Assembly (NCBI RefSeq): GCF_900172325.1
Contig: NZ_FWFR01000001.1
Span: 496,001 to 560,000, forward strand
Direction of reading: 5' to 3'
DNA from: Oceanibacterium hippocampi
GTDB lineage: Bacteria > Pseudomonadota > Alphaproteobacteria > Sneathiellales > Sneathiellaceae
Length of the DNA: 64,000 nt
Part shown: positions 1 to 64,000 of the stretch, in pieces
How positions within the stretch are numbered: position 1 is the first letter of the stretch
How the letters are laid out: each line of letters opens with the position of its first letter
Notes under the pieces: generated by a model
Seen by the model: only the letters and a program-made list of their open reading frames with translations
What the model was told of the DNA's origin: nothing
Database searches by the model: none
Made by a program: the position numbers and the translations under genes

Positions 1-2568
1 CAGGACGACAACATGGTCAAAGGCCTTGGCGTCCTTCGGCCGGTGCAGCGACCAGACGACGCTGCGCCCTTTGAATTCCTCGAGCACCGACGCCATTATC
101 TTCTGCTGCGTCGCGCTGTCCAGCGCCGCGGTCGCCTCGGAGATGATCAGGAGATCCGGCCGCTTGATGATCGCCCTCGCCAGGGCCAGCTTCTGGCGCT
201 GGCCGACATTCAGGCGCGTGCCGGCAATGCCCACCTCGAAGCCGAGCCCGACGCTGGTGATGGTGTCGTACAGGTCGAGTTCGGCAACGACCTCGCCGAC
301 CAGCGCGCCGATCTTGTCGGAGGCCTGCGCCTGGCCGTAGGCGATGCGGCCGAACAGGATATTGTCCTGGATGTTCGAGGCGGCGTTGTAGCTGTCGACG
401 TCGAAGAAGGCGACCTTGCCCTTCAGGTCGTCGGGCAGCTTCTCTGCGAAGATCTTCCGCGCCGTTACGATGCTGGCCATCGTCTCGTCGCTGATCACGC
501 CGAGCCGGTGCCGGGCCTGGATCAGCTTGAAGGGAAGCGACAGCAGGCGGGTCCGTTCCTCGGGCTTCAGATCGTCGAGCCGGTCCCGTTTCACCCGCGT
601 CACCAGCGACTGGAAATCCTCCAGGTCGTCGGCGGCGATGAAGCTGTATTGCTGGAAGAACTCGTGATCGGGCGGGAGATCGGCGAACAGTTCGACCATC
701 AGGGTGGCGACTTCGTAGCCGTTCTCGAGAAGGGTCCGGGTCAGGCCGGCTTCCTCGAGCACTTCCAGCACGTAGGGATTCTCGGCCAGCCGGTTGATGT
801 CGAACGTCTCGTCGGTCGGCGTGCCGAACATCAGGTTCTCGGCCAGCGTGGCGTTGCTGTTGTAACGCTCGACATCGAACGGCTCGATCATGCCGGCGTA
901 GCTCTCGTTCGAGGCGACGTGGCGGGCAAAGCTTTCGCGCGCCTTAAGGATCGCTTCCGCCCAGTCGGGATGGGCGACCGGATCGATCGTGCTGCGCAGG
1001 CCGAACTGGTAGACGTCCTGATCCAGGCTGACGATGGCGAGCGCCTGCAGCCCGCGGGCAACGAGCGAGGAATAATCGGTCGCGCCGGCGGCCGCGTAAT
1101 CGGTCCAGTCGGACGTGATGTCGTCGGGCGAATTGCCCGAACGGATCGCCTCCTGCACGTAGCGCTTGTGCGCCTGCTCCATCGTCTCGTCGCGCTCGGG
1201 CTCGCCCAGCGGCAGATGACGCAGGCTGTAGAACAGGTTATCGCCGAGCGTCGTATTGAAGATGAAACCGCTCGGGCCGACGTAGGAAATCCGGCGGCCC
1301 GTCATTGCGGAGTCCGCGTTCGCAAGGTCGATGTCGCCGATCCGGATCGAGCCGCTGTCGGGCTGCCGCAGCCGGGCGAGCGCGAGCGCCAGTTCCTCGC
1401 GGCCCGAACCGCTCGGCCCGACGAGCGCCACAAACGACGGCAGCTTGAGCTGCAGGCTGACGCCTTCGATGAACGGATTGTCCTGCTCGTCGACCATGCC
1501 GAGATTGGAGACGACGATCTGCTCGCTGAGCGGCGGCACCTCGGTGACATGCGGCACATCGAAGCCGTCTTCCGCGATCCCGCTCGGGGAGAACTGCTCG
1601 ATCACCTGCTCGTACTTGATGCGGGCGTCTTCCTTCTGCTGGTAGTAGGTCAGCAGTTCCTTCCACGGCGCCGCCATGTCCTTGTGGGCGGCGATCGCGG
1701 CAACCAGCGTGCCGATCTCGAGTGATCCGGTGATCACCAGGTAGCCGCCGATCGAGTAGAAGAAGAACGGCCCGAGTTGCTGGATGAAATTGTTCAGGAA
1801 CTTGATGACGAACTTCTTCTGGTAGATGTCGAAACGGACGAAGAAGATGCTCGACATGCGGTGCGAGAAGTCCGACAGCATCAGCGCCGAGGTGTCGTGC
1901 GCATGCACTTCCTGCACGCCCTGGACGGTCTCGCCGATGCGGTCCGAGAGCCGGCGAACCAGGCGGACGCGTTCCTTGCCGAGCAGGTTCACCTGGCGCT
2001 GCAGACGCGGGATCAGGAAGGCCTGCAGCGGGTAGAGCGCGACCGCCGCGGCCGCCATCACCGGATCCTGGACGAGCAGGAAGCCGAGGATCACGAGCAG
2101 CGTGCCGCCCTGGAAGGCGGGCAGCGAGAAGGCGTCGCCGATGAAGCCGCCGAGCGTCTCGACCTCCTGGGTGATCATCGGGATGATCTCGCCCTGGCTC
2201 ATCTTGCGGAAGGTCGGCAGCGGGAAGCGCAGGAGGCGGAAATAGAGCTGGAACCGGAGGCGGCGCAGCATGCGTTCGCCGGTCAGGCCGCGATAGACGT
2301 TGATGACATATTTGAAAGCCTGGTTGATGACCACCAGGACGAGGAAAAGCCCGCAGAGCGCCAGCAGATACTGGATCTGTGTCAGCTCGATGCCGAAGAT
2401 ATCCGTCGGATACTCGATGCCCTTCGCCGAAATCCCCTTATTGATGATGATCTTCGGGACTTCGTAGAGCGCGTAAAGAAAGGGAAACGACAACCCGGCC
2501 ATGATCGTCAATATGATCTGCTGCCGCAGGCTGTAGCGGATGATAAAACGGTAGATTGTCGATTCCAT
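1..2568 (-). CDS. Degenerate ABC exporter-type protein, fused permease and ATPase (3' end cut by window)
   Basis: Reads leftward from ATG at 2568 for 856 codons and is still open at position 1, so the C-terminus is missing. Residues 1 to about 310 are a six-helix ABC exporter-like membrane half; hydrophobic stretches are visible near 16-36, 62-80, 155-185 and 265-292. The ATPase half starts near 340 but departs from the family: Walker A is GPSGSGREE (384-392, Arg390 for Lys), the Q-loop position reads YVGPSG (429-434, no Gln), the signature is LNVGQ (786-790), and Walker B is LLIISEATAALD (806-817, Ser810 for Asp, Glu811 kept). His842 of the H-loop remains. About 300 mostly helical residues (roughly 440-725) split the domain, with repeats of an N-x-TL-x-x-NL-type motif at 437-446, 569-582 and 727-740. 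It is divergent from a glycosyltransferase run, so glycan export is a reasonable guess, but ATP hydrolysis is doubtful. Confidence 0.85.
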   Translation of the reverse strand, partial: MESTIYRFIIRYSLRQQIILTIMAGLSFPFLYALYEVPKIIINKGISAKGIEYPTDIFGIELTQIQYLLALCGLFLVLVVINQAFKYVINVYRGLTGERMLRRLRFQLYFRLLRFPLPTFRKMSQGEIIPMITQEVETLGGFIGDAFSLPAFQGGTLLVILGFLLVQDPVMAAAAVALYPLQAFLIPRLQRQVNLLGKERVRLVRRLSDRIGETVQGVQEVHAHDTSALMLSDFSHRMSSIFFVRFDIYQKKFVIKFLNNFIQQLGPFFFYSIGGYLVITGSLEIGTLVAAIAAHKDMAAPWKELLTYYQQKEDARIKYEQVIEQFSPSGIAEDGFDVPHVTEVPPLSEQIVVSNLGMVDEQDNPFIEGVSLQLKLPSFVALVGPSGSGREELALALARLRQPDSGSIRIGDIDLANADSAMTGRRISYVGPSGFIFNTTLGDNLFYSLRHLPLGEPERDETMEQAHKRYVQEAIRSGNSPDDITSDWTDYAAAGATDYSSLVARGLQALAIVSLDQDVYQFGLRSTIDPVAHPDWAEAILKARESFARHVASNESYAGMIEPFDVERYNSNATLAENLMFGTPTDETFDINRLAENPYVLEVLEEAGLTRTLLENGYEVATLMVELFADLPPDHEFFQQYSFIAADDLEDFQSLVTRVKRDRLDDLKPEERTRLLSLPFKLIQARHRLGVISDETMASIVTARKIFAEKLPDDLKGKVAFFDVDSYNAASNIQDNILFGRIAYGQAQASDKIGALVGEVVAELDLYDTITSVGLGFEVGIAGTRLNVGQRQKLALARAIIKRPDLLIISEATAALDSATQQKIMASVLEEFKGRSVVWSLHRPKDAKAFDHVVVL

Positions 2569-2746
2569 ATAAGGGCCTTGGTTTCGTGGCCTGACGCCGA
2601 TTCTTTCCCTCGGCGAAGAACATATATTAGCGGCTTCGGGCCGTAAACGTTTCAAATCCAATCAAAAACACGCTTTCGGCTGAGGCGGTCGCCGTGTAAT
2701 AGTGCGGCCTTCATATCAGGGGCCTTTCGAGACTGAAGGGGACATA

Positions 2747-3955
2747 ATGGGATCGCGGATCCTGATATACAGTCACGACTCGTTCGGTCTCGGCCACCTG
2801 CGCCGTTGCCTGACGATTGCGCATTCGCTTGTCGATAATCACGAGGATCTTTCGATCCTGATCCTTTCCGGATCACCGATCATAGGCAGTTTCGATTTCC
2901 GCAATCGCGTCGACTTCGTGCGCGTTCCGGGCGTGATCAAGCTCCGCGACGGGGAATATACCTCGCTGAGCCTGGCCATCCATTTCGAGGAAACGCTCGC
3001 GCTTCGCGCCTCGATCATCAAGCACACGGCCGAGGTATTCGACCCGAACATCTTCATCGTCGACAAGGAGCCTCTCGGCCTGCGCGGCGAGGTCGGCGAG
3101 ACCCTCGAGCTGCTGAAGGGCCGCGGTACCCGCCTGGTGCTCGGCCTGCGCGACGTGCTCGACGAACCGCGCCTGCTGGCCCCGGAATGGGAGCGCAAGA
3201 ACGTCCTGCCGTCGCTCTGCAACCTGTATGACGAAATCTGGGTCTACGGCCTGCGCGAGATCTGCAATCCGCTCGAGGGCATCGGCATGCCGGCCTCGGT
3301 GCAGGAGAAGATGGTCTTCACCGGCTACCTGCCGCGCAAGGTCAGGGGCGCGATCAACGAGCCCCTGCCGGCCATCGTCGAGCGCCCCTATCTCCTGGTC
3401 ACGACCGGCGGCGGCGGCGATGGCGAAGGCCTGATCGAATGGGTGCTGCGCGCCTACGAGACAGATCCGCTGCTGCCCTATCCGGCGCTGCTCGTGCTCG
3501 GACCGTTCATGCAGGCCGACCGCCAGGTCGAGTTCCTGAACCGCGTCCAGCGCCTGAAGCGGGTCGAGGCGATTACCTTCAACGCCCACCTGGAAAGCAT
3601 CAGCGCGAAGGCCGCCGCGATCGTCTGCATGGGCGGTTACAACACCTTCTGCGAAGTTCTGTCGCTCAACAAGCGGGCGCTCATCATCCCCCGCACCGAG
3701 CCGCGGATGGAGCAGTTCATCCGCGCCAGCCGAGCCGAGAAGCTCGGCCTCGTCCGCATGCTGGCGGAAGACAAGAATTATCCGCCGGAGGTGATGGCCG
3801 AGGCGCTCCGCGCCTTGCCGAGCCAGCGCCAGCCGATGGACGTCGTGATTCCGGGCCTGCTCGAGGGGCTGGTCAACGTCAACCGACTGGCCACACCCTG
3901 GCTCGGCCAGCGCAATTCGGAGGCGGCAGAGTCCAGGGCGGCGGCCGGCGCCTGA
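2747..3955 (+). CDS. MurG-like glycosyltransferase (GT28-type C-terminal fold)
   Basis: 402 residues. The N-terminus has the GLGHLRR loop (14-20) typical of MurG-like GT-B enzymes. The second half has a TTGGGGDG glycine loop and then GGYNTFCEVL (about 296-305), the usual donor-binding region for a UDP-sugar. There is no signal peptide, so it should act at the cytoplasmic face. An in-frame GTG lies at 2702, but the ATG at 2747 follows a clear GAAGGGGA ribosome site and starts directly with the conserved beta strand. First gene of a 12-gene rightward run; the next start is 2 bp after its stop. A paralogue sits at 6929-8080. Donor and acceptor cannot be told from sequence. Confidence 0.88.
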   Translation: MGSRILIYSHDSFGLGHLRRCLTIAHSLVDNHEDLSILILSGSPIIGSFDFRNRVDFVRVPGVIKLRDGEYTSLSLAIHFEETLALRASIIKHTAEVFDPNIFIVDKEPLGLRGEVGETLELLKGRGTRLVLGLRDVLDEPRLLAPEWERKNVLPSLCNLYDEIWVYGLREICNPLEGIGMPASVQEKMVFTGYLPRKVRGAINEPLPAIVERPYLLVTTGGGGDGEGLIEWVLRAYETDPLLPYPALLVLGPFMQADRQVEFLNRVQRLKRVEAITFNAHLESISAKAAAIVCMGGYNTFCEVLSLNKRALIIPRTEPRMEQFIRASRAEKLGLVRMLAEDKNYPPEVMAEALRALPSQRQPMDVVIPGLLEGLVNVNRLATPWLGQRNSEAAESRAAAGA

Positions 3956-3957
3956 AC

Positions 3958-5211
3958 ATGACCGCGGCCGTGTCCGCCGTTGCCTTTATCCTGAAGGGCT
4001 ACCCACGGCTCTCGGAAACCTTCATCGCCCAGGAAATTCACGCCCTCGAAAGGCTCGGGCTCGATATCCGCATCGTCTCGCTACGCCATCCGACGGACAA
4101 GGCGCGGCACCCGGTGCATGGCGAGATCCGGGCCCAGGTCGGCTATTTGCCGGAATATCTGCATCACGAACCGTTACGCGTCCTGGGCGCGCTCGCCCGG
4201 GTCTGGCGGCGTCCCCGCTTCGCCGACGCCCTTGCCGCCTGGTGGCGCGACCTGAAACGCGATCCGACGCGCAACCGCGTCCGCCGCTTCGGCCAGGCGC
4301 TGGTCCTGGCGGCCGAGCTCGACCCCTCGGTCGGGCGCCTGCATGCACATTTCCTGCATACCCCAGCATCGGTCGCCCGCTACGCCAGCCTGCTGAGCGG
4401 CCTGCCGTGGAGCTGCTCGGCCCATGCCAAGGACATCTGGACAAGCCCGGCCTGGGAGATTCGCGAAAAACTGGCGGAACTCGACTGGCTGGTCACCTGC
4501 ACGGCGGCGAACGCCGACTTCCTCGCGGCGCTGGCGCCCGGCCCGGATTTGGTCCAGCTGGTCTACCACGGTCTCGATCTCGACCGCTTTCCGGCGCCCG
4601 AGCGATCGCCCGAGAGTACCGGACAAGGCGGGCCCCTGCGCCTGCTGACGGTCGCGCGCGCGGTCGAGAAAAAGGGCCTCGACGACCTGCTGAAGGCGCT
4701 GGCGATGCTGCCGCCCTCGCTCGACTGGCGTTGGGAGCATATCGGTGGCGGCCCGGACCTGCCGCGCCTGAAGTCGTGGGCCGCCGAGGCCGGCCTCAGC
4801 CCCCGCATAAGCTGGCGCGGCGCTGCCCCGCAGGCGGCGGTGATCGCCGCCTGTCGCGACGCGGACCTGTTCGTGCTGCCGAGCCGGATCGCCGCCGATG
4901 GCGACCGTGACGGCCTGCCCAATGTCCTGATGGAGGCCCAGTCGCAGCGTCTCGCCTGTGTCGCCACGGCGGTATCCGCGATCCCCGAGTTGATCAAGGA
5001 CAGCGAGACCGGGCTCCTGGTCGCCCCGGACGATCCGGCGGCGCTGGCCGCCGCGATCGAGCGCGCGGGCCGTGACCCGGACCTGCGCGACCGCCTCGCC
5101 GAGCGGGCGCTCGCCAACCTGCGGGAGAATTTCGCCCTGGCGCCCTGCCTCGCACCGCTGGCGGCCCGATTCGGCCTCGTCGCGGCGCCGGCCGCACGCG
5201 CCAACGGCTGA
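3958..5211 (+). CDS. Glycosyltransferase family 4, WcaL/AmsK-like
   Basis: 417 residues. The N-terminus (KGYPRLSETFIAQE) is typical of the colanic acid WcaL/AmsK branch of GT4. The C-terminal Rossmann half has TVARAVEKKGLDDLL and HIGGGPDLPRL, and a nucleotide-sugar motif DGLPNVLME near 317-325 in which the first acid of the EX7E signature is Asp. Start is ATG at 3958, 2 bp after the previous stop. No signal peptide or membrane helix, so it is cytosolic or peripheral. It likely adds one sugar to a lipid-linked or surface glycan together with its neighbours; the exact linkage is unknown. Confidence 0.88.
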   Translation: MTAAVSAVAFILKGYPRLSETFIAQEIHALERLGLDIRIVSLRHPTDKARHPVHGEIRAQVGYLPEYLHHEPLRVLGALARVWRRPRFADALAAWWRDLKRDPTRNRVRRFGQALVLAAELDPSVGRLHAHFLHTPASVARYASLLSGLPWSCSAHAKDIWTSPAWEIREKLAELDWLVTCTAANADFLAALAPGPDLVQLVYHGLDLDRFPAPERSPESTGQGGPLRLLTVARAVEKKGLDDLLKALAMLPPSLDWRWEHIGGGPDLPRLKSWAAEAGLSPRISWRGAAPQAAVIAACRDADLFVLPSRIAADGDRDGLPNVLMEAQSQRLACVATAVSAIPELIKDSETGLLVAPDDPAALAAAIERAGRDPDLRDRLAERALANLRENFALAPCLAPLAARFGLVAAPAARANG

Positions 5212-5218
5212 GCCTGCC

Positions 5219-6355
5219 ATGCGGATCGCCTTCTACTCGCCGCTGAAATCGCCGGACCATCCGAACCCGTCGGGCGACCGTCGCATGGCCCGGGCGCTGA
5301 TGGCGGCGCTCCGCGCCATCGGCCACGAGGTAACCCTGGCCAGCGAGTTCCGGAGCCTCGAGCCTGTCGGCGATGCCGACCGGCAGGCGGCCGTCCGCCT
5401 CGAGGGCGAAGCGATCGCAGCGCGTCTGATCGCCGGCTGGACGGCCGCGCCGGCCCGAGCCCCGGCGCTCTGGTTCACCTACCATCTCTATTACAAGGCG
5501 CCCGACTGGATCGGCCCGCGGGTCGCAGCCGCGCTCGGCATTCCCTATGTGGTTGCCGAGGCAAGCCACGCGCCGAAGCGGGCCCGCGGCCCTTGGGACC
5601 TGGGTCACCGCGCGGCCGAGGCGGCAATCTCGGGCGCCGCCGCGATCTTCGCCCTGACCCGTCACGACATGGCCTGCCTGCGCCCGGTGGTCAGCCGGCC
5701 CGACCGCCTGCATTACCTGCCGCCCTGGCTCGACGCCGGTCCCTACCGCGCCGCCGCCCGCGCCCGGCCGGAACATCGGCGGGCACTGGCCGCGTCCCTC
5801 GACCTCGATCCCGCGCTGCCCTGGCTGCTCGCCGTCGGCATGATGCGACCGGGCGACAAGGCGGCCTCCTACCACCTGCTCGCCGAGGCGCTCGAACGGC
5901 TCGGCACCCGCGGCTGGCAGGCGATCATGGTGGGCGACGGCCGGGCGGCGGACGAGATCCGCGCCCGTTTCGCACCGGTCGCCGGGCAGATTCGCTGGGC
6001 GGGCCAGATCGACACGGCGGCCCTGCCGGCAATCTACGCCACCTGCGACCTCTATGTCTGGCCGGCGGTCAACGAGGCCTTCGGCATGGCCTTCCTGGAA
6101 GCGCAGGCAGCCGGCCTGCCCGTCGTGTCGGTGGCAACCCGGGGCGTCCCGGACGTGGTCGCCGACGGACGGACCGGCCTGCTCGTCCCGGCGGACGATC
6201 CGGCCGCCTTCGCCGCCGCGATGCGCGCCCTGATCGACGACAAGACCCGCCGCCAGGACCTCGGGACAGCCGCGTCCCGCTTCGTCGCCGGGGAACGCGC
6301 GCCCGCCGGCGCCGAAGCGCTGCTGGCCGCCGTCATCAACGGGCTCCGGCCATGA
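5219..6355 (+). CDS. Glycosyltransferase family 4
   Basis: 378 residues, GT-B fold. It begins MRIAFYSPLKSPDHP with the SGDRRMARAL loop, and carries a full EX7E motif, EAFGMAFLE, at about 285-293, followed by AGLPVVSVATRGVPDVV as in retaining GT4 enzymes. An upstream in-frame ATG at 5072 exists, but it would overlap the preceding gene by 140 bp and adds 49 low-complexity residues; ATG 5219, 7 bp past the previous stop, is preferred. Its stop overlaps the next start (ATGA at 6352-6355). Part of the glycan run; specificity unknown. Confidence 0.88.
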   Translation: MRIAFYSPLKSPDHPNPSGDRRMARALMAALRAIGHEVTLASEFRSLEPVGDADRQAAVRLEGEAIAARLIAGWTAAPARAPALWFTYHLYYKAPDWIGPRVAAALGIPYVVAEASHAPKRARGPWDLGHRAAEAAISGAAAIFALTRHDMACLRPVVSRPDRLHYLPPWLDAGPYRAAARARPEHRRALAASLDLDPALPWLLAVGMMRPGDKAASYHLLAEALERLGTRGWQAIMVGDGRAADEIRARFAPVAGQIRWAGQIDTAALPAIYATCDLYVWPAVNEAFGMAFLEAQAAGLPVVSVATRGVPDVVADGRTGLLVPADDPAAFAAAMRALIDDKTRRQDLGTAASRFVAGERAPAGAEALLAAVINGLRP

Positions 6356-6936
6356 TCCGGCTCGCCCTTCTCCGGCATGGCCCGACCGCGTGGAATGCGA
6401 CGAAGCGGCTGCAAGGGCGAAGCGACCAGCCGCTGTCGGAAGCCGGGCGCGCCACCTTTGCCGGCAGGCGCCTGCCCGCCCGCTTCGCCGACTATGCGCT
6501 GGTTACAAGCCCGCTCCTGCGCGCCCGGGAAACCGCTTCCCTCGTCGGGCATGGCCCGGCACAAATCGAGCCGGCACTGATCGAGATGGATTTCGGCGCC
6601 TGGGAGGGGTGCACGATCGCGGAATTGCGCGAACGATACGGTGACGCAATGAAAGTGAACGAGGATCGCGGCCTCGACATGCAGCCGCCCGGCGGTGAAT
6701 CGCCCCGCGCCGTGCAGCGCCGCCTCGACGTCTGGCTCGCCGGTCTGCAACGGGATACCGTCGCGGTCACCCACAAGGGCGTCATCCGGGCGCTGTTGGC
6801 AGCCGCGCTCGGCTGGGATATGACGGGCAGGCAGCCGGTCAGGCTGGACTGGTCGGCGCTCCATCTTTTCGCCTGTTCGGGCGGCCGGACGGACCTCGTC
6901 GAAGCCAACATTCCGCTGGAGGCGATCGGTGACTGA
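6352..6936 (+). CDS. Histidine phosphatase family protein (phosphoglycerate mutase-like)
   Basis: 194 residues. The catalytic LRHGPTAWN motif is at 6-14, followed by RLQGRSDQPLSEAG, and the second catalytic region VTHKGVIRALLAA is near 140. Family members such as CobC, GpmB and SixA remove phosphate from small molecules or proteins. Inside a glycosyltransferase operon it may dephosphorylate a sugar phosphate or a lipid carrier intermediate; that is inference. ATG overlaps the previous stop by 4 bp, and the following GTG overlaps its own stop by 8 bp, which indicates translational coupling. Confidence 0.85.
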   Translation: MIRLALLRHGPTAWNATKRLQGRSDQPLSEAGRATFAGRRLPARFADYALVTSPLLRARETASLVGHGPAQIEPALIEMDFGAWEGCTIAELRERYGDAMKVNEDRGLDMQPPGGESPRAVQRRLDVWLAGLQRDTVAVTHKGVIRALLAAALGWDMTGRQPVRLDWSALHLFACSGGRTDLVEANIPLEAIGD

Positions 6937-8080
6937 GGGCGTGTTCTTCTACGTGCAGCATCTGCTCGGAATCGGGCATCTGCGGCGCGCCGCGACCATC
7001 GGCCGGGCCCTCGCCGAGGCCGGTCTCGACGTCGAGGTGGTCTCGGGCGGCCATCCCCTGCCCGGCCTTGATCTCGGTCCGGGCCGCCTGGTGCAACTCC
7101 CGCCGACGCGCGCGACCGACCTCTATTTCAAGGTCCTGGTCGACGAGAACGATCAACCGATCGACGACGCCTGGAAGGCGCGCCGCGCGAACGCCCTGAT
7201 GGAGGCATGGCGGGCCAGCCAGCCGACATTGCTGCTGTTCGAGCTGTTCCCCTTCGGGCGCCGTCAGATGCGCTTCGAGATCCTGCCGCTGCTGGAGGCA
7301 GCGAAGGCCTCGGCGCGCCCGCCGGTCATCGTCTGCTCGGTGCGCGATATCCTTGTCGCCCAGAACAAGCCGGAGCGAAACGACGAGATGCTCGACCTGA
7401 TCGAGCGATATTTCGATCACGTCCTCGTCCATGGCGATCCGGCGCTGATCCCCTTCGACGCGACCTTCCCGCCGGCCCACAAGATCGCCGACAAGATCCG
7501 CTATACCGGCTACGTGGTCGATCGCTCCGGCAGCCGGGGCGGCCCGGACAGTCCCGGCCACGACGAGGTGATCGTGAGTTGCGGCGGCGGCGCGGTCGGT
7601 CTCAACCTGCTCCGGACGGCAATCGCCGCACGCCCACTGACCGAAGCCGCCGGAAGGCGCTGGCGGGTGCTGGTCGGGGTGACCGTGCCCGAGGACGAGT
7701 TTCGCGCCCTCGCGGCGAGCGCGGGCGACGGCGTGATCGTCGAGCGCGCCCGGCCCGACTTCCCGACGCTGCTGATGAACTGCGCACTCTCGATCAGCCA
7801 GGGCGGCTACAACACCGTCATGGAAGTGCTTCATGCCGGATGCCGGGCCGTGGTGGTGCCCTACGCGGGTGGCCTCGAGACCGAACAGACGCTCCGCGCA
7901 CGGCTGCTCGGCGAACGCGGCGCGCTGACCACGCTTGCCGAGACCGAGCTCGATCCCGGCCGACTCGCCGCTACCGTCGACACCGCCCTTGCCGGGCCGC
8001 CGGCACGCTCGGCGGTCGCCACCAACGGCCTCGAGGAGACCGTCCGCCTGATCGAGGGCTGGACGCGGTCGAGCGGCTGA
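6929..8080 (+). CDS. MurG-like glycosyltransferase, second copy
   Basis: 383 residues starting at GTG 6929, inside the end of the phosphatase gene. It has the GIGHLRR loop (14-20) shared with the enzyme at 2747, a central SCGGGAVG glycine loop, and GGYNTVMEVL near 292 followed by an acceptor loop with GGLETEQTLRARLL. The overall plan matches MurG-type GT-B enzymes, but the protein is distinct from MurG itself, which normally sits in the cell-division cluster. Two such enzymes in one operon suggest two sequential transfers from UDP-sugars. Cytosolic or peripheral. Confidence 0.87.
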   Translation: MTEGVFFYVQHLLGIGHLRRAATIGRALAEAGLDVEVVSGGHPLPGLDLGPGRLVQLPPTRATDLYFKVLVDENDQPIDDAWKARRANALMEAWRASQPTLLLFELFPFGRRQMRFEILPLLEAAKASARPPVIVCSVRDILVAQNKPERNDEMLDLIERYFDHVLVHGDPALIPFDATFPPAHKIADKIRYTGYVVDRSGSRGGPDSPGHDEVIVSCGGGAVGLNLLRTAIAARPLTEAAGRRWRVLVGVTVPEDEFRALAASAGDGVIVERARPDFPTLLMNCALSISQGGYNTVMEVLHAGCRAVVVPYAGGLETEQTLRARLLGERGALTTLAETELDPGRLAATVDTALAGPPARSAVATNGLEETVRLIEGWTRSSG

Positions 8081-8085
8081 TCGAG

Positions 8086-8850
8086 ATGGCTTTCGCGACC
8101 GTCGTCCTGGAGCTCGATCGCTGGCATGCTGCGGGACGGACGGCCGACTTCTGGTGGCGCGACGACGACGCGGTCGCGGCCGGTCCGGCCCTCGACCGGC
8201 TGAGCGCCCTGGCCCGGCGCGCAGGCGTTCCCCTGGCGCTTGCGGTCATCCCGGCGAATCTCGATGATTCGCTTGGCGCCGGCGAGGGCCAATACGTGCT
8301 CCAGCATGGCTACGCCCATGCCAATCACGCCGGCCCCGACGAGAAGAAGTGCGAGCTCGCCGCGAACCGGCCGGCCGACGCGGTGCTCGACGAGCTGTGC
8401 CGCGGCCGGGCGATCCTGGAACGGCGCTTCGGCGCGCGTTTCCTGAATGTCCTCGTGCCGCCCTGGAACCGCATCGCGGCGCCGCTTGCGGCCCGTCTCG
8501 GCGAGGCCGGCTACACCGGCCTGTCGACCTGGAAAGCGCGCCCGGCGGCCGTGCCCCTATCCGGCCTCGTGCAGGTCAATTGCCATGCCGACCCGGTGAA
8601 CTGGCGCGGTGGCCGGGGCTATCTCGGCGACCAGGCCTTCGCCCTGCAGATCGCCGACCATCTGGCGGCGCGGCGCGAAGGGCGGGCCGATCCGGGCGAG
8701 CCGACCGGCATCCTCAGCCACCACCTGGCAATGGACGAGGCGACGTGGGGCGGCCTCGAACGACTGCTCGAACTGCTCGCCGGACATCCGGCGGCGCGTG
8801 CCCGCGACGCCGCTTCGCTGTTCGGTCCGGACCCGTCCGATGCAACCTGA
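8086..8850 (+). CDS. Polysaccharide deacetylase (NodB-like) family protein
   Basis: 254 residues. Family features are the early DFWWRDDD acidic motif (21-28, metal-binding and catalytic Asp candidates), QHGYAHANHA near 73-82 (metal His pair) and VPPWNR near 124. NodB-homology enzymes remove N- or O-acetyl groups from glycans. No clear signal peptide is visible, so it may act on a cytosolic, carrier-linked intermediate rather than on a secreted polymer. ATG 8086 lies 5 bp after the previous stop, and the next gene begins 11 bp before this one ends. Placement after four glycosyltransferases supports a glycan-modifying role. Confidence 0.82.
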   Translation: MAFATVVLELDRWHAAGRTADFWWRDDDAVAAGPALDRLSALARRAGVPLALAVIPANLDDSLGAGEGQYVLQHGYAHANHAGPDEKKCELAANRPADAVLDELCRGRAILERRFGARFLNVLVPPWNRIAAPLAARLGEAGYTGLSTWKARPAAVPLSGLVQVNCHADPVNWRGGRGYLGDQAFALQIADHLAARREGRADPGEPTGILSHHLAMDEATWGGLERLLELLAGHPAARARDAASLFGPDPSDAT

Positions 8851-9403
8851 GACTGCGACCGGGACCAGTGTCTATCGGTATGGCCGAAAGGCCCTGCTGC
8901 GCGACTATCGAAATGCCGGATTCGGGCTGTTTGCGACGGGTGCGCCGCTCTTGTTAGCAAATCCGTCATCTGTCATGGTTTATGTACTTGGTGCGCTGGC
9001 GGCCCTGTTCGCCGGCTACGGGGTGCGCGTGATCCATCGACAAGTGAGCGAAATCGTCATCGACGATTCGGCAATAAGGGTTCGCGGCCTCCTGGGAGGA
9101 CAACTGGACTGGGAGGAACTCGACGATATCCGGCTGCGCTACTATTCGACGCGACGGGATCGAAGCCACGGCTGGATGGAGCTTGTGCTCCACGGTCAAG
9201 GGCGGCGTATCCGCGTGGAATCCAGTATCGATGACTTCGATCGGCTCGTCGTGCGCGCAACCCGTGAAGCCCTCTCGCGCGACGTCATCCCAGACGCCAG
9301 CACGATGATGAATTTCAAGGCGCTGGATCTGGATCTCGGTCTCGATATCGAGGTCACCGAGACCCGCCGACGCTCCCGCAGCGCGTCGAAAGAAACGGAA
9401 TAA
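8840..9403 (+). CDS. Small membrane protein with bacterial PH-like domain, function unknown
   Basis: 187 residues; not recognised as a named protein. Two closely spaced hydrophobic helices (about 26-60) form a hairpin anchor, followed by a soluble beta-rich part with IDDSAIRVRG, LDWEELDDIRLRYY and a terminal amphipathic helix, the usual look of a bacterial PH (bPH) domain. The tail is basic and serine-rich. The gene starts within the deacetylase gene, and its stop TAA shares one base with the ATG of the ABC ATPase, so it links the glycan genes to the importer genes. It may be a membrane scaffold for the glycan enzymes, which is only a guess. Confidence 0.7.
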   Translation: MQPETATGTSVYRYGRKALLRDYRNAGFGLFATGAPLLLANPSSVMVYVLGALAALFAGYGVRVIHRQVSEIVIDDSAIRVRGLLGGQLDWEELDDIRLRYYSTRRDRSHGWMELVLHGQGRRIRVESSIDDFDRLVVRATREALSRDVIPDASTMMNFKALDLDLGLDIEVTETRRRSRSASKETE

Positions 9404-11289
9404 TGGCAAACGTCCTGCTCATTCGCGATCTCAAGGTCGAATTCCACGTCGCCGAAGGCGTCATTCGTGCCGTCGACGGCGTGTCCTTCCGGATACCGGA
9501 GGGCAAGACCGTGGCGCTGGTCGGCGAGTCCGGCTCCGGCAAGTCGGTGGTCAGCCAGTCGATCATGGGGATCCTGCCGAAACCGGCCAATATCGCCGGC
9601 GGCGAGATCCTCTATTTCGACCCGACCGCCCAGGGCCGCTTCGTCGATATCGCCAAGCTGAAGCCCGCCGGCAAGGAAATGCGGGGCATTCGCGGCCACC
9701 ATATCTCGATCATCTTCCAGGAGCCGATGACCTCGCTGTCGCCGCTCCATACGGTCGGCAACCAGATTACCGAGGCGCTGCGGCTGCACCGCGACGTCAG
9801 CGACGCGCAGGCCAACGAGATCACCGCCGAGATGCTGCAGCATGTCGGTTTTCCCAATCCGAAGGCGGCCCTGCACACCTATCCGTTCGAGCTTTCCGGC
9901 GGCCTTCGACAGCGCGCGATGATCGCCATGGCGCTGATCTGCCGGCCCGCCCTGCTGATCGCCGACGAACCGACGACGGCACTCGACGTCACCATCCAGG
10001 CGCAGATCCTCAAGCTGATGAAGGACCTGCAATCGGAACTCGGGATGGCCATCCTGATGATCACCCACGACCTCGGCGTGGTCGCCAACATGGCCGACGA
10101 GATCGTCGTCATGTATCACGGCAAGGTGATGGAGCAGGGCACGCTCGACGACATCTTCCGCCACGCCGAGCATCCCTACCTGAAGGCGTTGCTGCATGCC
10201 GTGCCGCGTTTCGACATGGCGCCGGGTGAGCGCCTGGTACCGATCCGCGAGATCGAGACCAAAATCGGATCGACCTACAGCCGTCCCGACGCCTGGCCGG
10301 AGGGTGCCGCCGACCGGCCGCTGCTTTCGGTCAGCAACCTGACCAAGCGCTTCGTCACCCGGAAGAACACCATCTTCGGCTCGAAGCCCGGCGGCGAGGT
10401 GCTGGCAGTCGACGACGTGAGCTTCGCCGTCAATCGCGGCGAATGCCTGGGGCTGGTCGGTGAATCGGGCTGCGGCAAGACCACGACCTCGAAGATCATC
10501 ATGCGGGCGCTGTCGCCGAGCAGCGGCGAGGTCACCTTCAACGACCGCGGCGAGATGGTCGATGTCCTGGCCCTCAAGGGCGACGCGCTGTTCGACTATC
10601 GCCGCAAGGTGCAGTTCATTTTCCAGGACCCGTTCTCGTCGCTCAATCCGCGCATGACGGTCTACGACATCATCCTGGAGCCGCTGATCATCCACAAGAT
10701 CGGGACTCCGGAAGAGCGCGATATTCGGGTCCGCGACCTGATGACCATGGTCGGCCTCGATGTCCGTTTCCTGCGCCGCTACCCGCACTCCTTCTCCGGC
10801 GGACAGCGCCAGCGGATCGGCATCGCCAGGGCGCTCGCGCTGCATCCGGAACTGCTGATCTGCGACGAGCCGGTTTCCGCCCTCGACGTTTCGATCCAGG
10901 CCCAGGTACTGAACCTCCTGAAGGATCTCCAGGCCGAGCTCGGCCTGACCTACCTGTTCATCTCCCACAATCTGGCGGTGGTCGACTATATCGCCGACCG
11001 GATCGCGGTCATGTGCGCCGGCCGGCTGGTCGAGGTCGCGCCCCGCGATCTGCTGTTCCGCAACCCCGTGCATCCCTACACGCAGGCGCTGCTCTCGGCG
11101 GTCCCGAAACCGGACCCGGGCGCCCGGCTCGACCTGAGCGCACTGATGGAAGGCAAGGCCTCGATCCCCTCCGCCTGGCCGGCGCCGTTCACCGTCGACG
11201 GCCGCACCCGGCCGGTTCTGCACGACCTCGGCGACGGCCATTTCGTCCGCGCCGCGCCCGATATTGAAGCGATGGAGTTGGCGTCATGA
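9403..11289 (+). CDS. Peptide ABC importer ATPase with two nucleotide-binding domains (YejF-like)
   Basis: 628 residues with two complete NBDs. NBD1: Walker A GESGSGKS (41-48), signature LSGGLRQ, Walker [16 protein letters not shown]2: Walker A GESGCGKT (353-360), signature FSGGQRQ, Walker [13 protein letters not shown]. Each domain ends in the oligopeptide-type C-terminal extension ([24 protein letters not shown]). This is the architecture of YejF/DppDF fusions that energise uptake of peptides or related oligomers. It precedes two binding proteins and two permeases in one run, giving a full transporter. Its ATG overlaps the previous stop by one base, so it appears coupled to the glycan genes upstream. 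Confidence 0.93.
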
Positions 11290-13208
11290 CCCAGCCTCCC
11301 GCCCGGACCGGTAACCGCGTCTTCACCCTCGCCGCACTGTTCCTTGCCGCGGCCGCCGCGCTCGCCAGCCCGGCGCAGGCCTACAGGGAACCGCCCAGCC
11401 TGGCGGAAAAGGTCGCTGCCGGCGAATTGCCGCCGATCGACAATCGGTTGCCCGCGGAGCCGCGCATCATCGACATGACGGCCAGCGGCCAGGTCGAAGG
11501 CCGCTATGGCGGCGATCTCAACACCATCATCGGCCGGGCCCGCGACGTGCGGCTGATGATGGTCTACGGCTATGCCCGGCTGGTCCAGTATGACGAGAAT
11601 TTCCGGTTCGTCGCCGATCTCGTCCGTGAGGTCGATGTCGAACAGGGCCGGATCTTCACCTTCCATCTGCGCAAGGGCCACAAATGGTCGGACGGCGAGC
11701 CCTTCACCTCGGAAGACTTCCGCTACTGGTGGGAGGATGTCGCCAACAACGAGGAACTGTCGCCTGCCGGGCCGCCGGCGGTACTGCTGGTCGAGGGCGA
11801 ACTGCCGACGGTCGAGTTCCCCGACCCCGAGACCGTGCGCTACAGCTGGTCGCGGCCCAATCCCGATTTCCTGCCGGCCATCGCCAACGCCGCGCCGCTG
11901 CTGATCTACCGCCCCGCGCATTATCTGAAGCAGTACCACAAGAACTACATGGATCTGGCCGGCATGTCGAAGATGCAGCAGATCCGCGTCCGCTCCTGGG
12001 CGGCGCAACACAACCAGCTCGACAATCTCTACAAGTTCGACAATCCGTCGCTGCCGACCCTGCAGCCCTGGATGAACACGACCGAACCGCCGGCAACCCG
12101 CTTCGTAGGCGAGCGCAACCCGTATTTCCACCGGGTCGACAAGAACGGCCACCAGCTGCCCTATATCGACCGCCTGATCTTCCATACCTCGGATACCAAG
12201 CTGGTGCCGCCTAAGGCTGCCGCCGGCGAGGCGGACCTGCAGGCCCGCTACCTCTACCTCAGCGACATCACCTTCCTGCGCGAGAACGAGGAGCGCTCCG
12301 GCTACCGGACCCTGCTCTGGCATACCGTGAGCGGCGCCCATCTGGCGCTCTTTCCCAATCTGACCTGCGAGGATCCGGTCTGGCATAGCCTGTTCAGGGA
12401 CGTCCGCTTCCGGCGCGCCCTGTCGCTCGGCATCGACCGGAGCGAGATCAACGAGGCGCTGTTCTTCGGCCTCGCGATCGAGGGCAACAATACCGTCCAG
12501 CCGGCAAGCCCGCTCTACGAAGACAGGTACACGACGACCTGGGCAACCCACGACAGCAAGCGCGCGAATGCGCTTCTGGACGAGATCGGACTGACCACCC
12601 GGGACGGGGACGGCATCCGCAAGCTCCCCGACGGGCGTCCACTTGAGATCATCGTCGAGACCGCCGGGGAGAGCCCGGAGCAGAGCGATGTCCTCGAGCT
12701 GATCGGCGCGAGCTGGCGCAAGATCGGCGTCAAGCTGTTCACCAAGCCGTCGCAACGTGACGCGCTCCGCAACCGGGTGTTCTCCGGCGAGGCCATGATG
12801 ACCATCTGGTCCGGTTTCGAGAACGGTGTCCCCAATGCGGATACCAGCCCGCGGGAACTCGCGCCGACCTCGCAGCAGCAGTATCAGTGGCCCAAATGGG
12901 GTCAGTATCACGAGACCAAGGGCGCGGCCGGTGAACCGCCGGACCTGCCGGAGGCGGTGGCGCTCGACCAGCTTTACCGCGACTGGTACGCGGCCGGCGA
13001 TGAAGCGTCCCGGACCGCGATCTGGCACGAGATGCTGGACATTCATGTCGAGCAGCAATTCACGATCGGCATCGTCAGTGGCGTCGTCCAGCCGGTCGTC
13101 GTCCGGAACGGACTCCGGAACGTCCCCGAGGAAGGCATTTACAACTGGGACCCGGGGGCACTTTTCGGGATATACGGCATCGATCGTTTCTGGTTCGACA
13201 AGGGCTGA
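11286..13208 (+). CDS. Family 5 extracellular solute-binding protein (peptide ABC importer), copy 1
   Basis: 640 residues. An N-terminal signal peptide of about 34 residues ends at AQA before YREPPSL. The mature protein has the SBP family 5 pattern: LRKGHKWSDGEPFTSEDFRYWWED near 120-140 and FRRALSLGIDRSEIN further on. It belongs to the long, roughly 640-residue branch seen with YejABEF-type systems. Exported to the periplasm, it would capture a peptide or similar oligomer. Its ATG overlaps the ATPase stop (ATGA). It is clearly homologous along its whole length to the next gene. Confidence 0.92.
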   Translation: MTQPPARTGNRVFTLAALFLAAAAALASPAQAYREPPSLAEKVAAGELPPIDNRLPAEPRIIDMTASGQVEGRYGGDLNTIIGRARDVRLMMVYGYARLVQYDENFRFVADLVREVDVEQGRIFTFHLRKGHKWSDGEPFTSEDFRYWWEDVANNEELSPAGPPAVLLVEGELPTVEFPDPETVRYSWSRPNPDFLPAIANAAPLLIYRPAHYLKQYHKNYMDLAGMSKMQQIRVRSWAAQHNQLDNLYKFDNPSLPTLQPWMNTTEPPATRFVGERNPYFHRVDKNGHQLPYIDRLIFHTSDTKLVPPKAAAGEADLQARYLYLSDITFLRENEERSGYRTLLWHTVSGAHLALFPNLTCEDPVWHSLFRDVRFRRALSLGIDRSEINEALFFGLAIEGNNTVQPASPLYEDRYTTTWATHDSKRANALLDEIGLTTRDGDGIRKLPDGRPLEIIVETAGESPEQSDVLELIGASWRKIGVKLFTKPSQRDALRNRVFSGEAMMTIWSGFENGVPNADTSPRELAPTSQQQYQWPKWGQYHETKGAAGEPPDLPEAVALDQLYRDWYAAGDEASRTAIWHEMLDIHVEQQFTIGIVSGVVQPVVVRNGLRNVPEEGIYNWDPGALFGIYGIDRFWFDKG

Positions 13209-13217
13209 TCGGTACGT

Positions 13218-15182
13218 ATGTCTTTCCAACGCAACTCCGTTTTCCCGGGCCTGCGCCCGGCACGCGTCATTGTTGGCGCGATCGCGCTGGTACTCGGCTG
13301 CACGAATGTCACGGCCGCCGCCCGCGCGGCCGATTATCTCGAACCGCCGCTGTTCGCCGAGCGGGTAGCCGCCGGCGAACTGCCACCTGTCGCAGCGCGG
13401 CTGCCCGACATGCCGAGCGTGGCCGCGATCGACGGGCCGGGACGGGAACCCGGGCAATATGGCGGCACGCTGCGCATGCTGGCGCCAACTGCTCGTGACA
13501 TCCGCCTGCTGGCGGTCTACGGCTATGCGCGGCTGGTCGCCTACAACGAGCAGCTCGAACTGGTGCCGGACCTTCTCGAAGCGGTCGAAGTCAAGGAAGG
13601 CCGCCGCTTCACCTTCCGGCTCCGGGCCAACCATCGCTGGTCCGACGGGCATCCCTTCACGACCGAGGACTTCCGCTACTGGTGGGAGGACGTCGCCGGC
13701 AACAGGACGCTGTCGCCGGCCGGCCCGCCGCGCGAACTGGCCCCGGACGGCAAGCTGCCGCAGTTCGAGGTGATCGACGACCGCACGGTACGCTTCACCT
13801 GGCCGGCGCCCAATCCGTATTTCCTGCCGGCCCTGGCCGGCGCGGCACCGCTGTTCATCTACCGGCCGGCACACTACCTGAAGCAGTTCCATGTCCGCTA
13901 CGCGGCGCCGGAGGCGCTGGCCAGGGCGGTCTCGGAGGCACGCACGCACAACTGGGCGGCGCTGCATAACCGCTACGACAATCTCTACAAGTTCGACAAC
14001 CCGGCCCTGCCGACCCTGCAACCCTGGCGCAACACCACGGCCTCCCCGGCTACTCGTTTCGTGGCCGAACGGAATCCCTATTTCCATAGGGTGGACGAGG
14101 CCGGCCACCAGCTGCCCTACATCGACAGAGTGATCGTGACGATCTCCGAGGGCAACCTGATCCCGCCGCGCACCAGCGCCGGGGAGGCCGATCTGCAGGC
14201 CCGCGGCCTGAGCTTCAAGGACATCACCTTCCTGAAGGAGAACGAGGAGCGTTCGGGTTACGACACGCTGCTCTGGCCTACCGCGCGCGGCGCGCACCGG
14301 GCCCTCTTTCCCAACCTGAACAACGGCGACCCGGCATTCCGCAAGCTGTTCCGGGATGTCCGCTTTCGCCGCGCGCTGTCGCTCGCCATCGATCGCGAGC
14401 TGATCAACGAGGCGCTCTACTTCGGCGTCGCGCTGCAGGCCAACAACGGCGTCCTGCCGCAGAGCCCGCTTTACGACCCCGAGGTTGCCTCCGAATGGAC
14501 GACGTTCGATCCGGCGCGTGCCTCGGCGCTGCTTGACGAGCTCGGCCTCGACAAGCGCGGCGGCGACGGCATCCGCCTGCTTCCCGACGGGCGGCCGCTC
14601 AACCTGATCGTCGAGAGCGCCGGCGAGGGATCGGAGGAAAGCGACCTGCTGGAGCTCGTCGGCACGACCTGGGCCGAAGTCGGCATCAAGCTGTTCATCA
14701 AGCCGCAACAGCGCGCCAATTTCCGCAACCGGGTCTTTTCCGGCGCGACCCAGGTCTCGATCTGGTCGGGCTTCGAGAACGGCATTCCGACGGCGGAAAT
14801 GAGCCCCGACGAACTGGCGCCGACCAGCCAGCAGCAATATCAGTGGCCGAAATGGGGGCAGTATTACGAGACCCGCGGCGCCAGCGGCGAAGCGCCGGAT
14901 CTCGAGGCGGCGACACATCTGCTGGCGCTCAACGCAGCCTGGCGGGTAGCGACGGAACAGTCCGAACGGGCGAAGATCTGGCGGGAAATGCTGTCGATCC
15001 ACGCCGAGCAGCAATTCGCGATCAGCCTGATCAGCGGCGTGCTGCAGCCGGTCGTGGTCCGCCGCGGCCTGATGAATGTGCCGACGGATGCGGTCTATAA
15101 CTGGGATCCCGGCGCCCATTTCGGCATCTACCGACCCGATACCTTCTGGTTCGCCGGTGACGATGCGGCCGGGAAAGAGTAG
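13218..15182 (+). CDS. Family 5 extracellular solute-binding protein, copy 2
   Basis: 654 residues, 9 bp downstream of its paralogue. It has a signal peptide (hydrophobic core VGAIALVLG, cut near ARAAD), then the same segments as copy 1 in the same order: GYARLVAYNEQLEL, RWSDGHPFTTEDFRYWW, FRRALSLAIDRELIN, and TSQQQYQWPKWGQY. Conservation is high in structural segments but lower in pocket-forming stretches, so the two copies may bind different ligands for one membrane complex. It could also be a lipoprotein-free dosage duplicate. No frameshift is seen. Confidence 0.92.
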   Translation: MSFQRNSVFPGLRPARVIVGAIALVLGCTNVTAAARAADYLEPPLFAERVAAGELPPVAARLPDMPSVAAIDGPGREPGQYGGTLRMLAPTARDIRLLAVYGYARLVAYNEQLELVPDLLEAVEVKEGRRFTFRLRANHRWSDGHPFTTEDFRYWWEDVAGNRTLSPAGPPRELAPDGKLPQFEVIDDRTVRFTWPAPNPYFLPALAGAAPLFIYRPAHYLKQFHVRYAAPEALARAVSEARTHNWAALHNRYDNLYKFDNPALPTLQPWRNTTASPATRFVAERNPYFHRVDEAGHQLPYIDRVIVTISEGNLIPPRTSAGEADLQARGLSFKDITFLKENEERSGYDTLLWPTARGAHRALFPNLNNGDPAFRKLFRDVRFRRALSLAIDRELINEALYFGVALQANNGVLPQSPLYDPEVASEWTTFDPARASALLDELGLDKRGGDGIRLLPDGRPLNLIVESAGEGSEESDLLELVGTTWAEVGIKLFIKPQQRANFRNRVFSGATQVSIWSGFENGIPTAEMSPDELAPTSQQQYQWPKWGQYYETRGASGEAPDLEAATHLLALNAAWRVATEQSERAKIWREMLSIHAEQQFAISLISGVLQPVVVRRGLMNVPTDAVYNWDPGAHFGIYRPDTFWFAGDDAAGKE

Positions 15183-15212
15183 CGTCGCCAAGGAAAGCGG
15201 ACCGAGCGAGCC

Positions 15213-16241
15213 ATGTTCAGTTACCTGATCCATCGATTGTTGATCATGATCCCGACGCTGCTGGTCATCAGCGTCCTGGTCTTCGTGATCATCCAGCTGC
15301 CGCCGGGCGACTTCCTGAGCAACCAGATGGACGAGCTCAAGGCGCAGGGCGAATCGGCCGCGGCACTGGCCAAGATCGAGTTCTACCGGGAGCTCTACAG
15401 CCTCGACAAACCGCTGATCCAGCAATACGCGATCTGGATGGGCTTCATGCCGGGGCCGGAAGGCTATGCCGGCATGCTGCAGGGCGAATGGGGGATGTCG
15501 TTCGAGCACAACCTGCCGGTCAGCGAGGTCATCGGCGACCGCATGGCGCTGACCATGCTGCTTAATTTCTCGACCATCATCTTCATCTATATCGTCGCCT
15601 TCCCGATCGGGGTCTATTCGGCGACCCGGCAATATTCGGTTGGCGATTACGGGTTCACCTTCATTGGCTATATCGGCCTGGCAACCCCGAATTTCCTGCT
15701 CGGCCTCGTCCTGCTCTACTATTTCAATGTCTATTTCGGGATTTCGATCGGCGGCCTGATGGACCCGGAATATCTCGATCAGCCGTGGAGCTGGGGCAAG
15801 GTGCAGTCGATCGTCGAGCATCTCGCGGTGCCGGTGATCGTGATCGGCACCGCCGGCACGGCGGCGATGATCCGCAAGCTCCGCGCCAACCTGCTCGATG
15901 AGCTGCAGAAGCAGTATGTCGTCACCGCGCGGGCCAAGGGGCTCGGCACCACCCGGCTGCTGATCAAGTATCCGATCCGGATGGCCCTCAATCCGTTCGT
16001 CGCCGACATCGGCAACCTGATCCCGTCGGTGGTTTCGGGCTCGGTCATCGTCTCGGCGGTGCTCAGCCTGCCGACCGTGGGCCCGACCCTGCTCGACGCG
16101 CTCAGGAGCCAGGACCAGTACCTGGCCGGCTCCTTCCTGATGTTCCTGGCGCTGCTCACCGTCGTCGGCGTCTTCATATCGGATCTGCTGCTCGCCATGC
16201 TCGATCCGCGTATCCGGCTTGGCGGAGGAACAGGGCGATGA
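15213..16241 (+). CDS. Peptide ABC importer permease, YejB/DppB-like
   Basis: 342 residues. One N-terminal helix, then a large extracytoplasmic loop with GEWGMSFEHNLPVSEVIGDR, then the BPD_transp_1 core of about five helices. The EAA cytoplasmic loop reads ARAKGLGTTRLLIKYPIR. This is the YejB-type layout with a long loop between helices 1 and 2. ATG is at 15213, 30 bp after the second binding protein, with GAGCGAG as a weak ribosome site. Pairs with the next gene to form the membrane channel. Confidence 0.92.
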   Translation: MFSYLIHRLLIMIPTLLVISVLVFVIIQLPPGDFLSNQMDELKAQGESAAALAKIEFYRELYSLDKPLIQQYAIWMGFMPGPEGYAGMLQGEWGMSFEHNLPVSEVIGDRMALTMLLNFSTIIFIYIVAFPIGVYSATRQYSVGDYGFTFIGYIGLATPNFLLGLVLLYYFNVYFGISIGGLMDPEYLDQPWSWGKVQSIVEHLAVPVIVIGTAGTAAMIRKLRANLLDELQKQYVVTARAKGLGTTRLLIKYPIRMALNPFVADIGNLIPSVVSGSVIVSAVLSLPTVGPTLLDALRSQDQYLAGSFLMFLALLTVVGVFISDLLLAMLDPRIRLGGGTGR

Positions 16242-17410
16242 GCGTGACCGAACAGCCCGAACGCCGCCTGAAGCACTGGGTCAACCGCGACCCGTTCGAT
16301 CCCAATTCGGTCGATTCGCTTTCGGCCGAGCAGGAACGCTTCTACATGGCGTCGCAGTGGCGGATGATGTGGTGGAAGTTCCGCCGCCACAAGCTCGGCG
16401 TGATCAGCGCGGTGGTGCTGGCAATCTTCTACCTGTCCACGCTGTTCAGCGAGGCCATTGCGCCTTACGACCTGCACAGCCGCGACGCCAAGCATATCTA
16501 CGCGCCGCCGCAGGCGATCCACTTGTTCCACGAGGGCGAGTTCGTCGGTCCCTTCGTCTATGGCTACAAGCGGACCCTGAACACCAAGACCTTCAAGCGC
16601 GAATACACCGACGACCCGAGCAAGGTGCAGCCGCTGCGCTTCTTCTGCCTCGGCGATTCCTACGAGTTCTGGGGTGCCATACCGGGCTCCTTCCATCTGG
16701 TCTGCCCGGCCGAGGGCGGTAATTTCTTCCTGATGGGGACCGACCGCCTCGGCCGCGACATCTTTTCGCGGGTTGTCTACGGCGCGCGGATCTCGCTCAC
16801 AATCGGGCTGATCGGGATCGCCATCTCGTTCATCATCGGCATCGTGCTGGGCGGGATTTCCGGCTATTACGGCGGCTGGATCGACAGCGTCGTCCAGCGG
16901 CTGATCGAGATCATGCGGTCGCTCCCGGAACTGCCGCTCTGGCTTGCCCTGTCCGCCGCCCTGCCTGTGACCTGGTCGCCGATCATGGTCTTCTTCGGCC
17001 TCACGATCATCCTCGGCCTGCTCGACTGGCCCGGCCTCGCGCGCGCTGTCCGCTCGAAGCTGCTGGCGCTCCGCGAGGAGGATTTCTGCGTGGCCGCAGA
17101 ACTCATGGGGGCGAGCACCGGCCGGGTCATCGGCCGCCATCTGCTGCCCTCCTTCGCCTCGCACCTGATTGCCTCGGCGACGCTGTCGATCCCGAGCATG
17201 ATCCTCGGCGAGACCGCGCTTTCCTTCCTCGGCCTCGGGCTCCGGCCGCCGATCACCTCGTGGGGCGTGCTGCTGAACGAGGCACAGGATATCAACGCCG
17301 TGGCGGTCTTCCCCTGGCTGATGTTCCCGGCCCTGCCGGTCCTGCTGATCGTGCTCGCCTTCAACTTCTTCGGCGATGGGCTTCGCGACGCGGCCGATCC
17401 CTACAAGTAG
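16238..17410 (+). CDS. Peptide ABC importer permease, YejE/DppC-like
   Basis: 390 residues. A soluble N-terminal segment precedes helix 1 (GVISAVVLAIFYLSTLF), then comes a periplasmic insert of about 120 residues ending in GTDRLGRDIFSRVVYG, the hallmark of DppC/OppC proteins, then the core with ELMGASTGRVIGRHLLP (EAA loop) and LGLRPPITSWG. ATG overlaps the YejB-like stop by 4 bp. It completes the importer and ends the 12-gene run; the next gene is convergent after only 9 bp. Confidence 0.92.
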   Translation: MSVTEQPERRLKHWVNRDPFDPNSVDSLSAEQERFYMASQWRMMWWKFRRHKLGVISAVVLAIFYLSTLFSEAIAPYDLHSRDAKHIYAPPQAIHLFHEGEFVGPFVYGYKRTLNTKTFKREYTDDPSKVQPLRFFCLGDSYEFWGAIPGSFHLVCPAEGGNFFLMGTDRLGRDIFSRVVYGARISLTIGLIGIAISFIIGIVLGGISGYYGGWIDSVVQRLIEIMRSLPELPLWLALSAALPVTWSPIMVFFGLTIILGLLDWPGLARAVRSKLLALREEDFCVAAELMGASTGRVIGRHLLPSFASHLIASATLSIPSMILGETALSFLGLGLRPPITSWGVLLNEAQDINAVAVFPWLMFPALPVLLIVLAFNFFGDGLRDAADPYK

Positions 17411-17419
17411 CGTCGACGT

Positions 17420-18769
17420 TCAGCCGACGAAGGCGACGAGGTCGCGGGTCTCGGCCGTGCCGGGAACATTGACCGCCCGGCGTTCGTCGAGGGCGCGGGT
17501 CGGCAAGTAGCCCTGGGCTCGGGCAAGATCGAGCGCCTCCGCCGTGACGAGCGCGCGGACACCATCATTGCGGGCCTGCGCGTCGAGTTTGACGGCGAGA
17601 TTGACCGGATCGCCAATGACGGTGAATTCGAGCCGGCTTTCGTCGCCGATCGCGCCGAAGACGACGGTCCCGGCGGTGACCGTGAAGCGAAGCACGAGCG
17701 GCGTTAGCCCGCGCGCTTCCCGTTCCCTCCGCCAGTCTTCGGCCGCGCCAAGCAGCGATTCCACTGCCCGCAAGGCGTCCGCGGCATAGCTGCCGGTTGC
17801 CATGGCCGCGCCGAAGCTCACCAGGATGCCGTCGCCGATGAACTTGTCGACCGATCCGCCGTGGCCCTGGATGACCGGCACCATGCGGGCCTCGTAATCG
17901 GCCAGCAGCCGCATCAGGTCGTTCGGCGAAAGCTGCCTCGACAACCGGGTGAAACCCTGGATGTCGCAATGCAGGATCGCCGCGTCGCGCAGTTCTCCCT
18001 CGCCGGGACGAAGCGGTTCGGCCGATCCGGTGATCGCCAACGCCACCTCGGGCGCGAAGAAGCGCGACAGTTCGGCCGCCGCCGCCGCCTCCTTTGCCGA
18101 GCGGACCAGCAGCGACCGGGCTCTCAGGATCACCACCGCGACGATCAGCGTGACCAGCGCGATCGGGATCATCTTGTCGATCTCCGCCCCGATCAGGAGC
18201 TTGTGGGTCAGCGTGTATTCGACGAAGTCGCGCGTGATCAGGTCGCCCACCATTGCCTCGCGGAGCGCGTAGAGGACCAGGACCAGCCAACCGGCGAGCG
18301 CCGCGACGCCGGCCAGCACGACGTAGCGGGCCTCGAAGCGGAGCGCCCCGAGGGCGATGAAGATGAAGACATAGAGCAGCGTCGTCGCCCGCAGGTAGAA
18401 GCCCGGCGGTTGCTCGTACTGCAGATGGTAGCTCCAGATCAGCAGCATCAGCAGCGTGACTTCCGCGATGGTTGCCAGCGCGATGAACCAGCCGGCCGGC
18501 CGGGCGCGCCGGACGATCAGATAACGGATGGCGGCGAAGGCGAAATAGATGGCGAGGACATAGGGCACCGGCTCCAGCATCACGTCGCCGGAAAAGCCCT
18601 TCGGCGTGAAGGTATAGAGAGCCGCGAAAACGGCGACGATCAGCAGGTGAGCCCAGGCGATGATCCGCTCAGACTGGGCCTGCTGTTCCTCGATTACGCG
18701 CTGCACGCGTGCCGGAAGAGCCCGCGTCCGGGTGACCGAGAAGAAGCGTCGCCTGAGTTCCTGCCACAT
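17420..18769 (-). CDS. Membrane-bound class III adenylate/guanylate cyclase
   Basis: 449 residues. Six hydrophobic helices are visible (about 38-56, 67-87, 92-115, 128-143, 149-169, 201-221), followed by a signalling helix and a class III cyclase domain. Metal-binding aspartates are Asp269 in CDIQGF and Asp313 in KFIGDG. The VIGDPVNLAVKLDAQ segment carries the base-recognition and transition-state region. It should make cAMP (or cGMP) from the NTP in response to a membrane signal. It is leftward and convergent with the importer operon, and lies downstream of a methyltransferase and an MBL-fold hydrolase on the same strand. Confidence 0.9.
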   Translation of the reverse strand: MWQELRRRFFSVTRTRALPARVQRVIEEQQAQSERIIAWAHLLIVAVFAALYTFTPKGFSGDVMLEPVPYVLAIYFAFAAIRYLIVRRARPAGWFIALATIAEVTLLMLLIWSYHLQYEQPPGFYLRATTLLYVFIFIALGALRFEARYVVLAGVAALAGWLVLVLYALREAMVGDLITRDFVEYTLTHKLLIGAEIDKMIPIALVTLIVAVVILRARSLLVRSAKEAAAAAELSRFFAPEVALAITGSAEPLRPGEGELRDAAILHCDIQGFTRLSRQLSPNDLMRLLADYEARMVPVIQGHGGSVDKFIGDGILVSFGAAMATGSYAADALRAVESLLGAAEDWRREREARGLTPLVLRFTVTAGTVVFGAIGDESRLEFTVIGDPVNLAVKLDAQARNDGVRALVTAEALDLARAQGYLPTRALDERRAVNVPGTAETRDLVAFVG

Positions 18770-18833
18770 GGCGGAACTCTATCACCTCGCGCGATCACCG
18801 CGTTTGAAATGGACGTGAACGGCCAACCGAACC

Positions 18834-19700
18834 TCAGGCGATCGCCGGCGCCCGCTTGCGCAGCCAGAGGCTGGATTCCAGCGCACCCTCCAGCAGCGGG
18901 ATCCGCCCGGCCGGGCGCGCCGCGAGCGCCCCGCCCATCCGTGACCGGACATAGTGACTGGCAAAGACGAGATCGAAGCCGCCGCCCGCGAGCAGCGGCG
19001 CCACGCCCTGTTGCTCGTTGTAGCCGCGCCAGGCCCAGGCGGGCGGATAATCATCGGGCAGAAAGATGTCGTGGACATGCAGGATCAGCCCGGCCGGTAG
19101 TGTGGGCAGAACCTCGTTGAGCAGCAGATCGACATCGCTGCCCGGCATCAGGATATGGCTCGAATCGATGAACAGCAGATCGCCCGACTGGAGCGCCGCG
19201 AGCGGCGTCCGGTCGGCGGCGTGGATCGTTTCCCGGCGTACCTCGATCGGCAACGTCCCGATCGCCGCCCGGGGCGCCGGATCGATCGCCGTGAAGGCGC
19301 AGTCGAAACCGCCATCGGCAATTGCCCGGGCGAGGAAACGGGTCGAATGCCCCGAGCCGATCTCGACCGCGCGGCGCGGCCGCAAGCGCCGCATCAGCGC
19401 ATAGGCCGCGGCACCGTCCAGGCCCGGGAACCAGTCCTGTCGCCAGCGTGGCTCGGGCGGGGGCGCGCTGCCGAAACCGCCGAGCACGGCCTCATGACCG
19501 TCGATCTCGTCGAGGATCTCGGTGAAGGCCGGCTCGGCAGCGCGAAACAGCCGCTCGAGCGCCGCATAGGGCCCCGCTTCGCCCGCGGCCGGCAGGCCGC
19601 CCGCATAGCGGTAGGGAATGAAATAGCCCTGTCGGCCGAGACCGGTCAGGGTCATCAGGCCCATGCGCAAACGCCGCGCCGCGATCCTCCAGTCGCCCAT
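18834..19700 (-). CDS. Class I SAM-dependent methyltransferase
   Basis: 288 residues. The SAM site is EIGSGHSTRFLARA in a Rossmann fold, followed by FTAIDPAPRAA (acidic residue at the end of strand 2) and LLFIDSSHILMPGSDVD. This is the Methyltransf_24 pattern, frequent among enzymes of glycan and natural-product pathways. No catalytic residue reveals the substrate. ATG at 19700 with no better alternative. It lies between the cyclase and the MBL-fold gene, all leftward. Confidence 0.82.
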   Translation of the reverse strand: MGDWRIAARRLRMGLMTLTGLGRQGYFIPYRYAGGLPAAGEAGPYAALERLFRAAEPAFTEILDEIDGHEAVLGGFGSAPPPEPRWRQDWFPGLDGAAAYALMRRLRPRRAVEIGSGHSTRFLARAIADGGFDCAFTAIDPAPRAAIGTLPIEVRRETIHAADRTPLAALQSGDLLFIDSSHILMPGSDVDLLLNEVLPTLPAGLILHVHDIFLPDDYPPAWAWRGYNEQQGVAPLLAGGGFDLVFASHYVRSRMGGALAARPAGRIPLLEGALESSLWLRKRAPAIA

Positions 19701-19718
19701 GTCGGAATCCTGACTCTC

Positions 19719-20555
19719 TCAAGGTCTGAGCACGAGACCTTCACGGGCGACGATCGAACCCGGACGCCTGGCCTCCAGAGCCTCGGCGATCCCGTCCATG
19801 AAGGTATCGTCGTGGTCCGGGTCGTGATGGAAGGCGACGAAGGTCTTCACGCCGGCGGCATCAGCGAGCCGGACCCCCTCCTGCCAGGTGGAATGGCCCC
19901 AGCCGATCTTCGGCTTGAAGGTCTCGTCGGTATACATGCTGTCGTAGATCACGATATCGGCGCCCTCGATGAGGGCAAGGATCCGCGGATCGGGATGGCC
20001 GAGCACATGTTCGGTGTCGGTCAGGTAGCAGATCGACTTGCCCTGGAACTCGACGCGATAGCCGGTCGCCCCGTCCGGGTGGTTGAGGCGCGCGGTGCGC
20101 ACCGTGATCCCGGGCTTGGGCTCGACCGTTTCCCCGGCGTGAAAATCCCGGAAGGCGATATCCGCCTGCAGGATCTCGATCGGCACCGGAAACAGCGGCG
20201 CCATCATCAGCTCCTTCAGGACCCGCTTCAGCGTCAGGCGGGGCAGCAGATGGCCGCTCCAGAAGCGGAAACTGTTCCCCGGCACGAAGAAGGGCACGAA
20301 AAACGGAATGCCGCAGACATGGTCGAAATGGGTATGGGTCAGGAACAGGTCGATATCGACCGGACCGCCGCGACGCATCAGGTCGTTGCCGAGGTAGCGC
20401 ATGCCGGAACCGGCATCGAACATGAGGATGTGATCGCCACAGCGGATTTCCAGCGACGAGGTGTTGCCGCCATACTTGCAGACATTCGGAGCGCTGCACG
20501 CGATCGAACCGCGGACACCCCAGAAGCGCACATGGAAATCTTCGGTCGCGGTCAA
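19719..20555 (-). CDS. MBL-fold metallo-hydrolase
   Basis: About 278 residues. It begins with VRFWGVRGSI, then GGNTSSLEIRCGDHILMFDAGSG, the Zn motif THTHFDH, and later TDTEH and FHHDPDH, all typical metallo-beta-lactamase-fold ligands. This branch (FWGVRGS) includes proteins annotated as phosphodiesterase-like. The open frame begins at a GTG at 20618, but that adds 21 residues without similarity and has no ribosome site; TTG 20555, behind GGGGGG, was chosen, with moderate certainty. Close to a nucleotide cyclase on the same strand, so a cyclic-nucleotide or signalling substrate is possible. Confidence 0.82.
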   Translation of the reverse strand: MTATEDFHVRFWGVRGSIACSAPNVCKYGGNTSSLEIRCGDHILMFDAGSGMRYLGNDLMRRGGPVDIDLFLTHTHFDHVCGIPFFVPFFVPGNSFRFWSGHLLPRLTLKRVLKELMMAPLFPVPIEILQADIAFRDFHAGETVEPKPGITVRTARLNHPDGATGYRVEFQGKSICYLTDTEHVLGHPDPRILALIEGADIVIYDSMYTDETFKPKIGWGHSTWQEGVRLADAAGVKTFVAFHHDPDHDDTFMDGIAEALEARRPGSIVAREGLVLRP

Positions 20556-20737
20556 CGCGCCCCCCGTTCCTTTTTCATACAATCGCCCAGCTAACCAATT
20601 ACACGAAGCGCGTCGCACATGGTTATGAACCGGATCACAATGGGCGGTATCGACCTGGATCGCAATCGACTAGGATCCGCCGCGATCGCCCTGCCGGCAT
20701 GCTCGGGCCGCCACGACAATACAAGCATTGGGACATC

Positions 20738-21496
20738 ATGACCGCCAGCCATCTTCTCAACCATACGGGAAATCGCGTCACGCTGACGCTCAACCGGCCG
20801 GAACGGCATAACCTGCTGCAACTTGCCGACCTCACAGCGCTCACGGCAACCTTCGACGACCTCGCCGCACGCGACGATGTCCGCGTCCTCGTGCTGACCG
20901 GCGCCGGTGATCGCAGTTTCTGCGCCGGGGTCGATCTTGACGGGCTCGGCGACTATGATTTCGACGACAATCCGCTGGAAAAACTCACCGACCGGCTCGA
21001 AAGCCTGCCGTTTCCGACGATCTGCGCACTCAACGGCGGGGTCTACGGCGGCGGCTCGGACCTGGCCCTGGCCTGCGACTTCCGCGTCGGTGTGGACAGC
21101 ATGCGCTGCTTCGTACCGCCGGCCCGCTTCGGCATCCACTATCACCCGGCCGGCCTGCAACGGATGGTGACGCGACTCGGCCTCGGGCCGGCAAAGCGTC
21201 TCCTGCTTGCCGCCGAAACGATGGAAGCGGACGAATTGCTGCGGATCGGCTTCGTCGACCAGCTCGTACCCGCCACCGATCTCGAACTTCGCGTCGACAC
21301 GATGGCCAACGAGATAGCCGGGCTCGCTCCGCTCGCGGTCAGCGGCATGAAGGCCGCGCTGAACGAGATCGCCCGCGGCACGCTCGACCGGGCGGCGGCG
21401 CTGGAGCGATTGCGCGCCTGCATGCAAAGCGCCGATTTTGCCGAAGGCCGGCAGGCCCGGGCGGAGAAGCGCAAGCCGGTCTTCCGGGGCCGCTGA
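20738..21496 (+). CDS. Enoyl-CoA hydratase/isomerase family protein lacking both crotonase glutamates
   Basis: 252 residues, crotonase fold. The CoA-binding and oxyanion regions are present: LTLNRPERHN, FCAGVDLDG and NGGVYGGGSDLALACD. Against rat crotonase, as recalled, Glu144 in GGGCELA aligns with Asp (GGGSDLA) and Glu164 in QPE aligns with Ala (PPA). A standard hydratase reaction is therefore unlikely; isomerase, hydrolase or lyase activity within the superfamily is more plausible. ATG 20738 was chosen over an upstream ATG at 20699, which adds an unrelated 13-residue lead. Monocistronic, divergent from the MBL gene. Confidence 0.85.
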   Translation: MTASHLLNHTGNRVTLTLNRPERHNLLQLADLTALTATFDDLAARDDVRVLVLTGAGDRSFCAGVDLDGLGDYDFDDNPLEKLTDRLESLPFPTICALNGGVYGGGSDLALACDFRVGVDSMRCFVPPARFGIHYHPAGLQRMVTRLGLGPAKRLLLAAETMEADELLRIGFVDQLVPATDLELRVDTMANEIAGLAPLAVSGMKAALNEIARGTLDRAAALERLRACMQSADFAEGRQARAEKRKPVFRGR

Positions 21497-21520
21497 GCGA
21501 CAGGCCGCCTCGTCCGCCCC

Positions 21521-22231
21521 TCAGGGCGAGAGCCGGTAGCCCCCGGGCTCGGTCAGCAGCAGTTCCGAATTGGTAGGATCCTGCTCGATCTTCTGGCGCA
21601 GCCGGTAGATATGGGTTTCCAGCGTGTGCGTGGTGACACCCGCGTTGTAGCCCCAGACCTCGTTCAGCAGGACGTCCCGGGTCACGACCTTGTCGCCGGA
21701 ACGATAGAGATACTTCAGGATCGCGGTTTCCTTCTCGGTCAACCGGACCTTCTGGTTGGTGTCGTTGTGCAGCAACAGCTTGGCGCTTGGCTTGAAGGTG
21801 TAGGGACCGATCCCGAAAACCGCGTCCTCGCTCTGTTCGTGCTGGCGCAGCTGAGCGCGGATCCGGGCCAGCAGGACGCCGATCCGGAATGGCTTGGTGA
21901 CATAGTCGTTCGCACCGGATTCCAGCCCGAGAATCGTGTCCGCGTCGCTTTCCAGCGCGGTCAGCAGGATGATCGGCGCCTTCACGCCGTTCCGCCGCAT
22001 CAGCTTGCAGACCTCCCGCCCGTCCATGTCCGGCAGGCCGACATCGAGCAGCACGAGGTCGCAATGCTCGTGCCGCGCCATCTCCAGACCGGCACCGCCG
22101 GTCCCGGCACAGGCCGTGCTGAATTCCTCGTGCAGCTCCAGCTGTTCGGCGAGCGAGGTCCGCAATGCCTCGTCGTCATCGATCAGCAGGATCTTCTTGC
22201 TGCCACTTATGGTGCCCCGGATCGCCGTCAA
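21521..22231 (-). CDS. OmpR-family response regulator
   Basis: About 236 residues. The receiver domain has ILLIDDDEALR (acidic pair), phosphoacceptor Asp in DLVLLDVGLPD, switch Thr in ILLTALES and Lys in DYVTKPFR. The C-terminal winged helix has RLTEKETAILKYL and THTLETHIYRLRQKIE for DNA binding. Two TTG starts are possible: 22276 overlaps the stop of the preceding hydrolase as TTGA, while 22231 follows AAGGGGGACAGC, a much better ribosome site, and is preferred. No histidine kinase gene is in the window, so the partner is encoded elsewhere. Confidence 0.9.
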   Translation of the reverse strand: MTAIRGTISGSKKILLIDDDEALRTSLAEQLELHEEFSTACAGTGGAGLEMARHEHCDLVLLDVGLPDMDGREVCKLMRRNGVKAPIILLTALESDADTILGLESGANDYVTKPFRIGVLLARIRAQLRQHEQSEDAVFGIGPYTFKPSAKLLLHNDTNQKVRLTEKETAILKYLYRSGDKVVTRDVLLNEVWGYNAGVTTHTLETHIYRLRQKIEQDPTNSELLLTEPGGYRLSP

Positions 22232-22272
22232 GCTGTCCCCCTTCAGGTCTTTTTCGGTCGTCCGACCAACGA

Positions 22273-23133
22273 TCAAGCGGAAATTTGCCCGATCACGGCT
22301 CGATTCAAGAGACTATCCGGCCTGGCAAGCTCGTCTATCACCGAGAAGTGATGATAGCCGGGCATCTCCAGGATGTCGACGCGACGGCCCGCAGCGCGCC
22401 AGACGCGCACGAATTCGGCCTGCTGGCGGTGATATTCGTCGGTTTCGAGGCCGCCGGTCGTGACGATCAACGGCGCGTTGCCGTGGCTGGCAAGATGGAG
22501 CGGGCTGTTCTCCGCCGCCGCCGCCGCGTCGAGCCCGAGCTTCTCGTTCAGATAGCAGAGACGGATCGGCTCCAGGTCATAGATCCCCGAGATCGAGGTT
22601 CCCGCCTTGACCAGATCCGCCGGCAGGTCCGGATCCAGCCGACTCCAGTCGGTCGCGCAGACCATCGCGGTCAGATGGCCGCCGGCCGAATGGCCCGACA
22701 CGGTGATCCGCGCCGGGTCGCCGCCGAATCCGGCGATATTCTGCCAGACCCAGATCAGCGCCGCGCGCACCTGGCGGACGATCTCGCCGACGCCGACCAG
22801 CGGTGCCAGGTCATAATTCACGACCACGGTCGTCACCCCGGCCGGGACCAGCCCGTCGGCCACGTAGTCGAAGTCGCTCTTGTCCATGCTCTGCCAGTAG
22901 CCGCCATGGATGAAGACATGGACCGGCGCCGGGCCATCGCCGGCGGTGAAGATGTCGAGCTTCTCGCCCGGCCGTGGCCCGTAGGGGATGTCCAGCTTTC
23001 CTGGCAGGCGTTCCCGCGTCAGCGCGCTCTTGCGGGCATATCCGTCGAAGAAGGTCTGGAAATCGGGGACACGGGGCCTCAGGAAATACTGCCCGTCGAG
23101 CCCTTCCCGATCATATTCGCCATATAGCGCCAT
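22273..23133 (-). CDS. Alpha/beta hydrolase, kynurenine formamidase-like
   Basis: 286 residues. The oxyanion motif HGGYWQSMDKSDF and nucleophile GHSAGGHL are those of the esterase/kynurenine formamidase branch. The catalytic acid is probably the Asp in GLETDEYH, and the His is in GYHHFSVI. ATG 23133 follows a strong GGGGGAT ribosome site; the long in-frame extension up to 23370 overlaps the divergent ribA and is rejected. It would hydrolyse an ester or amide, possibly N-formylkynurenine, but no other tryptophan catabolic gene is nearby. Leftward, just upstream of the response regulator. Confidence 0.83.
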   Translation of the reverse strand: MALYGEYDREGLDGQYFLRPRVPDFQTFFDGYARKSALTRERLPGKLDIPYGPRPGEKLDIFTAGDGPAPVHVFIHGGYWQSMDKSDFDYVADGLVPAGVTTVVVNYDLAPLVGVGEIVRQVRAALIWVWQNIAGFGGDPARITVSGHSAGGHLTAMVCATDWSRLDPDLPADLVKAGTSISGIYDLEPIRLCYLNEKLGLDAAAAAENSPLHLASHGNAPLIVTTGGLETDEYHRQQAEFVRVWRAAGRRVDILEMPGYHHFSVIDELARPDSLLNRAVIGQISA

Positions 23134-23243
23134 CCCGTGATCCCCCGTTCGCCCGTCGCCCGCTTGGGCTGGCCTTTTGCCGCGCCACCAACTACTTATC
23201 TGGTGTCTCGGACATAATTCCACCCGTTTCATAATCGGTGCCC

Positions 23244-24368
23244 ATGGGCGAAAGCAAGGAGAGCCTCCAGACGCTCGAACGTGCGCAGCGGCGAGTTGAC
23301 CGCGCCGTCGCCGAGCTTCGACGGCGAATGCCGGTGATCGTCCGCGGGCCGGACGGCGACTGGCTGGCACGCGCCGCCGAGCTGCTCGACGACCGCGGCA
23401 TCGAGCGGTTCGCCGAATGGGTCGGCGAGACCCCGAAGCTCGCCCTGACCGAACATCGCGCCGCGATCCTGCATGTCCGCCCTACCGGCGACAGGGCGAT
23501 CCTGCTGCCGTTGCGACGCTGGATGGACGCCGGCATGCTGCGCCAACTCGCCGACCCCGCCTTCGATCTCGCCAGTCCCGGACGCGGCCCGCTCGACAGG
23601 GTGATGGCGCCGGCCCCGGCGGCGGTTCATGGCGCGATCAAGCTCTGCAAGCTCGGCCGCCTGTTGCCGGCGGCACTGGTCGCCCCGATCCCCGGCGACC
23701 CGGCGACGCTCGCCGCGAAGGAAGATCTGCTGACCGTCGATGTCCGGGATATCGAAGGCTACGAGGACACCACGGCGGCGCTGCTCGAGCCGGTCGCGCG
23801 CGCGCATGTGCCGCTCGCCGATATCGAGAACTGCCGGATCCAGGCATTCCGCCCGACCGACGGCGGCATCGAGCATCTTGCACTCCTCATCGGCGACCCC
23901 AAGCCGCATGAACCCGTCCTCGTCCGGCTCCATTCGGAATGCTTCACAGGCGACCTGCTCGGCTCGCTGAAATGCGATTGCGGCGAGCAGCTGCGCGGCG
24001 CGATCCGGATCATCCAGGCCGATCCGAAGGGCGGCATCCTGCTCTACCTGGCCCAGGAAGGACGCGGCATCGGCCTGGTCAACAAGTTGCGCGCCTATCG
24101 CCTGCAGGAACAGGGCTTCGACACCGTCGATGCCAACGAACGCCTCGGTTTCGACGCCGACGAACGGCTCTTCCGGCCAGCCGCGGAAATGCTGAAACGT
24201 CTTGGCTTCACCGCGATCCGCCTGCTCACCAACAATCCCGAGAAGATCGAGGGCCTGGCACGTCACGGCATCACCGTGACCGATCGGGTCGCCCATGCCT
24301 TTCCCGCCAACAGCCACAACGAGGACTACCTGGCGACCAAGCGGAAACGCAGCGGCCATTATCTCTGA
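23244..24368 (+). CDS. ribA: GTP cyclohydrolase II with a long N-terminal extension
   Basis: 374 residues. The C-terminal 200 residues are a full RibA: LVRLHSECFTGDLLGSLKCDCG holds the three Zn cysteines, QEGRGIGLVNKLRAY is the catalytic loop, and LLTNNPEKIEGL closes the site. It converts GTP to the first pyrimidine intermediate of riboflavin synthesis. About 170 N-terminal residues precede it; they resemble a worn-down RibB-like or alphaproteobacterial extension and show no DHBP synthase acid cluster that I can recognise. E. coli RibA is only about 196 residues. A GTG at 23238 is an alternative start. Confidence 0.88.
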   Translation: MGESKESLQTLERAQRRVDRAVAELRRRMPVIVRGPDGDWLARAAELLDDRGIERFAEWVGETPKLALTEHRAAILHVRPTGDRAILLPLRRWMDAGMLRQLADPAFDLASPGRGPLDRVMAPAPAAVHGAIKLCKLGRLLPAALVAPIPGDPATLAAKEDLLTVDVRDIEGYEDTTAALLEPVARAHVPLADIENCRIQAFRPTDGGIEHLALLIGDPKPHEPVLVRLHSECFTGDLLGSLKCDCGEQLRGAIRIIQADPKGGILLYLAQEGRGIGLVNKLRAYRLQEQGFDTVDANERLGFDADERLFRPAAEMLKRLGFTAIRLLTNNPEKIEGLARHGITVTDRVAHAFPANSHNEDYLATKRKRSGHYL

Positions 24369-24447
24369 CCGGCGAAATCTGCCGGGCAGCATTTCCCCGG
24401 CAACCGAAGGCGGCCGTCAAAAGTCGCGCAACTCCGGGCTTTCCGGG

Positions 24448-24463
24448 TGGCATGTCCCTTGCT
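24448..24463 (+). promoter_or_regulatory. Sigma-54-type -24/-12 promoter candidate
   Basis: TGGCATGTCCCTTGCT fits the sigma-54 consensus TGGCAC-N5-TTGC with one substitution and the required GG-N10-GC spacing (GG at 24449-24450, GC at 24461-24462). It lies 25 bp upstream of the ATG of the small conserved gene at 24488, leaving a short leader with its own ribosome site. No activator gene is adjacent. The match is by eye. Confidence 0.55.
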
Positions 24464-24487
24464 TCATGATTGGCGAAAGGGGCACGG

Positions 24488-25030
24488 ATGGCGACGGAAG
24501 TCTACGGATCGTTGTACCAGCAGGATCGCGACTGGGTCGCGCCGCGGGGTCAGACCCGCGCGGCACATGATGCCGCGCGCGTCGGCGATTCCGCCGAAGT
24601 CAGCCGCGCCACGCCCGAGAACGATACGGTCAAGACCGCCACGGCCGACGAATTCACCTTCGGCGACCTGATCGACATCATCAATCCGCTCCAGCATATC
24701 CCCGTCATATCCTCGATCTATCGCGAGCTCACCGGCGACGAGATACGCCCGGTCGCGCGGATCATTGGCGACGGCATCTATGGCGGCCCGATCGGCCTCG
24801 CCGGCAGCGTCGCCAATGCCATGCTCGAGGAGCACAGTGGCAGAGACGTGATGGGGCACGCGATGGCACTGGTCTTCGACGATGGCGCCCTGTCCGGCAC
24901 CGTCGTCGCCGAACGGACGCCGGACCCGGCGCGCAGCGCGGAAGTCTACCAGCGAGCCCAGTCGCTCGCCCTGCCGGCGTCGGCGGATCCGGACCCCCGC
25001 CCGTTATCGTTCCATGGCGTCAGCCGATAG
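24488..25030 (+). CDS. Small conserved protein of unknown function behind a sigma-54-like promoter
   Basis: 180 residues, no signal peptide. Not recognised as a named protein, but the central segment (FGDLIDIINPLQHIP, ISSIYRELTGDEIRP, IIGDGIYGGPIG) looks strongly conserved in character, with glycine-rich hydrophobic patches that could associate with membrane. Termini are hydrophilic and probably disordered. ATG 24488 follows AAAGGGG at good spacing; a TTG at 24470 is rejected. Preceded by a sigma-54-type promoter and followed by a strong hairpin, so it looks like a single-gene transcription unit under special control. Confidence 0.75.
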   Translation: MATEVYGSLYQQDRDWVAPRGQTRAAHDAARVGDSAEVSRATPENDTVKTATADEFTFGDLIDIINPLQHIPVISSIYRELTGDEIRPVARIIGDGIYGGPIGLAGSVANAMLEEHSGRDVMGHAMALVFDDGALSGTVVAERTPDPARSAEVYQRAQSLALPASADPDPRPLSFHGVSR

Positions 25031-25041
25031 CGGCTGACGCC
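25016..25041 (+). terminator. Strong hairpin over the stop codon of the 24488 gene
   Basis: Perfect 11-bp inverted repeat (25016-25026 with 25031-25041) with loop ATAG. The TAG stop codon (25028-25030) lies in the loop. The run after it (GGACCGCTTCTTGCG) has no U-tract, so it may be a weak terminator or an mRNA-stabilising structure rather than a canonical intrinsic terminator. Confidence 0.45.
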
Positions 25042-25069
25042 GGACCGCTTCTTGCGCTATCACTCGGCC

Positions 25070-25861
25070 ATGAGCAGCGATCCTGACAAGGCGGCCCCCG
25101 CCACCGTGCCCGCGCGGAAGCTTCTGGTGACCGGCGGCAGCCGCGGCATCGGCGCGGCGATCGCCTCGCTGTTCGCCGCGCGCGGCTGGCAGGTGGCGCT
25201 GACCTACCGGGAACGGGCCGACACCGCCCGGGCCGTGGTCGCGGAAATAGAGGCCGACGGCGGCACGGCCGCCGCGTTTCGTGTCGACGTCTCCGACGAG
25301 GCCGAAATCGTCGCCCTGTTCGACGAACTCGACCGGGCCGGCTTCACGCCCGACGCTGTCGTCAACAATGCCGGTATTACCGGGCCGAGGACCGCGCTGA
25401 TGGATCTCGACGGCGGGGTCCTCGACCGGGTTCTCCGCACCAACATCGCCGGGACCATGCTGATCGCCCGCGAAGCAGCCTGGCGGATGGCCCGCTCGCG
25501 TGGCGGCAAGGGCGGAGCGATCGTCAATATCTCGTCGACCGCGACGCGCCTCGGCAGCCCCGGCCAGTGGGTTCACTACGCCGCCTCGAAGGCCGCCGTC
25601 GACATGTTCACCCAGGGTCTCGCACGCGAACTCGCGGCCGAGGGAATCCGCGTCAACGCGGTCAGCCCCGGCCACACCATGACGACCGCCGATCCGGCGG
25701 AACAGGCGCGGATCGAGGCGCGTTTCGAAGGCGAGCGGCATAGCGTGCCGCTCGGCCGCATCGGCAAGGCCGAGGAAGTCGCGGAAGCGGTCTACTGGCT
25801 TGCCGACGATGCCGCGTCCTATGTCACCGGTGCGCTGCTGCCGGCGGCGGGAGGACGCTGA
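25070..25861 (+). CDS. SDR family oxidoreductase
   Basis: 263 residues. Classical short-chain dehydrogenase: cofactor site VTGGSRGIGAAI (about 18-29), NNAG near 100, catalytic Ser in NISSTAT and YxxxK in YAASKAAVDMF, then the SPGHTMT loop. An Arg/Thr-rich segment after strand 2 (TYRERADTA) suggests NADP(H) preference. The C-terminal YVTGALLPAAGGR is normal. Likely an FabG-like 3-oxoacyl or sugar/alcohol dehydrogenase; substrate unknown. Its TGA overlaps the next ATG by one base. Confidence 0.88.
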   Translation: MSSDPDKAAPATVPARKLLVTGGSRGIGAAIASLFAARGWQVALTYRERADTARAVVAEIEADGGTAAAFRVDVSDEAEIVALFDELDRAGFTPDAVVNNAGITGPRTALMDLDGGVLDRVLRTNIAGTMLIAREAAWRMARSRGGKGGAIVNISSTATRLGSPGQWVHYAASKAAVDMFTQGLARELAAEGIRVNAVSPGHTMTTADPAEQARIEARFEGERHSVPLGRIGKAEEVAEAVYWLADDAASYVTGALLPAAGGR

Positions 25862-26370
25862 TGGCCCGGCGCGACCTCATCGTCCGGGACGGCACCCTCG
25901 AATTCGCGGGCCGGCGCTACCGCTGCGCCATCGGTTGCGGCGGCATCGTCAGCGACAAGCATGAAGGCGACGGCGGCACCCCGGTCGGGCGCTTTCCGCT
26001 GCGCCGGGTCTACTACCGGCCGGACCGCATCGCCACCCCGGCAATACTGCTGCCGGTCCTGGCGCTGGAGCCCGATGACGGCTGGTGCGACGATCCCGCC
26101 GATCCGGCCTACAACCAGCCCGTACGCCTGCCGTTCGCGGCCAGTCACGAGCGGCTGTGGCGCGATGACGAACTCTACGACCTGATCGTCGTGGTCGGAC
26201 ACAACGACGACCCGGTGGTCCCGGGTGCCGGCAGCGCGATCTTCCTGCATGTGGCGCGCCGCGACTACAGCCCGACGGAAGGCTGCGTCGCGCTGGCGCG
26301 CGAGGATCTCGCGGAGCTTCTCGGGATGCTCGGTCCCGATTGCGACCTGGTGATCGCGCCGGCCGACTAG
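25861..26370 (+). CDS. L,D-transpeptidase (YkuD) family protein
   Basis: 169 residues. The YkuD catalytic block is visible: VVVGHNDD, then GSAIFLHVARRDYSPTEGCVAL, with catalytic Cys in EGC and His in FLHV. The N-terminal half has the GGIVSDKHEGDGGTPVGRFPL substrate-loop pattern. No signal peptide is seen, which is common in this short branch. It would form or edit peptidoglycan cross-links, or attach proteins, if it reaches the periplasm. Translationally linked to the SDR gene and convergent with the next gene (4-bp overlap). Confidence 0.82.
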   Translation: MARRDLIVRDGTLEFAGRRYRCAIGCGGIVSDKHEGDGGTPVGRFPLRRVYYRPDRIATPAILLPVLALEPDDGWCDDPADPAYNQPVRLPFAASHERLWRDDELYDLIVVVGHNDDPVVPGAGSAIFLHVARRDYSPTEGCVALAREDLAELLGMLGPDCDLVIAPAD

Positions 26371-26909
26371 GCCTTCCTCAGATCGCCGCGCCAGAGCCGC
26401 TCGACCGGCGGGAAGCGCAGAAGTTCAACGCTCCGAAATTCCGCGTCGATCGGCCGCCAGCGCCGCCGCAGCAGCGCCAGCGCGGTGCCGAGCCGGTCAT
26501 CGCCGATTGCGACGGCCAGCGTGCAATGGGGCGTCCAGATGCCCGGCCGGTAATGCTCCCGCACCGGCCCGCCGGCTGCCCCGACGATCGTCTTGTGAAG
26601 GCCGGCCAGGGTCGCGTCCGCCGCCATCGCGAGCCAGAGGACGTTCGGTTCGCCCGGAAATATGCCGAATCCCGTCAGGGTGACGCGAATTCGCGGCGTA
26701 TCGGCGACGAGCCCGGCAATCGCCGCCTCGGTTCGCGACGGATCGAGTGCATCGAACAGGCCGAGACTGACATGGGGCGGGTAGCCGAGCGCGCTTTCCG
26801 CATCGCCGAGACCAGCGGCGTCGAGCGCCGCGACCATCGTTTCGATCCGCGCCGTCGTCCGTGAATCGAACCGGAGCGTCAGGGCATAGGGCAGCGGCTG
26901 AACCGACAT
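26367..26909 (-). CDS. 2'-5' RNA ligase family (LigT/2H phosphoesterase-like) protein
   Basis: 180 residues. Two HxS/T motifs of the 2H phosphoesterase superfamily are present: PHVSL near 46 and PHCTL near 128. The fold consists of two similar halves. Family members act on 2'-5' RNA linkages or cyclic phosphates; the true cellular substrate is usually unknown. ATG at 26909 is directly followed (upstream, on the same strand) by yggS, with the yggS stop at 26910, so the two genes abut. Confidence 0.83.
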   Translation of the reverse strand: MSVQPLPYALTLRFDSRTTARIETMVAALDAAGLGDAESALGYPPHVSLGLFDALDPSRTEAAIAGLVADTPRIRVTLTGFGIFPGEPNVLWLAMAADATLAGLHKTIVGAAGGPVREHYRPGIWTPHCTLAVAIGDDRLGTALALLRRRWRPIDAEFRSVELLRFPPVERLWRGDLRKA

Positions 26910-27617
26910 TCAGACGGGCCTGGCGCCGAAAATCGCCGTTCCGACACGGACATAGGTCGCACCGAACTGGACCGCGATTTCGTAGTCGCCGCTCATGCCC
27001 ATGCTGAGCTCGGCGAGCCCGTTGCGTTCCGCGATGACCTTCAGGAAGGCGAAATGAGGCGCCGGGTCCTCCTCTGCGGGGGGAATGCACATCAGGCCCT
27101 GGACCGGCAGCCGGTATTCATCCCGACATTGCCGGATGAAGGCATCGGCTTCCGCCGGCACGACGCCCGCCTTCTGCGTCTCCTCTCCGGTATTGACCTG
27201 GACGAAACAGGGAAGCTCGCGACCTTCGCGGTCCATCTCGTCGCGAAGCACACGGGCAAGCTTCGGCCGGTCGACCGTCTCGATCGCGTCGAACAGGCGG
27301 ACCGCGTCGCGCGCCTTGTTGGTCTGCAGCGGCCCGATCAGGTGCAACCTGGCATCGGGGAAGGCGTCCTTCAGGGCCGGCCATTTGGCCTGCGCCTCCT
27401 GCACCCGGTTCTCCCCGAACAGCCTGTGCCCGGCTTCCAGGACCGGGCGGATCGCCTCCGCGTCATGGGTCTTGCTCACCGCGACCAACCGGACCGTTGC
27501 CGGATCGCGTTGCCAGCGCCTGGCCGAGATCTCGATCCGCCGGCGAACATGGTCGAGGCGGGCCGTGGCCGAGGCGGCGCCCGGCGAAACGGTGGATTGC
27601 GGATCGGGCTCGGTCAT
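26910..27617 (-). CDS. YggS-type pyridoxal phosphate homeostasis protein
   Basis: 235 residues, fold type III TIM barrel. The PLP lysine is in LVAVSKTHDAEAI, and the C-terminal phosphate-binding signature SMGMSGDYEIAV is intact, as is FGENRVQEAQAKW. The family buffers free PLP and affects amino acid balance. ATG 27617 fits the family length; the open frame extends upstream to 27794 but that part overlaps the divergent ThiE-like gene. The divergent starts are only 19 bp apart, so the two genes share a very short control region. Confidence 0.92.
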   Translation of the reverse strand: MTEPDPQSTVSPGAASATARLDHVRRRIEISARRWQRDPATVRLVAVSKTHDAEAIRPVLEAGHRLFGENRVQEAQAKWPALKDAFPDARLHLIGPLQTNKARDAVRLFDAIETVDRPKLARVLRDEMDREGRELPCFVQVNTGEETQKAGVVPAEADAFIRQCRDEYRLPVQGLMCIPPAEEDPAPHFAFLKVIAERNGLAELSMGMSGDYEIAVQFGATYVRVGTAIFGARPV

Positions 27618-27636
27618 GGCAAGAGCATCGCTGGTG

Positions 27637-28251
27637 ATGGAAACGCGGCGGACGTTAGCAGACTGGGCAGAGAGCCTCAATCGCGCAGCCGGCGACGGTT
27701 CGGGGCTGCCGCCCTGCCTGTTGCTGACCGACCGGGCCCGGATCGCCGATCCGCGACCGGCAATCGCCGCCCTGCCCCGCGGCAGCGCCATCATCTTTCG
27801 CGACTACGACCTTGCCGACAGGGCCGAGGCCGCGATCCTGATCGGACGCCATTGCCGGCAGCACGGCCACCGTTTCCTGGTCGCCGGCGACGCCCGCCTC
27901 GCCCGGACGGTCGAAGCAGACGGCATGCATTTTCCGGAGGCACTGGTCGGCGAGGCCCAGGCTATCCGTCGCCGCCATCCGGGCTGGCTGATGACCGCGG
28001 CCGCCCATGACCGCCGAGCCCTTGACCGGGCCTCGGCCTGCGGGATCGACGCGGCCCTGCTCTCGCCGGTGTTCCCGACCGAGAGTCATCAGGGCGCGCC
28101 CGCGCTCGGTCTCCGGCGCTTTGCCGGGCTTGTCCGCATGGCCCGCCTGCCCGTCTATGCGCTGGGCGGCGTCAATCGCGGCAATGCCGGCCTCCTGGTC
28201 ATGAGCGGTGCTGTCGGGATCGCCGCGATCGGCGGCTGGGAGGACGACTGA
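27637..28251 (+). CDS. Thiamine phosphate synthase-like (ThiE/TenI) protein
   Basis: 204 residues, TIM barrel. Features include LLTDRARI (strand 1), FRDYDLADR (acid/Arg phosphate region), AAHDRRALDRASACGIDAALLSPVFPTESHQGAPALGL split over strands 6 and 7, and YALGGVNRGN. Canonical ThiE has Lys after the PT-rich loop; here it is His, closer to the TenI branch. The reaction in ThiE joins HMP-PP with thiazole phosphate; here the exact activity is uncertain. No other thi gene is in the window. ATG 27637. Confidence 0.8.
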   Translation: METRRTLADWAESLNRAAGDGSGLPPCLLLTDRARIADPRPAIAALPRGSAIIFRDYDLADRAEAAILIGRHCRQHGHRFLVAGDARLARTVEADGMHFPEALVGEAQAIRRRHPGWLMTAAAHDRRALDRASACGIDAALLSPVFPTESHQGAPALGLRRFAGLVRMARLPVYALGGVNRGNAGLLVMSGAVGIAAIGGWEDD

Positions 28252-28329
28252 GCGGGATTCCCGCCATTGCGGGGCGACAGCGGCGGCCTATAGACTGCGC
28301 GCCATTCCCAACGGCCCGGACAAAGTTGC

Positions 28330-28899
28330 ATGCGATTGAATCTTGGATGCGGAAGCGACCGCCGCGACGGCTGGCTCAATGTCGACAGCCAGGCGGCGTG
28401 CGAGCCCGATGCCGTCGTCGACCTGGAAACATTGCCCTGGCCCTGGCCGGACAATGCCGCGGCCGAGGTCGCGATGCGCCATGTCCTTGAACATCTCGGT
28501 GCCGAAACGAGCGTTTACCTCGGTATTATCAAGGAGCTCTACAGGGTGATGAAGCCGGACGCGACCGCGACCATCACCGTGCCGCATCCGCGGCACGATC
28601 ACTATCTCAACGACCCGACCCATGTCCGTCCGATCACGCCGCAAGGGCTCGAGATGTTCTCCAAGTCGCGCAATCTGAAATGGCGGGCGAGCGGCAACCC
28701 GGCGACACCGCTCGGTCTTTATCTGGATGTCGATTTCGAGATCCAGTCGGTCAACGTCCTGCCGGACGAGCCCTGGAGAAGCCGATTCCAGAAGAAGGAA
28801 ATCAACGGCAACCAGCTGGCCGAGGCGGCCCGACTCTACAACAACGTGATCATGGAGACGACGATCGTCCTCCGCGCAATCAAGACGGGCGACGCCTGA
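28330..28899 (+). CDS. SAM-dependent methyltransferase (class I)
   Basis: 189 residues. Starts MRLNLGCGSDRRDGW, the SAM motif I of small methyltransferases found in polysaccharide clusters. HVLEHLGAET is the usual motif after strand 4. The later part (HDHYLNDPTHVRPITPQG) is typical of this branch. Substrate is unknown; neighbours (GT9 and two sulfotransferases) suggest sugar O-methylation. ATG 28330 has only a weak ribosome site. The next gene starts directly after its stop. Confidence 0.83.
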   Translation: MRLNLGCGSDRRDGWLNVDSQAACEPDAVVDLETLPWPWPDNAAAEVAMRHVLEHLGAETSVYLGIIKELYRVMKPDATATITVPHPRHDHYLNDPTHVRPITPQGLEMFSKSRNLKWRASGNPATPLGLYLDVDFEIQSVNVLPDEPWRSRFQKKEINGNQLAEAARLYNNVIMETTIVLRAIKTGDA

Positions 28900-30138
28900 A
28901 TGTTTCCGACACAGGATACCGTCACCGCGCTGCTGGAATTCATCGCGCGGGCCGAGTTCCGCTTTCGCCAGCACAACTCGAGCGAGGCGGCGACCCAGGC
29001 AGGCGTCAAGGGCGAGCGCTACTACACCACCTCGCAGCAGTTCCTCGACCAGGCCGTCGCGCCCAACCCGGCCGTGTTCCGCGTCACCAGACCGCAAGCC
29101 CGGCTCGCCGCGCTCAGCCGCGCCGCCTGGGCCGATGCCGATGTGGCCGGCAAGCGGGTACTGTTCCTGCTGCCGAGCCAGGCGCTCGGCTCGAATGTCG
29201 CGACGCTCCTGTTCCTGCATGCATTCGCCGAACAGCGGAGGCCGGCGAAGATCGGCGTCTTCTGCGCCCGCTCGACCGCCGACATTTATGACCGGAGCGC
29301 GATCATCCAGAACTACCCGCTCTGGGTTTCGCGCCGCGACCTGAAGCGCTGGGACCTGATCGTCGATCTCGGCCATCTGGAATCGCGGCGCAATATCGAT
29401 CTCTGGCCGGTCGACATGGAGGCCGAGCTGCTCGAGGCGTTCGGGCTCGAACCGGCCGAGGGTTATCCGGCCGATGCACGCGCGCTGCCAACCGATCGGC
29501 CGCTGCGGATCGGCATCCTGCCGCTCGCCTCCTCGCCGATCAGGACATTGCCGCCCGAAGCGACGGTTGCGCTGGCGCACTACCTGTCCGGCGAAGGCGA
29601 TCTGTCGATCGCGCTCAACCGGGACCAGCAGCAGGGCCGTCTGCATGCCCAGTCTGTCGCCGGGAAGCTCCCCGAGACGGCCCATGTGATCGACGGCTTC
29701 GACAGCATCGGCGCCCTGCTCGACTATCTGTCCGGGCTCGATTACGCGGTGCTGGCAGATTCAGGCCCGGCCCATATGACAAAGCTGTTCGGGACGCCCG
29801 GCGTCGCGGTCTATTCCTCCGCCCCGGCCGACATATTGCAGGGTCGGTTCCGCAATCTTTCCGCCTGGACCGTCCCCTATTCGGGACCGCATTGCGCGAC
29901 CCCCTGCGGTCTCGCGAAGATCCGCCAGACCGCGAGCGGGCGGATCGGCTGCATGGGCTCGCTCGGCGTTTCCGTCGACCAGTTGCCGACGACGCCGACC
30001 CGGCCGGACCCGGCGGCGGTGACACGGCTGATGCGCGAGCCGGTTCCCTGTATCGCCGCACTCGCCGCCGAACCGGCGGCGCTGGTCGACTTCGTCCGTC
30101 AGGATTTGTCGAGCCAGCGGCGCGCCGCGTCGAGATAG
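28900..30138 (+). CDS. GT9 (heptosyltransferase-like) glycosyltransferase
   Basis: 412 residues. The C-terminal half has the GT9 nucleotide-sugar pattern: LADSGPAHMTKLFGTPGVAVYSSAP, after IGILPLASSP and AHYLSGEGDLSIAL. The N-terminal half has LLPSQALGSNVATLLFL, matching a GT-B acceptor domain. Homologues transfer ADP-heptose to lipid A-core; here the donor is unproven. ATG 28900 directly follows the methyltransferase stop (TGA-ATG). Its 3' end overlaps the convergent sulfotransferase gene by 40 bp. Confidence 0.8.
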   Translation: MFPTQDTVTALLEFIARAEFRFRQHNSSEAATQAGVKGERYYTTSQQFLDQAVAPNPAVFRVTRPQARLAALSRAAWADADVAGKRVLFLLPSQALGSNVATLLFLHAFAEQRRPAKIGVFCARSTADIYDRSAIIQNYPLWVSRRDLKRWDLIVDLGHLESRRNIDLWPVDMEAELLEAFGLEPAEGYPADARALPTDRPLRIGILPLASSPIRTLPPEATVALAHYLSGEGDLSIALNRDQQQGRLHAQSVAGKLPETAHVIDGFDSIGALLDYLSGLDYAVLADSGPAHMTKLFGTPGVAVYSSAPADILQGRFRNLSAWTVPYSGPHCATPCGLAKIRQTASGRIGCMGSLGVSVDQLPTTPTRPDPAAVTRLMREPVPCIAALAAEPAALVDFVRQDLSSQRRAASR

Positions 30139-30950
30139 CCGAACCTGGCCATCAGGTCCTCATGCGCCTCGACGAGGGCGCGGACCTGGTCGGGGGTAAG
30201 GACACGACGCCATTCGCCGGCCCGTCCGGAGCGGAAGAAACGCTCGGCGCTTTCCGACTTTTCCTTGAATCCGTGCCGTGCCTCCTGCCCGGCCAGGACC
30301 TTGAAAGAGGCCGCGTTGATCGCCTTCCGCAATCGTTCCGGAGTCGGATTGAGGCCCAGAAACCTTGCCGCCTTGCCGAAAGTCGCCTTCGGTTTGTCGG
30401 TCATATCCTCATAGCGAACGACATGCAGGTTGGCCTTCAGATTGAGCCAGCTCCGGGCGTGGCCCGACCAGGAGCCGAAGATCTGTGGCAGATTTACGGC
30501 GTCGGGGGCGGAGCCGCCGGTCGGCGAGTTCAGCAGTTCCACCGCCCCGTCCATGTCGATCCCGAAATGGTGCGCGGCGGAAATGCAGACGTCGAGCGGG
30601 TTGCGGATCACGTAGATCGCGCCCGCCGTATATTCCATCGTGATCAGCGGAACGTCCCAGTTCAGGCCGATCATGTTGTGGGTTTTCACGAAGACCGAAT
30701 CCGGAGTTGCCTCCGCCATCGCCCGATGGACAACCGGCGTCAGCGCGGCGAGTGCTTCCGGCGCCATGTCGTCGAGCGGCTTCGGCGCGATCTTTTCGTA
30801 CCAGCGCTTCTGGGAATCGCCGAACGCGAACTGGTCGAGCTCGTTGATGTTCACCGGCTGGGCTGGATTGCGCAGCAGGTTGTGAAGGAAGGCGCGCAAC
30901 CAGGTATTACCGGATTTCGGATAGGATGCGAGCCAGACGATACCGCCCAT
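30099..30950 (-). CDS. Sulfotransferase domain protein
   Basis: 283 residues. The PAPS 5'-phosphosulfate loop is YPKSGNTWLRAF (about 10-21), and the 3'-phosphate site is VIRNPLDVCISAAHHFG. Later VRYEDMTDKP matches the family. It should transfer sulfate from PAPS to a hydroxyl or amine of a glycan or small molecule in the cytosol. A second sulfotransferase gene lies upstream on the same strand. Its 3' end runs 40 bp into the convergent GT9 gene. Confidence 0.88.
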   Translation of the reverse strand: MGGIVWLASYPKSGNTWLRAFLHNLLRNPAQPVNINELDQFAFGDSQKRWYEKIAPKPLDDMAPEALAALTPVVHRAMAEATPDSVFVKTHNMIGLNWDVPLITMEYTAGAIYVIRNPLDVCISAAHHFGIDMDGAVELLNSPTGGSAPDAVNLPQIFGSWSGHARSWLNLKANLHVVRYEDMTDKPKATFGKAARFLGLNPTPERLRKAINAASFKVLAGQEARHGFKEKSESAERFFRSGRAGEWRRVLTPDQVRALVEAHEDLMARFGYLDAARRWLDKS

Positions 30951-30991
30951 TATCTCTTCTTCCCGTCGTCTAGTTGGATCCGCGGCGCGAT

Positions 30992-32734
30992 TCAGTCGAC
31001 GCGTTCATAGCCGAATTCCGCGATATACGGGGAAAGGATTTCCATCAAGGGGGCGAGCGCCCTGGCATAATGGCGATGGCGCGCGACCCGGCCCGCCGTG
31101 ATCGGCCGGTTGACCGCGTCGCGGCTCGGCGTCGCCACGTGCCGGGCAGCGACCTCGCCCCGCCGCTCGAGCAGGTCCGAATCCCACGCGAGCCCGAGCC
31201 ATTCGAAGAGCGGCCCGAGCACGGCCTGGGGATCCCGTACCAGATCCTCGTATCGATATTCGAAGTGATCCAGGCGAAGATCGCGCCGGTAACGCAGCCA
31301 GAGCCCCATCACCCCGTCGTATAGCGCCGCGGTGGCGCCGAGGTCGGTGAAATTCGCCATCGCGTCGTTCTGGGCGAAATGCTGCATGAAGGCGCTCAGG
31401 CAGACATCCCGGGGATCGCGGAGCGCGACAATGACCTTCGCGTTCGGAAAGAGCCGCCGGACCAGCGGCAGTTCGACGATATTGAGCGGCAGCTTGTCGA
31501 GCAGCCGCCTGCCCTCCAGAGTGGCCCCGAACTCATCCGCCGCGATCTCGGCAAACAGGGCGCGGAGTCGCCCGATCGCTTCGGCTGGCAAATCCGGGAC
31601 GATGTCAGGGTAGCGGGCGGAAGGGCCGGCAGTCCGCGCAATCTCCGGCCGGAGCATCTGCAACGGGCTTCGCTCGCCACTGGTCACGAGGTCCGGATGG
31701 GCGGCCAGCACCGTCTCCAGCAGTGTCGTTCCAGAACGTGGGAAGCCGACGAAGAAGATCGGCGCCACGGCAGTCCCGGCCGGTGCCTCTTCCGCTGCCA
31801 GTCCCGTCAGCCGTTTCGGCGTGAAAACCGCCGCGGCGCGGCGGAGCTCGGCCATGTAGCGACGCCGGTCGACACCGGCCCGCGCGCCCAGCGTCCGTCG
31901 ACGGGCACCGGCCTCCTTGAATGCGGCGAGTGCGGCGTCGTAGTCGCCCTGGCGGTCGAGCAGGTGGCCTTTCAGGTTGATCGCCTCGGCCAGCACTGTC
32001 GGATCGGCCGCACCGGCGATCAGGGTTTCGACCGCATCCAGCGCTTCCGCCGGCTTTCCCTCGCGGAAGTCGATCTGGGCAAGCAATAGCCGCATGACCG
32101 GCTGGTCCTGTTGCACCGATAGCGCCCGCCCGGCGGCATCGCGAGCGCCGCCGAGATCGTTCAGCATTTCGCGCACAAGGGCGAGGTTCGCCCAGGCCCG
32201 CGCGTTCGTCGGGTCGTCCGCGACGATCGACTGGAAAAGTTCGGCCGCTTCGCCGGCCCGGCCGCGCTGCTGCAGGACCCCGGCCAGGTTGTTGACGGCG
32301 GCCGCGGAACCGGGTTCCAGGTCGAGCGCCCGGCGATAGGCCCGCTCGGCGATCCCAAGCGCGCCGGCCCGGGTCGCGGCGTAGCCCAGCGCGATCTGGC
32401 AGTCGGCATCGACGGGGGCGAGATCGGCAATCCGCCGGGCGGCATCGAGCGCGGCATCGGCACGGCCGGCGCGGTCCTCGATATCGGCGAGCAGACGCCA
32501 GCCGTCGAGGAGGGCCGGATCGCGTTGCAGCGCCTCGCGGACGGCATTGCGGGCGGCGGCCATATTACCCTGGCGGGCGGCGAGAATCGCGAGGCCGAGT
32601 CCGGCACGCGCGGCGATCTCGGGCGAGCCCGCCGGCTGGGTGAGCAGGGATCGATAAAGTTGTGCCGCCGCCGGGATTCGGTTCCGGGCGGCGAGGCCAT
32701 CGGCCTTGGCAAGCGTCCGTGACTGGTCGGTCAT
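30992..32734 (-). CDS. TPR-repeat sulfotransferase
   Basis: 580 residues. The first half (about 1-290) is tandem tetratricopeptide repeats, with repeats of A-x-x-x-Y/F patterns such as GIAERAYRRALDLEPGSAAA and GEAAELFQSIVADDPTNARA. The second half is a sulfotransferase with FFVGFPRSGTTLLETVL (PAPS loop, about 328-344) and IVALRDPRDVCLSAF. Such fusions are common in alphaproteobacteria; the TPR part likely binds a partner or glycan scaffold. ATG 32734 was chosen over a TTG at 32770 that adds 12 residues. No signal peptide. Confidence 0.87.
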   Translation of the reverse strand: MTDQSRTLAKADGLAARNRIPAAAQLYRSLLTQPAGSPEIAARAGLGLAILAARQGNMAAARNAVREALQRDPALLDGWRLLADIEDRAGRADAALDAARRIADLAPVDADCQIALGYAATRAGALGIAERAYRRALDLEPGSAAAVNNLAGVLQQRGRAGEAAELFQSIVADDPTNARAWANLALVREMLNDLGGARDAAGRALSVQQDQPVMRLLLAQIDFREGKPAEALDAVETLIAGAADPTVLAEAINLKGHLLDRQGDYDAALAAFKEAGARRRTLGARAGVDRRRYMAELRRAAAVFTPKRLTGLAAEEAPAGTAVAPIFFVGFPRSGTTLLETVLAAHPDLVTSGERSPLQMLRPEIARTAGPSARYPDIVPDLPAEAIGRLRALFAEIAADEFGATLEGRRLLDKLPLNIVELPLVRRLFPNAKVIVALRDPRDVCLSAFMQHFAQNDAMANFTDLGATAALYDGVMGLWLRYRRDLRLDHFEYRYEDLVRDPQAVLGPLFEWLGLAWDSDLLERRGEVAARHVATPSRDAVNRPITAGRVARHRHYARALAPLMEILSPYIAEFGYERVD

Positions 32735-32792
32735 GGCTTCGGCAATAGCGCCGGGCGGCGTCGGACGCAACTGTCCGGGATGGGCATGTGCC

Positions 32793-32825
32793 CAAAAAAG
32801 AAGAGGCGGGCCGAAGCCCGCCTCT
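32793..32825 (-). terminator. Intrinsic terminator of the first porin gene
   Basis: Read on the minus strand it is GAGGCGGGC-TTCG-GCCCGCCTC (stem 32803-32811 with 32816-32824, tetraloop TTCG) followed by TTCTTTTTT. This is a textbook Rho-independent terminator, 24 bp after the porin stop, and it separates the porin from the TPR-sulfotransferase gene. Confidence 0.9.
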
Positions 32826-32848
32826 CCCCAACCTGAAGGTCGGTTCGA

Positions 32849-33904
32849 TCAGAACGCGAAGTGCGTACCAACGAAGCCGGCCCAAGTCTCTTCGGTCGCG
32901 ATCGTGACGCCGTTGTCGCCATCCCAGTACTGGATGCCGCCAAAGAGGACCACGCCCGGGCCGAGGGTGTAGGATCCGCCAACTTCGACGGCCTTCACGT
33001 CCCGGTCGCCGCCAGCAGCCGGCTCGATCTCGAACTGGGCATACTGGATGCCGACGCCCCACGGGCCCATGGCGTAACGAACGCCAACGTTCCAGTCGGT
33101 GGTGTCGGTGTTCGCGGCGCTCTCGGCCTGGTGGAACGCACCACCAACCGTGAAGCCGGCGAAGGTCACGTTCAGACCAGCGCTCCACTCTTCCGGCTCG
33201 TTGCCAACGCCTTCATCGTCGCCCTGGCCGTAGGAACCGGAGGCCTGGATCTCGATGGCGTCCCACTTGCCGGTGTAGTTCACACCCACTTCGAAGATGT
33301 CACCGGTGGTGCCATCGGCGAAGGTGTCGAACTCGGAACCGCTGTACGTGCCGCCGCAGCCGGACTCTTCGCAGTTGTCAGGCGTGTAGGACACACCGAA
33401 CTGGAAGCCGGAGAAACGCGGCGTGAAGTACGTGATCTTCTCGGAGTCGCCCGAGAGGTTCACCGGGTTCGTGTGCGGGAAGTTGCCGGTGATGCTGATG
33501 TTCGGCGAGTTCAGGCCGAATGCCCAGTAGGACGGCGCCGGGGAGGCGACGGCCATCAGGTAAGCAGCGGAGTTCTCGGAACCGATGTTCACACGACCCC
33601 AGTTGCCGGCGAGGAACACGAAGCTCTCGTCGATCTGGTCGCCGCAGGTCTCGGCTTCGAGCTGCACCTGGACACCGACCTGCAGGCCGTTATCAAGGGT
33701 GGTGGAACCACCGAAGATAATTTCAGCTTCACGCTGCAGGGTACGGGAACGACGGCCGGCGTCGTTGTCATAGTCGACAAAGACGAAGGCAGTCTGGAAA
33801 TAGCCACCAACCGAGACCTGGATGGGCTCGGCAGCCTGAGAGCCGGTGGCCGCGAAAGCGCCGACAGCGACGAGCGCCGTGGTGCCGTAAAGGATCTTTT
33901 TCAT
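32849..33904 (-). CDS. Outer-membrane porin, copy 1
   Basis: 351 residues. A 26-residue Sec signal peptide (MKKILYGTTALVAVGAF, cut near SQAAEP) precedes a 16-strand-type beta barrel with alternating pattern, many Gly/Asn/Thr residues, and a terminal Phe (GTHFAF) as needed for BAM insertion. Four Cys residues in two pairs (ETCGDQ; NCEESGC) may form a loop disulfide. It resembles the Rhodospirillales/Rhodobacter porin family. ATG 33904 behind GGGGAGCCC, the same leader as copy 2. An extended frame to 33985 is rejected because of the clear signal peptide. Confidence 0.93.
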   Translation of the reverse strand: MKKILYGTTALVAVGAFAATGSQAAEPIQVSVGGYFQTAFVFVDYDNDAGRRSRTLQREAEIIFGGSTTLDNGLQVGVQVQLEAETCGDQIDESFVFLAGNWGRVNIGSENSAAYLMAVASPAPSYWAFGLNSPNISITGNFPHTNPVNLSGDSEKITYFTPRFSGFQFGVSYTPDNCEESGCGGTYSGSEFDTFADGTTGDIFEVGVNYTGKWDAIEIQASGSYGQGDDEGVGNEPEEWSAGLNVTFAGFTVGGAFHQAESAANTDTTDWNVGVRYAMGPWGVGIQYAQFEIEPAAGGDRDVKAVEVGGSYTLGPGVVLFGGIQYWDGDNGVTIATEETWAGFVGTHFAF

Positions 33905-34239
33905 GGGCTCCCCTCTAGGAACATTATGAAAATCACAATGATTCATGAGGCCTCTTGACCCCATTGATCGAGGGAATAGAGCCATTCGCGCCCTGATGGG
34001 TCAAGCGATATGCTGATGTAAGCGATGCGAAATTCGCGCACTGTGGCAATATCGGCACACCACGCCCGGCGAATTTGCCGCCAACACCGCGAAATCTTTG
34101 ATTCCAGAGGGTTGCGAGTAATGGCTTCAGTAAGAACTCAGAAAGATCTGTCGTTGCGCCAGGTCTCCGGTCAGTTTGCCATGTGATGGGACACACGCGG
34201 GCATCGGATCATGGAACGATCGTGAATCGGGGCGCACCG
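33905..34239. other. Intergenic control region between the two porins
   Basis: No gene seen in 335 bp. This stretch must hold the promoter of porin copy 1 (leftward). It is more AT-rich than the coding sequence, with runs such as ATTATGAAAATCACAATGATTCATGAG next to the start, here abbreviated, and no clear -35/-10 pair that I would defend. The proximal 12 bp (GGGGAGCCC then ATG on the minus strand) match the leader of copy 2. Confidence 0.5.
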
Positions 34240-34271
34240 GGAGAGAGACGAGCCAGCCCCCGTCTCTCTCC
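34240..34271 (-). terminator. Perfect 11-bp hairpin after porin copy 2, no U-tract
   Basis: GGAGAGAGACG (34240-34250) pairs with CGTCTCTCTCC (34261-34271) across a 10-base loop, 18 bp past the stop of porin copy 2 on the minus strand. No T-run follows on the minus strand, so termination there may need Rho; the hairpin could also protect the porin mRNA 3' end. Confidence 0.6.
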
Positions 34272-34288
34272 GCTGCACATGTCGACGA

Positions 34289-35362
34289 TCAGAACGAGAA
34301 CATCGTCCCTATGAAGCCGACCCAGGTTTCGTCGTCGGCGATCGTCCCCGCTCTGGCGCTGGCACTGTCGTAATCGCCTTCCCAATACTGGACGCCTCCG
34401 AACAGGACGACGCCCGGCCCGAGATCGTAGGATCCGCCAACCTCCACCGCCTGGACATCGCTTCTGTTGCCATTGTTCGGATCGATCTCTATCGCGGCAT
34501 ACTGAATACCGACACCCCAGGGGCCTGTTGCGTAGCGAACGCCGACATTCCAGTCCGTCGTTTCGTCACCGATAACGCTGTCGAATTCGCGGTAACCGGC
34601 ACCGATGGTGAATCCCGCGTAGCCGACGCGCACACCGGCGGACCATTCTTCCGGACCGTCACCCGTGCTTTCATCGTCGGCCGTGCCATACGAACCCGAG
34701 GCTGCAAACTCGATCTCGTTCCACTTGCCGGTGTAGTTCACACCGATCTCGATCACATCGCCGACACTGCCGTCGGACCCGTCGTCGAACTCGGAGCCGC
34801 TGAAGGTACCGCCGCATCCGCCTTCCTCACAGGCGTCGGGTGCGTAGGACGCACCAAGCTGGAAGCCGGCGAAACGCGGGGTGAAATAGGTGACCTTCTC
34901 GGCGTCGCTGGTCAGCGAGACCGGACTGGTATGGGGAAAGTTGCCGGTCAGGCTGATGTTCGGCGAGTTCAGGCCGAATGCCCAGTGCGAGGGCGGCGCC
35001 GATGCGACATGCATCAGGTAGGCCGCCGAGTTTTCCGAACCGATATTCAGACGACCCCAGTTGCCCGCCAGATAGATGAAGCTTTCGTCGATCTGGTCAG
35101 CGCAGGTCTCGGCTTCGAGCTGCACCTGGACACCGACCTGCAGGCCGTTGTCGAGAGTTGTGGAACCGCCGAAGATGAGCTCGGCTTCACGCTGCAGGGT
35201 ACGGGAGCGTCGGCCATCGTCGTTGTCATAATCGACGAACACGAAGGCCGCCTGGAAATAACCACCGACCGTGACCTGGATGGGCTCGGCCGCCTGGGCG
35301 CCGGTGGCCGCGAAAGCGCCGACAGCGACAAGCGCCGTGGTGCCGTACAGGATCTTTTTCAT
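34289..35362 (-). CDS. Outer-membrane porin, copy 2
   Basis: 357 residues. Signal peptide is nearly identical to copy 1 (MKKILYGTTALVAVGAF, then TGAQAAEP). The barrel aligns with copy 1 from end to end, with long identical stretches such as GGSTTLDNGLQVGVQVQLEA and differences concentrated in loops (for example TADDESTG for GQGDDEGV, and an extra loop YDSASARAG near the end). The same cysteine pairs are kept. It ends GTMFSF. ATG 35362 follows GGGGAGCCC. Tandem duplicate; each copy has its own non-coding upstream region. Confidence 0.93.
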   Translation of the reverse strand: MKKILYGTTALVAVGAFAATGAQAAEPIQVTVGGYFQAAFVFVDYDNDDGRRSRTLQREAELIFGGSTTLDNGLQVGVQVQLEAETCADQIDESFIYLAGNWGRLNIGSENSAAYLMHVASAPPSHWAFGLNSPNISLTGNFPHTSPVSLTSDAEKVTYFTPRFAGFQLGASYAPDACEEGGCGGTFSGSEFDDGSDGSVGDVIEIGVNYTGKWNEIEFAASGSYGTADDESTGDGPEEWSAGVRVGYAGFTIGAGYREFDSVIGDETTDWNVGVRYATGPWGVGIQYAAIEIDPNNGNRSDVQAVEVGGSYDLGPGVVLFGGVQYWEGDYDSASARAGTIADDETWVGFIGTMFSF

Positions 35363-35859
35363 GGGCTCCCCACTCCGAAAATGAGTCGTTCCTAAAAAGT
35401 CGACTACAGCATGACCTCATGTTGCGTCGACAGTTGAGCGAACCGGGGTTGTAACGGTCAATTAACGACCTCGTGAGCCATTCTCAAGTTCTTTTCAAAA
35501 ACTCGTGACTGAATGCCTAGACAAAGTTGGCATCGACAACAAACATATTCATTAGACATACGAACGAGACCGGGTTTATCCGCCATTCCTTAAGTACAAC
35601 ACTTTGCATGTATATACTTTGGAGTAATATTGTCTGTCGGTGACTTGCATAGCCGCCCGGACGCTGGTCCGGGAAGGTCGATCATCCGGACAGTTGCCGG
35701 TTCCGGGGATACCGGTCAGACCGGCGTCTGCGGCCTGCGCATCCTGCCCGATTATCAAGCGTTGCGACGACGAGGTTGTTGAGCGGCGACGGCACGCCAT
35801 CTATAACGGCCATTGATGTTCGTCGAGAACAAGTACCCAGACACGGACCCTTTCGAATC
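35363..35859. other. Non-coding region upstream of porin copy 2
   Basis: 497 bp without a convincing gene. The part next to the porin (35400-35640) is clearly AT-rich against its surroundings, with stretches such as TCATTAGACATACG and TGTATATACTTTGG, and is the likely porin promoter and regulator-binding region. The part next to the DUF3576 gene (35650-35859) is GC-rich and should carry its promoter and that of leuS. A short leftward open frame here (35576-35800) looks like chance. Confidence 0.5.
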
Positions 35860-36432
35860 ATGACCAGTGGCACCGAGCCGGCAAAGCAAGGCCGATGGTT
35901 TTCCGTTTTGGCGATCGTCCTGGCAGTGGCCGGAACGCTGACCCTCGGCGGCTGCGAGAATTTCGACACCACCGACACCGCGCCGGCGCCGAAAGGCCGG
36001 CAGACGGCGACCGATATCAACGACCCGAACCGGCAGACGATTTTCGGGCTGGGCGGCATCCTGGGCGGCGAAAATCGCGACAAGGAACAGGGGACGGCCG
36101 GCGGGATCGGCGTCAACAGCTTCCTGTGGCGCGCCTCTCTCGACACCCTGGCCTTCATGCCCCTGACCTCGGCCGACCCGTTCGGCGGCGTGATCATCAC
36201 CGACTGGTACAGCCCGCCGGAAACCCCGGGCGAGCGCTTCAAGCTCACGGTCTACATTCTCGACCGGCGGCTTCGCGCCGATGGCCTCAAAGTCTCGGTA
36301 TTCCGCCAGGTCCGCGACCAGGGCGATTCCGGCTGGGTCGACAGCGCGACCAGCGAGGAAACCTCGGTCAGCCTCGAGAACGCCATCCTGACCCGCGCGC
36401 GCCAGCTCCGCATCGACCAGATCGGCGAATAG
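35860..36432 (+). CDS. DUF3576 lipoprotein
   Basis: 190 residues. A lipoprotein signal is present with hydrophobic core FSVLAIVLAVAGTLTLGGC (lipobox LGGC, Cys at about 33). After a disordered TDTAPAPKG linker comes the conserved core VNSFLWRASLDTLAFMPL, FGGVIITDWYSPP, and TVYILDRRLRADGLKVSVFRQ, which I recall as DUF3576. Function is not known; it lies upstream of leuS and lptE in this order in related genomes as far as I recall, which hints at an envelope role. ATG 35860 was chosen because it gives a normal lipoprotein signal. Confidence 0.85.
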   Translation: MTSGTEPAKQGRWFSVLAIVLAVAGTLTLGGCENFDTTDTAPAPKGRQTATDINDPNRQTIFGLGGILGGENRDKEQGTAGGIGVNSFLWRASLDTLAFMPLTSADPFGGVIITDWYSPPETPGERFKLTVYILDRRLRADGLKVSVFRQVRDQGDSGWVDSATSEETSVSLENAILTRARQLRIDQIGE

Positions 36433-36501
36433 TCCCGTTACCAGTGCCGGTCCGGTCCGACCCGGACCAAGGGTCACATTTCAATTCAGGCAGCTTTTAA
36501 C

Positions 36502-39063
36502 ATGTCGCGTTACAATGCCAAGGAAGTCGAGGCCAAGTGGCAGCAGGCCTGGTCCGAGCAGCGGATATTCGAGGCCAGGGCTGAGCCCGGCCGCCCGAAA
36601 TACTACGTGCTGGAGATGTTCCCCTACCCGTCCGGGCGCATCCACATGGGGCATGTACGGAACTATACCCTCGGCGACGTGGTTGCCCGCTATCGCCGCG
36701 CGCGCGGTTTCAATGTCATTCACCCTATGGGCTGGGACGCGTTCGGACTGCCGGCCGAGAATGCCGCCCGGGACAAGGGCATCCATCCGGCCCGGTGGAC
36801 CTACGACAATATCGCCAACATGCGGGCCGAGCTGAAAAGCATGGGCCTGGCGATCGACTGGACCCGCGAGATCGCGACCTGCCACCCCGGTTACTATGGC
36901 CATCAGCAGAAGCTGTTCCTCGATTTCCTGAAGGCCGGGCTGGTCGACCGCAAGGAATCGGCCGTCAACTGGGATCCGGTGGACCAGACGGTGCTCGCCA
37001 ACGAACAGGTCATCGATGGCCGGGGCTGGCGGTCGGGCGCACTCGTGGAGAAGCGCAAGCTGGCCCAGTGGGTGTTCAGGATCACCGCCTTTGCCGATGA
37101 GCTCCTGGAGAGCCTGGGCGAACTCGAGCGCTGGCCCGCGCGTGTCCGCCTGATGCAGGAGAACTGGATCGGCCGCTCGGAAGGCGCCTATGTGAACTTT
37201 CCGATCGTCGGGCGGGACAGCGCGCTCAAGATCTTCACGACGCGGCACGACACGCTGTTCGGGGCGAGCTTCATGGCCCTCTCGGCAGATCATCCGCTGG
37301 CCCGCCAGGCCGGCGAGAAGGATCCGGCTGTCGCCGACTTCATCGCAGAATGCCAGCGCATGGGGACCACCGAGGAGGCGATCGAGAAGGCCGAGAAGCG
37401 CGGCATTGACATCGGACTGCGGGTTCGCCATCCGATCGACCCGAGCCGCGAATTGCCGGTCTATATCGCCAATTTCGTCCTCATGGATTACGGCACCGGG
37501 GCGATCTTCGGCTGCCCGGCCCACGATCAGCGCGACTTCGATTTCGCCACCCGCTACGGCCTGCCGATCGTTCCAGTCGTGGCGCCCAAGGGCGACGCGG
37601 CGGCGGTCGCATCCCTCGATACGGCTTACGTGGGCGATGGCCTGCTGATAAATTCCGGATTCCTCGATGGCATGACGGTCGCCGACGCGAAGGCGGCGAT
37701 GGCCGAGAAGCTCCGCGAACTCGACGCCGGCGAGCCGACTGTGACGTTCCGCCTGCGCGACTGGGGATTGTCGCGCCAGCGTTACTGGGGCTGTCCGATC
37801 CCCGTCATTCATTGCGAAAGCTGCGGCATCGTACCGGTGCCCGAGTCTGACCTGCCGGTGATTCTTCCCGACGACGTGACGTTTGACCGGCCCGGCAACC
37901 CACTCGACCATCATCCGACCTGGAAACATGTCGATTGCCCGTCCTGCGGCCGGGCAGCCCGACGCGAAACCGACACCATGGACACTTTCGTCGATTCGTC
38001 CTGGTACTTCGCACGCTTCTGCTCGCCGCGGGCGGATGTCCCGATCGTTCGGGAAGAAGTCGATTACTGGCTTCCGGTCGACCAGTATATCGGCGGTATC
38101 GAGCATGCGATCCTGCACCTGCTTTATTCCCGCTTCTATTCCCGGGCGATGAAGCAATGCGACTGGGTTTCGGTCGACGAACCGTTCGACGGCCTGTTCA
38201 CCCAGGGCATGGTCTGCCACGAGACGTACAAGAGCGCCGACGGCGCCTGGCTCTATCCGGAAGAGCTCGAATGGCTCGAGGATGGCGGCGTGCGCGAGCG
38301 TCAGTCCGGCAAGCCGGTCACGGTCGGCCGTTCGGAATCGATGTCGAAGTCGAAAAAGAACGTCATCGACCCGGGCGCCATCATCGACAAGTACGGCGCG
38401 GACACCGCGCGCTGGTTCATGCTGTCCGACAGCCCGCCGGAACGGGACATGGAATGGACCGACGCCGGGGTCAGCGGCGCCTGGCGGTTCAGCCAGCGGC
38501 TGTGGCGGCAGATCGTCGAATCCGCGCCCCGTCACGCGGCGGCCCCGGATGCCCTGCCGAACGACATCGACGATGCCGGGCTCGCCGTTCGTCGGGCCAC
38601 GCACAAGACGATCCGGGATGTCGGCGCGGCGATCGATGGTTTCCATTTCAACGTCGCGGTCGCCCGCATCCACGAATTCTCCCGCGTCCTCGGCAGCTAT
38701 GAGGGTGAGGGTCCGTCGGCCGACTGGGTAATCCGGGAAGCGCTCGATGCGCTGGTTCGCCTGTTCGCGCCGATGATGCCGCATCTGGCCGAAGAAGCCT
38801 GGTCAACCCTAGGGCATTCAGGGCTTGTTGCGGAGGCGGAATGGCCGGCTTTCGACCCGCAACTGGTGGTCGACGACACGGTTACCATCGTCGTCCAGGT
38901 CGGCGGCAAGACGCGCGCCAAGCTCGAACTGGCACGCGATCTGGACGAACGTGCCGTGCGTGAAGCGGCCTTCGCCAGTGACAATGTCGTCCGGGCGATG
39001 GCCGGCAAGACGGCACGCAAGGTCATCGTCGTACCGAATCGGCTCGTCAATGTCGTGGTCTAG
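36502..39063 (+). CDS. leuS: Leucyl-tRNA synthetase
   Basis: 853 residues, normal length. Class I motifs: [15 protein letters not shown] (HIGH region, about 38-52) and SMSKSKKN (KMSKS, about 614-621). The editing domain lies between, with a Zn-type cluster CESCGIVPV and CPSCG in the middle. The C-terminal tRNA-binding domain is complete. It charges tRNA-Leu. ATG 36502; 69 bp after the DUF3576 gene. Its stop overlaps the start of lptE by 14 bp. Confidence 0.98.
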
Positions 39064-39574
39064 ACGGCAGGTTCTCGGCGCTCTCGCGCTGCTGCCACTC
39101 GGCGCCTGCGGTTTCCAGCCGCTCTATGGCGAGCGTGGAATCGCCGGCGGCAAGGTGGCCCCCCTCCTCGGCGCCATCAAGATCCAGAACGTGTCGATCG
39201 CGGGCGAATTCTCGCGATTCGGCTTCGAGCTTCAGGAGCGGCTGATCGATCGGCTGACACCGAAAGGCCAGCCGGCCGCGCCACTTTATGCGCTCAAGGT
39301 GGACGCCGCGGTGTCACGGTCGAACCTGCTGATCCAGCTCGACAATACCGTGCGACGGCGAAACCTGACCATCCGCGCGAATTTCGAACTCGTCGATCTC
39401 AGCGACAACAAGGTGGTCTATTCGAGCCAGACCCGCGCGTTGTCGAGCTACAACATCGTCGATTCCGATTTTGCCAACCTGATCAGCGAACGGGATGCCG
39501 GCCTTCGCGCCGCCAAGTCGGTCAGCGAGGAAATCACCATCCAGCTCGCCAGCCACTTCTCGCGCGTCGGCTGA
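39050..39574 (+). CDS. lptE: LPS-assembly lipoprotein LptE
   Basis: 174 residues. The signal sequence starts [15 protein letters not shown] with a lipobox LGAC (Cys at about 20), followed by GFQPLYG, the standard LptE/RlpB start. SRRQVLG resembles a twin-arginine motif. LptE plugs the LptD barrel and helps deliver LPS to the outer leaflet. ATG 39050 begins within the last codons of leuS. Next gene, holA, begins 3 bp after its stop. The leuS-lptE-holA order is widely conserved. Confidence 0.93.
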
Positions 39575-39577
39575 GCC

Positions 39578-40609
39578 ATGCGTTTCCGGCCCGCCGACTT
39601 CAACGCCCTCCTCCGCGACGGCCGCGGCGACATTCGGGCGCTGCTGCTCTACGGGCCGGACGAGGGACTTGTGCGCGAACGCGCCCGGGCCATTGTCCAG
39701 TGGGTTCTCGGCGCCCCGGACGATCCGTTCCGACTCGCCCGTATCGACGCGTCGGAACTGGCGGACGACCCCGCACGGCTCGCCGACGAGGCGGCGGCGC
39801 TGGCCTTCACCGGCGGCCGGCGGCTCGTGCATGTCCGCGACGGCTCCAACCGGCTGACACCGCTCTTCAAGGACTTCTTCGCCGATGCGCCGGGCCAGGC
39901 CTTCGTGCTCGTCGAGGCGGGCGCGCTCAGGACGCGGGACAGCCTGCCGACCCTGTTCGAGAAGGAAGGAACGGCGGCCGTCCTGCCCTGCTACCCGGAT
40001 GAGCCCGCCGACCTGGCCGAACTGCTGCGAGACGAGCTGCGGCGCGCCGGTATCGGCGCCGATCCGGATGCGCTCGCCTTCCTGCAGACCGTCCTCGGGC
40101 AGGATCGGGCCTTCGCCAGGAATGCACTGGAGAAACTCAGGCTCTACAAGCATGGCGATGACGGCCCGCTCACCCTGCAGGAAGCGCGGGATTGCGTGGC
40201 CGACTCGAACGAGTTCCGCTTCGACGCCATAGTCCGCGCGGCGATGGAAGGTGATCAGCCGGCGCTCGATCGGGCGCTCGATACGGCGTTCGGCGAAGGC
40301 ATGTCGCCGGTGGCGATCTTCCGCGTTACCCAGAACCAGGTGCAGCGCCTGCTGGAACTGGCGAGTAGCGGGCGGAACCCGAGCGAGGCAATCGGCAAGC
40401 TGCGACCGCCCCTGCCGCCGCGCGCGAAGCAGGAAATGGCCCGGCAACTGCGACTATGGCCACGCGACAAGCTGGCCGGCGCGCTGCGGCTGTTGCTCGA
40501 GGCCGAGCTCGACGCGAAGTCCTCCGGACTTCCCGACCAGGCGATCTGCCGGCACGCGCTGATGCGACTCGCCACCGCAGGCCGCGTCTTCGCCAGCGGG
40601 CGCCGCTGA
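39578..40609 (+). CDS. holA: DNA polymerase III subunit delta
   Basis: 343 residues. Clamp-loader delta: N-terminal RecA-like module with LLYGPDEGLVRERA, then the LVEAGALRTRDSLPTLFEK region, and C-terminal helices (RQLRLWPRDKLAGALRLL). It opens the beta clamp during loading. It has no functional Walker site, as expected for delta. ATG 39578; convergent with parB (21 bp between stops). Confidence 0.93.
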   Translation: MRFRPADFNALLRDGRGDIRALLLYGPDEGLVRERARAIVQWVLGAPDDPFRLARIDASELADDPARLADEAAALAFTGGRRLVHVRDGSNRLTPLFKDFFADAPGQAFVLVEAGALRTRDSLPTLFEKEGTAAVLPCYPDEPADLAELLRDELRRAGIGADPDALAFLQTVLGQDRAFARNALEKLRLYKHGDDGPLTLQEARDCVADSNEFRFDAIVRAAMEGDQPALDRALDTAFGEGMSPVAIFRVTQNQVQRLLELASSGRNPSEAIGKLRPPLPPRAKQEMARQLRLWPRDKLAGALRLLLEAELDAKSSGLPDQAICRHALMRLATAGRVFASGRR

Positions 40610-40630
40610 ACCGGGCACCCGGGTCGTCGG

Positions 40631-41614
40631 TCAATGATCGGATTTGTCGTCCAGATCGGCGAGGTCGGCCGCGATCGCCGCCGTCGGATCGATATCGCCC
40701 AGGGCCTCTTCCTCGTATGACCCACCGTCGTTCCGGTAGTCTATGTGGCGGGAAAGCCGGCGGCAGATCTCGTCCAGATCCTCGAGCGTCTCGTAGTGAA
40801 TTGTCAGCAGTCCGCCGGCCATGCCGCGATGCTCCAGCGTCACCTTCATGCCGAGCGTCGCCGACAGGTCGCCCTCGAGAGCGGCCGTATCGGAATCCTT
40901 TTGTGGCCGGGGCTTTCGCGGTGCCTTGGGCTTGTGGCCTTCCGCCAGCTTCTCGACCTGCCGGACATTCAGGCCCTTGGCAACGATCTGCCTGGCGAGC
41001 CCCTCCGGATCGTCCGCGGTAATGATCGCCCGCGCCGCGCCGGCCGAGATCTTGCCCTCGTCCACCAGCGCCAGGACACTGTCCGGCAGGCTCAGGAGCC
41101 GCAGCATGTTGGCGACATGGGAACGGCTCTTGCCGAGGCCCTTGCTCAGTTGCTCCTGGGTATACTTGAACGATTCGATCAGCGCGTGGTAGCCGCGCGC
41201 CTCTTCGACCGGGCTCAGATCCTCGCGCTGGATATTCTCGATGAGGGCGATTTCGAGGGTATCGGCATCGCTGAGATCGCGGATGACGACCGGGACCTCA
41301 TGAACCTCTGCCCGTTGGGCCGCCCGCCAGCGCCGTTCGCCGGCGACGATCTCGTAAACGTCTTCCTCGTTTGCGATCCGGCGCACCAGGATCGGCTGCA
41401 GGATGCCCTTCTCGCGGATCGATTCGACGAGACCCTGCAGGCTCTCTTCCTCGAAGCGCCGACGTGGCTGATTGGCGTTCGGCCGAATCTGGCCGATCGG
41501 CACCAGTTTGCCGGAGCGGATCCGCTCGAGACTGGCCATGTCCGCCGCGTCATCGTCGCCGAGCAGCGCCGACAGGCCACGGCCCAGTTTGCGCTTTCCG
41601 ATATCCTCGATCAT
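40631..41614 (-). CDS. parB: Chromosome partitioning protein ParB
   Basis: 327 residues. N-terminus MIEDIGKRKLGRGLSALLGD, ParB/Srx box with RRRFEEESLQGL and GERRWRAAQRAEVHEVPV (CTP-binding GERR patch), helix-turn-helix with LSKGLGKSRSHVANMLRLL, and a C-terminal dimer domain. It nucleates on parS and spreads. Two parS sites are within 5 kb (43070, 45054). ATG 41614 was chosen over TTG 41623. Follows parA with a 71-bp gap. Confidence 0.97.
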   Translation of the reverse strand: MIEDIGKRKLGRGLSALLGDDDAADMASLERIRSGKLVPIGQIRPNANQPRRRFEEESLQGLVESIREKGILQPILVRRIANEEDVYEIVAGERRWRAAQRAEVHEVPVVIRDLSDADTLEIALIENIQREDLSPVEEARGYHALIESFKYTQEQLSKGLGKSRSHVANMLRLLSLPDSVLALVDEGKISAGAARAIITADDPEGLARQIVAKGLNVRQVEKLAEGHKPKAPRKPRPQKDSDTAALEGDLSATLGMKVTLEHRGMAGGLLTIHYETLEDLDEICRRLSRHIDYRNDGGSYEEEALGDIDPTAAIAADLADLDDKSDH

Positions 41615-41685
41615 GGATGCCAATCCTCTGCCCCGACCCGGATATATGGTCGCATTATCGGGGGAGCAATCAAATACGGGATGGT

Positions 41686-42513
41686 TCAGGCGGCCTGCAA
41701 TGCGCCCTCGCGGCGGATCATTTCACGGGCGAGCCGAATATAGGCCTGGCTGCCGGCGCATTTGTAGTCATACACCAGTGCCGGCTTGCCGTGGCTCGGC
41801 GCCTCGGAAATTCGTACGTTTCGCGGAATGATCGTTTCGTAGACCTTGCTTCCGAGATACGCGCGAACATCTTGGGCGACCTGGTCGGAAAGATTGTTCC
41901 GGCGGTCAAACATCGTCAGGACGACACCTTGTATCTCCAGACCCGGATTGAGCGAATGGCGAACCCGCTCCAATGTCCGGATGAGAAGGCTCAGGCCTTC
42001 GAGCGCGAAGAACTCGCATTGCAGCGGCACCAGGACCGCGTCAGCCGCGACCATCGCGTTCAACGTCAGCAGGCTCAGCGACGGCGGGCAATCGATCAGG
42101 ATGAAGTCGTACAGCGACCGGACTGGGTCGATCGCTTCCTTCAGACGATGGCTGCGGCGCGGCACGTCGACCAGCTCGAGTTCGGCGCCGCTCAGATCGG
42201 TGGTGGAGGGCACCACCTCCAGGTTCGGAATGCCGCAGCGGACCGTCGCCCGCGAGATCGGCGTATCACCCAGAAGGCAATGGTAGATGTTCTCGCCGAC
42301 GGCGCGGCGGTCGATGCCGAGCCCCGTGCCGGCATTGCCCTGCGGATCGAGATCGACGATCAATACGCGGCGGCCGATTGCCGCCAGTCCGGTCGCCAGG
42401 TTGATGGCGGTCGTGGTCTTGCCGACCCCACCCTTCTGATTGGCAACGGCGAGCACGCGCGCGCGGGCGGGCGTCTCGTCAGGGATCCCGTCGATCGAAT
42501 GCAACATTGTCAT
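41686..42513 (-). CDS. parA: Chromosome partitioning ATPase ParA
   Basis: 275 residues. Deviant Walker A KGGVGKTTTAINLA (about 26-39), VLIVDLDPQGNAGTG, and Walker B region YDFILIDCPPSLSLLT. ATP-dependent nucleoid binding moves ParB-parS complexes. ATG 42513 lies 35 bp inside the 3' end of rsmG, so the two genes overlap. Second to last gene of the mnmE-mnmG-rsmG-parA-parB string. Confidence 0.97.
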   Translation of the reverse strand: MTMLHSIDGIPDETPARARVLAVANQKGGVGKTTTAINLATGLAAIGRRVLIVDLDPQGNAGTGLGIDRRAVGENIYHCLLGDTPISRATVRCGIPNLEVVPSTTDLSGAELELVDVPRRSHRLKEAIDPVRSLYDFILIDCPPSLSLLTLNAMVAADAVLVPLQCEFFALEGLSLLIRTLERVRHSLNPGLEIQGVVLTMFDRRNNLSDQVAQDVRAYLGSKVYETIIPRNVRISEAPSHGKPALVYDYKCAGSQAYIRLAREMIRREGALQAA

Positions 42514-43144
42514 GTCGGCGAAGGCCCTTCCAGCGGAGGATGACTCCGTCCGTTGCCGTTTGGCTGGGGAGTCGGTCAGGCGTGATATTCCAATATTTAG
42601 CGGCTTCGGTCAACTCAGCGTCTACATCTTGACCCTTCGGAAAGAGAAAGATCGTGTCCTCCCGGGCAAGCGGCTCGGCCAGTTCCAGCAGGCGCGCGAC
42701 CGGCGCCAGTGCCCGCGCCGATATCACCGCCGCCCCGGTTACGGGGACCTCCTCGATCCGGCAGTTATGGACCGTCACGACGGTTTCGGTCTCACGGGCT
42801 ACCTGACGGAGAAAAATGCATTTCCGGAGGTCCGATTCGACAAGATGAACATCACTGGCGCCCAGGATGGCCATGACCAGACCGGGAAAACCGGCACCGC
42901 TGCCCAGGTCAACCCAGGGTCCGGCCGACATCTCGGGGACATGCGACAGGAGTTGCGCGGAGTCGAGAAAGTGACGGCGCCAGACATCCTCAAGAGTACG
43001 CTTTCCGACGAGATTGATGGCCCCCTGCCACTGCCGGAGAAGGATCTCGTAGCGCTCGAGGCGCTCCATTGTTTCACGTGAAACATCGGCGCGGGCAGAG
43101 AACGCCTCCGCCGTCAGGGACCGGACATCAGGCCGACTGGTCAT
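42479..43144 (-). CDS. rsmG: 16S rRNA (guanine527-N7)-methyltransferase RsmG
   Basis: 221 residues. The SAM motif is [16 protein letters not shown], with [25 protein letters not shown] and [16 protein letters not shown], all typical RsmG. It methylates G527 of 16S rRNA. The first 26 codons contain a complete parS site (43070-43085), translated as part of VSRETME, so the site constrains the protein here. Overlaps mnmG by 17 bp and parA by 35 bp. Confidence 0.96.
43070..43085. other. parS site inside rsmG
   Basis: TGTTTCACGTGAAACA, a perfect 16-bp palindrome identical to the widely conserved ParB-binding parS sequence. It lies within the rsmG reading frame, about 1.5 kb from parB. Confidence 0.96.
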
Positions 43145-44999
43145 AGGAGCGCTTTTCGGCGCGACGAATATGTCCGAGTATCGCCGTGAGCGCCGCGGGC
43201 GTGACGCCGGGAATGCGACCGGCCTGTCCGAGACTCGCCGGCCGGGCCGATTTCAGTTTCTCCCGCACCTCGTTGGAAAGCCCCGTAACCGCATCAAAAT
43301 CGAGATCCGGGCTGAGCCGGAGCGCCTCGTCCCGGCGGAAGGCGACGATATCCGCCGATTGCCGGTTCAGATAGGTCGCGTAGACCGCCTCGATCTCCAG
43401 GCATTCGGCGACCTGGGCCGGGAGGTCTCCGAGCTCCGGCCAGATCTTGTGAAGCGCCGAAATCCCGATCCCCGGGTAGGACAGGAGCTGAAACGCCGAC
43501 CGGTTGACCCCGTCCTGGTTGATCGGGAGACCCGCCCTGGCAGCAACAGAGGGCGATACCGTCAGCGAGCGCATCAGCGTCAGTGCTCCCTCGATCGCCG
43601 CCGCCTGGTCCCGAAAACGCGCCGCGCGGTCGCTCCCGACAAGTCCGAGATCGATACCCTTCTGCGTCAGGCGGCGGTCCGCGTTATCCGCCCGCAGACT
43701 GAGCCGATACTCGGCGCGGGAGGTGAACATGCGATAGGGTTCGCTCGTTCCCTTGGTGACGAGATCGTCGATCATCACCCCGATGTAGGACTCGCTTCGG
43801 TCGAATACGACCGGGTCCGACCCGGCGGCCGATCGTGCCGCGTTCAGCCCGGCGACCAGACCCTGGGCGGCCGCTTCCTCATAGCCCGTGGTACCGTTGA
43901 TCTGGCCGGCAAGATAGAGGCCGGGCAGACGCTTCGTCTCCAGCGAGGGCAGCAACTCGCGCGGATCGACGAAGTCATACTCTATGGCATAACCCGGGCG
44001 GATAATCTCCGTTCGAGCGAGGCCGGGGATCGTGGCCACCAACGCCTTCTGGATCTCGGCGGGCAGAGACGTCGAAATCCCGTTGGGATAGACGGTGTCG
44101 TCGTCAATACCTTCCGGCTCGAGAAATATCTGGTGTCGATCACGATCCCCGAAGCGGACAACCTTGTCCTCGATGGACGGGCAATATCGCGGCCCCGTCC
44201 CCTCGATCTGGCCCGAATAGATCGCTGCGACATGAAGATTCGCGCGGATGATGTCGTGGGTCGCGCGCGTCGTTCCGGTTATATGGCATGGCACTTGTGG
44301 CGCCGTAACCCGCTCGGTCAGAAACGACAGGAACTCCGGGGCCTCATCGCCGTCCTGAACGTCAAGCCCAGCCCAGTCGATTGTCGACCCGCGCAGACGG
44401 GGCGGCGTCCCGGTCTTGAGACGCCCAAGGCGAAACTCGAGCCGTTCAAGCGTGAGGGCCATTCCCACCGATGGCGCGTCACCGACGCGACCGGCCGGCC
44501 AGGTTTCGGAACCCAGATGGATAAGGCCGCGCAGGAATGTCCCGGTGGTCAGAATAACCCGTTCAGCAGTGAAGCGCCGGCCATCCTCGGTGACTATACC
44601 TGTAACCCGCCCGTTCCGGATCGCCAGATCCTCTGCGGCGGCCGCCACCACCTCAAGATTCGCGGTCCCGGAGATCTCCGCCTGCATCGCCGCGCGATAG
44701 CGGGCCCGGTCCGACTGGGTACGCGGCCCGCGGACCGCTGGTCCCTTGCGACGGTTCAAGAGGCGATACTGGATGGCCGCCGCGTCCCCGATCCGGCCCA
44801 TGAGGCCATCGAGGGCATCGATCTCGCGCACAAGATGTCCCTTGCCCAGTCCGCCGATAGCCGGATTGCAGGACATCTCCCCGATGGTTTCCGGCTTGTG
44901 GGTAATGAGCAGCGTGCGCGCGCCAATGCGCGCCGAAGCCGCAGCGGCTTCGGTACCGGCATGGCCGCCCCCGATGACGATGACATCATATGCACTCAC
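43128..44999 (-). CDS. mnmG: tRNA uridine-5-carboxymethylaminomethyl(34) synthesis protein MnmG
   Basis: 623 residues. FAD-binding [10 protein letters not shown] at 11-20, then [38 protein letters not shown] and [14 protein letters not shown], all MnmG signatures. With MnmE it builds the cmnm5 group on U34 of certain tRNAs. ATG 44999. The stop overlaps rsmG by 17 bp. The upstream gap to mnmE (45000-45076) holds a parS site. Confidence 0.97.
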
Positions 45000-45053
45000 C
45001 CCGGCTTTTTATGGACCTCCGTTGCCGCTGTCAAAGCCGTTGATGCCGCGCGA

Positions 45054-45069
45054 TGTTTCACGTGAAACA
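45054..45069. other. parS site between mnmG and mnmE
   Basis: TGTTTCACGTGAAACA, a perfect 16-bp palindrome, identical to the site in rsmG. It lies in the 77-bp gap between mnmE and mnmG, about 3.4 kb from parB. Confidence 0.97.
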
Positions 45070-45076
45070 ATTCACG

Positions 45077-46399
45077 TCATTTGCCGATGCAGAAATCCCT
45101 GAACACCACATCCAGAAGCTCTTCGATATCGACCGCCCCGGTCACACGCCCTATCTCACGAACTGCCATCCGCAGATCCTCGGCCACGAGCTCCAGGGGC
45201 TTCTCCTCGGCAAGCGAGCCCATCGCCTCGACCGCCCGTTCCAGTGCCTCCCGGTGCCGGGCGCGTGTCAGGGCTGGCGCATCCCCAACGGCGAAACGAA
45301 ACGCGATCGCTTCCGAAAGCCCGTCCAGCAGGGCAGATAATCCGGCTCCGCTCCGCGCCGAAATGGCAAACGCCTTCCCCGTCAGGACGTCCACCGTGTC
45401 TTCCCCGAGGCAATCGATCTTGTTCCAGACGACAATCCGGTCAGGATCGTCGCCCGACGGCGGCGGGACCGGATCGGTCGCGTCGACAACGAAAAGCCGG
45501 ATATCCGACTCGGCCGCCCGCCACCGCGCCCGCCGAACCCCCTCGATCTCGACCGGGTCCGTGCTCTCCCGAAGTCCGGCGGTGTCGGTCATGAGAACCG
45601 GATAACCGCCGAGATCGAGATAGACTTCCAGGATATCCCGGGTGGTGCCGGGACGATCGGCGACGATGGCCACGTCCCGTCGAGCCAAGGCATTGAGAAG
45701 GCTCGACTTCCCGGCATTGGGAGCGCCGACGATCGTCACGCGGATCCCCTCCCGAAGCCGTTCCCCCCTGTGCCCGTCGTCAAGATGGGCGCGTATCTCC
45801 GCCTTGACCGATGCCGCATCCGATAGAGCTGAAAGAGCCGCTGTGTCCGGCACTTCCTCGTCGGGAAAATCGAGAACCGCCTCGACATAAGCCAGAACCC
45901 TGAGCAACCGTCTCCGCCAATCCTCGTAAAGACCGGCAGTCGTCCCGCTCATCTGCCGCAGGGCCTGCTCGCGCTGCCGCGCGGTTTCCGCATCCACCAG
46001 ATCGGCGACCGCCTCCGCCGCCGTCAGGTCGAGTTTTCCGTATTCGACGGCCCGCCGGGTGAATTCCCCGGGCTCGGCTGCGCGCAGTCCTTCGATCGCA
46101 GAGAGCGCGGACAGGATCCCCTCGGTAACCGCCCGACCACCATGACCATGAAGCTCGACCAGGTCCTCGCCGGTAGCGCTCGCCGGACCCGGGAACCAGA
46201 GCGCAAGCCCCCGATCGACAACGCCGTCGCCGTCCCGGCCCAGGAAATCCGCAAGCACCGCCCGCCGCGGAATCGGCAACGCCCGCCCGGTCACGGTCTC
46301 AAGCGCCCGTCCGGCTGCCGGCCCGGAGATCCGAAACACGGCAATGCCGGCCCGTCCCCGTCCGCTCGACAGGGCGTATATTGTCTCGTCACGTCTCAT
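45077..46399 (-). CDS. mnmE: tRNA modification GTPase MnmE
   Basis: 440 residues. N-terminal folate-binding domain starts MRRDETIYALSSGRGRAGIAV. The G domain has Walker A GAPNAGKSSLLNAL, switch DRPGTTRDILE, DTAGLRE, and NKID. The C-terminal FCIGK is intact. Partner of MnmG. ATG 46399; the open frame runs up to 46462, but that part overlaps the next gene and does not resemble MnmE. Confidence 0.97.
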   Translation of the reverse strand: MRRDETIYALSSGRGRAGIAVFRISGPAAGRALETVTGRALPIPRRAVLADFLGRDGDGVVDRGLALWFPGPASATGEDLVELHGHGGRAVTEGILSALSAIEGLRAAEPGEFTRRAVEYGKLDLTAAEAVADLVDAETARQREQALRQMSGTTAGLYEDWRRRLLRVLAYVEAVLDFPDEEVPDTAALSALSDAASVKAEIRAHLDDGHRGERLREGIRVTIVGAPNAGKSSLLNALARRDVAIVADRPGTTRDILEVYLDLGGYPVLMTDTAGLRESTDPVEIEGVRRARWRAAESDIRLFVVDATDPVPPPSGDDPDRIVVWNKIDCLGEDTVDVLTGKAFAISARSGAGLSALLDGLSEAIAFRFAVGDAPALTRARHREALERAVEAMGSLAEEKPLELVAEDLRMAVREIGRVTGAVDIEELLDVVFRDFCIGK

Positions 46400-46430
46400 C
46401 GAATGGCCACCGACATCGAAAGCCGGGCGC

Positions 46431-46682
46431 TCACTTCTCGCGCGATCCTCCACCGGCTCCACCGAACTGGGTCCAGAACGCCTTCTGCATCTGCTCCCAA
46501 CCCTGGATCCCGGCCGGAAGCCAGGTCTTCAGAAGGCTCTCCGGGTCCATGCCACTCATCGCCTCGACCATGCGCTTCTGCATCTCCCGCATCACCTCCT
46601 CCTGCATCGGCTTGACGTCGGGGAGACCGAAGAAGCTCCGCGCCTCTTCCGGGGTGCAATCCACATCGACCGTGATCTTCAT
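46431..46682 (-). CDS. Small conserved protein, DUF6489-like
   Basis: 83 residues. Begins MKITVDVDCTPEEARSFFGLPDV, then a helical middle rich in Met/Glu (MQEEVMREMQKRMVEAM) and PESLLKTWLPAGIQGWEQMQ with a Gly-rich tail. I recall this as a DUF6489-type alphaproteobacterial protein; the helical part has a phasin-like look, which is inference. ATG 46682; ends 31 bp before the mnmE start on the same strand. Confidence 0.75.
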   Translation of the reverse strand: MKITVDVDCTPEEARSFFGLPDVKPMQEEVMREMQKRMVEAMSGMDPESLLKTWLPAGIQGWEQMQKAFWTQFGGAGGGSREK

Positions 46683-46820
46683 ATCAACGCCTTTCCCGCG
46701 ATTAGCCCTTGTCTGTCCGATCGAGAAAACTAGGCTAAAGAGCAGGCTGCGGCAATCGCCGCGCCGGCCTGACCCTACCCGCCGCAGCGTCGTCGGAACG
46801 CCCGGACCGAAGGACCCTCA

Positions 46821-48863
46821 ATGCGCAACGTGCTCGACCAGGAAACCAGCCCGTACCTCCTCCAGCATGCGGACAACCCGGTACACTGGCAGGCCTGGAA
46901 CGCCGACAGCCTTGACCGGGCCCGGCAGGAGAACAAGCCGATCCTGCTCAGCGTCGGCTATGCCGCCTGCCACTGGTGCCATGTCATGGCCCACGAAAGC
47001 TTCGAGAATCCGGATATCGCGGCGGTCATGAACGAGCTCTTCGTGAGCATCAAGGTCGACCGCGAGGAACGTCCGGACATCGACCAGATCTACCAGGCGG
47101 CGCTCGCCCATCTCGGCCAGCAGGGCGGCTGGCCGCTCACCATGTTCCTCACGCCCGATGGCGAGCCATTCTGGGGCGGCACCTACTTCCCGAGCGAACC
47201 GAAGTACGGGCGGCCGGGCTTTACCGACGTCCTCCGTGCCGTCCGCCGGATCTATGACGAGGAACCCGACAAGGTCGAAAGCAACCGCTTCGCCCTTCAG
47301 CATGCCTTGATCCAGCAGAACGCCGCCGGCGACGCCGAGCCGGCGAACATCGGGCCCGAGCTGCTCGACCGAATTGCCGAGCGTATCCTGCAGGAAGTCG
47401 ACCCGGTGAACGGCGGGATCGGCGGCGCACCGAAGTTTCCGCAAACCTATATTCTCGAACTGCTCTGGCGCGCCTACCGCCGCACGGGACGGAACGAATT
47501 CGCGGCCGCGGTGACGCTGACCCTCGATCGCATGTGCCAGGGCGGCATCTATGATCATCTCGGCGGCGGTTTCGCGCGCTATTCCACCGACGCCGCCTGG
47601 CTCGCCCCGCATTTCGAGAAAATGCTTTACGACAACGCGCAACTTCTACGCCTTCTTCTCCTTGTCCATGACGAGACCGGCTCAAGCCTCTACGAGGCCC
47701 GGATACGCGAGACCATCGAATGGCTGCTGCGCGAGATGATTGCCGACGGCGGCGCCTTCGCCGCCACCCTCGACGCCGATTCGGAAGGCGAGGAAGGACG
47801 TTTCTATGTCTGGCGCGAAGCCGAGATCGACGCCATCCTCGGGACCGATGCCGCGCTGTTCAAGACTGCCTATGACGTGACACCGGACGGCAACTGGGAA
47901 GGCAAGACAATCCTCAACCGGAATGCCGACCCGACGGACCGGACGCCGGAAGAGGAAGCGACCCTCGCCCGCTGCCGCCAGACCCTGCTCTCCTTTCGCG
48001 ATCGCCGCGTCCGGCCCGGCTGGGACGACAAGGTACTCGCCGACTGGAACGGCCTGGCGATCGGCAGCATGGCACTGGCGGCTGCGCGCTTCCGGGAACC
48101 TTCCTGGCTGGAAGCAGCGGAAGAGGCTTTCGACTTCGTCCGCACCGGAATGACCGTCGACGGCCGGATTTGCCACAGCGCGCGGGCCGGCCGGCTTCTG
48201 CGTGCCGCCATGCTGGACGATTACGCGAACATGGCAGACGCCGCCCTCCTGCTCTACGAAACCACCGGAAAGGACGGCTACCTGGAGGCCGCACAGGACT
48301 GGGCCGAGACAGTCGAAGCCCACTACCGGGACGAGGCCAATGGCGGCTATTTCTTCACCGCCGACGACGCGGAGGCCCTCATCGTCCGCAGCCGCCAGAT
48401 CAGCGACAATGCGACCCCCTCGGGCAACGGGGTGATGCTTGCCGTACTCGCCCGCCTCTACCTGCATACCGGCGCCGAACGCTGTCGCGCCCGCGCGGAA
48501 ACGCTCATCGATGCCTTTTCCGGCCTTGTCCGGCAGAATTTCTTCCCGCTCGCGACCTTCCTCAATGCCGTCGAATTCTTCCACGCGCCGGTCCAGGTTG
48601 CCATCATCGGAGATCCCGACGCCGCAGGCACCTGGGCCCTCCGCAATGCCGCGCTCGGTTCCGGTGAACCCAATCTGTCGCTCACCGTCATCCCACCGGA
48701 CCGTGACCTGCCACCGGCGCACCCGGCCAGGGGCAAGGCGCCGAAAGACGACGGCGAACCGACCGCCTATGTCTGCGTCGGGCCGGTTTGCTCGCTGCCC
48801 GTGACCAGCGCCGCGGCACTCATCGAGGCCTTGCCCAAACCAGGACAGACAAGACATGGGTGA
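46821..48863 (+). CDS. Thioredoxin-domain protein, YyaL/SPATA20 (DUF255) type
   Basis: 680 residues. The N-terminal thioredoxin-like domain has CHWC in YAACHWCHVMAHESFE (about 52-67), followed by SIKVDREERPDIDQIYQ and GGWPLTMFLTPDGEPFWGGTYFP. The rest is an alpha/alpha-toroid like glycan epimerases or hydrolases, with HFEKMLYDNAQLL and YANMADAALLLYE. Function is unsettled in bacteria; a redox or carbohydrate role has been proposed. ATG 46821. The stop overlaps ogt by 8 bp. Confidence 0.92.
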   Translation: MRNVLDQETSPYLLQHADNPVHWQAWNADSLDRARQENKPILLSVGYAACHWCHVMAHESFENPDIAAVMNELFVSIKVDREERPDIDQIYQAALAHLGQQGGWPLTMFLTPDGEPFWGGTYFPSEPKYGRPGFTDVLRAVRRIYDEEPDKVESNRFALQHALIQQNAAGDAEPANIGPELLDRIAERILQEVDPVNGGIGGAPKFPQTYILELLWRAYRRTGRNEFAAAVTLTLDRMCQGGIYDHLGGGFARYSTDAAWLAPHFEKMLYDNAQLLRLLLLVHDETGSSLYEARIRETIEWLLREMIADGGAFAATLDADSEGEEGRFYVWREAEIDAILGTDAALFKTAYDVTPDGNWEGKTILNRNADPTDRTPEEEATLARCRQTLLSFRDRRVRPGWDDKVLADWNGLAIGSMALAAARFREPSWLEAAEEAFDFVRTGMTVDGRICHSARAGRLLRAAMLDDYANMADAALLLYETTGKDGYLEAAQDWAETVEAHYRDEANGGYFFTADDAEALIVRSRQISDNATPSGNGVMLAVLARLYLHTGAERCRARAETLIDAFSGLVRQNFFPLATFLNAVEFFHAPVQVAIIGDPDAAGTWALRNAALGSGEPNLSLTVIPPDRDLPPAHPARGKAPKDDGEPTAYVCVGPVCSLPVTSAAALIEALPKPGQTRHG

Positions 48864-49350
48864 AAATCACGCGGTTCGCCAACGCACGGTGATGAGCCCG
48901 CTCGGGCCACTCACGATCACCGAAGAGGACGCACATATCGTCGCGCTCGACTGGGGTTCGGGGCCGCCGGAATGTCAGGCAGACACGCCTCTACTCACCC
49001 GTGCCGCCGCACAAATCAACGCTTATTTCGATAACGTAATAAAAAACTTCTCATTGCCGCTGAAACCCGCAGGCACTGCGTTCCAGCGCGCGGTCTGGGC
49101 CGCGATGCTTGAGATCCCGCCCGGGCGAACCGAAACCTATGGCAGCCTCGCCGCCCGCATCGACGGCATCGCGCGCGCCGTCGGCACCGCCTGTGGCGCC
49201 AATCCGATCCCGATCATCATCCCCTGTCACCGGGTCGTGGCCGCAAAGCATCTGGGCGGCTACAGCGGGGACGGAGGTCTGGACACGAAGCGCTATCTGC
49301 TGACACTCGAAGGCTGCGCGGACTTCTCCGATCAGCCGACATTGATCTGA
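48856..49350 (+). CDS. ogt: Methylated-DNA--protein-cysteine methyltransferase
   Basis: 164 residues. The active site IIPCHRVV (Cys about 118) and the helix-turn-helix start TAFQRAVWAAMLEIPPGRTETYG are standard. It repairs O6-alkylguanine by a one-time transfer to the Cys. No Ada domain, so a stand-alone Ogt. ATG 48856 overlaps the stop of the preceding gene. Confidence 0.93.
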   Translation: MGENHAVRQRTVMSPLGPLTITEEDAHIVALDWGSGPPECQADTPLLTRAAAQINAYFDNVIKNFSLPLKPAGTAFQRAVWAAMLEIPPGRTETYGSLAARIDGIARAVGTACGANPIPIIIPCHRVVAAKHLGGYSGDGGLDTKRYLLTLEGCADFSDQPTLI

Positions 49351-49382
49351 CACCAACGACAATCCATCCAGGGAGACAAGAC

Positions 49383-50087
49383 ATGGCCGGACAGGACATT
49401 TCCATCAAGACGGACACGGGCGAGTCCTTCGTGGGCTACCTGTCACTGCCCGCGTCGGGACAGGGCCCCGGCGTTGTCGTCATCCAGGAAATCTTCGGCG
49501 TGAACAAGGTCATGCGCGACATCGCCGACACCTACGCCGCCCAGGGCTATGTCGCCCTCTGCCCCGACCTGTTCTGGCGCATCGAACCCGGCATATCGAT
49601 CACCGACCAGACCGAGGCGGAATGGAAACAGGCCTTCGACCTGTTCCAGAAATTCGACGTCCCGGCCGGCGTCAAGGATATCCAGGCAACGATCTCGCAT
49701 CTCAGGAAGCAGTCCGCCTGCACCGGAAAGGTCGGCGCGGTCGGTTTCTGCCTGGGCGGCCTGCTCGCTTACTTGAGCGCCACCCGCACCGATTCCGATG
49801 CCTCCGTCGGCTATTACGGGGTCGGCATCGAGAGCAAGCTGGACGAGGCGGCGAAAATCAGCCGCCCATTGATGCTCCATATCGCCGGCGAGGACGAATA
49901 TTGCGGCAAGGAAGCGCAGGCGCAGATCCATGCCGGGCTCGACAGCCATTCCAGGGTAACCCTGCACGACTATCCCGGCATGAACCATGCCTTTGCCCGG
50001 AACGGCGGCGCCCACTATGACAGCGCCGCCGCGACCCTCGCCAACAAGCGGACCGGCGATTTCTTTTCCGCCCATCTCAGCGCCTGA
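49383..50087 (+). CDS. Dienelactone hydrolase family protein
   Basis: 234 residues. Nucleophile Cys in GAVGFCLGGLLAY, the family pattern, plus PGVVVIQEIFGVN and catalytic His in YPGMNHAF. The acid is probably Asp in GEDEYCG. It hydrolyses dienelactones in aromatic degradation in some hosts, but no other such gene is near; general esterase activity is possible. Follows ogt by 32 bp with the GGAG site. Confidence 0.9.
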   Translation: MAGQDISIKTDTGESFVGYLSLPASGQGPGVVVIQEIFGVNKVMRDIADTYAAQGYVALCPDLFWRIEPGISITDQTEAEWKQAFDLFQKFDVPAGVKDIQATISHLRKQSACTGKVGAVGFCLGGLLAYLSATRTDSDASVGYYGVGIESKLDEAAKISRPLMLHIAGEDEYCGKEAQAQIHAGLDSHSRVTLHDYPGMNHAFARNGGAHYDSAAATLANKRTGDFFSAHLSA

Positions 50088-50108
50088 ACCGACGGAGCAG
50101 ACACGACA

Positions 50109-51083
50109 ATGACCAAGGCATTCACCTACGACCGTTTCGGCGGGCCCGAAGTCCTGAAATGGGCCGACGTCACGATCGGCAATCCCGGCCCCGGCGAAGC
50201 CCTGGTCCGCCACGACCATGTCGGGCTCAATTTCATCGACACCTACCACCGCACCGGCCTCTACCCGGTCGAGCTCCCGTCGGGGATCGGCATGGAAGCC
50301 GCCGGAACGGTCGAGGCCGTTGGCGACGGGGTGACCGAGGTCGCGCCCGGCGACCGGGTCGCCTATGCCGGCGGACCGCTCGGCGCTTACGCGGAAGCGC
50401 GCCTGATCCCTGCCCACCGCCTGGTCAGAATGCCGGCCGTCGTTGATACGAGGACCGCGGCGGCGGCCATGCTGCAGGGCATGACCGCGGAATATCTGCT
50501 GCGCAGGACCTTTGCCGTCCAGCCCGGCCAGACGATCCTCTTCCATGCCGCGGCCGGCGGCGTTGGCCTGATCGCCTGCCAGTGGGCCAAGCATCTGGGC
50601 GCCACCGTCATCGGTACCGTCGGCAGCGACGAGAAGGCCGAGATCGCGCGGGCGAACGGCTGCGACCATGTCATCGTCTACAGCCGCGAGAATTTCACCG
50701 ACCGGGTCCGCGAGATCACTGGCGGTGCTGGCGTGCCGGTGGTTTACGACGGGGTTGGCAAATCGACTTTCATGGGGTCGCTGGACTGCCTGAGCCCGCG
50801 CGGCATGATGGTCAGCTTCGGAAATGCCTCGGGTGCCGTGGAGCCGTTCAATCTCGGCCTCCTGTCACAGAAGGGTTCACTTTACGTGACCCGGCCGACG
50901 ATGATGACCTATACGGCAAAGCGCGAGGACCTGGTGGCAACCGCCAGCGCGCTCTTCGACGTGATCGCGAATGGCGCGGTCAAGATCACCGTTGGGCACA
51001 GCTATCCGCTGGCCGAGGCTGCCGAGGCACAGCGCGCGCTCGAAGCCCGCGAAACCACAGGTTCCGTCGTCTTCGAAGTCTGA
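50109..51083 (+). CDS. NADPH:quinone oxidoreductase (zeta-crystallin type)
   Basis: 324 residues. Zinc-free MDR enzyme: FIDTYHRTGLYP at the catalytic domain, Rossmann AAAGGVGLIACQWAKHLGA, and VYDGVGKSTF. No zinc cysteines. It reduces quinones with NADPH. ATG 50109 lies 21 bp after the hydrolase gene, so they may be co-transcribed. Convergent with rho. Confidence 0.93.
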   Translation: MTKAFTYDRFGGPEVLKWADVTIGNPGPGEALVRHDHVGLNFIDTYHRTGLYPVELPSGIGMEAAGTVEAVGDGVTEVAPGDRVAYAGGPLGAYAEARLIPAHRLVRMPAVVDTRTAAAAMLQGMTAEYLLRRTFAVQPGQTILFHAAAGGVGLIACQWAKHLGATVIGTVGSDEKAEIARANGCDHVIVYSRENFTDRVREITGGAGVPVVYDGVGKSTFMGSLDCLSPRGMMVSFGNASGAVEPFNLGLLSQKGSLYVTRPTMMTYTAKREDLVATASALFDVIANGAVKITVGHSYPLAEAAEAQRALEARETTGSVVFEV

Positions 51084-51173
51084 TCGGGAAAGCAGGACGC
51101 AGGGTCCCGGCGACGGGAACGGCGGGGGCGGCAGCCGGCGAAAAACGCAAGGGCCGACCCCCGACCCGTTCGG

Positions 51174-52430
<1,257 letters not shown>

Positions 52431-52642
52431 GACTGTGGCGTCTGTTTTTTTGGCGGGCTAAGGGAGGCGCATCAGGAGAGGGAAGACTCCAAGACGCATG
52501 CGATAAAGGCGGCGTACCGGACGCAATCCTTGCGGAAAAACGTTGATTTCAGATGAAAGGAAACGTGTTTGCCCGAAGATGACCGGCAGCGACCTTTACC
52601 ATGAACGCCGAATCTTCCCGAGTCAAACGGAAAGTCCGGAGT

Positions 52643-53092
52643 TTAAAAGGGTTTGACGACGACCATGACGACGACAAGCACCATCAGAACGGTCGGAACT
52701 TCGTTCATCAACCGGTAGAATCGGGCGCTGTGACGGTTCCGGTCAGCGGCGAAATCGCGCCGCCAGCGGGAGAAGGCGCCATGCACGCCGGACAGCACCA
52801 GAACCGCGCCGAGCTTGGTCCAGATCCAGCCGCTTCCCCAGTCCACGACGCCCGGCGTCGCCAGCAGCATGCCGCCAAACAGAAAGGTTGCGATCATCGC
52901 CGGGTTGATGATGGCGCGCAGAAGCCGCCGTTCCATCACCTTGAAGGTCTCGAACTGGGGCGAGTTCGGTTCGGCATCGCAATGATACACGTAAAGCCTG
53001 GGCAGATAGAACATGCCGGCCATCCAGGCTATCACGCTGATGACGTGCAGCGCCTTGGTCCAGGGATAGATCCCGGCGAGAAAATCGGTCAT
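52643..53092 (-). CDS. hemJ: HemJ, oxygen-independent protoporphyrinogen oxidase
   Basis: 149 residues, four predicted membrane helices. Starts MTDFLAGIYPWTKALHVISV; conserved His in LHVIS and later in KVMERRLLRAIINP and YRLMNEVPTVL segments. Converts protoporphyrinogen IX to protoporphyrin IX. ATG 53092 overlaps the hemH stop (ATGA), so translation is coupled. A longer frame to 53125 is rejected. Confidence 0.94.
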   Translation of the reverse strand: MTDFLAGIYPWTKALHVISVIAWMAGMFYLPRLYVYHCDAEPNSPQFETFKVMERRLLRAIINPAMIATFLFGGMLLATPGVVDWGSGWIWTKLGAVLVLSGVHGAFSRWRRDFAADRNRHSARFYRLMNEVPTVLMVLVVVMVVVKPF

Positions 53093-54150
53093 CGCAAGGC
53101 TCCGGAAACTGCCTGAAGCGGGCATTGTCCATGATCTGCCGGGCAGCGCCGCACCCCGTCCTGGCTGGCGATCCCGGCCGGCCCGGCGAGTGAGCGTCTG
53201 ACCAGCCCGGCGAGCGCCGACACATAGGTCTCCGAGGCATTCAACGCCGGAACCCGGAAATAGCCCGGCACGCCGCTTTTCCGGGCGAGTTCGCGATACT
53301 CTATATCGAGTTCGACGAGGGTCTCGGAATGCTCCGAAACGAAGGCGATCGGCACGATTACCAGGGAGGTACCGCTCTCACCCGCCCGGCGGATCTCGTC
53401 GTCGGTCGAGGGGCCGATCCATTCAAGCGGCCCGACCCGACTCTGGTAGCAGACCTTCCAGTCGAGTCCTTCCCGGTCGAGCCCGCGAACCACGGCGGCG
53501 GCTGTTTCCTCGACCTGCCACTGGTAGGGATCGCCGCCGGCGATGACCTTCTTCGGCAGCCCATGCGCGGAGAACAGGACGCGGACCGGACCATCGCCCG
53601 CCTCTCGGAGCATGGCGGAGAGCGCGTCGACGTGACCGGCGATGAAGTCCGGCTCGACCGGGTAGCAGCAGATGCCGCTGGTCGCCACGGTCAGCCCCGC
53701 CTTCGCCGCCTCGTAATGCCATTCCAGGAGCGACGAGCCGGTCGTCGTGGTGGAATATTGCGGATATAGCGGCAGCAACACGATGCGATCGGGCGCGAAG
53801 GCCTTCACCCGGGCAACCATCTCGGCCGCCCGCGGATGCCAGTATCGCATGGCGACAAAGACACCGACGTCGCCAAGTTCGCCGAGCGCGGCCTGCAGGG
53901 CCTCGGCTTGCGTTTCGGTAATCTCGCGCAGCGGCGAACGGCCGCCGATCTCCGCATAGATCGCCTGGGCTGTCCTTTCGCGCCGCGAGGATATCAGTTT
54001 CGCCAGCACCCAGCGGAACGGGTTCGGCAGCGAAATGATCGCCGGGTCATTGAAGAGATTGAACAGGAACGGCTTCACCGATTCCGGCCGGTCGGGGCCG
54101 CCGAGATTGAACAGAACGACGGCAATCCGTTCGTTCGCCCTGCCGTTCAT
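53089..54150 (-). CDS. hemH: Ferrochelatase
   Basis: 353 residues. Motifs VLFNLGGPD near the start, RYWHP, LYPQYSTTTTGS, and SAHGLPKK with the metal-site His. Inserts Fe(II) into protoporphyrin IX. ATG 54150 overlaps the hemE stop by 4 bp; a longer open frame up to 54789 overlaps hemE and is rejected. Ends in a 4-bp overlap with hemJ. Confidence 0.97.
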   Translation of the reverse strand: MNGRANERIAVVLFNLGGPDRPESVKPFLFNLFNDPAIISLPNPFRWVLAKLISSRRERTAQAIYAEIGGRSPLREITETQAEALQAALGELGDVGVFVAMRYWHPRAAEMVARVKAFAPDRIVLLPLYPQYSTTTTGSSLLEWHYEAAKAGLTVATSGICCYPVEPDFIAGHVDALSAMLREAGDGPVRVLFSAHGLPKKVIAGGDPYQWQVEETAAAVVRGLDREGLDWKVCYQSRVGPLEWIGPSTDDEIRRAGESGTSLVIVPIAFVSEHSETLVELDIEYRELARKSGVPGYFRVPALNASETYVSALAGLVRRSLAGPAGIASQDGVRRCPADHGQCPLQAVSGALR

Positions 54151-55226
54151 CCGTTCCTGCCTGCCAATTCGCGCACCGTCGCGACAAGCTCGCCGACATG
54201 TTCCGGCGGCGTCGGCGGCACGATCCCGTGCCCGAGATTGAAGATGTGCGAACGGCCTTTCATGGCCTCCAGGATCGTCGCGATACCCTCCCGCATCGGC
54301 TGGCCACCTGCGACCAGCAGGGCCGGATCGAGATTGCCCTGCAGCACCCGCGCATCGTTCAGATTCTCGCGGGCCCAGGCAAGCGGCATCGCCGAATCGA
54401 GGCTCACGCCATCGACCCCCGTCTCGGCGGCATAGCCGAGCAGCAGCGGACCGGCGCCGCGTGGAAAGGCAATCACGGGAACAGTCGGACATTGTGCGCG
54501 GAAACGCTCGACAATCGCCTTGACCGGGGCAACGCACCAGCGACGGAAGGCCGCTTCCGGCAGGACGCCGGCCCAGGTATCGAAGATCTGCACCACTTCC
54601 GCCCCGGCCCGTACCTGGGCAACCAGGTAGTCGGCGGTCGCCTCGACCAGCCGGTCGATGAGGGCGGCAAAGCCCGGCTCCTCCCCGAATGCCCAGCGCT
54701 TGACAGTCAGGTAATCCTTCGATGAGCCGCCCTCGACCATGTAGGTTGCGACGGTCCACGGCGCCCCGGCAAAGCCGATCAGCGCGCACTCGGACGGCAG
54801 TTCGCGGGCCAGGATACGCAGCGTTCCCATGACCGGTTCGAGCTTCTCGAGCATGCCCTCCGGACGCAGCACTGCAAGATCGCCGGCCTTGCGGATCGGT
54901 TCCAGGCAGGGGCCCTCGCCTTGCTTGAAGGCGACATCCTGGCCAAGCGCGTGCGGGATCAGGAGAATGTCGGCGAAAACGATCGCGGCATCGAAACCGT
55001 AACGCCGGATCGGCTGGAGCGTGACCTCGGCGGACCGCTCGGAATCGTAGCAGAGATCGAGAAAACCACCCGCATCGGCGCGGACAGCCCGGTATTCCGG
55101 GAGATAGCGTCCGGCCTGGCGCATCAGCCAGATCGGCGGCGGTGTGCGCTGATCACCGGCCAGGACCCGAAGCAGTGGCTTCGCGACACGTTCGGCGGTC
55201 GATTTCACCTGTTCGGCGTTCGGCAT
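54147..55226 (-). CDS. hemE: Uroporphyrinogen decarboxylase
   Basis: 359 residues. RQAGRYLPEYRAVR near 36-49 and CALIGFAGAPWTVATYM are UroD signatures. It decarboxylates uroporphyrinogen III to coproporphyrinogen III. ATG 55226. First gene of the heme string; its upstream side is the putative replication origin. In Caulobacter and Rickettsia, as I recall, hemE also flanks oriC. Confidence 0.97.
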   Translation of the reverse strand: MPNAEQVKSTAERVAKPLLRVLAGDQRTPPPIWLMRQAGRYLPEYRAVRADAGGFLDLCYDSERSAEVTLQPIRRYGFDAAIVFADILLIPHALGQDVAFKQGEGPCLEPIRKAGDLAVLRPEGMLEKLEPVMGTLRILARELPSECALIGFAGAPWTVATYMVEGGSSKDYLTVKRWAFGEEPGFAALIDRLVEATADYLVAQVRAGAEVVQIFDTWAGVLPEAAFRRWCVAPVKAIVERFRAQCPTVPVIAFPRGAGPLLLGYAAETGVDGVSLDSAMPLAWARENLNDARVLQGNLDPALLVAGGQPMREGIATILEAMKGRSHIFNLGHGIVPPTPPEHVGELVATVRELAGRNG

Positions 55227-55445
55227 GGGACAGGGATTCCAGCGCTTCGTGGTCCGGGCCGAGTTCCGGCCGGTGTCTCGTCTGCCATCCGGGTCTAGCC
55301 GCTAATGCGCCCAAGTTCCAGCCCGTTCTGTCATTCATCCAAGGCAACTCGATGGTTATCGCGCACGCCGGCATGGCCGGCATGAACGCGCCGTTCTACC
55401 TTTCTTGTTTTTTAGATTCTTAAGGGGGTAGAGGTAGTGAATCCC

Positions 55446-55454
55446 TGTGGATAA
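55446..55454 (-). promoter_or_regulatory. DnaA box
   Basis: TGTGGATAA on the plus strand, TTATCCACA on the minus strand; an exact match to the consensus, 20 bp from the AT-rich patch. Confidence 0.75.
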
Positions 55455-55725
55455 CGAGGATTGTTTGCTGCCCACAGATTCGTCCCGGTCGGCGTCGGAT
55501 GACGTCGGGGGCGCGCCGCGGTCTGTGCACGGATCGCTGCAAAGCGAGGCCCGGTGCCGCGTGGAAAACCGGGAATCACGGTGAGAAGTGTTCGGCGCGC
55601 GATGGCTCTGCCGGTTATCCCGGTGATGCGCACGGCGACATTCGGTATTTGCAGAAGGGGACGATGCCGACTACAGAAAATGCAAGACGTGCATCCTTTC
55701 CCCGAGCGAACGCGCGGCGGCACGG

Positions 55726-55734
55726 TTATCCACG
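55726..55734 (+). promoter_or_regulatory. DnaA box, one mismatch
   Basis: TTATCCACG, differing from the consensus only in the last base, 41 bp upstream of the regulator start. A second weaker match, TCATACACA, follows at 55746-55754. Confidence 0.5.
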
Positions 55735-55774
55735 TCCAGGACGTTTCATACACAGGTTCCGTGAAAATCCCGCC

Positions 55775-56605
55775 ATGGCCCAATTCCACCTGCATCTGAT
55801 CTCGGACGCGACCGGAGAGACCCTGCACGCGATTTCGAAGGCCGTTCTCGTGCAGTTCGAACAAGCGAGCGCGATCGAACATGTCTGGTCGCTGGTTCGC
55901 AGCGAACGCCAGCTCAAGGCGGTGATCGATACCATTGCCGGTCGGCCGGGCATCGTCATGTTCACGCTGGTGGATTTCAAACTGCGCGAGATTCTCGAAG
56001 AGGCCTGCAAGAAACTGGCGATGCCCTGTGTCTCGGTGCTCGATCCGGCGATGGCTGTGGTTTCCGCCTATCTCGGCGCGACAAGCCGCGGCCTGCCCGG
56101 CCGCCAGCACGAGATCGGCGACGAATATTTCAACCGAATCGAGGCGATGAATTTCGCCATGACCCATGACGACGGGCAGTTTCCCCAGCGTCTTGCGGAA
56201 TCCGACATCATTCTGGTCGGTGTATCGCGGACTTCTAAGACACCGACCTCGATCTATCTCGCCAATCGTGGCGTGAAAGTCGCGAACGTGCCGTTCGTCC
56301 CGAACATCCCCCTGCCACCGGAATTGTTCGAGCTGACCCGCCCACTCATCGTCGGGCTCACGACCAACCCGGAAGTCCTCATCGAGATTCGCCGGAACAG
56401 GCTGCTGTCGCTCAAGGAACGCAGCGTCACCGATTATGTCGATCCGGAAATCGTGCGCGAGGAAGTGGCGACGGCCAAGCGTCTCTTCGCCCGTCATGGC
56501 TGGCCGACCATCAATGTCGCGCGGCGCTCGATCGAGGAAACCGCGGCGACGATCCTCAATCTTTATAATCGCCGCGCCGAGGAACGTCTCAACGGCGGCA
56601 AGTGA
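55775..56605 (+). CDS. ppsR: Pyruvate, phosphate dikinase/PEP synthase regulatory protein
   Basis: 276 residues. Opens with FHLHLISDATGET and has the P-loop GVSRTSKTPTSIYLA (about 150-164), both signatures of the DUF299 bifunctional kinase/pyrophosphorylase. It switches PPDK or PEP synthase activity through ADP-dependent phosphorylation of a Thr. ATG 55775 is chosen: upstream in-frame codons to 55499 would cover most of the origin. Rightward, directly after the putative oriC. Confidence 0.95.
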   Translation: MAQFHLHLISDATGETLHAISKAVLVQFEQASAIEHVWSLVRSERQLKAVIDTIAGRPGIVMFTLVDFKLREILEEACKKLAMPCVSVLDPAMAVVSAYLGATSRGLPGRQHEIGDEYFNRIEAMNFAMTHDDGQFPQRLAESDIILVGVSRTSKTPTSIYLANRGVKVANVPFVPNIPLPPELFELTRPLIVGLTTNPEVLIEIRRNRLLSLKERSVTDYVDPEIVREEVATAKRLFARHGWPTINVARRSIEETAATILNLYNRRAEERLNGGK

Positions 56606-56623
56606 CGCGGGGCCGGATGCTGT

Positions 56624-57661
56624 CTATTCGAGCCAGCTGAACGGCACCGCTTCGCCGTTTCCGTCGATCAGGTATTCGCCGGCGACCCGCAGCCAGGCGC
56701 TGGTCAAGCTATGATCGATGACGCCGCCCTTGCGCCCGAAGGCCTCGGGCGTGCGCTCCAGTTCAAGGCGGAACACGACGATCGACAGATCGTCTTCCGG
56801 CTCGCTGGCGACTGCAAGGCTGTGTCCGGTTGCCTGCTCGATCGCGGCGAGCCGCTCGCTCGGAACGGCCAGCAGCATGTGCTGGCGGATGCGCGATGTC
56901 TCGTCGAGCACGGTGAGCCGGCAATCCTCCTGGCTGGAAACAAAGACCGAAAAGCGCTCCAGATGGGCACTGAGCAATTGCGTGGCCATCGCGGCCGCGC
57001 CCTTCCGGCCCGACGCCGTCGGCCCAAAACCGTGATATTCGAAGAACTTGGTCTCCAGCGCCTCGACAAAATCCTCGCCACGCTCGAACAGGCGCCGTTC
57101 CAGGTAACCGAGCTCGATGCCGAGCTGTTTGATGGCGTTGTCGGTCAGCCGCTCGACCTTGACATGCATGTGGCTGATCCGTGCCGGACCGACCGGCTGG
57201 CCCTGGAGAATCTCGCGATCCAGCATCAGTGCATAGTCGAGGGTGGACAGCCGCGCCAGCAGGTCGTCCGCCCGGTCGTGGTCGAAGGACGCGTCTTCCG
57301 CCTTGTAATGCGGGACAATGACCGGCGAAGCGAGCCGCTTGATATTGCTCCAGGTTACGCGATTGCTGTTCCGCAGCCGGAAATGCTTGTTCAGGCTGCG
57401 CGGCATCTGGCCGTCGAGCAACAGGACCAGCGCGGTATTCTGGAAACGCTGCTCTGCAGCCGGTTGCTGTTCCCAGGGAAGGATTTGGTTCGGGGCCGGG
57501 AAGGGATAGGGCTTGCCGTGGCGACGAAAGTTGTCGTAGCTCTCAATCAGGGTGTGCTGGATCAGGCGCGAGGTGACGCGCGCCTTGGCCGCCAGGAAGT
57601 GATCCGCGACGCGTCCGGGGAAGGCGACAACCTTCGGTTCTTCTGACTGCGGATCGTCCAT
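56624..57661 (-). CDS. Conserved protein of unknown function near the origin
   Basis: 345 residues; I do not recognise it. A short acidic N-terminus (DDPQSEEPKVVAFPG) precedes a helical region and a repeated hydrophilic pattern; no signal peptide or membrane helix. Candidate conserved pieces: IQHTLIESYDNFRRHG, LVLLLDGQMPRSLNKHFRLRN, and LEVGYLERR-like helices (LGIELGYLERRLFERGEDF). The C-terminal part is a beta-rich segment (SIVVFRLELERTPEAFG). ATG 57661, 6 bp after a GTG option. Antisense to nothing known; convergent with the regulator. Confidence 0.7.
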   Translation of the reverse strand: MDDPQSEEPKVVAFPGRVADHFLAAKARVTSRLIQHTLIESYDNFRRHGKPYPFPAPNQILPWEQQPAAEQRFQNTALVLLLDGQMPRSLNKHFRLRNSNRVTWSNIKRLASPVIVPHYKAEDASFDHDRADDLLARLSTLDYALMLDREILQGQPVGPARISHMHVKVERLTDNAIKQLGIELGYLERRLFERGEDFVEALETKFFEYHGFGPTASGRKGAAAMATQLLSAHLERFSVFVSSQEDCRLTVLDETSRIRQHMLLAVPSERLAAIEQATGHSLAVASEPEDDLSIVVFRLELERTPEAFGRKGGVIDHSLTSAWLRVAGEYLIDGNGEAVPFSWLE

Positions 57662-57754
57662 CGTCACCTGAGTGCTGAAGTTGCGCGACGTGTTTTGTAC
57701 ATAGGTTGGTTATCGCCCATTAAGGCCCTGAAATACAAGTCATATTACTGGATC

Positions 57755-58399
57755 ATGACGGATATATCGGAACAGTTATCCACAAATTTTTCCCAATCGG
57801 GTGCAACCCGCGTCGTCCTGGCGTCGGCCAGCATCGCGCGCGCGCGCCTGCTTTCGTCGGCCGGTATCGAGGTGACCCGGCAACCGGCCGCCGTCGACGA
57901 GGAAACGATCAAGGAAAGCTTCCGTCATTCCGGCGCCGCGGCGATCGACGCGGCCCAGGCACTGGCCGAACTGAAGGCGCGCAAGATCTCTGCCCGGGAA
58001 CCCGACGCGCTGGTGATCGGCGCCGACCAGATACTCCGTGCCGGCGAGGACTGGTTCGACAAGCCTGCAGATCGTGCCGCCGCGCGGGCGCAATTGCTCC
58101 TGCTCCGCGGCCGGGAACACCGCCTGGAAACAGCCGTGGCGGTTGCCCGCGGCGGCACGGTCATCTGGCATCATCGCGAAAGTCCGAAACTCGTCATGCG
58201 GGATTTCTCCGAACAGTTCCTCGACGCGTATCTCGCCCATGCGGGTGATGCGATCCTGCAAAGCGTGGGCGCCTATCACCTGGAGGGGATCGGCGTGCAG
58301 CTCTTCGGCAGGATCGAGGGCGATTATTTCAGCATTCTCGGGCTGCCGCTACTGGCTCTTCTGGGCTTTCTGCGCCAGAACCGGGTCGTCGGCCAGTGA
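57755..58399 (+). CDS. maf: Maf-like nucleoside triphosphate pyrophosphatase
   Basis: 214 residues. LASASIARARLLSSAGI, AVDEETIKES, and ALVIGADQIL are the Maf motifs; the catalytic acid is in GADQ. It hydrolyses modified NTPs or dTTP/UTP. ATG 57755 was chosen; an upstream ATG at 57695 adds an AT-rich, odd lead. A perfect DnaA box lies within codons 8-10. Its stop overlaps aroE as GTGA. Confidence 0.9.
   Translation: MTDISEQLSTNFSQSGATRVVLASASIARARLLSSAGIEVTRQPAAVDEETIKESFRHSGAAAIDAAQALAELKARKISAREPDALVIGADQILRAGEDWFDKPADRAAARAQLLLLRGREHRLETAVAVARGGTVIWHHRESPKLVMRDFSEQFLDAYLAHAGDAILQSVGAYHLEGIGVQLFGRIEGDYFSILGLPLLALLGFLRQNRVVGQ
57776..57784 (+). promoter_or_regulatory. Perfect DnaA box in the maf 5' coding region
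   Basis: TTATCCACA, exact consensus, in an AT-rich stretch that runs from about 57690 to 57800 and includes the divergent gap. It is 2.3 kb from the main candidate origin and may be a regulatory or auxiliary origin site. Confidence 0.6.
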
Positions 58400-59250
58400 G
58401 GTTGTCCGGAAAGGCCCGTGTCGCCGGCGTCATGGGTTGGCCGGTCGCGCACTCCCGTTCGCCGCGGCTGCACGGCTACTGGCTCGCGCATTACCGGATC
58501 GACGGCGCCTACATCCCGCTGGCGGTCAGGCCCGAAGCGCGGGAAGCCGCTTTCGCCGGTCTGCGTGCGCTGGGCCTTGCCGGCTGCAACGTGACCATTC
58601 CCCACAAGGAGGCGGCGCTTGGCCTGGTCGACGAGCTTGACGATCAGGCCCGACGGATCGGCGCGGTCAATACCGTCATCGTCGGCGACGACGGCCGGCT
58701 GATCGGGCGGAACACCGATGCCTTCGGCTTTCGCGAGGCCCTGCTGGAAGGCGCTCCTGCCCTGGCGCCGGAAGGCGGCGTCGCGACCGTGCTGGGTGCC
58801 GGCGGAGCCGCCCGGGCGATCATCGTCGCGCTGCAGGATCTCGGGCTCGGCGAAATCCGCGTCGTCAATCGCGGTCTTGACCGCGCGCGTGCGCTGGCCG
58901 CGGAATTCGGCCGGCCGGTTGAGGCGGTCGTCTGGGATGAGCGGGCCGGCGCGCTGGACGGCGCCGGTCTCCTGGTCAACAGCACCAGCCTCGGCATGGC
59001 CGGATCTGCGCCGCTCGAACTGGCGCTCGATGCCCTGCCGCCTGCCGCGACCGTCATGGATATCGTCTATACGCCGCTGGAAACACCGCTGCTGGCCGAG
59101 GCGCGGGCGCGCGGCCATCGGGCGGTCGACGGCCTCGGCATGCTGCTGCACCAGGCGCGGCCCGGGTTCGAGGCCTGGTTTGGCCACCGCCCCGAGGTGA
59201 CGGCTGCGCTGCGCGCCCATGTTCTGGACGACGGGAACGAGACGGCATGA
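58396..59250 (+). CDS. aroE: Shikimate dehydrogenase
   Basis: 284 residues, GTG start at 58396. [16 protein letters not shown] opens the protein, then [11 protein letters not shown] with catalytic Lys, NTDAFGF, Rossmann [11 protein letters not shown], and NSTSLGM. It reduces 3-dehydroshikimate with NADPH in chorismate synthesis. GTGA overlap with maf; stop overlaps coaE start by 4 bp. Confidence 0.96.
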
Positions 59251-59858
59251 AGACGATCGGCCTGACAGGCTCCATCGGCATGGGCAAGAGCACCGTCGCC
59301 GGCATGTTCCGCGCGCTTGGCGTGCCGACGTATGACAGTGATGCCGCCGTCCACGCGATCTATGCCAGGGGCGGCACGGCGGTCGGGCCGATCGGCGCGG
59401 CCTTCCCGGGCACGATCCGCGACGGTGCTGTCGACCGCGCGGCGCTGAGCGCCTGCGTCATCGGCAAGCCGGAGGAACTTGCCCGGCTCGAGAAAATCAT
59501 CCATCCGCTGCTGTCGGAGGGCCGCAAGGCCTTTCTCCGCGACGCCGAGGCGTCCGGCAAGGCGCTCGCCCTGCTCGACATCCCGCTGCTCTTCGAAACC
59601 GGCGGCGAGGCCCGCGTCGATATCGTGGTCGTGGTCAGCGCTCCGGCTGATATCCAGCGCGAGCGGGTGATGAAACGGCCGGGCATGACGGCGGAGAAGT
59701 TGGACGCCATTCTCGCCCGCCAGACACCCGACGCCGAGAAGCGGGCTCGCGCCGACTGGGTGATCGAGACCGGCGGCTCGCTCGATGATACCCTGAACCA
59801 GGTCACCTCACTCGTGCGACGCCTGACCGGCGCCGACGACCAACGGCAGGAAAGCTGA
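59247..59858 (+). CDS. coaE: Dephospho-CoA kinase
   Basis: 203 residues. P-loop [14 protein letters not shown] (about 8-21), DSDAAVH, and [12 protein letters not shown] are CoaE signatures. It adds the 3'-phosphate of CoA. ATG overlaps aroE by 4 bp, and dnaQ begins 4 bp after its stop, so maf-aroE-coaE-dnaQ form one unit. Confidence 0.96.
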
Positions 59859-59862
59859 CAAC

Positions 59863-60534
59863 GTGCGCGAAATCGTCCTCGATACCGAAACAACCGGCCT
59901 CGATCCGCGATCGGGCCATCGCATCGTCGAGATCGGCTGTGTGGAGCTGGTCAACCTGATGCCGACCGGCCGGACCTTCCACCGCTATATCGACCCGGAG
60001 CGGGACATGCCGGCCGAGGCCTTCGCCGTGCACGGCCTGAGCCGGGAATTCCTGAGCCAGCACAAGGTCTTCGCTGCCGAGGTCGACGCCTTCATTGACT
60101 TCGTCGGCGATGCCCGTCTGGTCATCCACAACGCCAGTTTCGACATGAAGTTCATCAATGCCGAGCTGGAACGCCTCGCCCGGCCGCAACTGCCGATGTC
60201 CCAGGCGCTCGACACCGTCCAGATGGCGCGCGAGCGCTTCCGTGGTGCGCAGGTAAGCCTCGACGCCCTCTGCCGGCGCTTCAATATCGAGAGCTCGCAC
60301 CGCGTCAAGCACGGGGCGCTGCTCGACGCCGAGTTGCTCGCCGAGGTTTACCTGGAACTGACCGGCGGCCGCCAGCCGGGCCTGTTGCTGGGCGCCAAGG
60401 CCGGCGACACTGAGACAACCACGACGGCGCCGCGCCGCGAATGGCCGCGCCGCCAGTTCGCGCCGGCCGAGGCGGAAATCGCCGCCCACGATGCCTTCGT
60501 GGAGAAGCTCAGCGATCCGATCTGGCGGCGCTGA
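59863..60534 (+). CDS. dnaQ: DNA polymerase III subunit epsilon
   Basis: 223 residues. Exo I motif VLDTETTGLD near 5-14, Exo II in LVIHNASFDMKFI, and Exo III in HGALLDAELLAEVY, as in DEDDh proofreading exonucleases. GTG start at 59863. It ends with a disordered Thr/Arg tail that may bind the alpha subunit. Convergent with secB (37-bp gap). Confidence 0.95.
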   Translation: MREIVLDTETTGLDPRSGHRIVEIGCVELVNLMPTGRTFHRYIDPERDMPAEAFAVHGLSREFLSQHKVFAAEVDAFIDFVGDARLVIHNASFDMKFINAELERLARPQLPMSQALDTVQMARERFRGAQVSLDALCRRFNIESSHRVKHGALLDAELLAEVYLELTGGRQPGLLLGAKAGDTETTTTAPRREWPRRQFAPAEAEIAAHDAFVEKLSDPIWRR

Positions 60535-60571
60535 GCCTGCCCGCGGCCGGATCCGCGTTCGCCGTTGTCTC

Positions 60572-61090
60572 TCAGGCGTCGGCGCTCGGCGTGCCGGCAC
60601 CCGTCTGCTGGGCCTGCTGCAGTTTCTGCTGGCGATAGAGCGAGGTGAAATCGATCGTTTCCAGCATCAGCGGCGGGAAGCCGCCGTCGCGCGTGACATC
60701 CGACAGGATGCGCCGGGCGAAGGGAAACAGGATGCGCGGGCACTCGACCATGCAGATCGGCTCGATCGCCTCGTTCGGGAAATTCTCCAGCGAGAACAGC
60801 CCGGCATACTGAAGCTCGGCGAGAAAGCCGACATCGTCACCCTGCTCCGCACGGGCATTGACCGTCAGCACGACCTCGAAGGTGCTCTTGTCGTCTAGCT
60901 TCTGCGCCTTGACGTCGACATTGACGAGTATCTGCGGCTGCGGCTGGCCCTGGCGAAGGCTGTGCGGCGCCCGGGGATTCTCGAAACTCAGATCCTTGAC
61001 ATACTGCGCCAGAACCGCCAGCCGGGGCTGCTGCTGCGGTTGCCCGCCCGTCGCTGCCGCGGCGGCGCCGTTTGCATGCTCGTCGCTCAT
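60572..61090 (-). CDS. secB: Protein-export chaperone SecB
   Basis: 172 residues. AVLAQYVKDLSFENPRAP near 27-44 is the SecB opener, with LVNVDVKAQKL and EVVLTVNARAEQ following and CPRILFPFARRILSDV late. The acidic-free, Gln-rich N-tail (GGQPQQQPR) is usual in alphaproteobacteria. Binds unfolded preproteins for SecA. ATG 61090; placed downstream of fxsA on the minus strand. Confidence 0.96.
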   Translation of the reverse strand: MSDEHANGAAAAATGGQPQQQPRLAVLAQYVKDLSFENPRAPHSLRQGQPQPQILVNVDVKAQKLDDKSTFEVVLTVNARAEQGDDVGFLAELQYAGLFSLENFPNEAIEPICMVECPRILFPFARRILSDVTRDGGFPPLMLETIDFTSLYRQQKLQQAQQTGAGTPSADA

Positions 61091-61186
61091 GGAATGGTCC
61101 GCTCCTTGTCCGTATGGATGACGCCTGCCCCGCTCGGGCGCGGCCGTTGGCTAGCATGATTGGACGCTGCTCACAAGCCGCCGGGT

Positions 61187-61717
61187 TCAGCCGCGGGGCG
61201 GAAGCGTCGGACGTTCGTCCGCATCGTCCTTCCCGCCGGCGCCGTCCGGCCCGGTCTCGTCGACGACGTCATACTCGCCGTCGATCACGCCCGGCCGCCG
61301 CTGGCCGTCCGGGCGTTGCGGTCCGCCCGGGCGGAATTCACCGGCCACGAACACGTTGCCGCGTGCCATCAGCCGCCGCATCAGGAAACCGCCGATCGCC
61401 TGCCGGAGACCCGGCACGAACAGCAGTAGGCCGAGGGTGTCGGTAACGAAACCCGGCGTGAGCAGCAACGCGCCGGCGAAAATCAGGCAAAGCCCGTCGA
61501 AAACCTCGCGTACCGGCATCTCGCCGCGGGCGATCACGGCCTGCGCCTTGCCGAGCGTCGCCAGACCCTGGTGGCGCAGCAGCGCGGTCCCGACGACGGC
61601 GGTCGCGATGACGATGGCAAGCGTCGGCCAGAGGCCGATCCGCTCACCGACCTGGATGAATGCGGCGATCTCGATCAGCGGCACCGCGACAAATGCCAGC
61701 AGAATGATGGGTGCCAC
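61187..61717 (-). CDS. fxsA: FxsA family inner-membrane protein
   Basis: 176 residues, GTG start at 61717. Three to four helices with PLIEIAAFIQVGERIGLW and TALLRHQGLATLGKAQ, then LLLTPGFVTDTLGLLLFVPGLRQ, as in FxsA. The tail is hydrophilic and acidic. Its job is unclear beyond suppressing phage T7 exclusion in E. coli. Divergent from the Tim44 gene with 192 bp between starts. Confidence 0.9.
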   Translation of the reverse strand: MAPIILLAFVAVPLIEIAAFIQVGERIGLWPTLAIVIATAVVGTALLRHQGLATLGKAQAVIARGEMPVREVFDGLCLIFAGALLLTPGFVTDTLGLLLFVPGLRQAIGGFLMRRLMARGNVFVAGEFRPGGPQRPDGQRRPGVIDGEYDVVDETGPDGAGGKDDADERPTLPPRG

Positions 61718-61909
61718 GCTTGTTGAACCTCACTTTTCGATTATCTATCAACTGTCTGCCGATGGTGTTGTACGGTGCGCGCCACTGGACCGCTATCGAC
61801 GGAAGAGATAGGCTTTCCAGTAGCAGACTAGGGGTCGCCAGTCGTCTTTCGCAAGGGCGGCCGGGATCTCTCTGCCGGATCAAGGGCATAGGGACGCAAG
61901 GGCCAAGCT

Positions 61910-62566
61910 TTGCAATATCTCGACATCATACTGCTGGCCATGGTGGCGGCATTCATCTTTCTTCGCCTGCGCAGCGTCCTCGGCAAGCGGACCGGTCATG
62001 AGCAGCCGCCTCCGGAGCGTTATTCCGGCAAGCCGCTGGAGGATGACGCGGCCACGGACGAGAAAGTCGTCAAGCTGCCGCATCGCAAGGGATCGCAGGA
62101 TACCCTGTCGCCCGAACTCCGTGCCGTGCTCACCCGCGTCCATGTCGCCGACCGCGGTTTCGACGAGGCGCATTTCATGCAGGGCGCCCAGTGGGCCTAT
62201 GAAACGATCGTCAACGGCTTCGCGAAAGGCGACCGGGAAGCGCTTCGGCCGCTGCTGACCGACGATGTCTTCGCCAGCTTCAACGCCGCGATCGAGGCTC
62301 GCGAGGCGGCCGGACATGACATGCATACCGAGATCACCGACTATCGTTCGGCCGAGATCGAGGAAGCCACTTTCGAGGACAATGTCGCGGATATCACGGT
62401 ACGTTTCGTTACCGAAATGGTGACCTTCACCAAGAATAGCGACGGTGTCGTGATCTCCGGCGATCCGACGACCGGAAAACCGGTCATCGACATCTGGACC
62501 TTCCGGCGCGATACCGGCAGCAAGGATCCGACCTGGTATCTGTCGGCGACCCGTTCCGAGACCTGA
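61910..62566 (+). CDS. Tim44-domain membrane protein
   Basis: 218 residues. TTG start at 61910 behind GCAAGGG. One N-terminal helix (LDIILLAMVAAFIFLRL), a polar linker, then a Tim44/NTF2-like domain with GAQWAYETIVNGFAKGD and ITVRFVTEMVTFTKNSDG. Alphaproteobacterial relatives of the mitochondrial import motor subunit occur in this spot between fxsA and mltA; the bacterial role is unproven. Next gene begins 5 bp after the stop. Confidence 0.9.
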   Translation: MQYLDIILLAMVAAFIFLRLRSVLGKRTGHEQPPPERYSGKPLEDDAATDEKVVKLPHRKGSQDTLSPELRAVLTRVHVADRGFDEAHFMQGAQWAYETIVNGFAKGDREALRPLLTDDVFASFNAAIEAREAAGHDMHTEITDYRSAEIEEATFEDNVADITVRFVTEMVTFTKNSDGVVISGDPTTGKPVIDIWTFRRDTGSKDPTWYLSATRSET

Positions 62567-62571
62567 CACCG

Positions 62572-63810
62572 ATGCGCCAGAGACTGCGCCGCTGGCTCTT
62601 TCCGGTCTTCAACCTCGCCATCGTCATCGCCATCGTCTACGGCTTCCTGCTCTGGTTCGAGAAACCGGAAGTACCCGAACCGGTCGAGGCGATGCTGACC
62701 CTGGTACCGGTTTCCTTCGCCGATCTGCCGGGCTGGGACGACGATGACGGCGTAGGCGCGCTCGATGCCTTCGGGCGCTCCTGCGCCAGGCTGATGGCGC
62801 AGCCGGCCGACCGAAGCATGGGCGGCACGGGCGAGGCCGGGACGCTGGCCGACTGGCAGCCGGTCTGCGCCGCCCTCGACACGGATCCGCCGCCGCAGGC
62901 AGCCCGGGCGTTCTTCGAAAGCCATTTCACGCCCTACATGGCCCGGTTCGGCGATGATCCGGAGGCCCAGCTTACCGGCTATTTCGAGCCGACCTATCCC
63001 GGCAGCCTGACGCGTTCGGAAACCTTCGACGTGCCGCTCTATCGTCGTCCGCCGGATCTGGTGAATGTCGATCTGGGCGCGTTCCGCGAGGAATTGCGCG
63101 GCGAACGTATTGCCGGTCGCGTTGTCGGCGGGGAATTGCGGCCTTACGCCGACCGGGCCGCCATCGATACCGGCGCGCTCGCCGAGAAGGGTCTCGAACT
63201 CGCCTGGCTTGCCGATCCGGTCGATGCCTTCTTCCTGCAGATACAGGGGTCGGGACGGGTCGCGTTCGACGACGGCACGGAAATGCGGGTCGGCTACGCG
63301 GCCCAGAACGGACATCCCTATTTCGCCATCGGCCGGGAGCTGATCGCCAGTGGCGCGATCCCGAAGGAAGAGATGTCGATGCAGGCGATCAGGGCCTGGC
63401 TGGCAACGCACGGCACCGAGGCGGCCCGGGTCATGCAGCTCAACAAGTCCTACGTGTTCTTCCGCGAACTCGAGGGCGAGGGGCCGATCGGCGCCCAGGG
63501 AGTCGCGCTCACGGCGGAGCGGAGCCTCGCCGTCGACCGCAAGTGGCTGCCGCTCGGCGTGCCCCTGTGGCTCGAGACGACGATCCCGGCCGAGGCCGTT
63601 CCCGGGTCCGCGCCGGCTTCCGGCGAGCCCTATCGGCGGCTCATGGTTGCCCAGGATACCGGCGGCGCGATCCGAGGTGCGCTGCGTGGGGACATCTTCT
63701 TCGGTCACGGCCCGCTTGCCGCCGACCGGGCCGGGCGGATGAATGCCACGGGCCGGTTCTGGCTGCTGCTCCCGAAGACCCTCGCGGCGCGGACGGCGCC
63801 GAGCGGCTGA
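62572..63810 (+). CDS. mltA: Membrane-bound lytic murein transglycosylase A
   Basis: 412 residues. One N-terminal membrane helix (VFNLAIVIAIVYGFLLWF), then MltA domain with LTGYFEPTYPGSLT and FFLQIQGSGRVAF, and the 3D domain with LMVAQDTGGAIRG and catalytic Asp. It cuts peptidoglycan glycan strands to 1,6-anhydro products. ATG 62572 follows the Tim44 gene by 5 bp. Confidence 0.95.
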   Translation: MRQRLRRWLFPVFNLAIVIAIVYGFLLWFEKPEVPEPVEAMLTLVPVSFADLPGWDDDDGVGALDAFGRSCARLMAQPADRSMGGTGEAGTLADWQPVCAALDTDPPPQAARAFFESHFTPYMARFGDDPEAQLTGYFEPTYPGSLTRSETFDVPLYRRPPDLVNVDLGAFREELRGERIAGRVVGGELRPYADRAAIDTGALAEKGLELAWLADPVDAFFLQIQGSGRVAFDDGTEMRVGYAAQNGHPYFAIGRELIASGAIPKEEMSMQAIRAWLATHGTEAARVMQLNKSYVFFRELEGEGPIGAQGVALTAERSLAVDRKWLPLGVPLWLETTIPAEAVPGSAPASGEPYRRLMVAQDTGGAIRGALRGDIFFGHGPLAADRAGRMNATGRFWLLLPKTLAARTAPSG

Positions 63811-63902
63811 ACGGCTGCTGTGCCCCGGGCCCGTCTGGTCAAGCGGGAGGCGGCATCCTATAGTCGCCGCATCACCGGAACGCGCATGAAACGGGGCGAC
63901 AG

Positions 63903-64000
63903 ATGACGAAGCAATCGGTACGGGTCGGGCTGTTTGTCACCTGCCTTGTCGACCTGTTCCGGCCGAGCGTCGGTTTCGCCGCGGTGAAGCTCCTGGAAGC
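63903..64000 (+). CDS. LutA/YkgE-like (Fe-S) protein, cut by window end
   Basis: Only the first 32 codons are in the window, starting at ATG 63903 behind GGCGACAG. The visible part reads VRVGLFVTCLVDLFRPSVGF, the usual opening of the LutA/YkgE L-lactate-utilisation subunit with its CxxC-like Cys ligand later in the protein. A CCG-type cysteine-rich domain would be expected downstream; it is not visible here. Confidence 0.8.
   Translation, partial: MTKQSVRVGLFVTCLVDLFRPSVGFAAVKLLE

Follow-up and report, generated by a model that had tools for sequence, protein, structure and literature searches.

The described systems closest to the protein presented here are the type IV ABC exporters (MsbA, Sav1866, TM287/288), with which it shares both the fold and the architecture of an ABC_membrane domain joined to an ABC_tran domain. 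It differs from them in carrying an insert of ~280 residues with two extra Q-loop/helical units, and in having no intact set of ATPase motifs. The ABC frame can also serve as a regulator rather than a pump, as in SUR1 and SUR2 of KATP channels, which are eukaryotic, nucleotide-binding members of ABCC. Unlike the present protein, SUR1 and SUR2 have no CNB partner and no insert. Function despite partial loss of catalytic motifs, which appears to be the situation here as well, is found in the heterodimeric exporters with one degenerate site, such as TM287/288, TmrAB, BmrCD, TAP, CFTR and MsRv1273c/72c (PMC12038006). These exporters differ from the present protein, which loses the catalytic and the signature motifs in one chain and has no linked canonical partner.

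The combination of a CNB domain with an ABC exporter is found in HetC of Nostoc and in the cyanobacterial NHLP/bacteriocin exporters (TIGR03896). HetC requires its CNB domain in vivo, this domain binds ppGpp in vitro, and an ATPase residue of HetC is also essential (PMC10986499). HetC is thus a precedent for the control of an exporter through a CNB domain, although it needs its ATPase, has a C39 peptidase, carries its CNB domain at the N-terminus and has no such insert described. Searches of the open-licence PMC literature retrieved HetC for a CNB domain with an ABC exporter, nothing relevant on CNB-ABC pairs or degenerate ABC proteins in Alphaproteobacteria, and, under guessed locus tags, no functional paper on the Sinorhizobium meliloti orthologue. 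As far as these limited searches show, the loss of the whole catalytic set in one chain, conserved throughout a class, matches no bacterial category described in that literature.

Two named exporters can be set aside as identities. Against the NCBIfam equivalog for the lipid A exporter MsbA the protein scores 194.6 bits (cut-off 602), and it stays below the cut-offs of all families matched. MsbA2 of S. meliloti (SMb21191) is an ABC exporter-like protein encoded in a glycosyltransferase operon on pSymB; the msbA2 operon lies near 938 kb, whereas the orthologue of the present protein lies at 841.7-844.4 kb.

The window, that is, the whole stretch of DNA analyzed (64,000 nucleotides of Oceanibacterium hippocampi, C16:496001-560000), opens with an ABC-exporter-like gene that starts with ATG at position 2568, runs on the minus strand and continues beyond position 1. 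Read to its stop in the host genome (C16:495914-498568), as the preliminary description had proposed, the full-length product (P0001, whose residue numbering is used here) has 884 amino acids. Its start methionine is common to all relatives in the alignment. The features of the gene are as follows, in window coordinates and all on the minus strand.

1-2568, minus strand: ABC-exporter-like protein, residues 1-856 of 884; the last 28 residues are encoded beyond the window, as far as C16:495914.
1594-2556, minus strand: transmembrane domain, residues ~5-325 (Pfam ABC_membrane 66-292), from Pfam and AlphaFold2 helices.
1393-1419, minus strand: Walker A GPSGSGREE (384-392), with Arg390 replacing Lys and Glu391 replacing Ser/Thr, from the alignment.
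1231-1290, minus strand: Q-loop segment copy 1 (427-446, ISYVGPSGFIFNTTLGDNLF), lacking Gln, from alignment and profile comparison.
391-1230, minus strand: insert (447-726), with no Pfam family and no PDB match by fold or profile.
823-873, minus strand: Q-loop-like repeat copy 2 (566-582, VERYNSNATLAENLMFG), from alignment and profile comparison.
652-675, minus strand: PPDHEFFQ block within the insert (632-639), identical in all 12 sequences of the host's family and conserved but variable across the class.
349-399, minus strand: Q-loop-like repeat copy 3 (724-740, VDSYNAASNIQDNILFG), running into the normal helical subdomain, from alignment and profile comparison.
199-216, minus strand: signature RLNVGQ (785-790) where LSGGQ is expected, from the alignment.
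133-153, minus strand: Walker B region LLIISEA (806-812), with Ser810 for Asp and Glu811 retained, from the alignment.
43-45, minus strand: H-loop His842, retained here and mostly replaced in relatives, from the alignment.

The order of domains is that of a type IV ABC exporter, a transmembrane domain followed by an NBD in one chain: Pfam recognizes ABC_membrane above its cut-off, and ABC_tran in two separate pieces. An AlphaFold2 model built with 34 sequences (the window protein and its relatives) is exporter-like (pLDDT 83.9, pTM 0.77), weak in its transmembrane part near residues 160-180 and 280-300, and aligns with solved type IV exporters, reaching a Foldseek TMt of 0.60-0.61 to TM287/288.

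The sequence that separates Q-loop copy 1 from the canonical helical subdomain is where the chain departs from the exporter frame. The preliminary description had noticed about 300 extra residues before the signature, with repeats that looked like a duplication; the insert measures about 280 residues (~447-726), and the duplication was, if anything, understated. The Q-loop segment and the start of the helical subdomain are present three times (424-562, 556-720 and 714-815). Pairwise profile-profile comparison of these units with hhalign gives scores of 46.9, 80.4 and 47.0; 20 column shuffles per pair never exceed 13.7, 24.5 and 15.7, respectively, and unrelated segments of P0001 score 10-13. 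Because the units score so far above the shuffled controls, the insert is concluded to have originated through repetition of the Q-loop/helical start. Modelled alone, the insert and its flanking repeat (437-763) reach a pLDDT of 90.6; a PDB fold search with this model returned nothing significant (best E 0.31), and the insert has no Pfam family and no profile or sequence relative in the PDB.

The ATPase motifs themselves are extensively altered. Arginine for the Walker A lysine, the missing glutamine of the Q-loop (Pro432), the LNVGQ signature and SE in place of DE at Walker B had all been read correctly in the preliminary description. Its further point, that the H-loop histidine is kept, holds for the window protein but is atypical of its relatives, in which the position is mainly Gln, Asp, Ser or Gly, and His in 32 of 153. 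When seven features are scored (Walker A Lys, Walker A Ser/Thr, Q-loop Gln, signature SGG, Walker B Asp, Walker B Glu and His), the window protein has only Glu811 and His842, too few for the motif set of an ATP-driven pump. The 153 distinct alphaproteobacterial-type sequences behave similarly: 35, 45, 42, 21, 8 and 2 of them have 0, 1, 2, 3, 4 and 5 features, respectively, so that 122 have at most two and none has six or seven. In a sister clade, by contrast, all seven are present in 28 of 28 sequences; its phylum is that of Pseudodesulfovibrio (Thermodesulfobacteriota, a name that rests on the center of the sample being Pseudodesulfovibrio).

In a tree of 100 rows, calculated by a quick method after removal of the insert and motif columns, the intact clade has a support of 91 and the degenerate clade 99. 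One extremely divergent member (L139, genome G305; branch length 9.4), which has no linked CNB protein, groups with the outgroup, probably through long-branch attraction, and was set aside. The ABC motifs are ancestral to the ABC superfamily. The direction of change is therefore loss, and the catalytic motifs were most likely lost in the alphaproteobacterial branch. Conservation among homologues thus holds for both the insert and the motif loss within Alphaproteobacteria, whereas the motifs are intact in the sister clade. Intact-motif homologues without an insert would have marked the window gene as a decayed single copy; those that exist have the same insert (290-residue equivalents). The insert is therefore independent of the catalytic loss, and the two are separate events.

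The insert was detected in 131 of 385 sampled Alphaproteobacteria genomes (87 of 277 genera) and in 23 of 26 genomes of the host's order. The host's family also includes Sneathiella, and the complete proteins of the two genera share 55-57% identity. All 31 hits in a 398-genome sample of the phylum fall in the same class, although this sample, whose composition by class is not shown, does not prove absence elsewhere. Named carriers include Sneathiella, Minwuia, Ferrovibrio and Rhodospirillaceae MAGs, and, more distantly, Pseudodesulfovibrio; plasmid and chromid records extend the list to Rhizobium, Sinorhizobium, Ruegeria and Azospirillum. One homologue (L055, genome G233) has a single in-frame TAG close to where the insert begins, possibly a recent loss. 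On pSymB of S. meliloti 1021 (L196, 841723-844435), the aligned copy has 2713 bases against 2712 in strain 2011 and its longest open frame has 805 rather than about 904 codons; the Rm1021 record copy may be interrupted or misread. Between close relatives, whole-gene dN/dS is 0.03-0.09, with mostly similar values for the insert; these are approximate, since dS is close to saturation for several pairs. The ABC gene is under purifying selection.

The constant neighbor of the ABC gene is a CNB gene. In the host genome it is the next gene downstream, outside the window (L005:11438-11893, minus strand), and its 151-residue product has one CNB domain (PF00027). A CNB gene lies within 1.3 kb of the center of the insert in 112 of 122 loci. 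In the sister clade it directly follows the ABC gene, usually with overlapping frames, in 20 of 20 loci other than Pseudodesulfovibrio itself, and in several lineages (e.g., L134, L144 and L150) the CNB domain is fused to the ABC C-terminus. The phosphate-binding cassette of the host protein is complete (GEIAVLIDVPRTAT), completeness being defined as GE.A......R.A[TS]. The same is true of 89 of 108 alphaproteobacterial CNB proteins, as against 1 of 20 in the sister clade with intact ABC motifs. The one exception in the sister clade is genome G793 (L224/L248), in which the ABC and CNB sites are both intact; it branches first in its clade, which fits the expectation for an ancestor with both sites. 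In fused Rhodobacterales-type members (L131-L136, L194) both sites are degraded, and one Rhodobacterales-like genome (G178) encodes three paralogous fused ABC-CNB proteins of this kind (L134, L135 and L136). Striking as it is, the exchange between ABC motifs and CNB cassette is essentially a single deep split between the two clades and should not be counted as a series of independent tests. The ligand of a CNB domain can differ from a cyclic nucleotide, as the binding of ppGpp by HetC illustrates (PMC10986499).

On its other side, the ABC gene is flanked by a cluster of glycan genes and an Opp-type importer, transcribed divergently from it, with a cyclase gene at the end.

2702-3955, plus strand: MJ1255/GT28-like glycosyltransferase, divergent from the ABC gene and first of the linked glycan cluster, from Pfam/NCBIfam and neighborhoods.
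3958-8080, plus strand: two GT4 glycosyltransferases, a histidine phosphatase and a second GT28-like glycosyltransferase, in an order conserved beside the ABC gene.
8080-9403, plus strand: polysaccharide-deacetylase-like gene (labelled by analogy with an annotated rhizobial gene, with no Pfam hit) and small membrane protein gene, both recurrent.
9403-17410, plus strand: Opp-type importer with a double ATPase, two SBP_bac_5 proteins and two permeases.
17420-18769, minus strand: class III adenylate/guanylate cyclase, the last gene of the glycan/Opp cluster.

The MJ1255/GT28-like first gene lies close to the ABC gene in 73 of 122 loci, and Opp genes occur in the larger gene clusters that Rhizobium, Sinorhizobium and Azospirillum have here. 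The two SBP_bac_5 proteins of the importer operon (11286-15182) are adjacent and similar, whereas annotated rhizobial clusters list one. In 13 of 34 genomes, with positions compared by hand, the orthologue of this cyclase keeps the same relative place, at a distance of 12-20 kb from the ABC gene; this linkage comes from an orthologue query, as PF00211 counts are blurred by the many paralogous cyclases in each genome. Rhizobial clusters also contain a cyclase. Part of the ABC/CNB family has no glycan genes nearby, so the link to a glycan substrate is indirect.

The best explanation, to which we assign a probability of roughly 45%, is a type IV ABC-fold dimer, perhaps a homodimer, that does not hydrolyze ATP, is controlled by the CNB protein and a cyclic nucleotide, and handles a glycan or glycolipid. 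The window protein would be one component of a two-protein membrane system, in its alphaproteobacterial branch; the system consists of an ABC-fold protein with a triplicated Q-loop/helical unit and a CNB subunit. In the sister branch, where every ATPase motif is present, the ABC part is presumably driven by ATP. In the alphaproteobacterial dimer the NBDs would still close, although ATP would not be hydrolyzed; the D-loop Asp (Asp817 in P0001), the Walker A Gly389 and the signature Gln are retained in 86-93% of the alphaproteobacterial sequences, and the dimer face thereby appears to be kept. The Arg/Lys-Glu/Asp pair in the Walker A pocket could act as a stand-in for the nucleotide. The cyclase of the cluster would produce cAMP or cGMP, and the CNB subunit, on binding it, would take over the switch role of ATP and shift the dimer, probably via the insert. 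The dimer would then control the passage, assembly or transfer of a glycan or glycolipid that the linked glycosyltransferases produce. The sequences establish the motif loss, the purifying selection, the repeats of the insert, the linkage and fusion of the CNB protein and the linkage of the cyclase, whereas the dimer state, the absence of hydrolysis, the cyclic-nucleotide gating and the glycan substrate are inferred from them. The preliminary description had raised the idea of a non-hydrolyzing machine on an ABC frame, and at the level of sequence this idea is well supported by the family-wide motif loss in Alphaproteobacteria together with purifying selection. More tentatively, a formerly ATP-driven exporter may have become a cyclic-nucleotide-gated membrane gate, its motor switched off throughout the class and the CNB site lost in reverse in the sister clade. 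It is equally tentative that the triplicated Q-loop unit would be the coupling module of such a gate, one present in no solved structure.

Two main rivals have to be weighed against the CNB-controlled dimer. The pair could be a signalling receptor or regulator and no transporter, with an SUR-like ABC frame that acts as a sensor for a ligand in the membrane or periplasm and, together with the CNB protein, regulates glycan synthesis or the Opp-type importer. Complete loss of the catalytic motifs in a conserved fold and the CNB partner would suit such a protein. So would the neighborhoods of Pseudodesulfovibrio and some other intact members, in which SpoIIE, HATPase_c_2 and STAS genes are found instead of glycan genes; partner-switching loci stand beside intact ABC or ABC/CNB genes at L127:3486-6421, L130:3627-6470 and L247:5937-6443. 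This suggests a link of the intact-ABC loci with partner-switching signalling (SpoIIE phosphatase, HATPase_c_2 anti-sigma-type kinase and STAS). However, the transmembrane domain is conserved like the rest of the protein and matches exporters, and the sister clade with its intact motifs points to descent from a transporter. A pure regulator is considered fairly unlikely.

The second rival retains ATP: the NBDs would bind it with no hydrolysis or very slow hydrolysis, and binding would still drive one conformational switch. The Walker A Lys position is basic (Lys or Arg) in 131 of the 153 alphaproteobacterial sequences and position 811 is acidic in 97, which makes nucleotide binding or slow turnover possible; the P-loop glycines, the D-loop and the signature Gln are conserved as well. 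On the other hand, the Mg-coordinating Ser/Thr of Walker A has become Glu/Asp in 123, the Walker B Asp is left in only 20 and the Q-loop Gln in only 35, and some members have no Walker A Lys/Arg (S. meliloti, GGTSGGGEA). An ATP-binding switch is considered unlikely.

The preliminary description had also considered a heteromeric partner, in which case the protein would be the degenerate subunit of an exporter heterodimer of the TM287/288 or TmrAB kind, with its canonical ABC partner encoded elsewhere. Among PDB sequences, the transmembrane domain and first NBD half of P0001 match TM0288, and the host genome encodes many exporters that could supply an unlinked partner. Yet a second ABC exporter gene linked to the ABC-like gene was found in none of the scanned neighborhoods, and known heterodimers are degenerate at one composite site only, whereas Walker A, Walker B and the signature are lost here in the same chain. 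The proposal is unsupported, and such a heterodimer is improbable. A decaying pseudogene, which motif loss taken alone might suggest, is rejected because of the dN/dS values, even approximate as they are, because more than 100 genomes have, almost without exception, full-length open frames, and because gene order is conserved.

The family marks a widespread candidate surface-glycan cluster that is also present in Rhizobium and Sinorhizobium. It offers a natural comparison, in which one insert-bearing scaffold exists in clades with and without ATPase motifs, the CNB ligand site having decayed in the opposite clade. This comparison makes it testable whether a second messenger can run an ABC fold in place of ATP.

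Follow-up and report, generated by a model that had tools for sequence, protein, structure and literature searches.

A putative TDG variant of the DnaA-trio at the hemE/PPSR origin of Oceanibacterium hippocampi and other Alphaproteobacteria

Introduction

According to PMC1914354, the experimentally mapped origin of Caulobacter crescentus (Cori) lies between hemE and the COG1806 gene and the origin of Rickettsia prowazekii (oriC) is predicted at the same place, both with DnaA boxes and an AT-rich region between the boundary genes that also flank the locus described here. With regard to origin opening, the closest described system is the basal unwinding system (BUS) of Bacillus subtilis, in which AT-rich DNA, a tract of DnaA-trios, a GC-rich 5-mer and a DnaA box stand in a fixed order, strand and orientation (PMC10316083, PMC8287927), and for which PMC8287927 requires by definition a run of three or more 3'-NAN-5' trios no further than 16 bp from a DnaA box. 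It has been reported that B. subtilis DnaA holds the first base of the trio, G, with Arg202 and Glu228 and the central A with Asn187, while the third base points away and is contacted by Asn196; the nucleobase-capture model rests on the central adenine, whose replacement by T or G impairs initiation and by C much less so (PMC10721633). In Thermotoga maritima (eTrio) and Helicobacter pylori (DnaA-trios) a tract is likewise found between AT-rich DNA and DnaA boxes, is required for opening and keeps the central A of TAG (PMC10316083, PMC8235120), and for H. pylori the complementary T has been described as strictly conserved (PMC8235120). The authors of the BUS definition considered that deviant trios lacking the central adenine might exist, and found no trios in 15% of genomes (PMC8287927). 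Our literature search, which covered article listings and a selection of papers, returned no report of alphaproteobacterial trinucleotide tracts, and an earlier description is possible.

The DNA analysed here, called the window, is a stretch of 64,000 nucleotides corresponding to positions 496001-560000 of a 2,309,638-bp contig, in a genome of 4.83 Mb in 18 contigs. Positions are those of the window unless given as contig positions.

The hemE/PPSR gap as chromosomal origin

The origin region, its boundary genes and the partition genes nearby are the following.

40631-42513, minus strand: parB (40631-41623; parB_part, over cut-off) and a ParA-like ATPase (41686-42513; ParA matches below cut-offs)
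43070-43085, no strand: parS, perfect TGTTTCACGTGAAACA, contig position 539070
45054-45069, no strand: parS, perfect TGTTTCACGTGAAACA, contig position 541054
54147-55226, minus strand: hemE, uroporphyrinogen decarboxylase, left boundary gene (TIGR01464, 401.6 bits, over the cut-off of 302.95)
55227-55774, no strand: hemE/PPSR intergenic region of 548 bp, oriC
55775-56605, plus strand: PPSR (COG1806, PPDK/PEPS regulator), right boundary gene (NF003742, 340.5 bits, over the cut-off of 225)

The gap directly abuts the reading frames of both boundary genes at their start codons (hemE at 55226, minus strand; PPSR at 55775, plus strand). This divergent arrangement is found in 93 of 100 loci, equivalent to 86 of 93 distinct places, as seven of the 100 loci are repeats of a place (L049 and L061, for example, are one place). 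A GTDB scan with PPSR matched three named records, all of them MAGs of Rhodospirillales or Rhodospirillaceae at 56-58% identity, which places the genome in the Alphaproteobacteria with no close named kin in that scan. To the left of hemE lie hemH (recognised by eye only), hemJ and rho, and to the right of PPSR a 347-aa reading frame on the minus strand is followed by maf, aroE, coaE, a dnaQ-like exonuclease and secB. The 347-aa frame (56627-57667), which is convergent with PPSR, matched no NCBIfam or Pfam family. Alongside this Cori-type layout a parABS system is found near the gap: parAB and the parS sites sit among rsmG, mnmG and mnmE, and a search of the contig at up to two mismatches returned two parS sites in all, both perfect, 10.2 and 12.2 kb from the gap.

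Over the whole 2.31-Mb contig, the one of the 18 on which it was computed, GC skew switches sign close to the gap: all 11 of the 50-kb bins before 550 kb are negative, and all 36 that follow are positive. The cumulative minimum lies 7.3 kb to the right of the gap, at contig position 559053, where the cumulative value is -7263 as against -7233 at the gap. This distance, together with a skew near zero over 50-64 kb of the window, counts against the assignment of the origin to the gap. The strongest negative skew of the window (about -0.11) is seen at 44001-50000, just left of the origin. The gap is also the sole place on the contig at which three DnaA boxes with at most one mismatch fall inside 550 bp, a number below the four or more given as indicative in PMC1914354.

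Taken together, the hemE/PPSR gap is well supported as the chromosomal oriC of this alphaproteobacterium; its location, the GC-skew switch, the parS sites and a conserved, oriented and contig-unique module are computed rather than inferred. The original prediction, which had named this gap a probable oriC from the origin neighbours of Rickettsia and Caulobacter, a perfect DnaA box, two near-boxes, an AT-rich patch and five GANTC sites, thus agrees with the data: the two neighbours, which are those of Cori-type origins, score above their model cut-offs, every listed element is present (the near-boxes having one mismatch each), the skew minimum falls near the gap, and parS with parAB and the conserved DnaA-box module point to the same place. 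Since the gap is where the Caulobacter origin is mapped and the Rickettsia origin predicted, and skew, boxes and parS accompany it, the assignment in itself is ordinary. An oriC at hemE/PPSR is already textbook knowledge, and the part that would count is the variant opening module of the class.

DnaA boxes, AT-rich DNA and other elements of the gap

The following elements were found within the gap, and one further box beyond it.

55235-55239, no strand: GANTC
55400-55423, plus strand: putative AT-rich melting region (DUE) with one GANTC within, assigned from the AT-rich columns of the class-wide module
55415-55419, no strand: GANTC, inside the AT-rich region
55429-55440, plus strand: degenerate DnaA-trio-like trinucleotide tract TAG-AGG-TAG-TGA (direct reading; profile z=12; register with relatives)
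55439-55443, no strand: GANTC across the tract end and spacer, two bases from the perfect box
55441-55445, plus strand: GC-rich 5-mer spacer ATCCC, from tract to box
55446-55454, minus strand: perfect DnaA box TTATCCACA (box search; contig scan)
55455-55463, minus strand: candidate weak-box position CGAGGATTG abutting the perfect box, suggested by relatives
55477-55481, no strand: GANTC
55560-55568, minus strand: two-mismatch DnaA box TTTTCCACG, which may be due to chance (box search)
55573-55577, no strand: GANTC
55726-55734, plus strand: one-mismatch DnaA box TTATCCACG (box search)
55746-55754, plus strand: one-mismatch DnaA box TCATACACA (box search)
57776-57784, plus strand: a further perfect DnaA box, one of 13 in the genome, which falls within the maf reading frame at a distance of 2.3 kb from that of the gap

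Perfect boxes alone were rejected as an origin criterion, because the 4.83-Mb genome holds 13 copies of TTATNCACA and the backwards-read control holds 13 as well. The perfect box of the gap is of the E. coli type (TTATCCACA), whereas the Caulobacter G-box is TGATCCACA (PMC4285127). At the candidate weak-box position relatives carry CGGGGAT.., which resembles, on the other strand, the Caulobacter W-box TCCCCA described in PMC4285127. The gap is somewhat richer in AT than the window (39.8% vs 34.5%), and 40-base frames between 55387 and 55466 reach 55-60% AT. In contrast to Caulobacter Cori, the gap lacks an IHF consensus and a full CtrA site: WATCAN5WTR has no match in 55150-55850, and the best site for TTAA-N7-TTAA, at 55409-55423, has two mismatches. 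Close to PPSR, gaps of a sister genus (such as L032, L039, L045 and L050) have GTTATCCC and, after it, two DnaA boxes in tandem, one of them TTATCCACA; the window's gap has at this end two one-mismatch boxes only, without the tandem form of the sister genus.

An oriented and conserved putative opening module

On the plus strand, to the left of the perfect box, AT-rich DNA is followed by GGGGG, the tract TAG-AGG-TAG-TGA, the spacer ATCCC and then TGTGGATAAC. At the same place in the sister genus, AT-rich DNA is followed by AGG, five or six TNG triplets, five bases and TGTGRATAACGGGGAT. That AT-rich DNA, trinucleotide tract, GC-rich 5-mer and DnaA box form one oriented module was missed in the original prediction. 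A profile of 58 columns was built from 10 gaps of this genus (g2) and tested outside that family and on the window, whose gap scores 29.9 bits (z=12, above 100 of 100 shuffles); a scan of both strands of the 2.31-Mb contig yields no other site above 5 bits.

In 52 of 73 loci at most one in 100 dinucleotide shuffles reaches the profile score of the locus itself. Outside the training family, the module was detected at p<=0.01 in 42 of 60 families or records and had the same orientation in 41; it was not detected at this threshold in the other 18, some of which an ungapped scan will miss. Orientation, uniqueness on the contig and the held-out families constitute three checks that are independent of the shuffles. 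Left out of the 60 were the window's own gap and x57 (L057), whose module sequence is identical to that of L089 of family f15; x57 was kept in the 42-sequence column count, and both were kept among the 43 gaps used for GANTC and run counts. The comparison included 38 stretches, one per family, chosen from the best-scoring PPSR matches listed, a choice that gives too little weight to diverged families and to the 121 genomes, out of 387, in which PPSR had no match. Two earlier approaches were set aside: a trio-plus-box pattern, found in 25 of 30 gaps as against 1.8% of shuffles, sat in some cases on a neighbouring pseudo-box and was replaced by the trained profile, and an exact-core scan was dropped after it returned wrong sites in diverged families.

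The TDG repeat

When each column was masked in turn over 42 sequences, G was found in 155 of 210 repeat cells and T in 113 of 168. At the centre the base was A in 47, G in 63, T in 54 and C in only 4 of 168 cells. The repeat reads 5'-TDG-3', with conserved T and G at its ends and a centre that is free but non-C, and on sequence grounds it is a probable variant of the Bacillus DnaA-trio, in which the central A is fixed; the tracts of T. maritima and H. pylori differ from it in the same respect. Three or more successive TDG triplets stand no further than 16 bp from the box in 23 of 41 module-bearing families, and three NAN triplets in a row, as PMC8287927 requires, in 7 of 41; both kinds of run are present in three families. 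In base-shuffled 42-mers the corresponding rates are 0.9% for TDG runs and 28% for NAN runs. In the sister genus 22 of 27 gaps (repeated places included) have TDG runs of at least four, with T at the centre in 60 cases, A in 34 and G in 10.

The window's own tract stands at the poor end of this series. Its longest TDG run and its longest NAN run are both 1, it holds five NDG triplets in register, and it is recognised through this register, the G of period three and the flanking columns. The spacer between box and tract measures 5 bases (8 from the last clean TAG), as against a published peak of 10-13. Under the definition of PMC8287927 the gap is not a BUS; with DnaA box, GC-rich spacer and tract in Bacillus order and orientation, it may be described as BUS-like in architecture, with the further difference that the best-matching box here adjoins the tract.

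DnaA residues at the trio-reading positions

Numbered as in B. subtilis, the DnaA of the window's genome has Tyr at 187, Lys at 196, Lys at 202 and Glu at 228. Among 58 DnaA proteins from 58 families, position 187 is Y in 43, F in 7, N in 4, H in 2, V in 1 and S in 1, and is therefore aromatic (Y or F) in 50 of 58; position 202 is K and position 228 E in 58 of 58, and position 196 is mostly Lys. These proteins differ accordingly from B. subtilis DnaA (PMC10721633) in an aromatic residue for Asn187, Lys for Arg202 and mostly Lys for Asn196. At the level of the class, such a pattern would fit a repeat in which the G is kept and the centre freed.

Co-variation of residue 187 with the module was not borne out across families: the module was detected in 36 of 49 families with Y or F and in 4 of 8 with other residues (Fisher P=0.22, leaving out one family whose residue was not covered and one whose gap was not read), so that the link between residue 187 and the free centre is so far a class-level coincidence rather than demonstrated co-variation. 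Two observations speak against the residue reading, namely that C, which is functional at the centre in Bacillus, is avoided there by the free-centre repeat, and that the third base, T, is strongly kept although Bacillus DnaA does not capture it. In a single case, family f112 (L092), Asn is kept at 187 and AAG-TAG-TAG-GGCC precedes the box, an arrangement very like that of B. subtilis.

GANTC sites and CcrM

The original prediction held that fewer than two GANTC sites should occur by chance and that the five found hint at CcrM-linked timing. For GC-rich DNA the estimate holds, as 548-bp contig frames of 58-62% GC contain 1.4 sites on average, with five or more in 1.3% of frames, and the rate of the window predicts 1.05; for the gap itself it is slightly low, the gap's own dinucleotides giving 2.5. 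Across the contig GANTC is rare (1.56 per kb vs 3.01 expected from base composition). The excess holds class-wide, while it is not significant at this gap alone (P=0.11 vs its own dinucleotides) and is reversed in the sister genus, where 11 sites were found against 24.1 expected in 22 gaps, a depletion that refuted conservation of GANTC within the family.

These two last results favour the explanation that the cluster is a by-product of local AT-richness without regulatory meaning, to which we give even odds. It is opposed by the hemE/PPSR gaps of 41 other families, which hold 126 sites against 88.3 expected (z=4.2) while seven control palindromes of like composition range from z -3.3 to +2.1, and by the distribution over 43 gaps, with 21 sites against 9.3 in the AT-rich part and 20 against 8.1 from the box start rightwards; part of the class-wide excess may nevertheless be compositional, as the Markov null ignores the AT-rich patch. 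A site two bases before the box, at exactly the same offset, is found in 5 of 43 module-bearing gaps, including that of the window.

A ccrM gene, the presence of which had been proposed as a check, is found as a CcrM-like enzyme of 361 aa that scores 618.6 bits with the CcrM model NF050803, below its cut-off of 830, and adjoins a gene resembling rnhB by eye; gcrA is present in the genome. Another DNA methyltransferase, which belongs to the N6_N4 family (locus L024, contig 569861-570484), lies about 18 kb to the right of the gap, next to reading frames that by eye resemble a response regulator and a histidine kinase. CcrM-linked timing of initiation through these sites is a weakly supported conjecture, and any role for them at the gap is a guess.

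Proposed opening of the origin and alternative explanations

The best overall explanation, to which we assign a probability of roughly 80%, is that the gap is oriC and is opened from the perfect DnaA box via the trinucleotide tract into the AT-rich stretch. In such a scheme DnaA would dock at the perfect box at 55446-55454, aided by the abutting weak site and by the one-mismatch boxes near PPSR, and would then form an oligomer that grows away from the box, passes the GC-rich 5-mer and reaches one of the two strands of the tract at 55429-55440. The tract would be the single strand gripped by DnaA and melting would begin in the AT-rich patch, the stretch at 55400-55423 being opened and the helicase loaded there.

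An alternative that retains the origin is opening of the E. coli type, in which DnaA bound to double-stranded boxes draws an AT-rich strand with TTGT/TTATT-type motifs back onto itself and the tract is no more than a weak spacer or low-melting DNA. The TTG repeats of relatives do contain TTGT, an E. coli ssDUE motif (PMC8235120, PMC10316083), the lysine at DnaA position 202 of all 58 families is unlike B. subtilis, and the window's own tract is degenerate. On the other hand, the period-3 pattern stays in register with the box from family to family, some tracts (L063, for example) contain little TTGT or none, and the IHF search of the gap region was negative; this type of opening is in our judgement unlikely, though credible.

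Another explanation sees in the module an element of the hemE promoter or leader, or a switch through which DnaA controls hemE, with the origin elsewhere within about 10 kb. It draws on the position of the module in a divergent promoter region, usually 50-200 bp from hemE, and on the 7.3 kb that separate the gap from the skew minimum. Against it, two loci of family f74 (L072 and L074) retain the module ahead of PPSR although hemE was not found beside it; a third, L079, reaches p=0.03, and four other loci without hemE lack the module. With neither another module match nor another three-box cluster on the contig, and with a location that coincides with the experimentally mapped Caulobacter origin (PMC1914354), we regard this explanation as very unlikely. 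An origin beside dnaA, which lies on the same contig 39 kb rightwards (contig position 590271) with a perfect DnaA box at contig position 597185, the gap being then an old origin neighbourhood, is extremely improbable, as cumulative skew already rises at dnaA and neither a module site above 5 bits nor a three-box cluster is found near it.

Conclusions

The reading that opening proceeds from the perfect box through the tract can be extended to a joint proposal, which we advance tentatively and with the odds against it: Alphaproteobacteria would use a TDG code whose outer G and T are still recognised by DnaA, while recognition of the central adenine would have been lost through the change of the Asn that reads it to an aromatic residue. 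With CcrM target adenines lying inside the melting site in many lineages, their methylation state could tune opening directly. If true, this code would represent the deviant DnaA-trio without central adenine that was suspected by the authors of the BUS definition (PMC8287927). A simple profile singles out this origin once in 2.31 Mb, and a class that keeps two bases of the repeat and varies the third, together with an altered contact residue, makes drift of the DnaA single-strand code directly testable. These bacteria may thus read their origins by a modified code.
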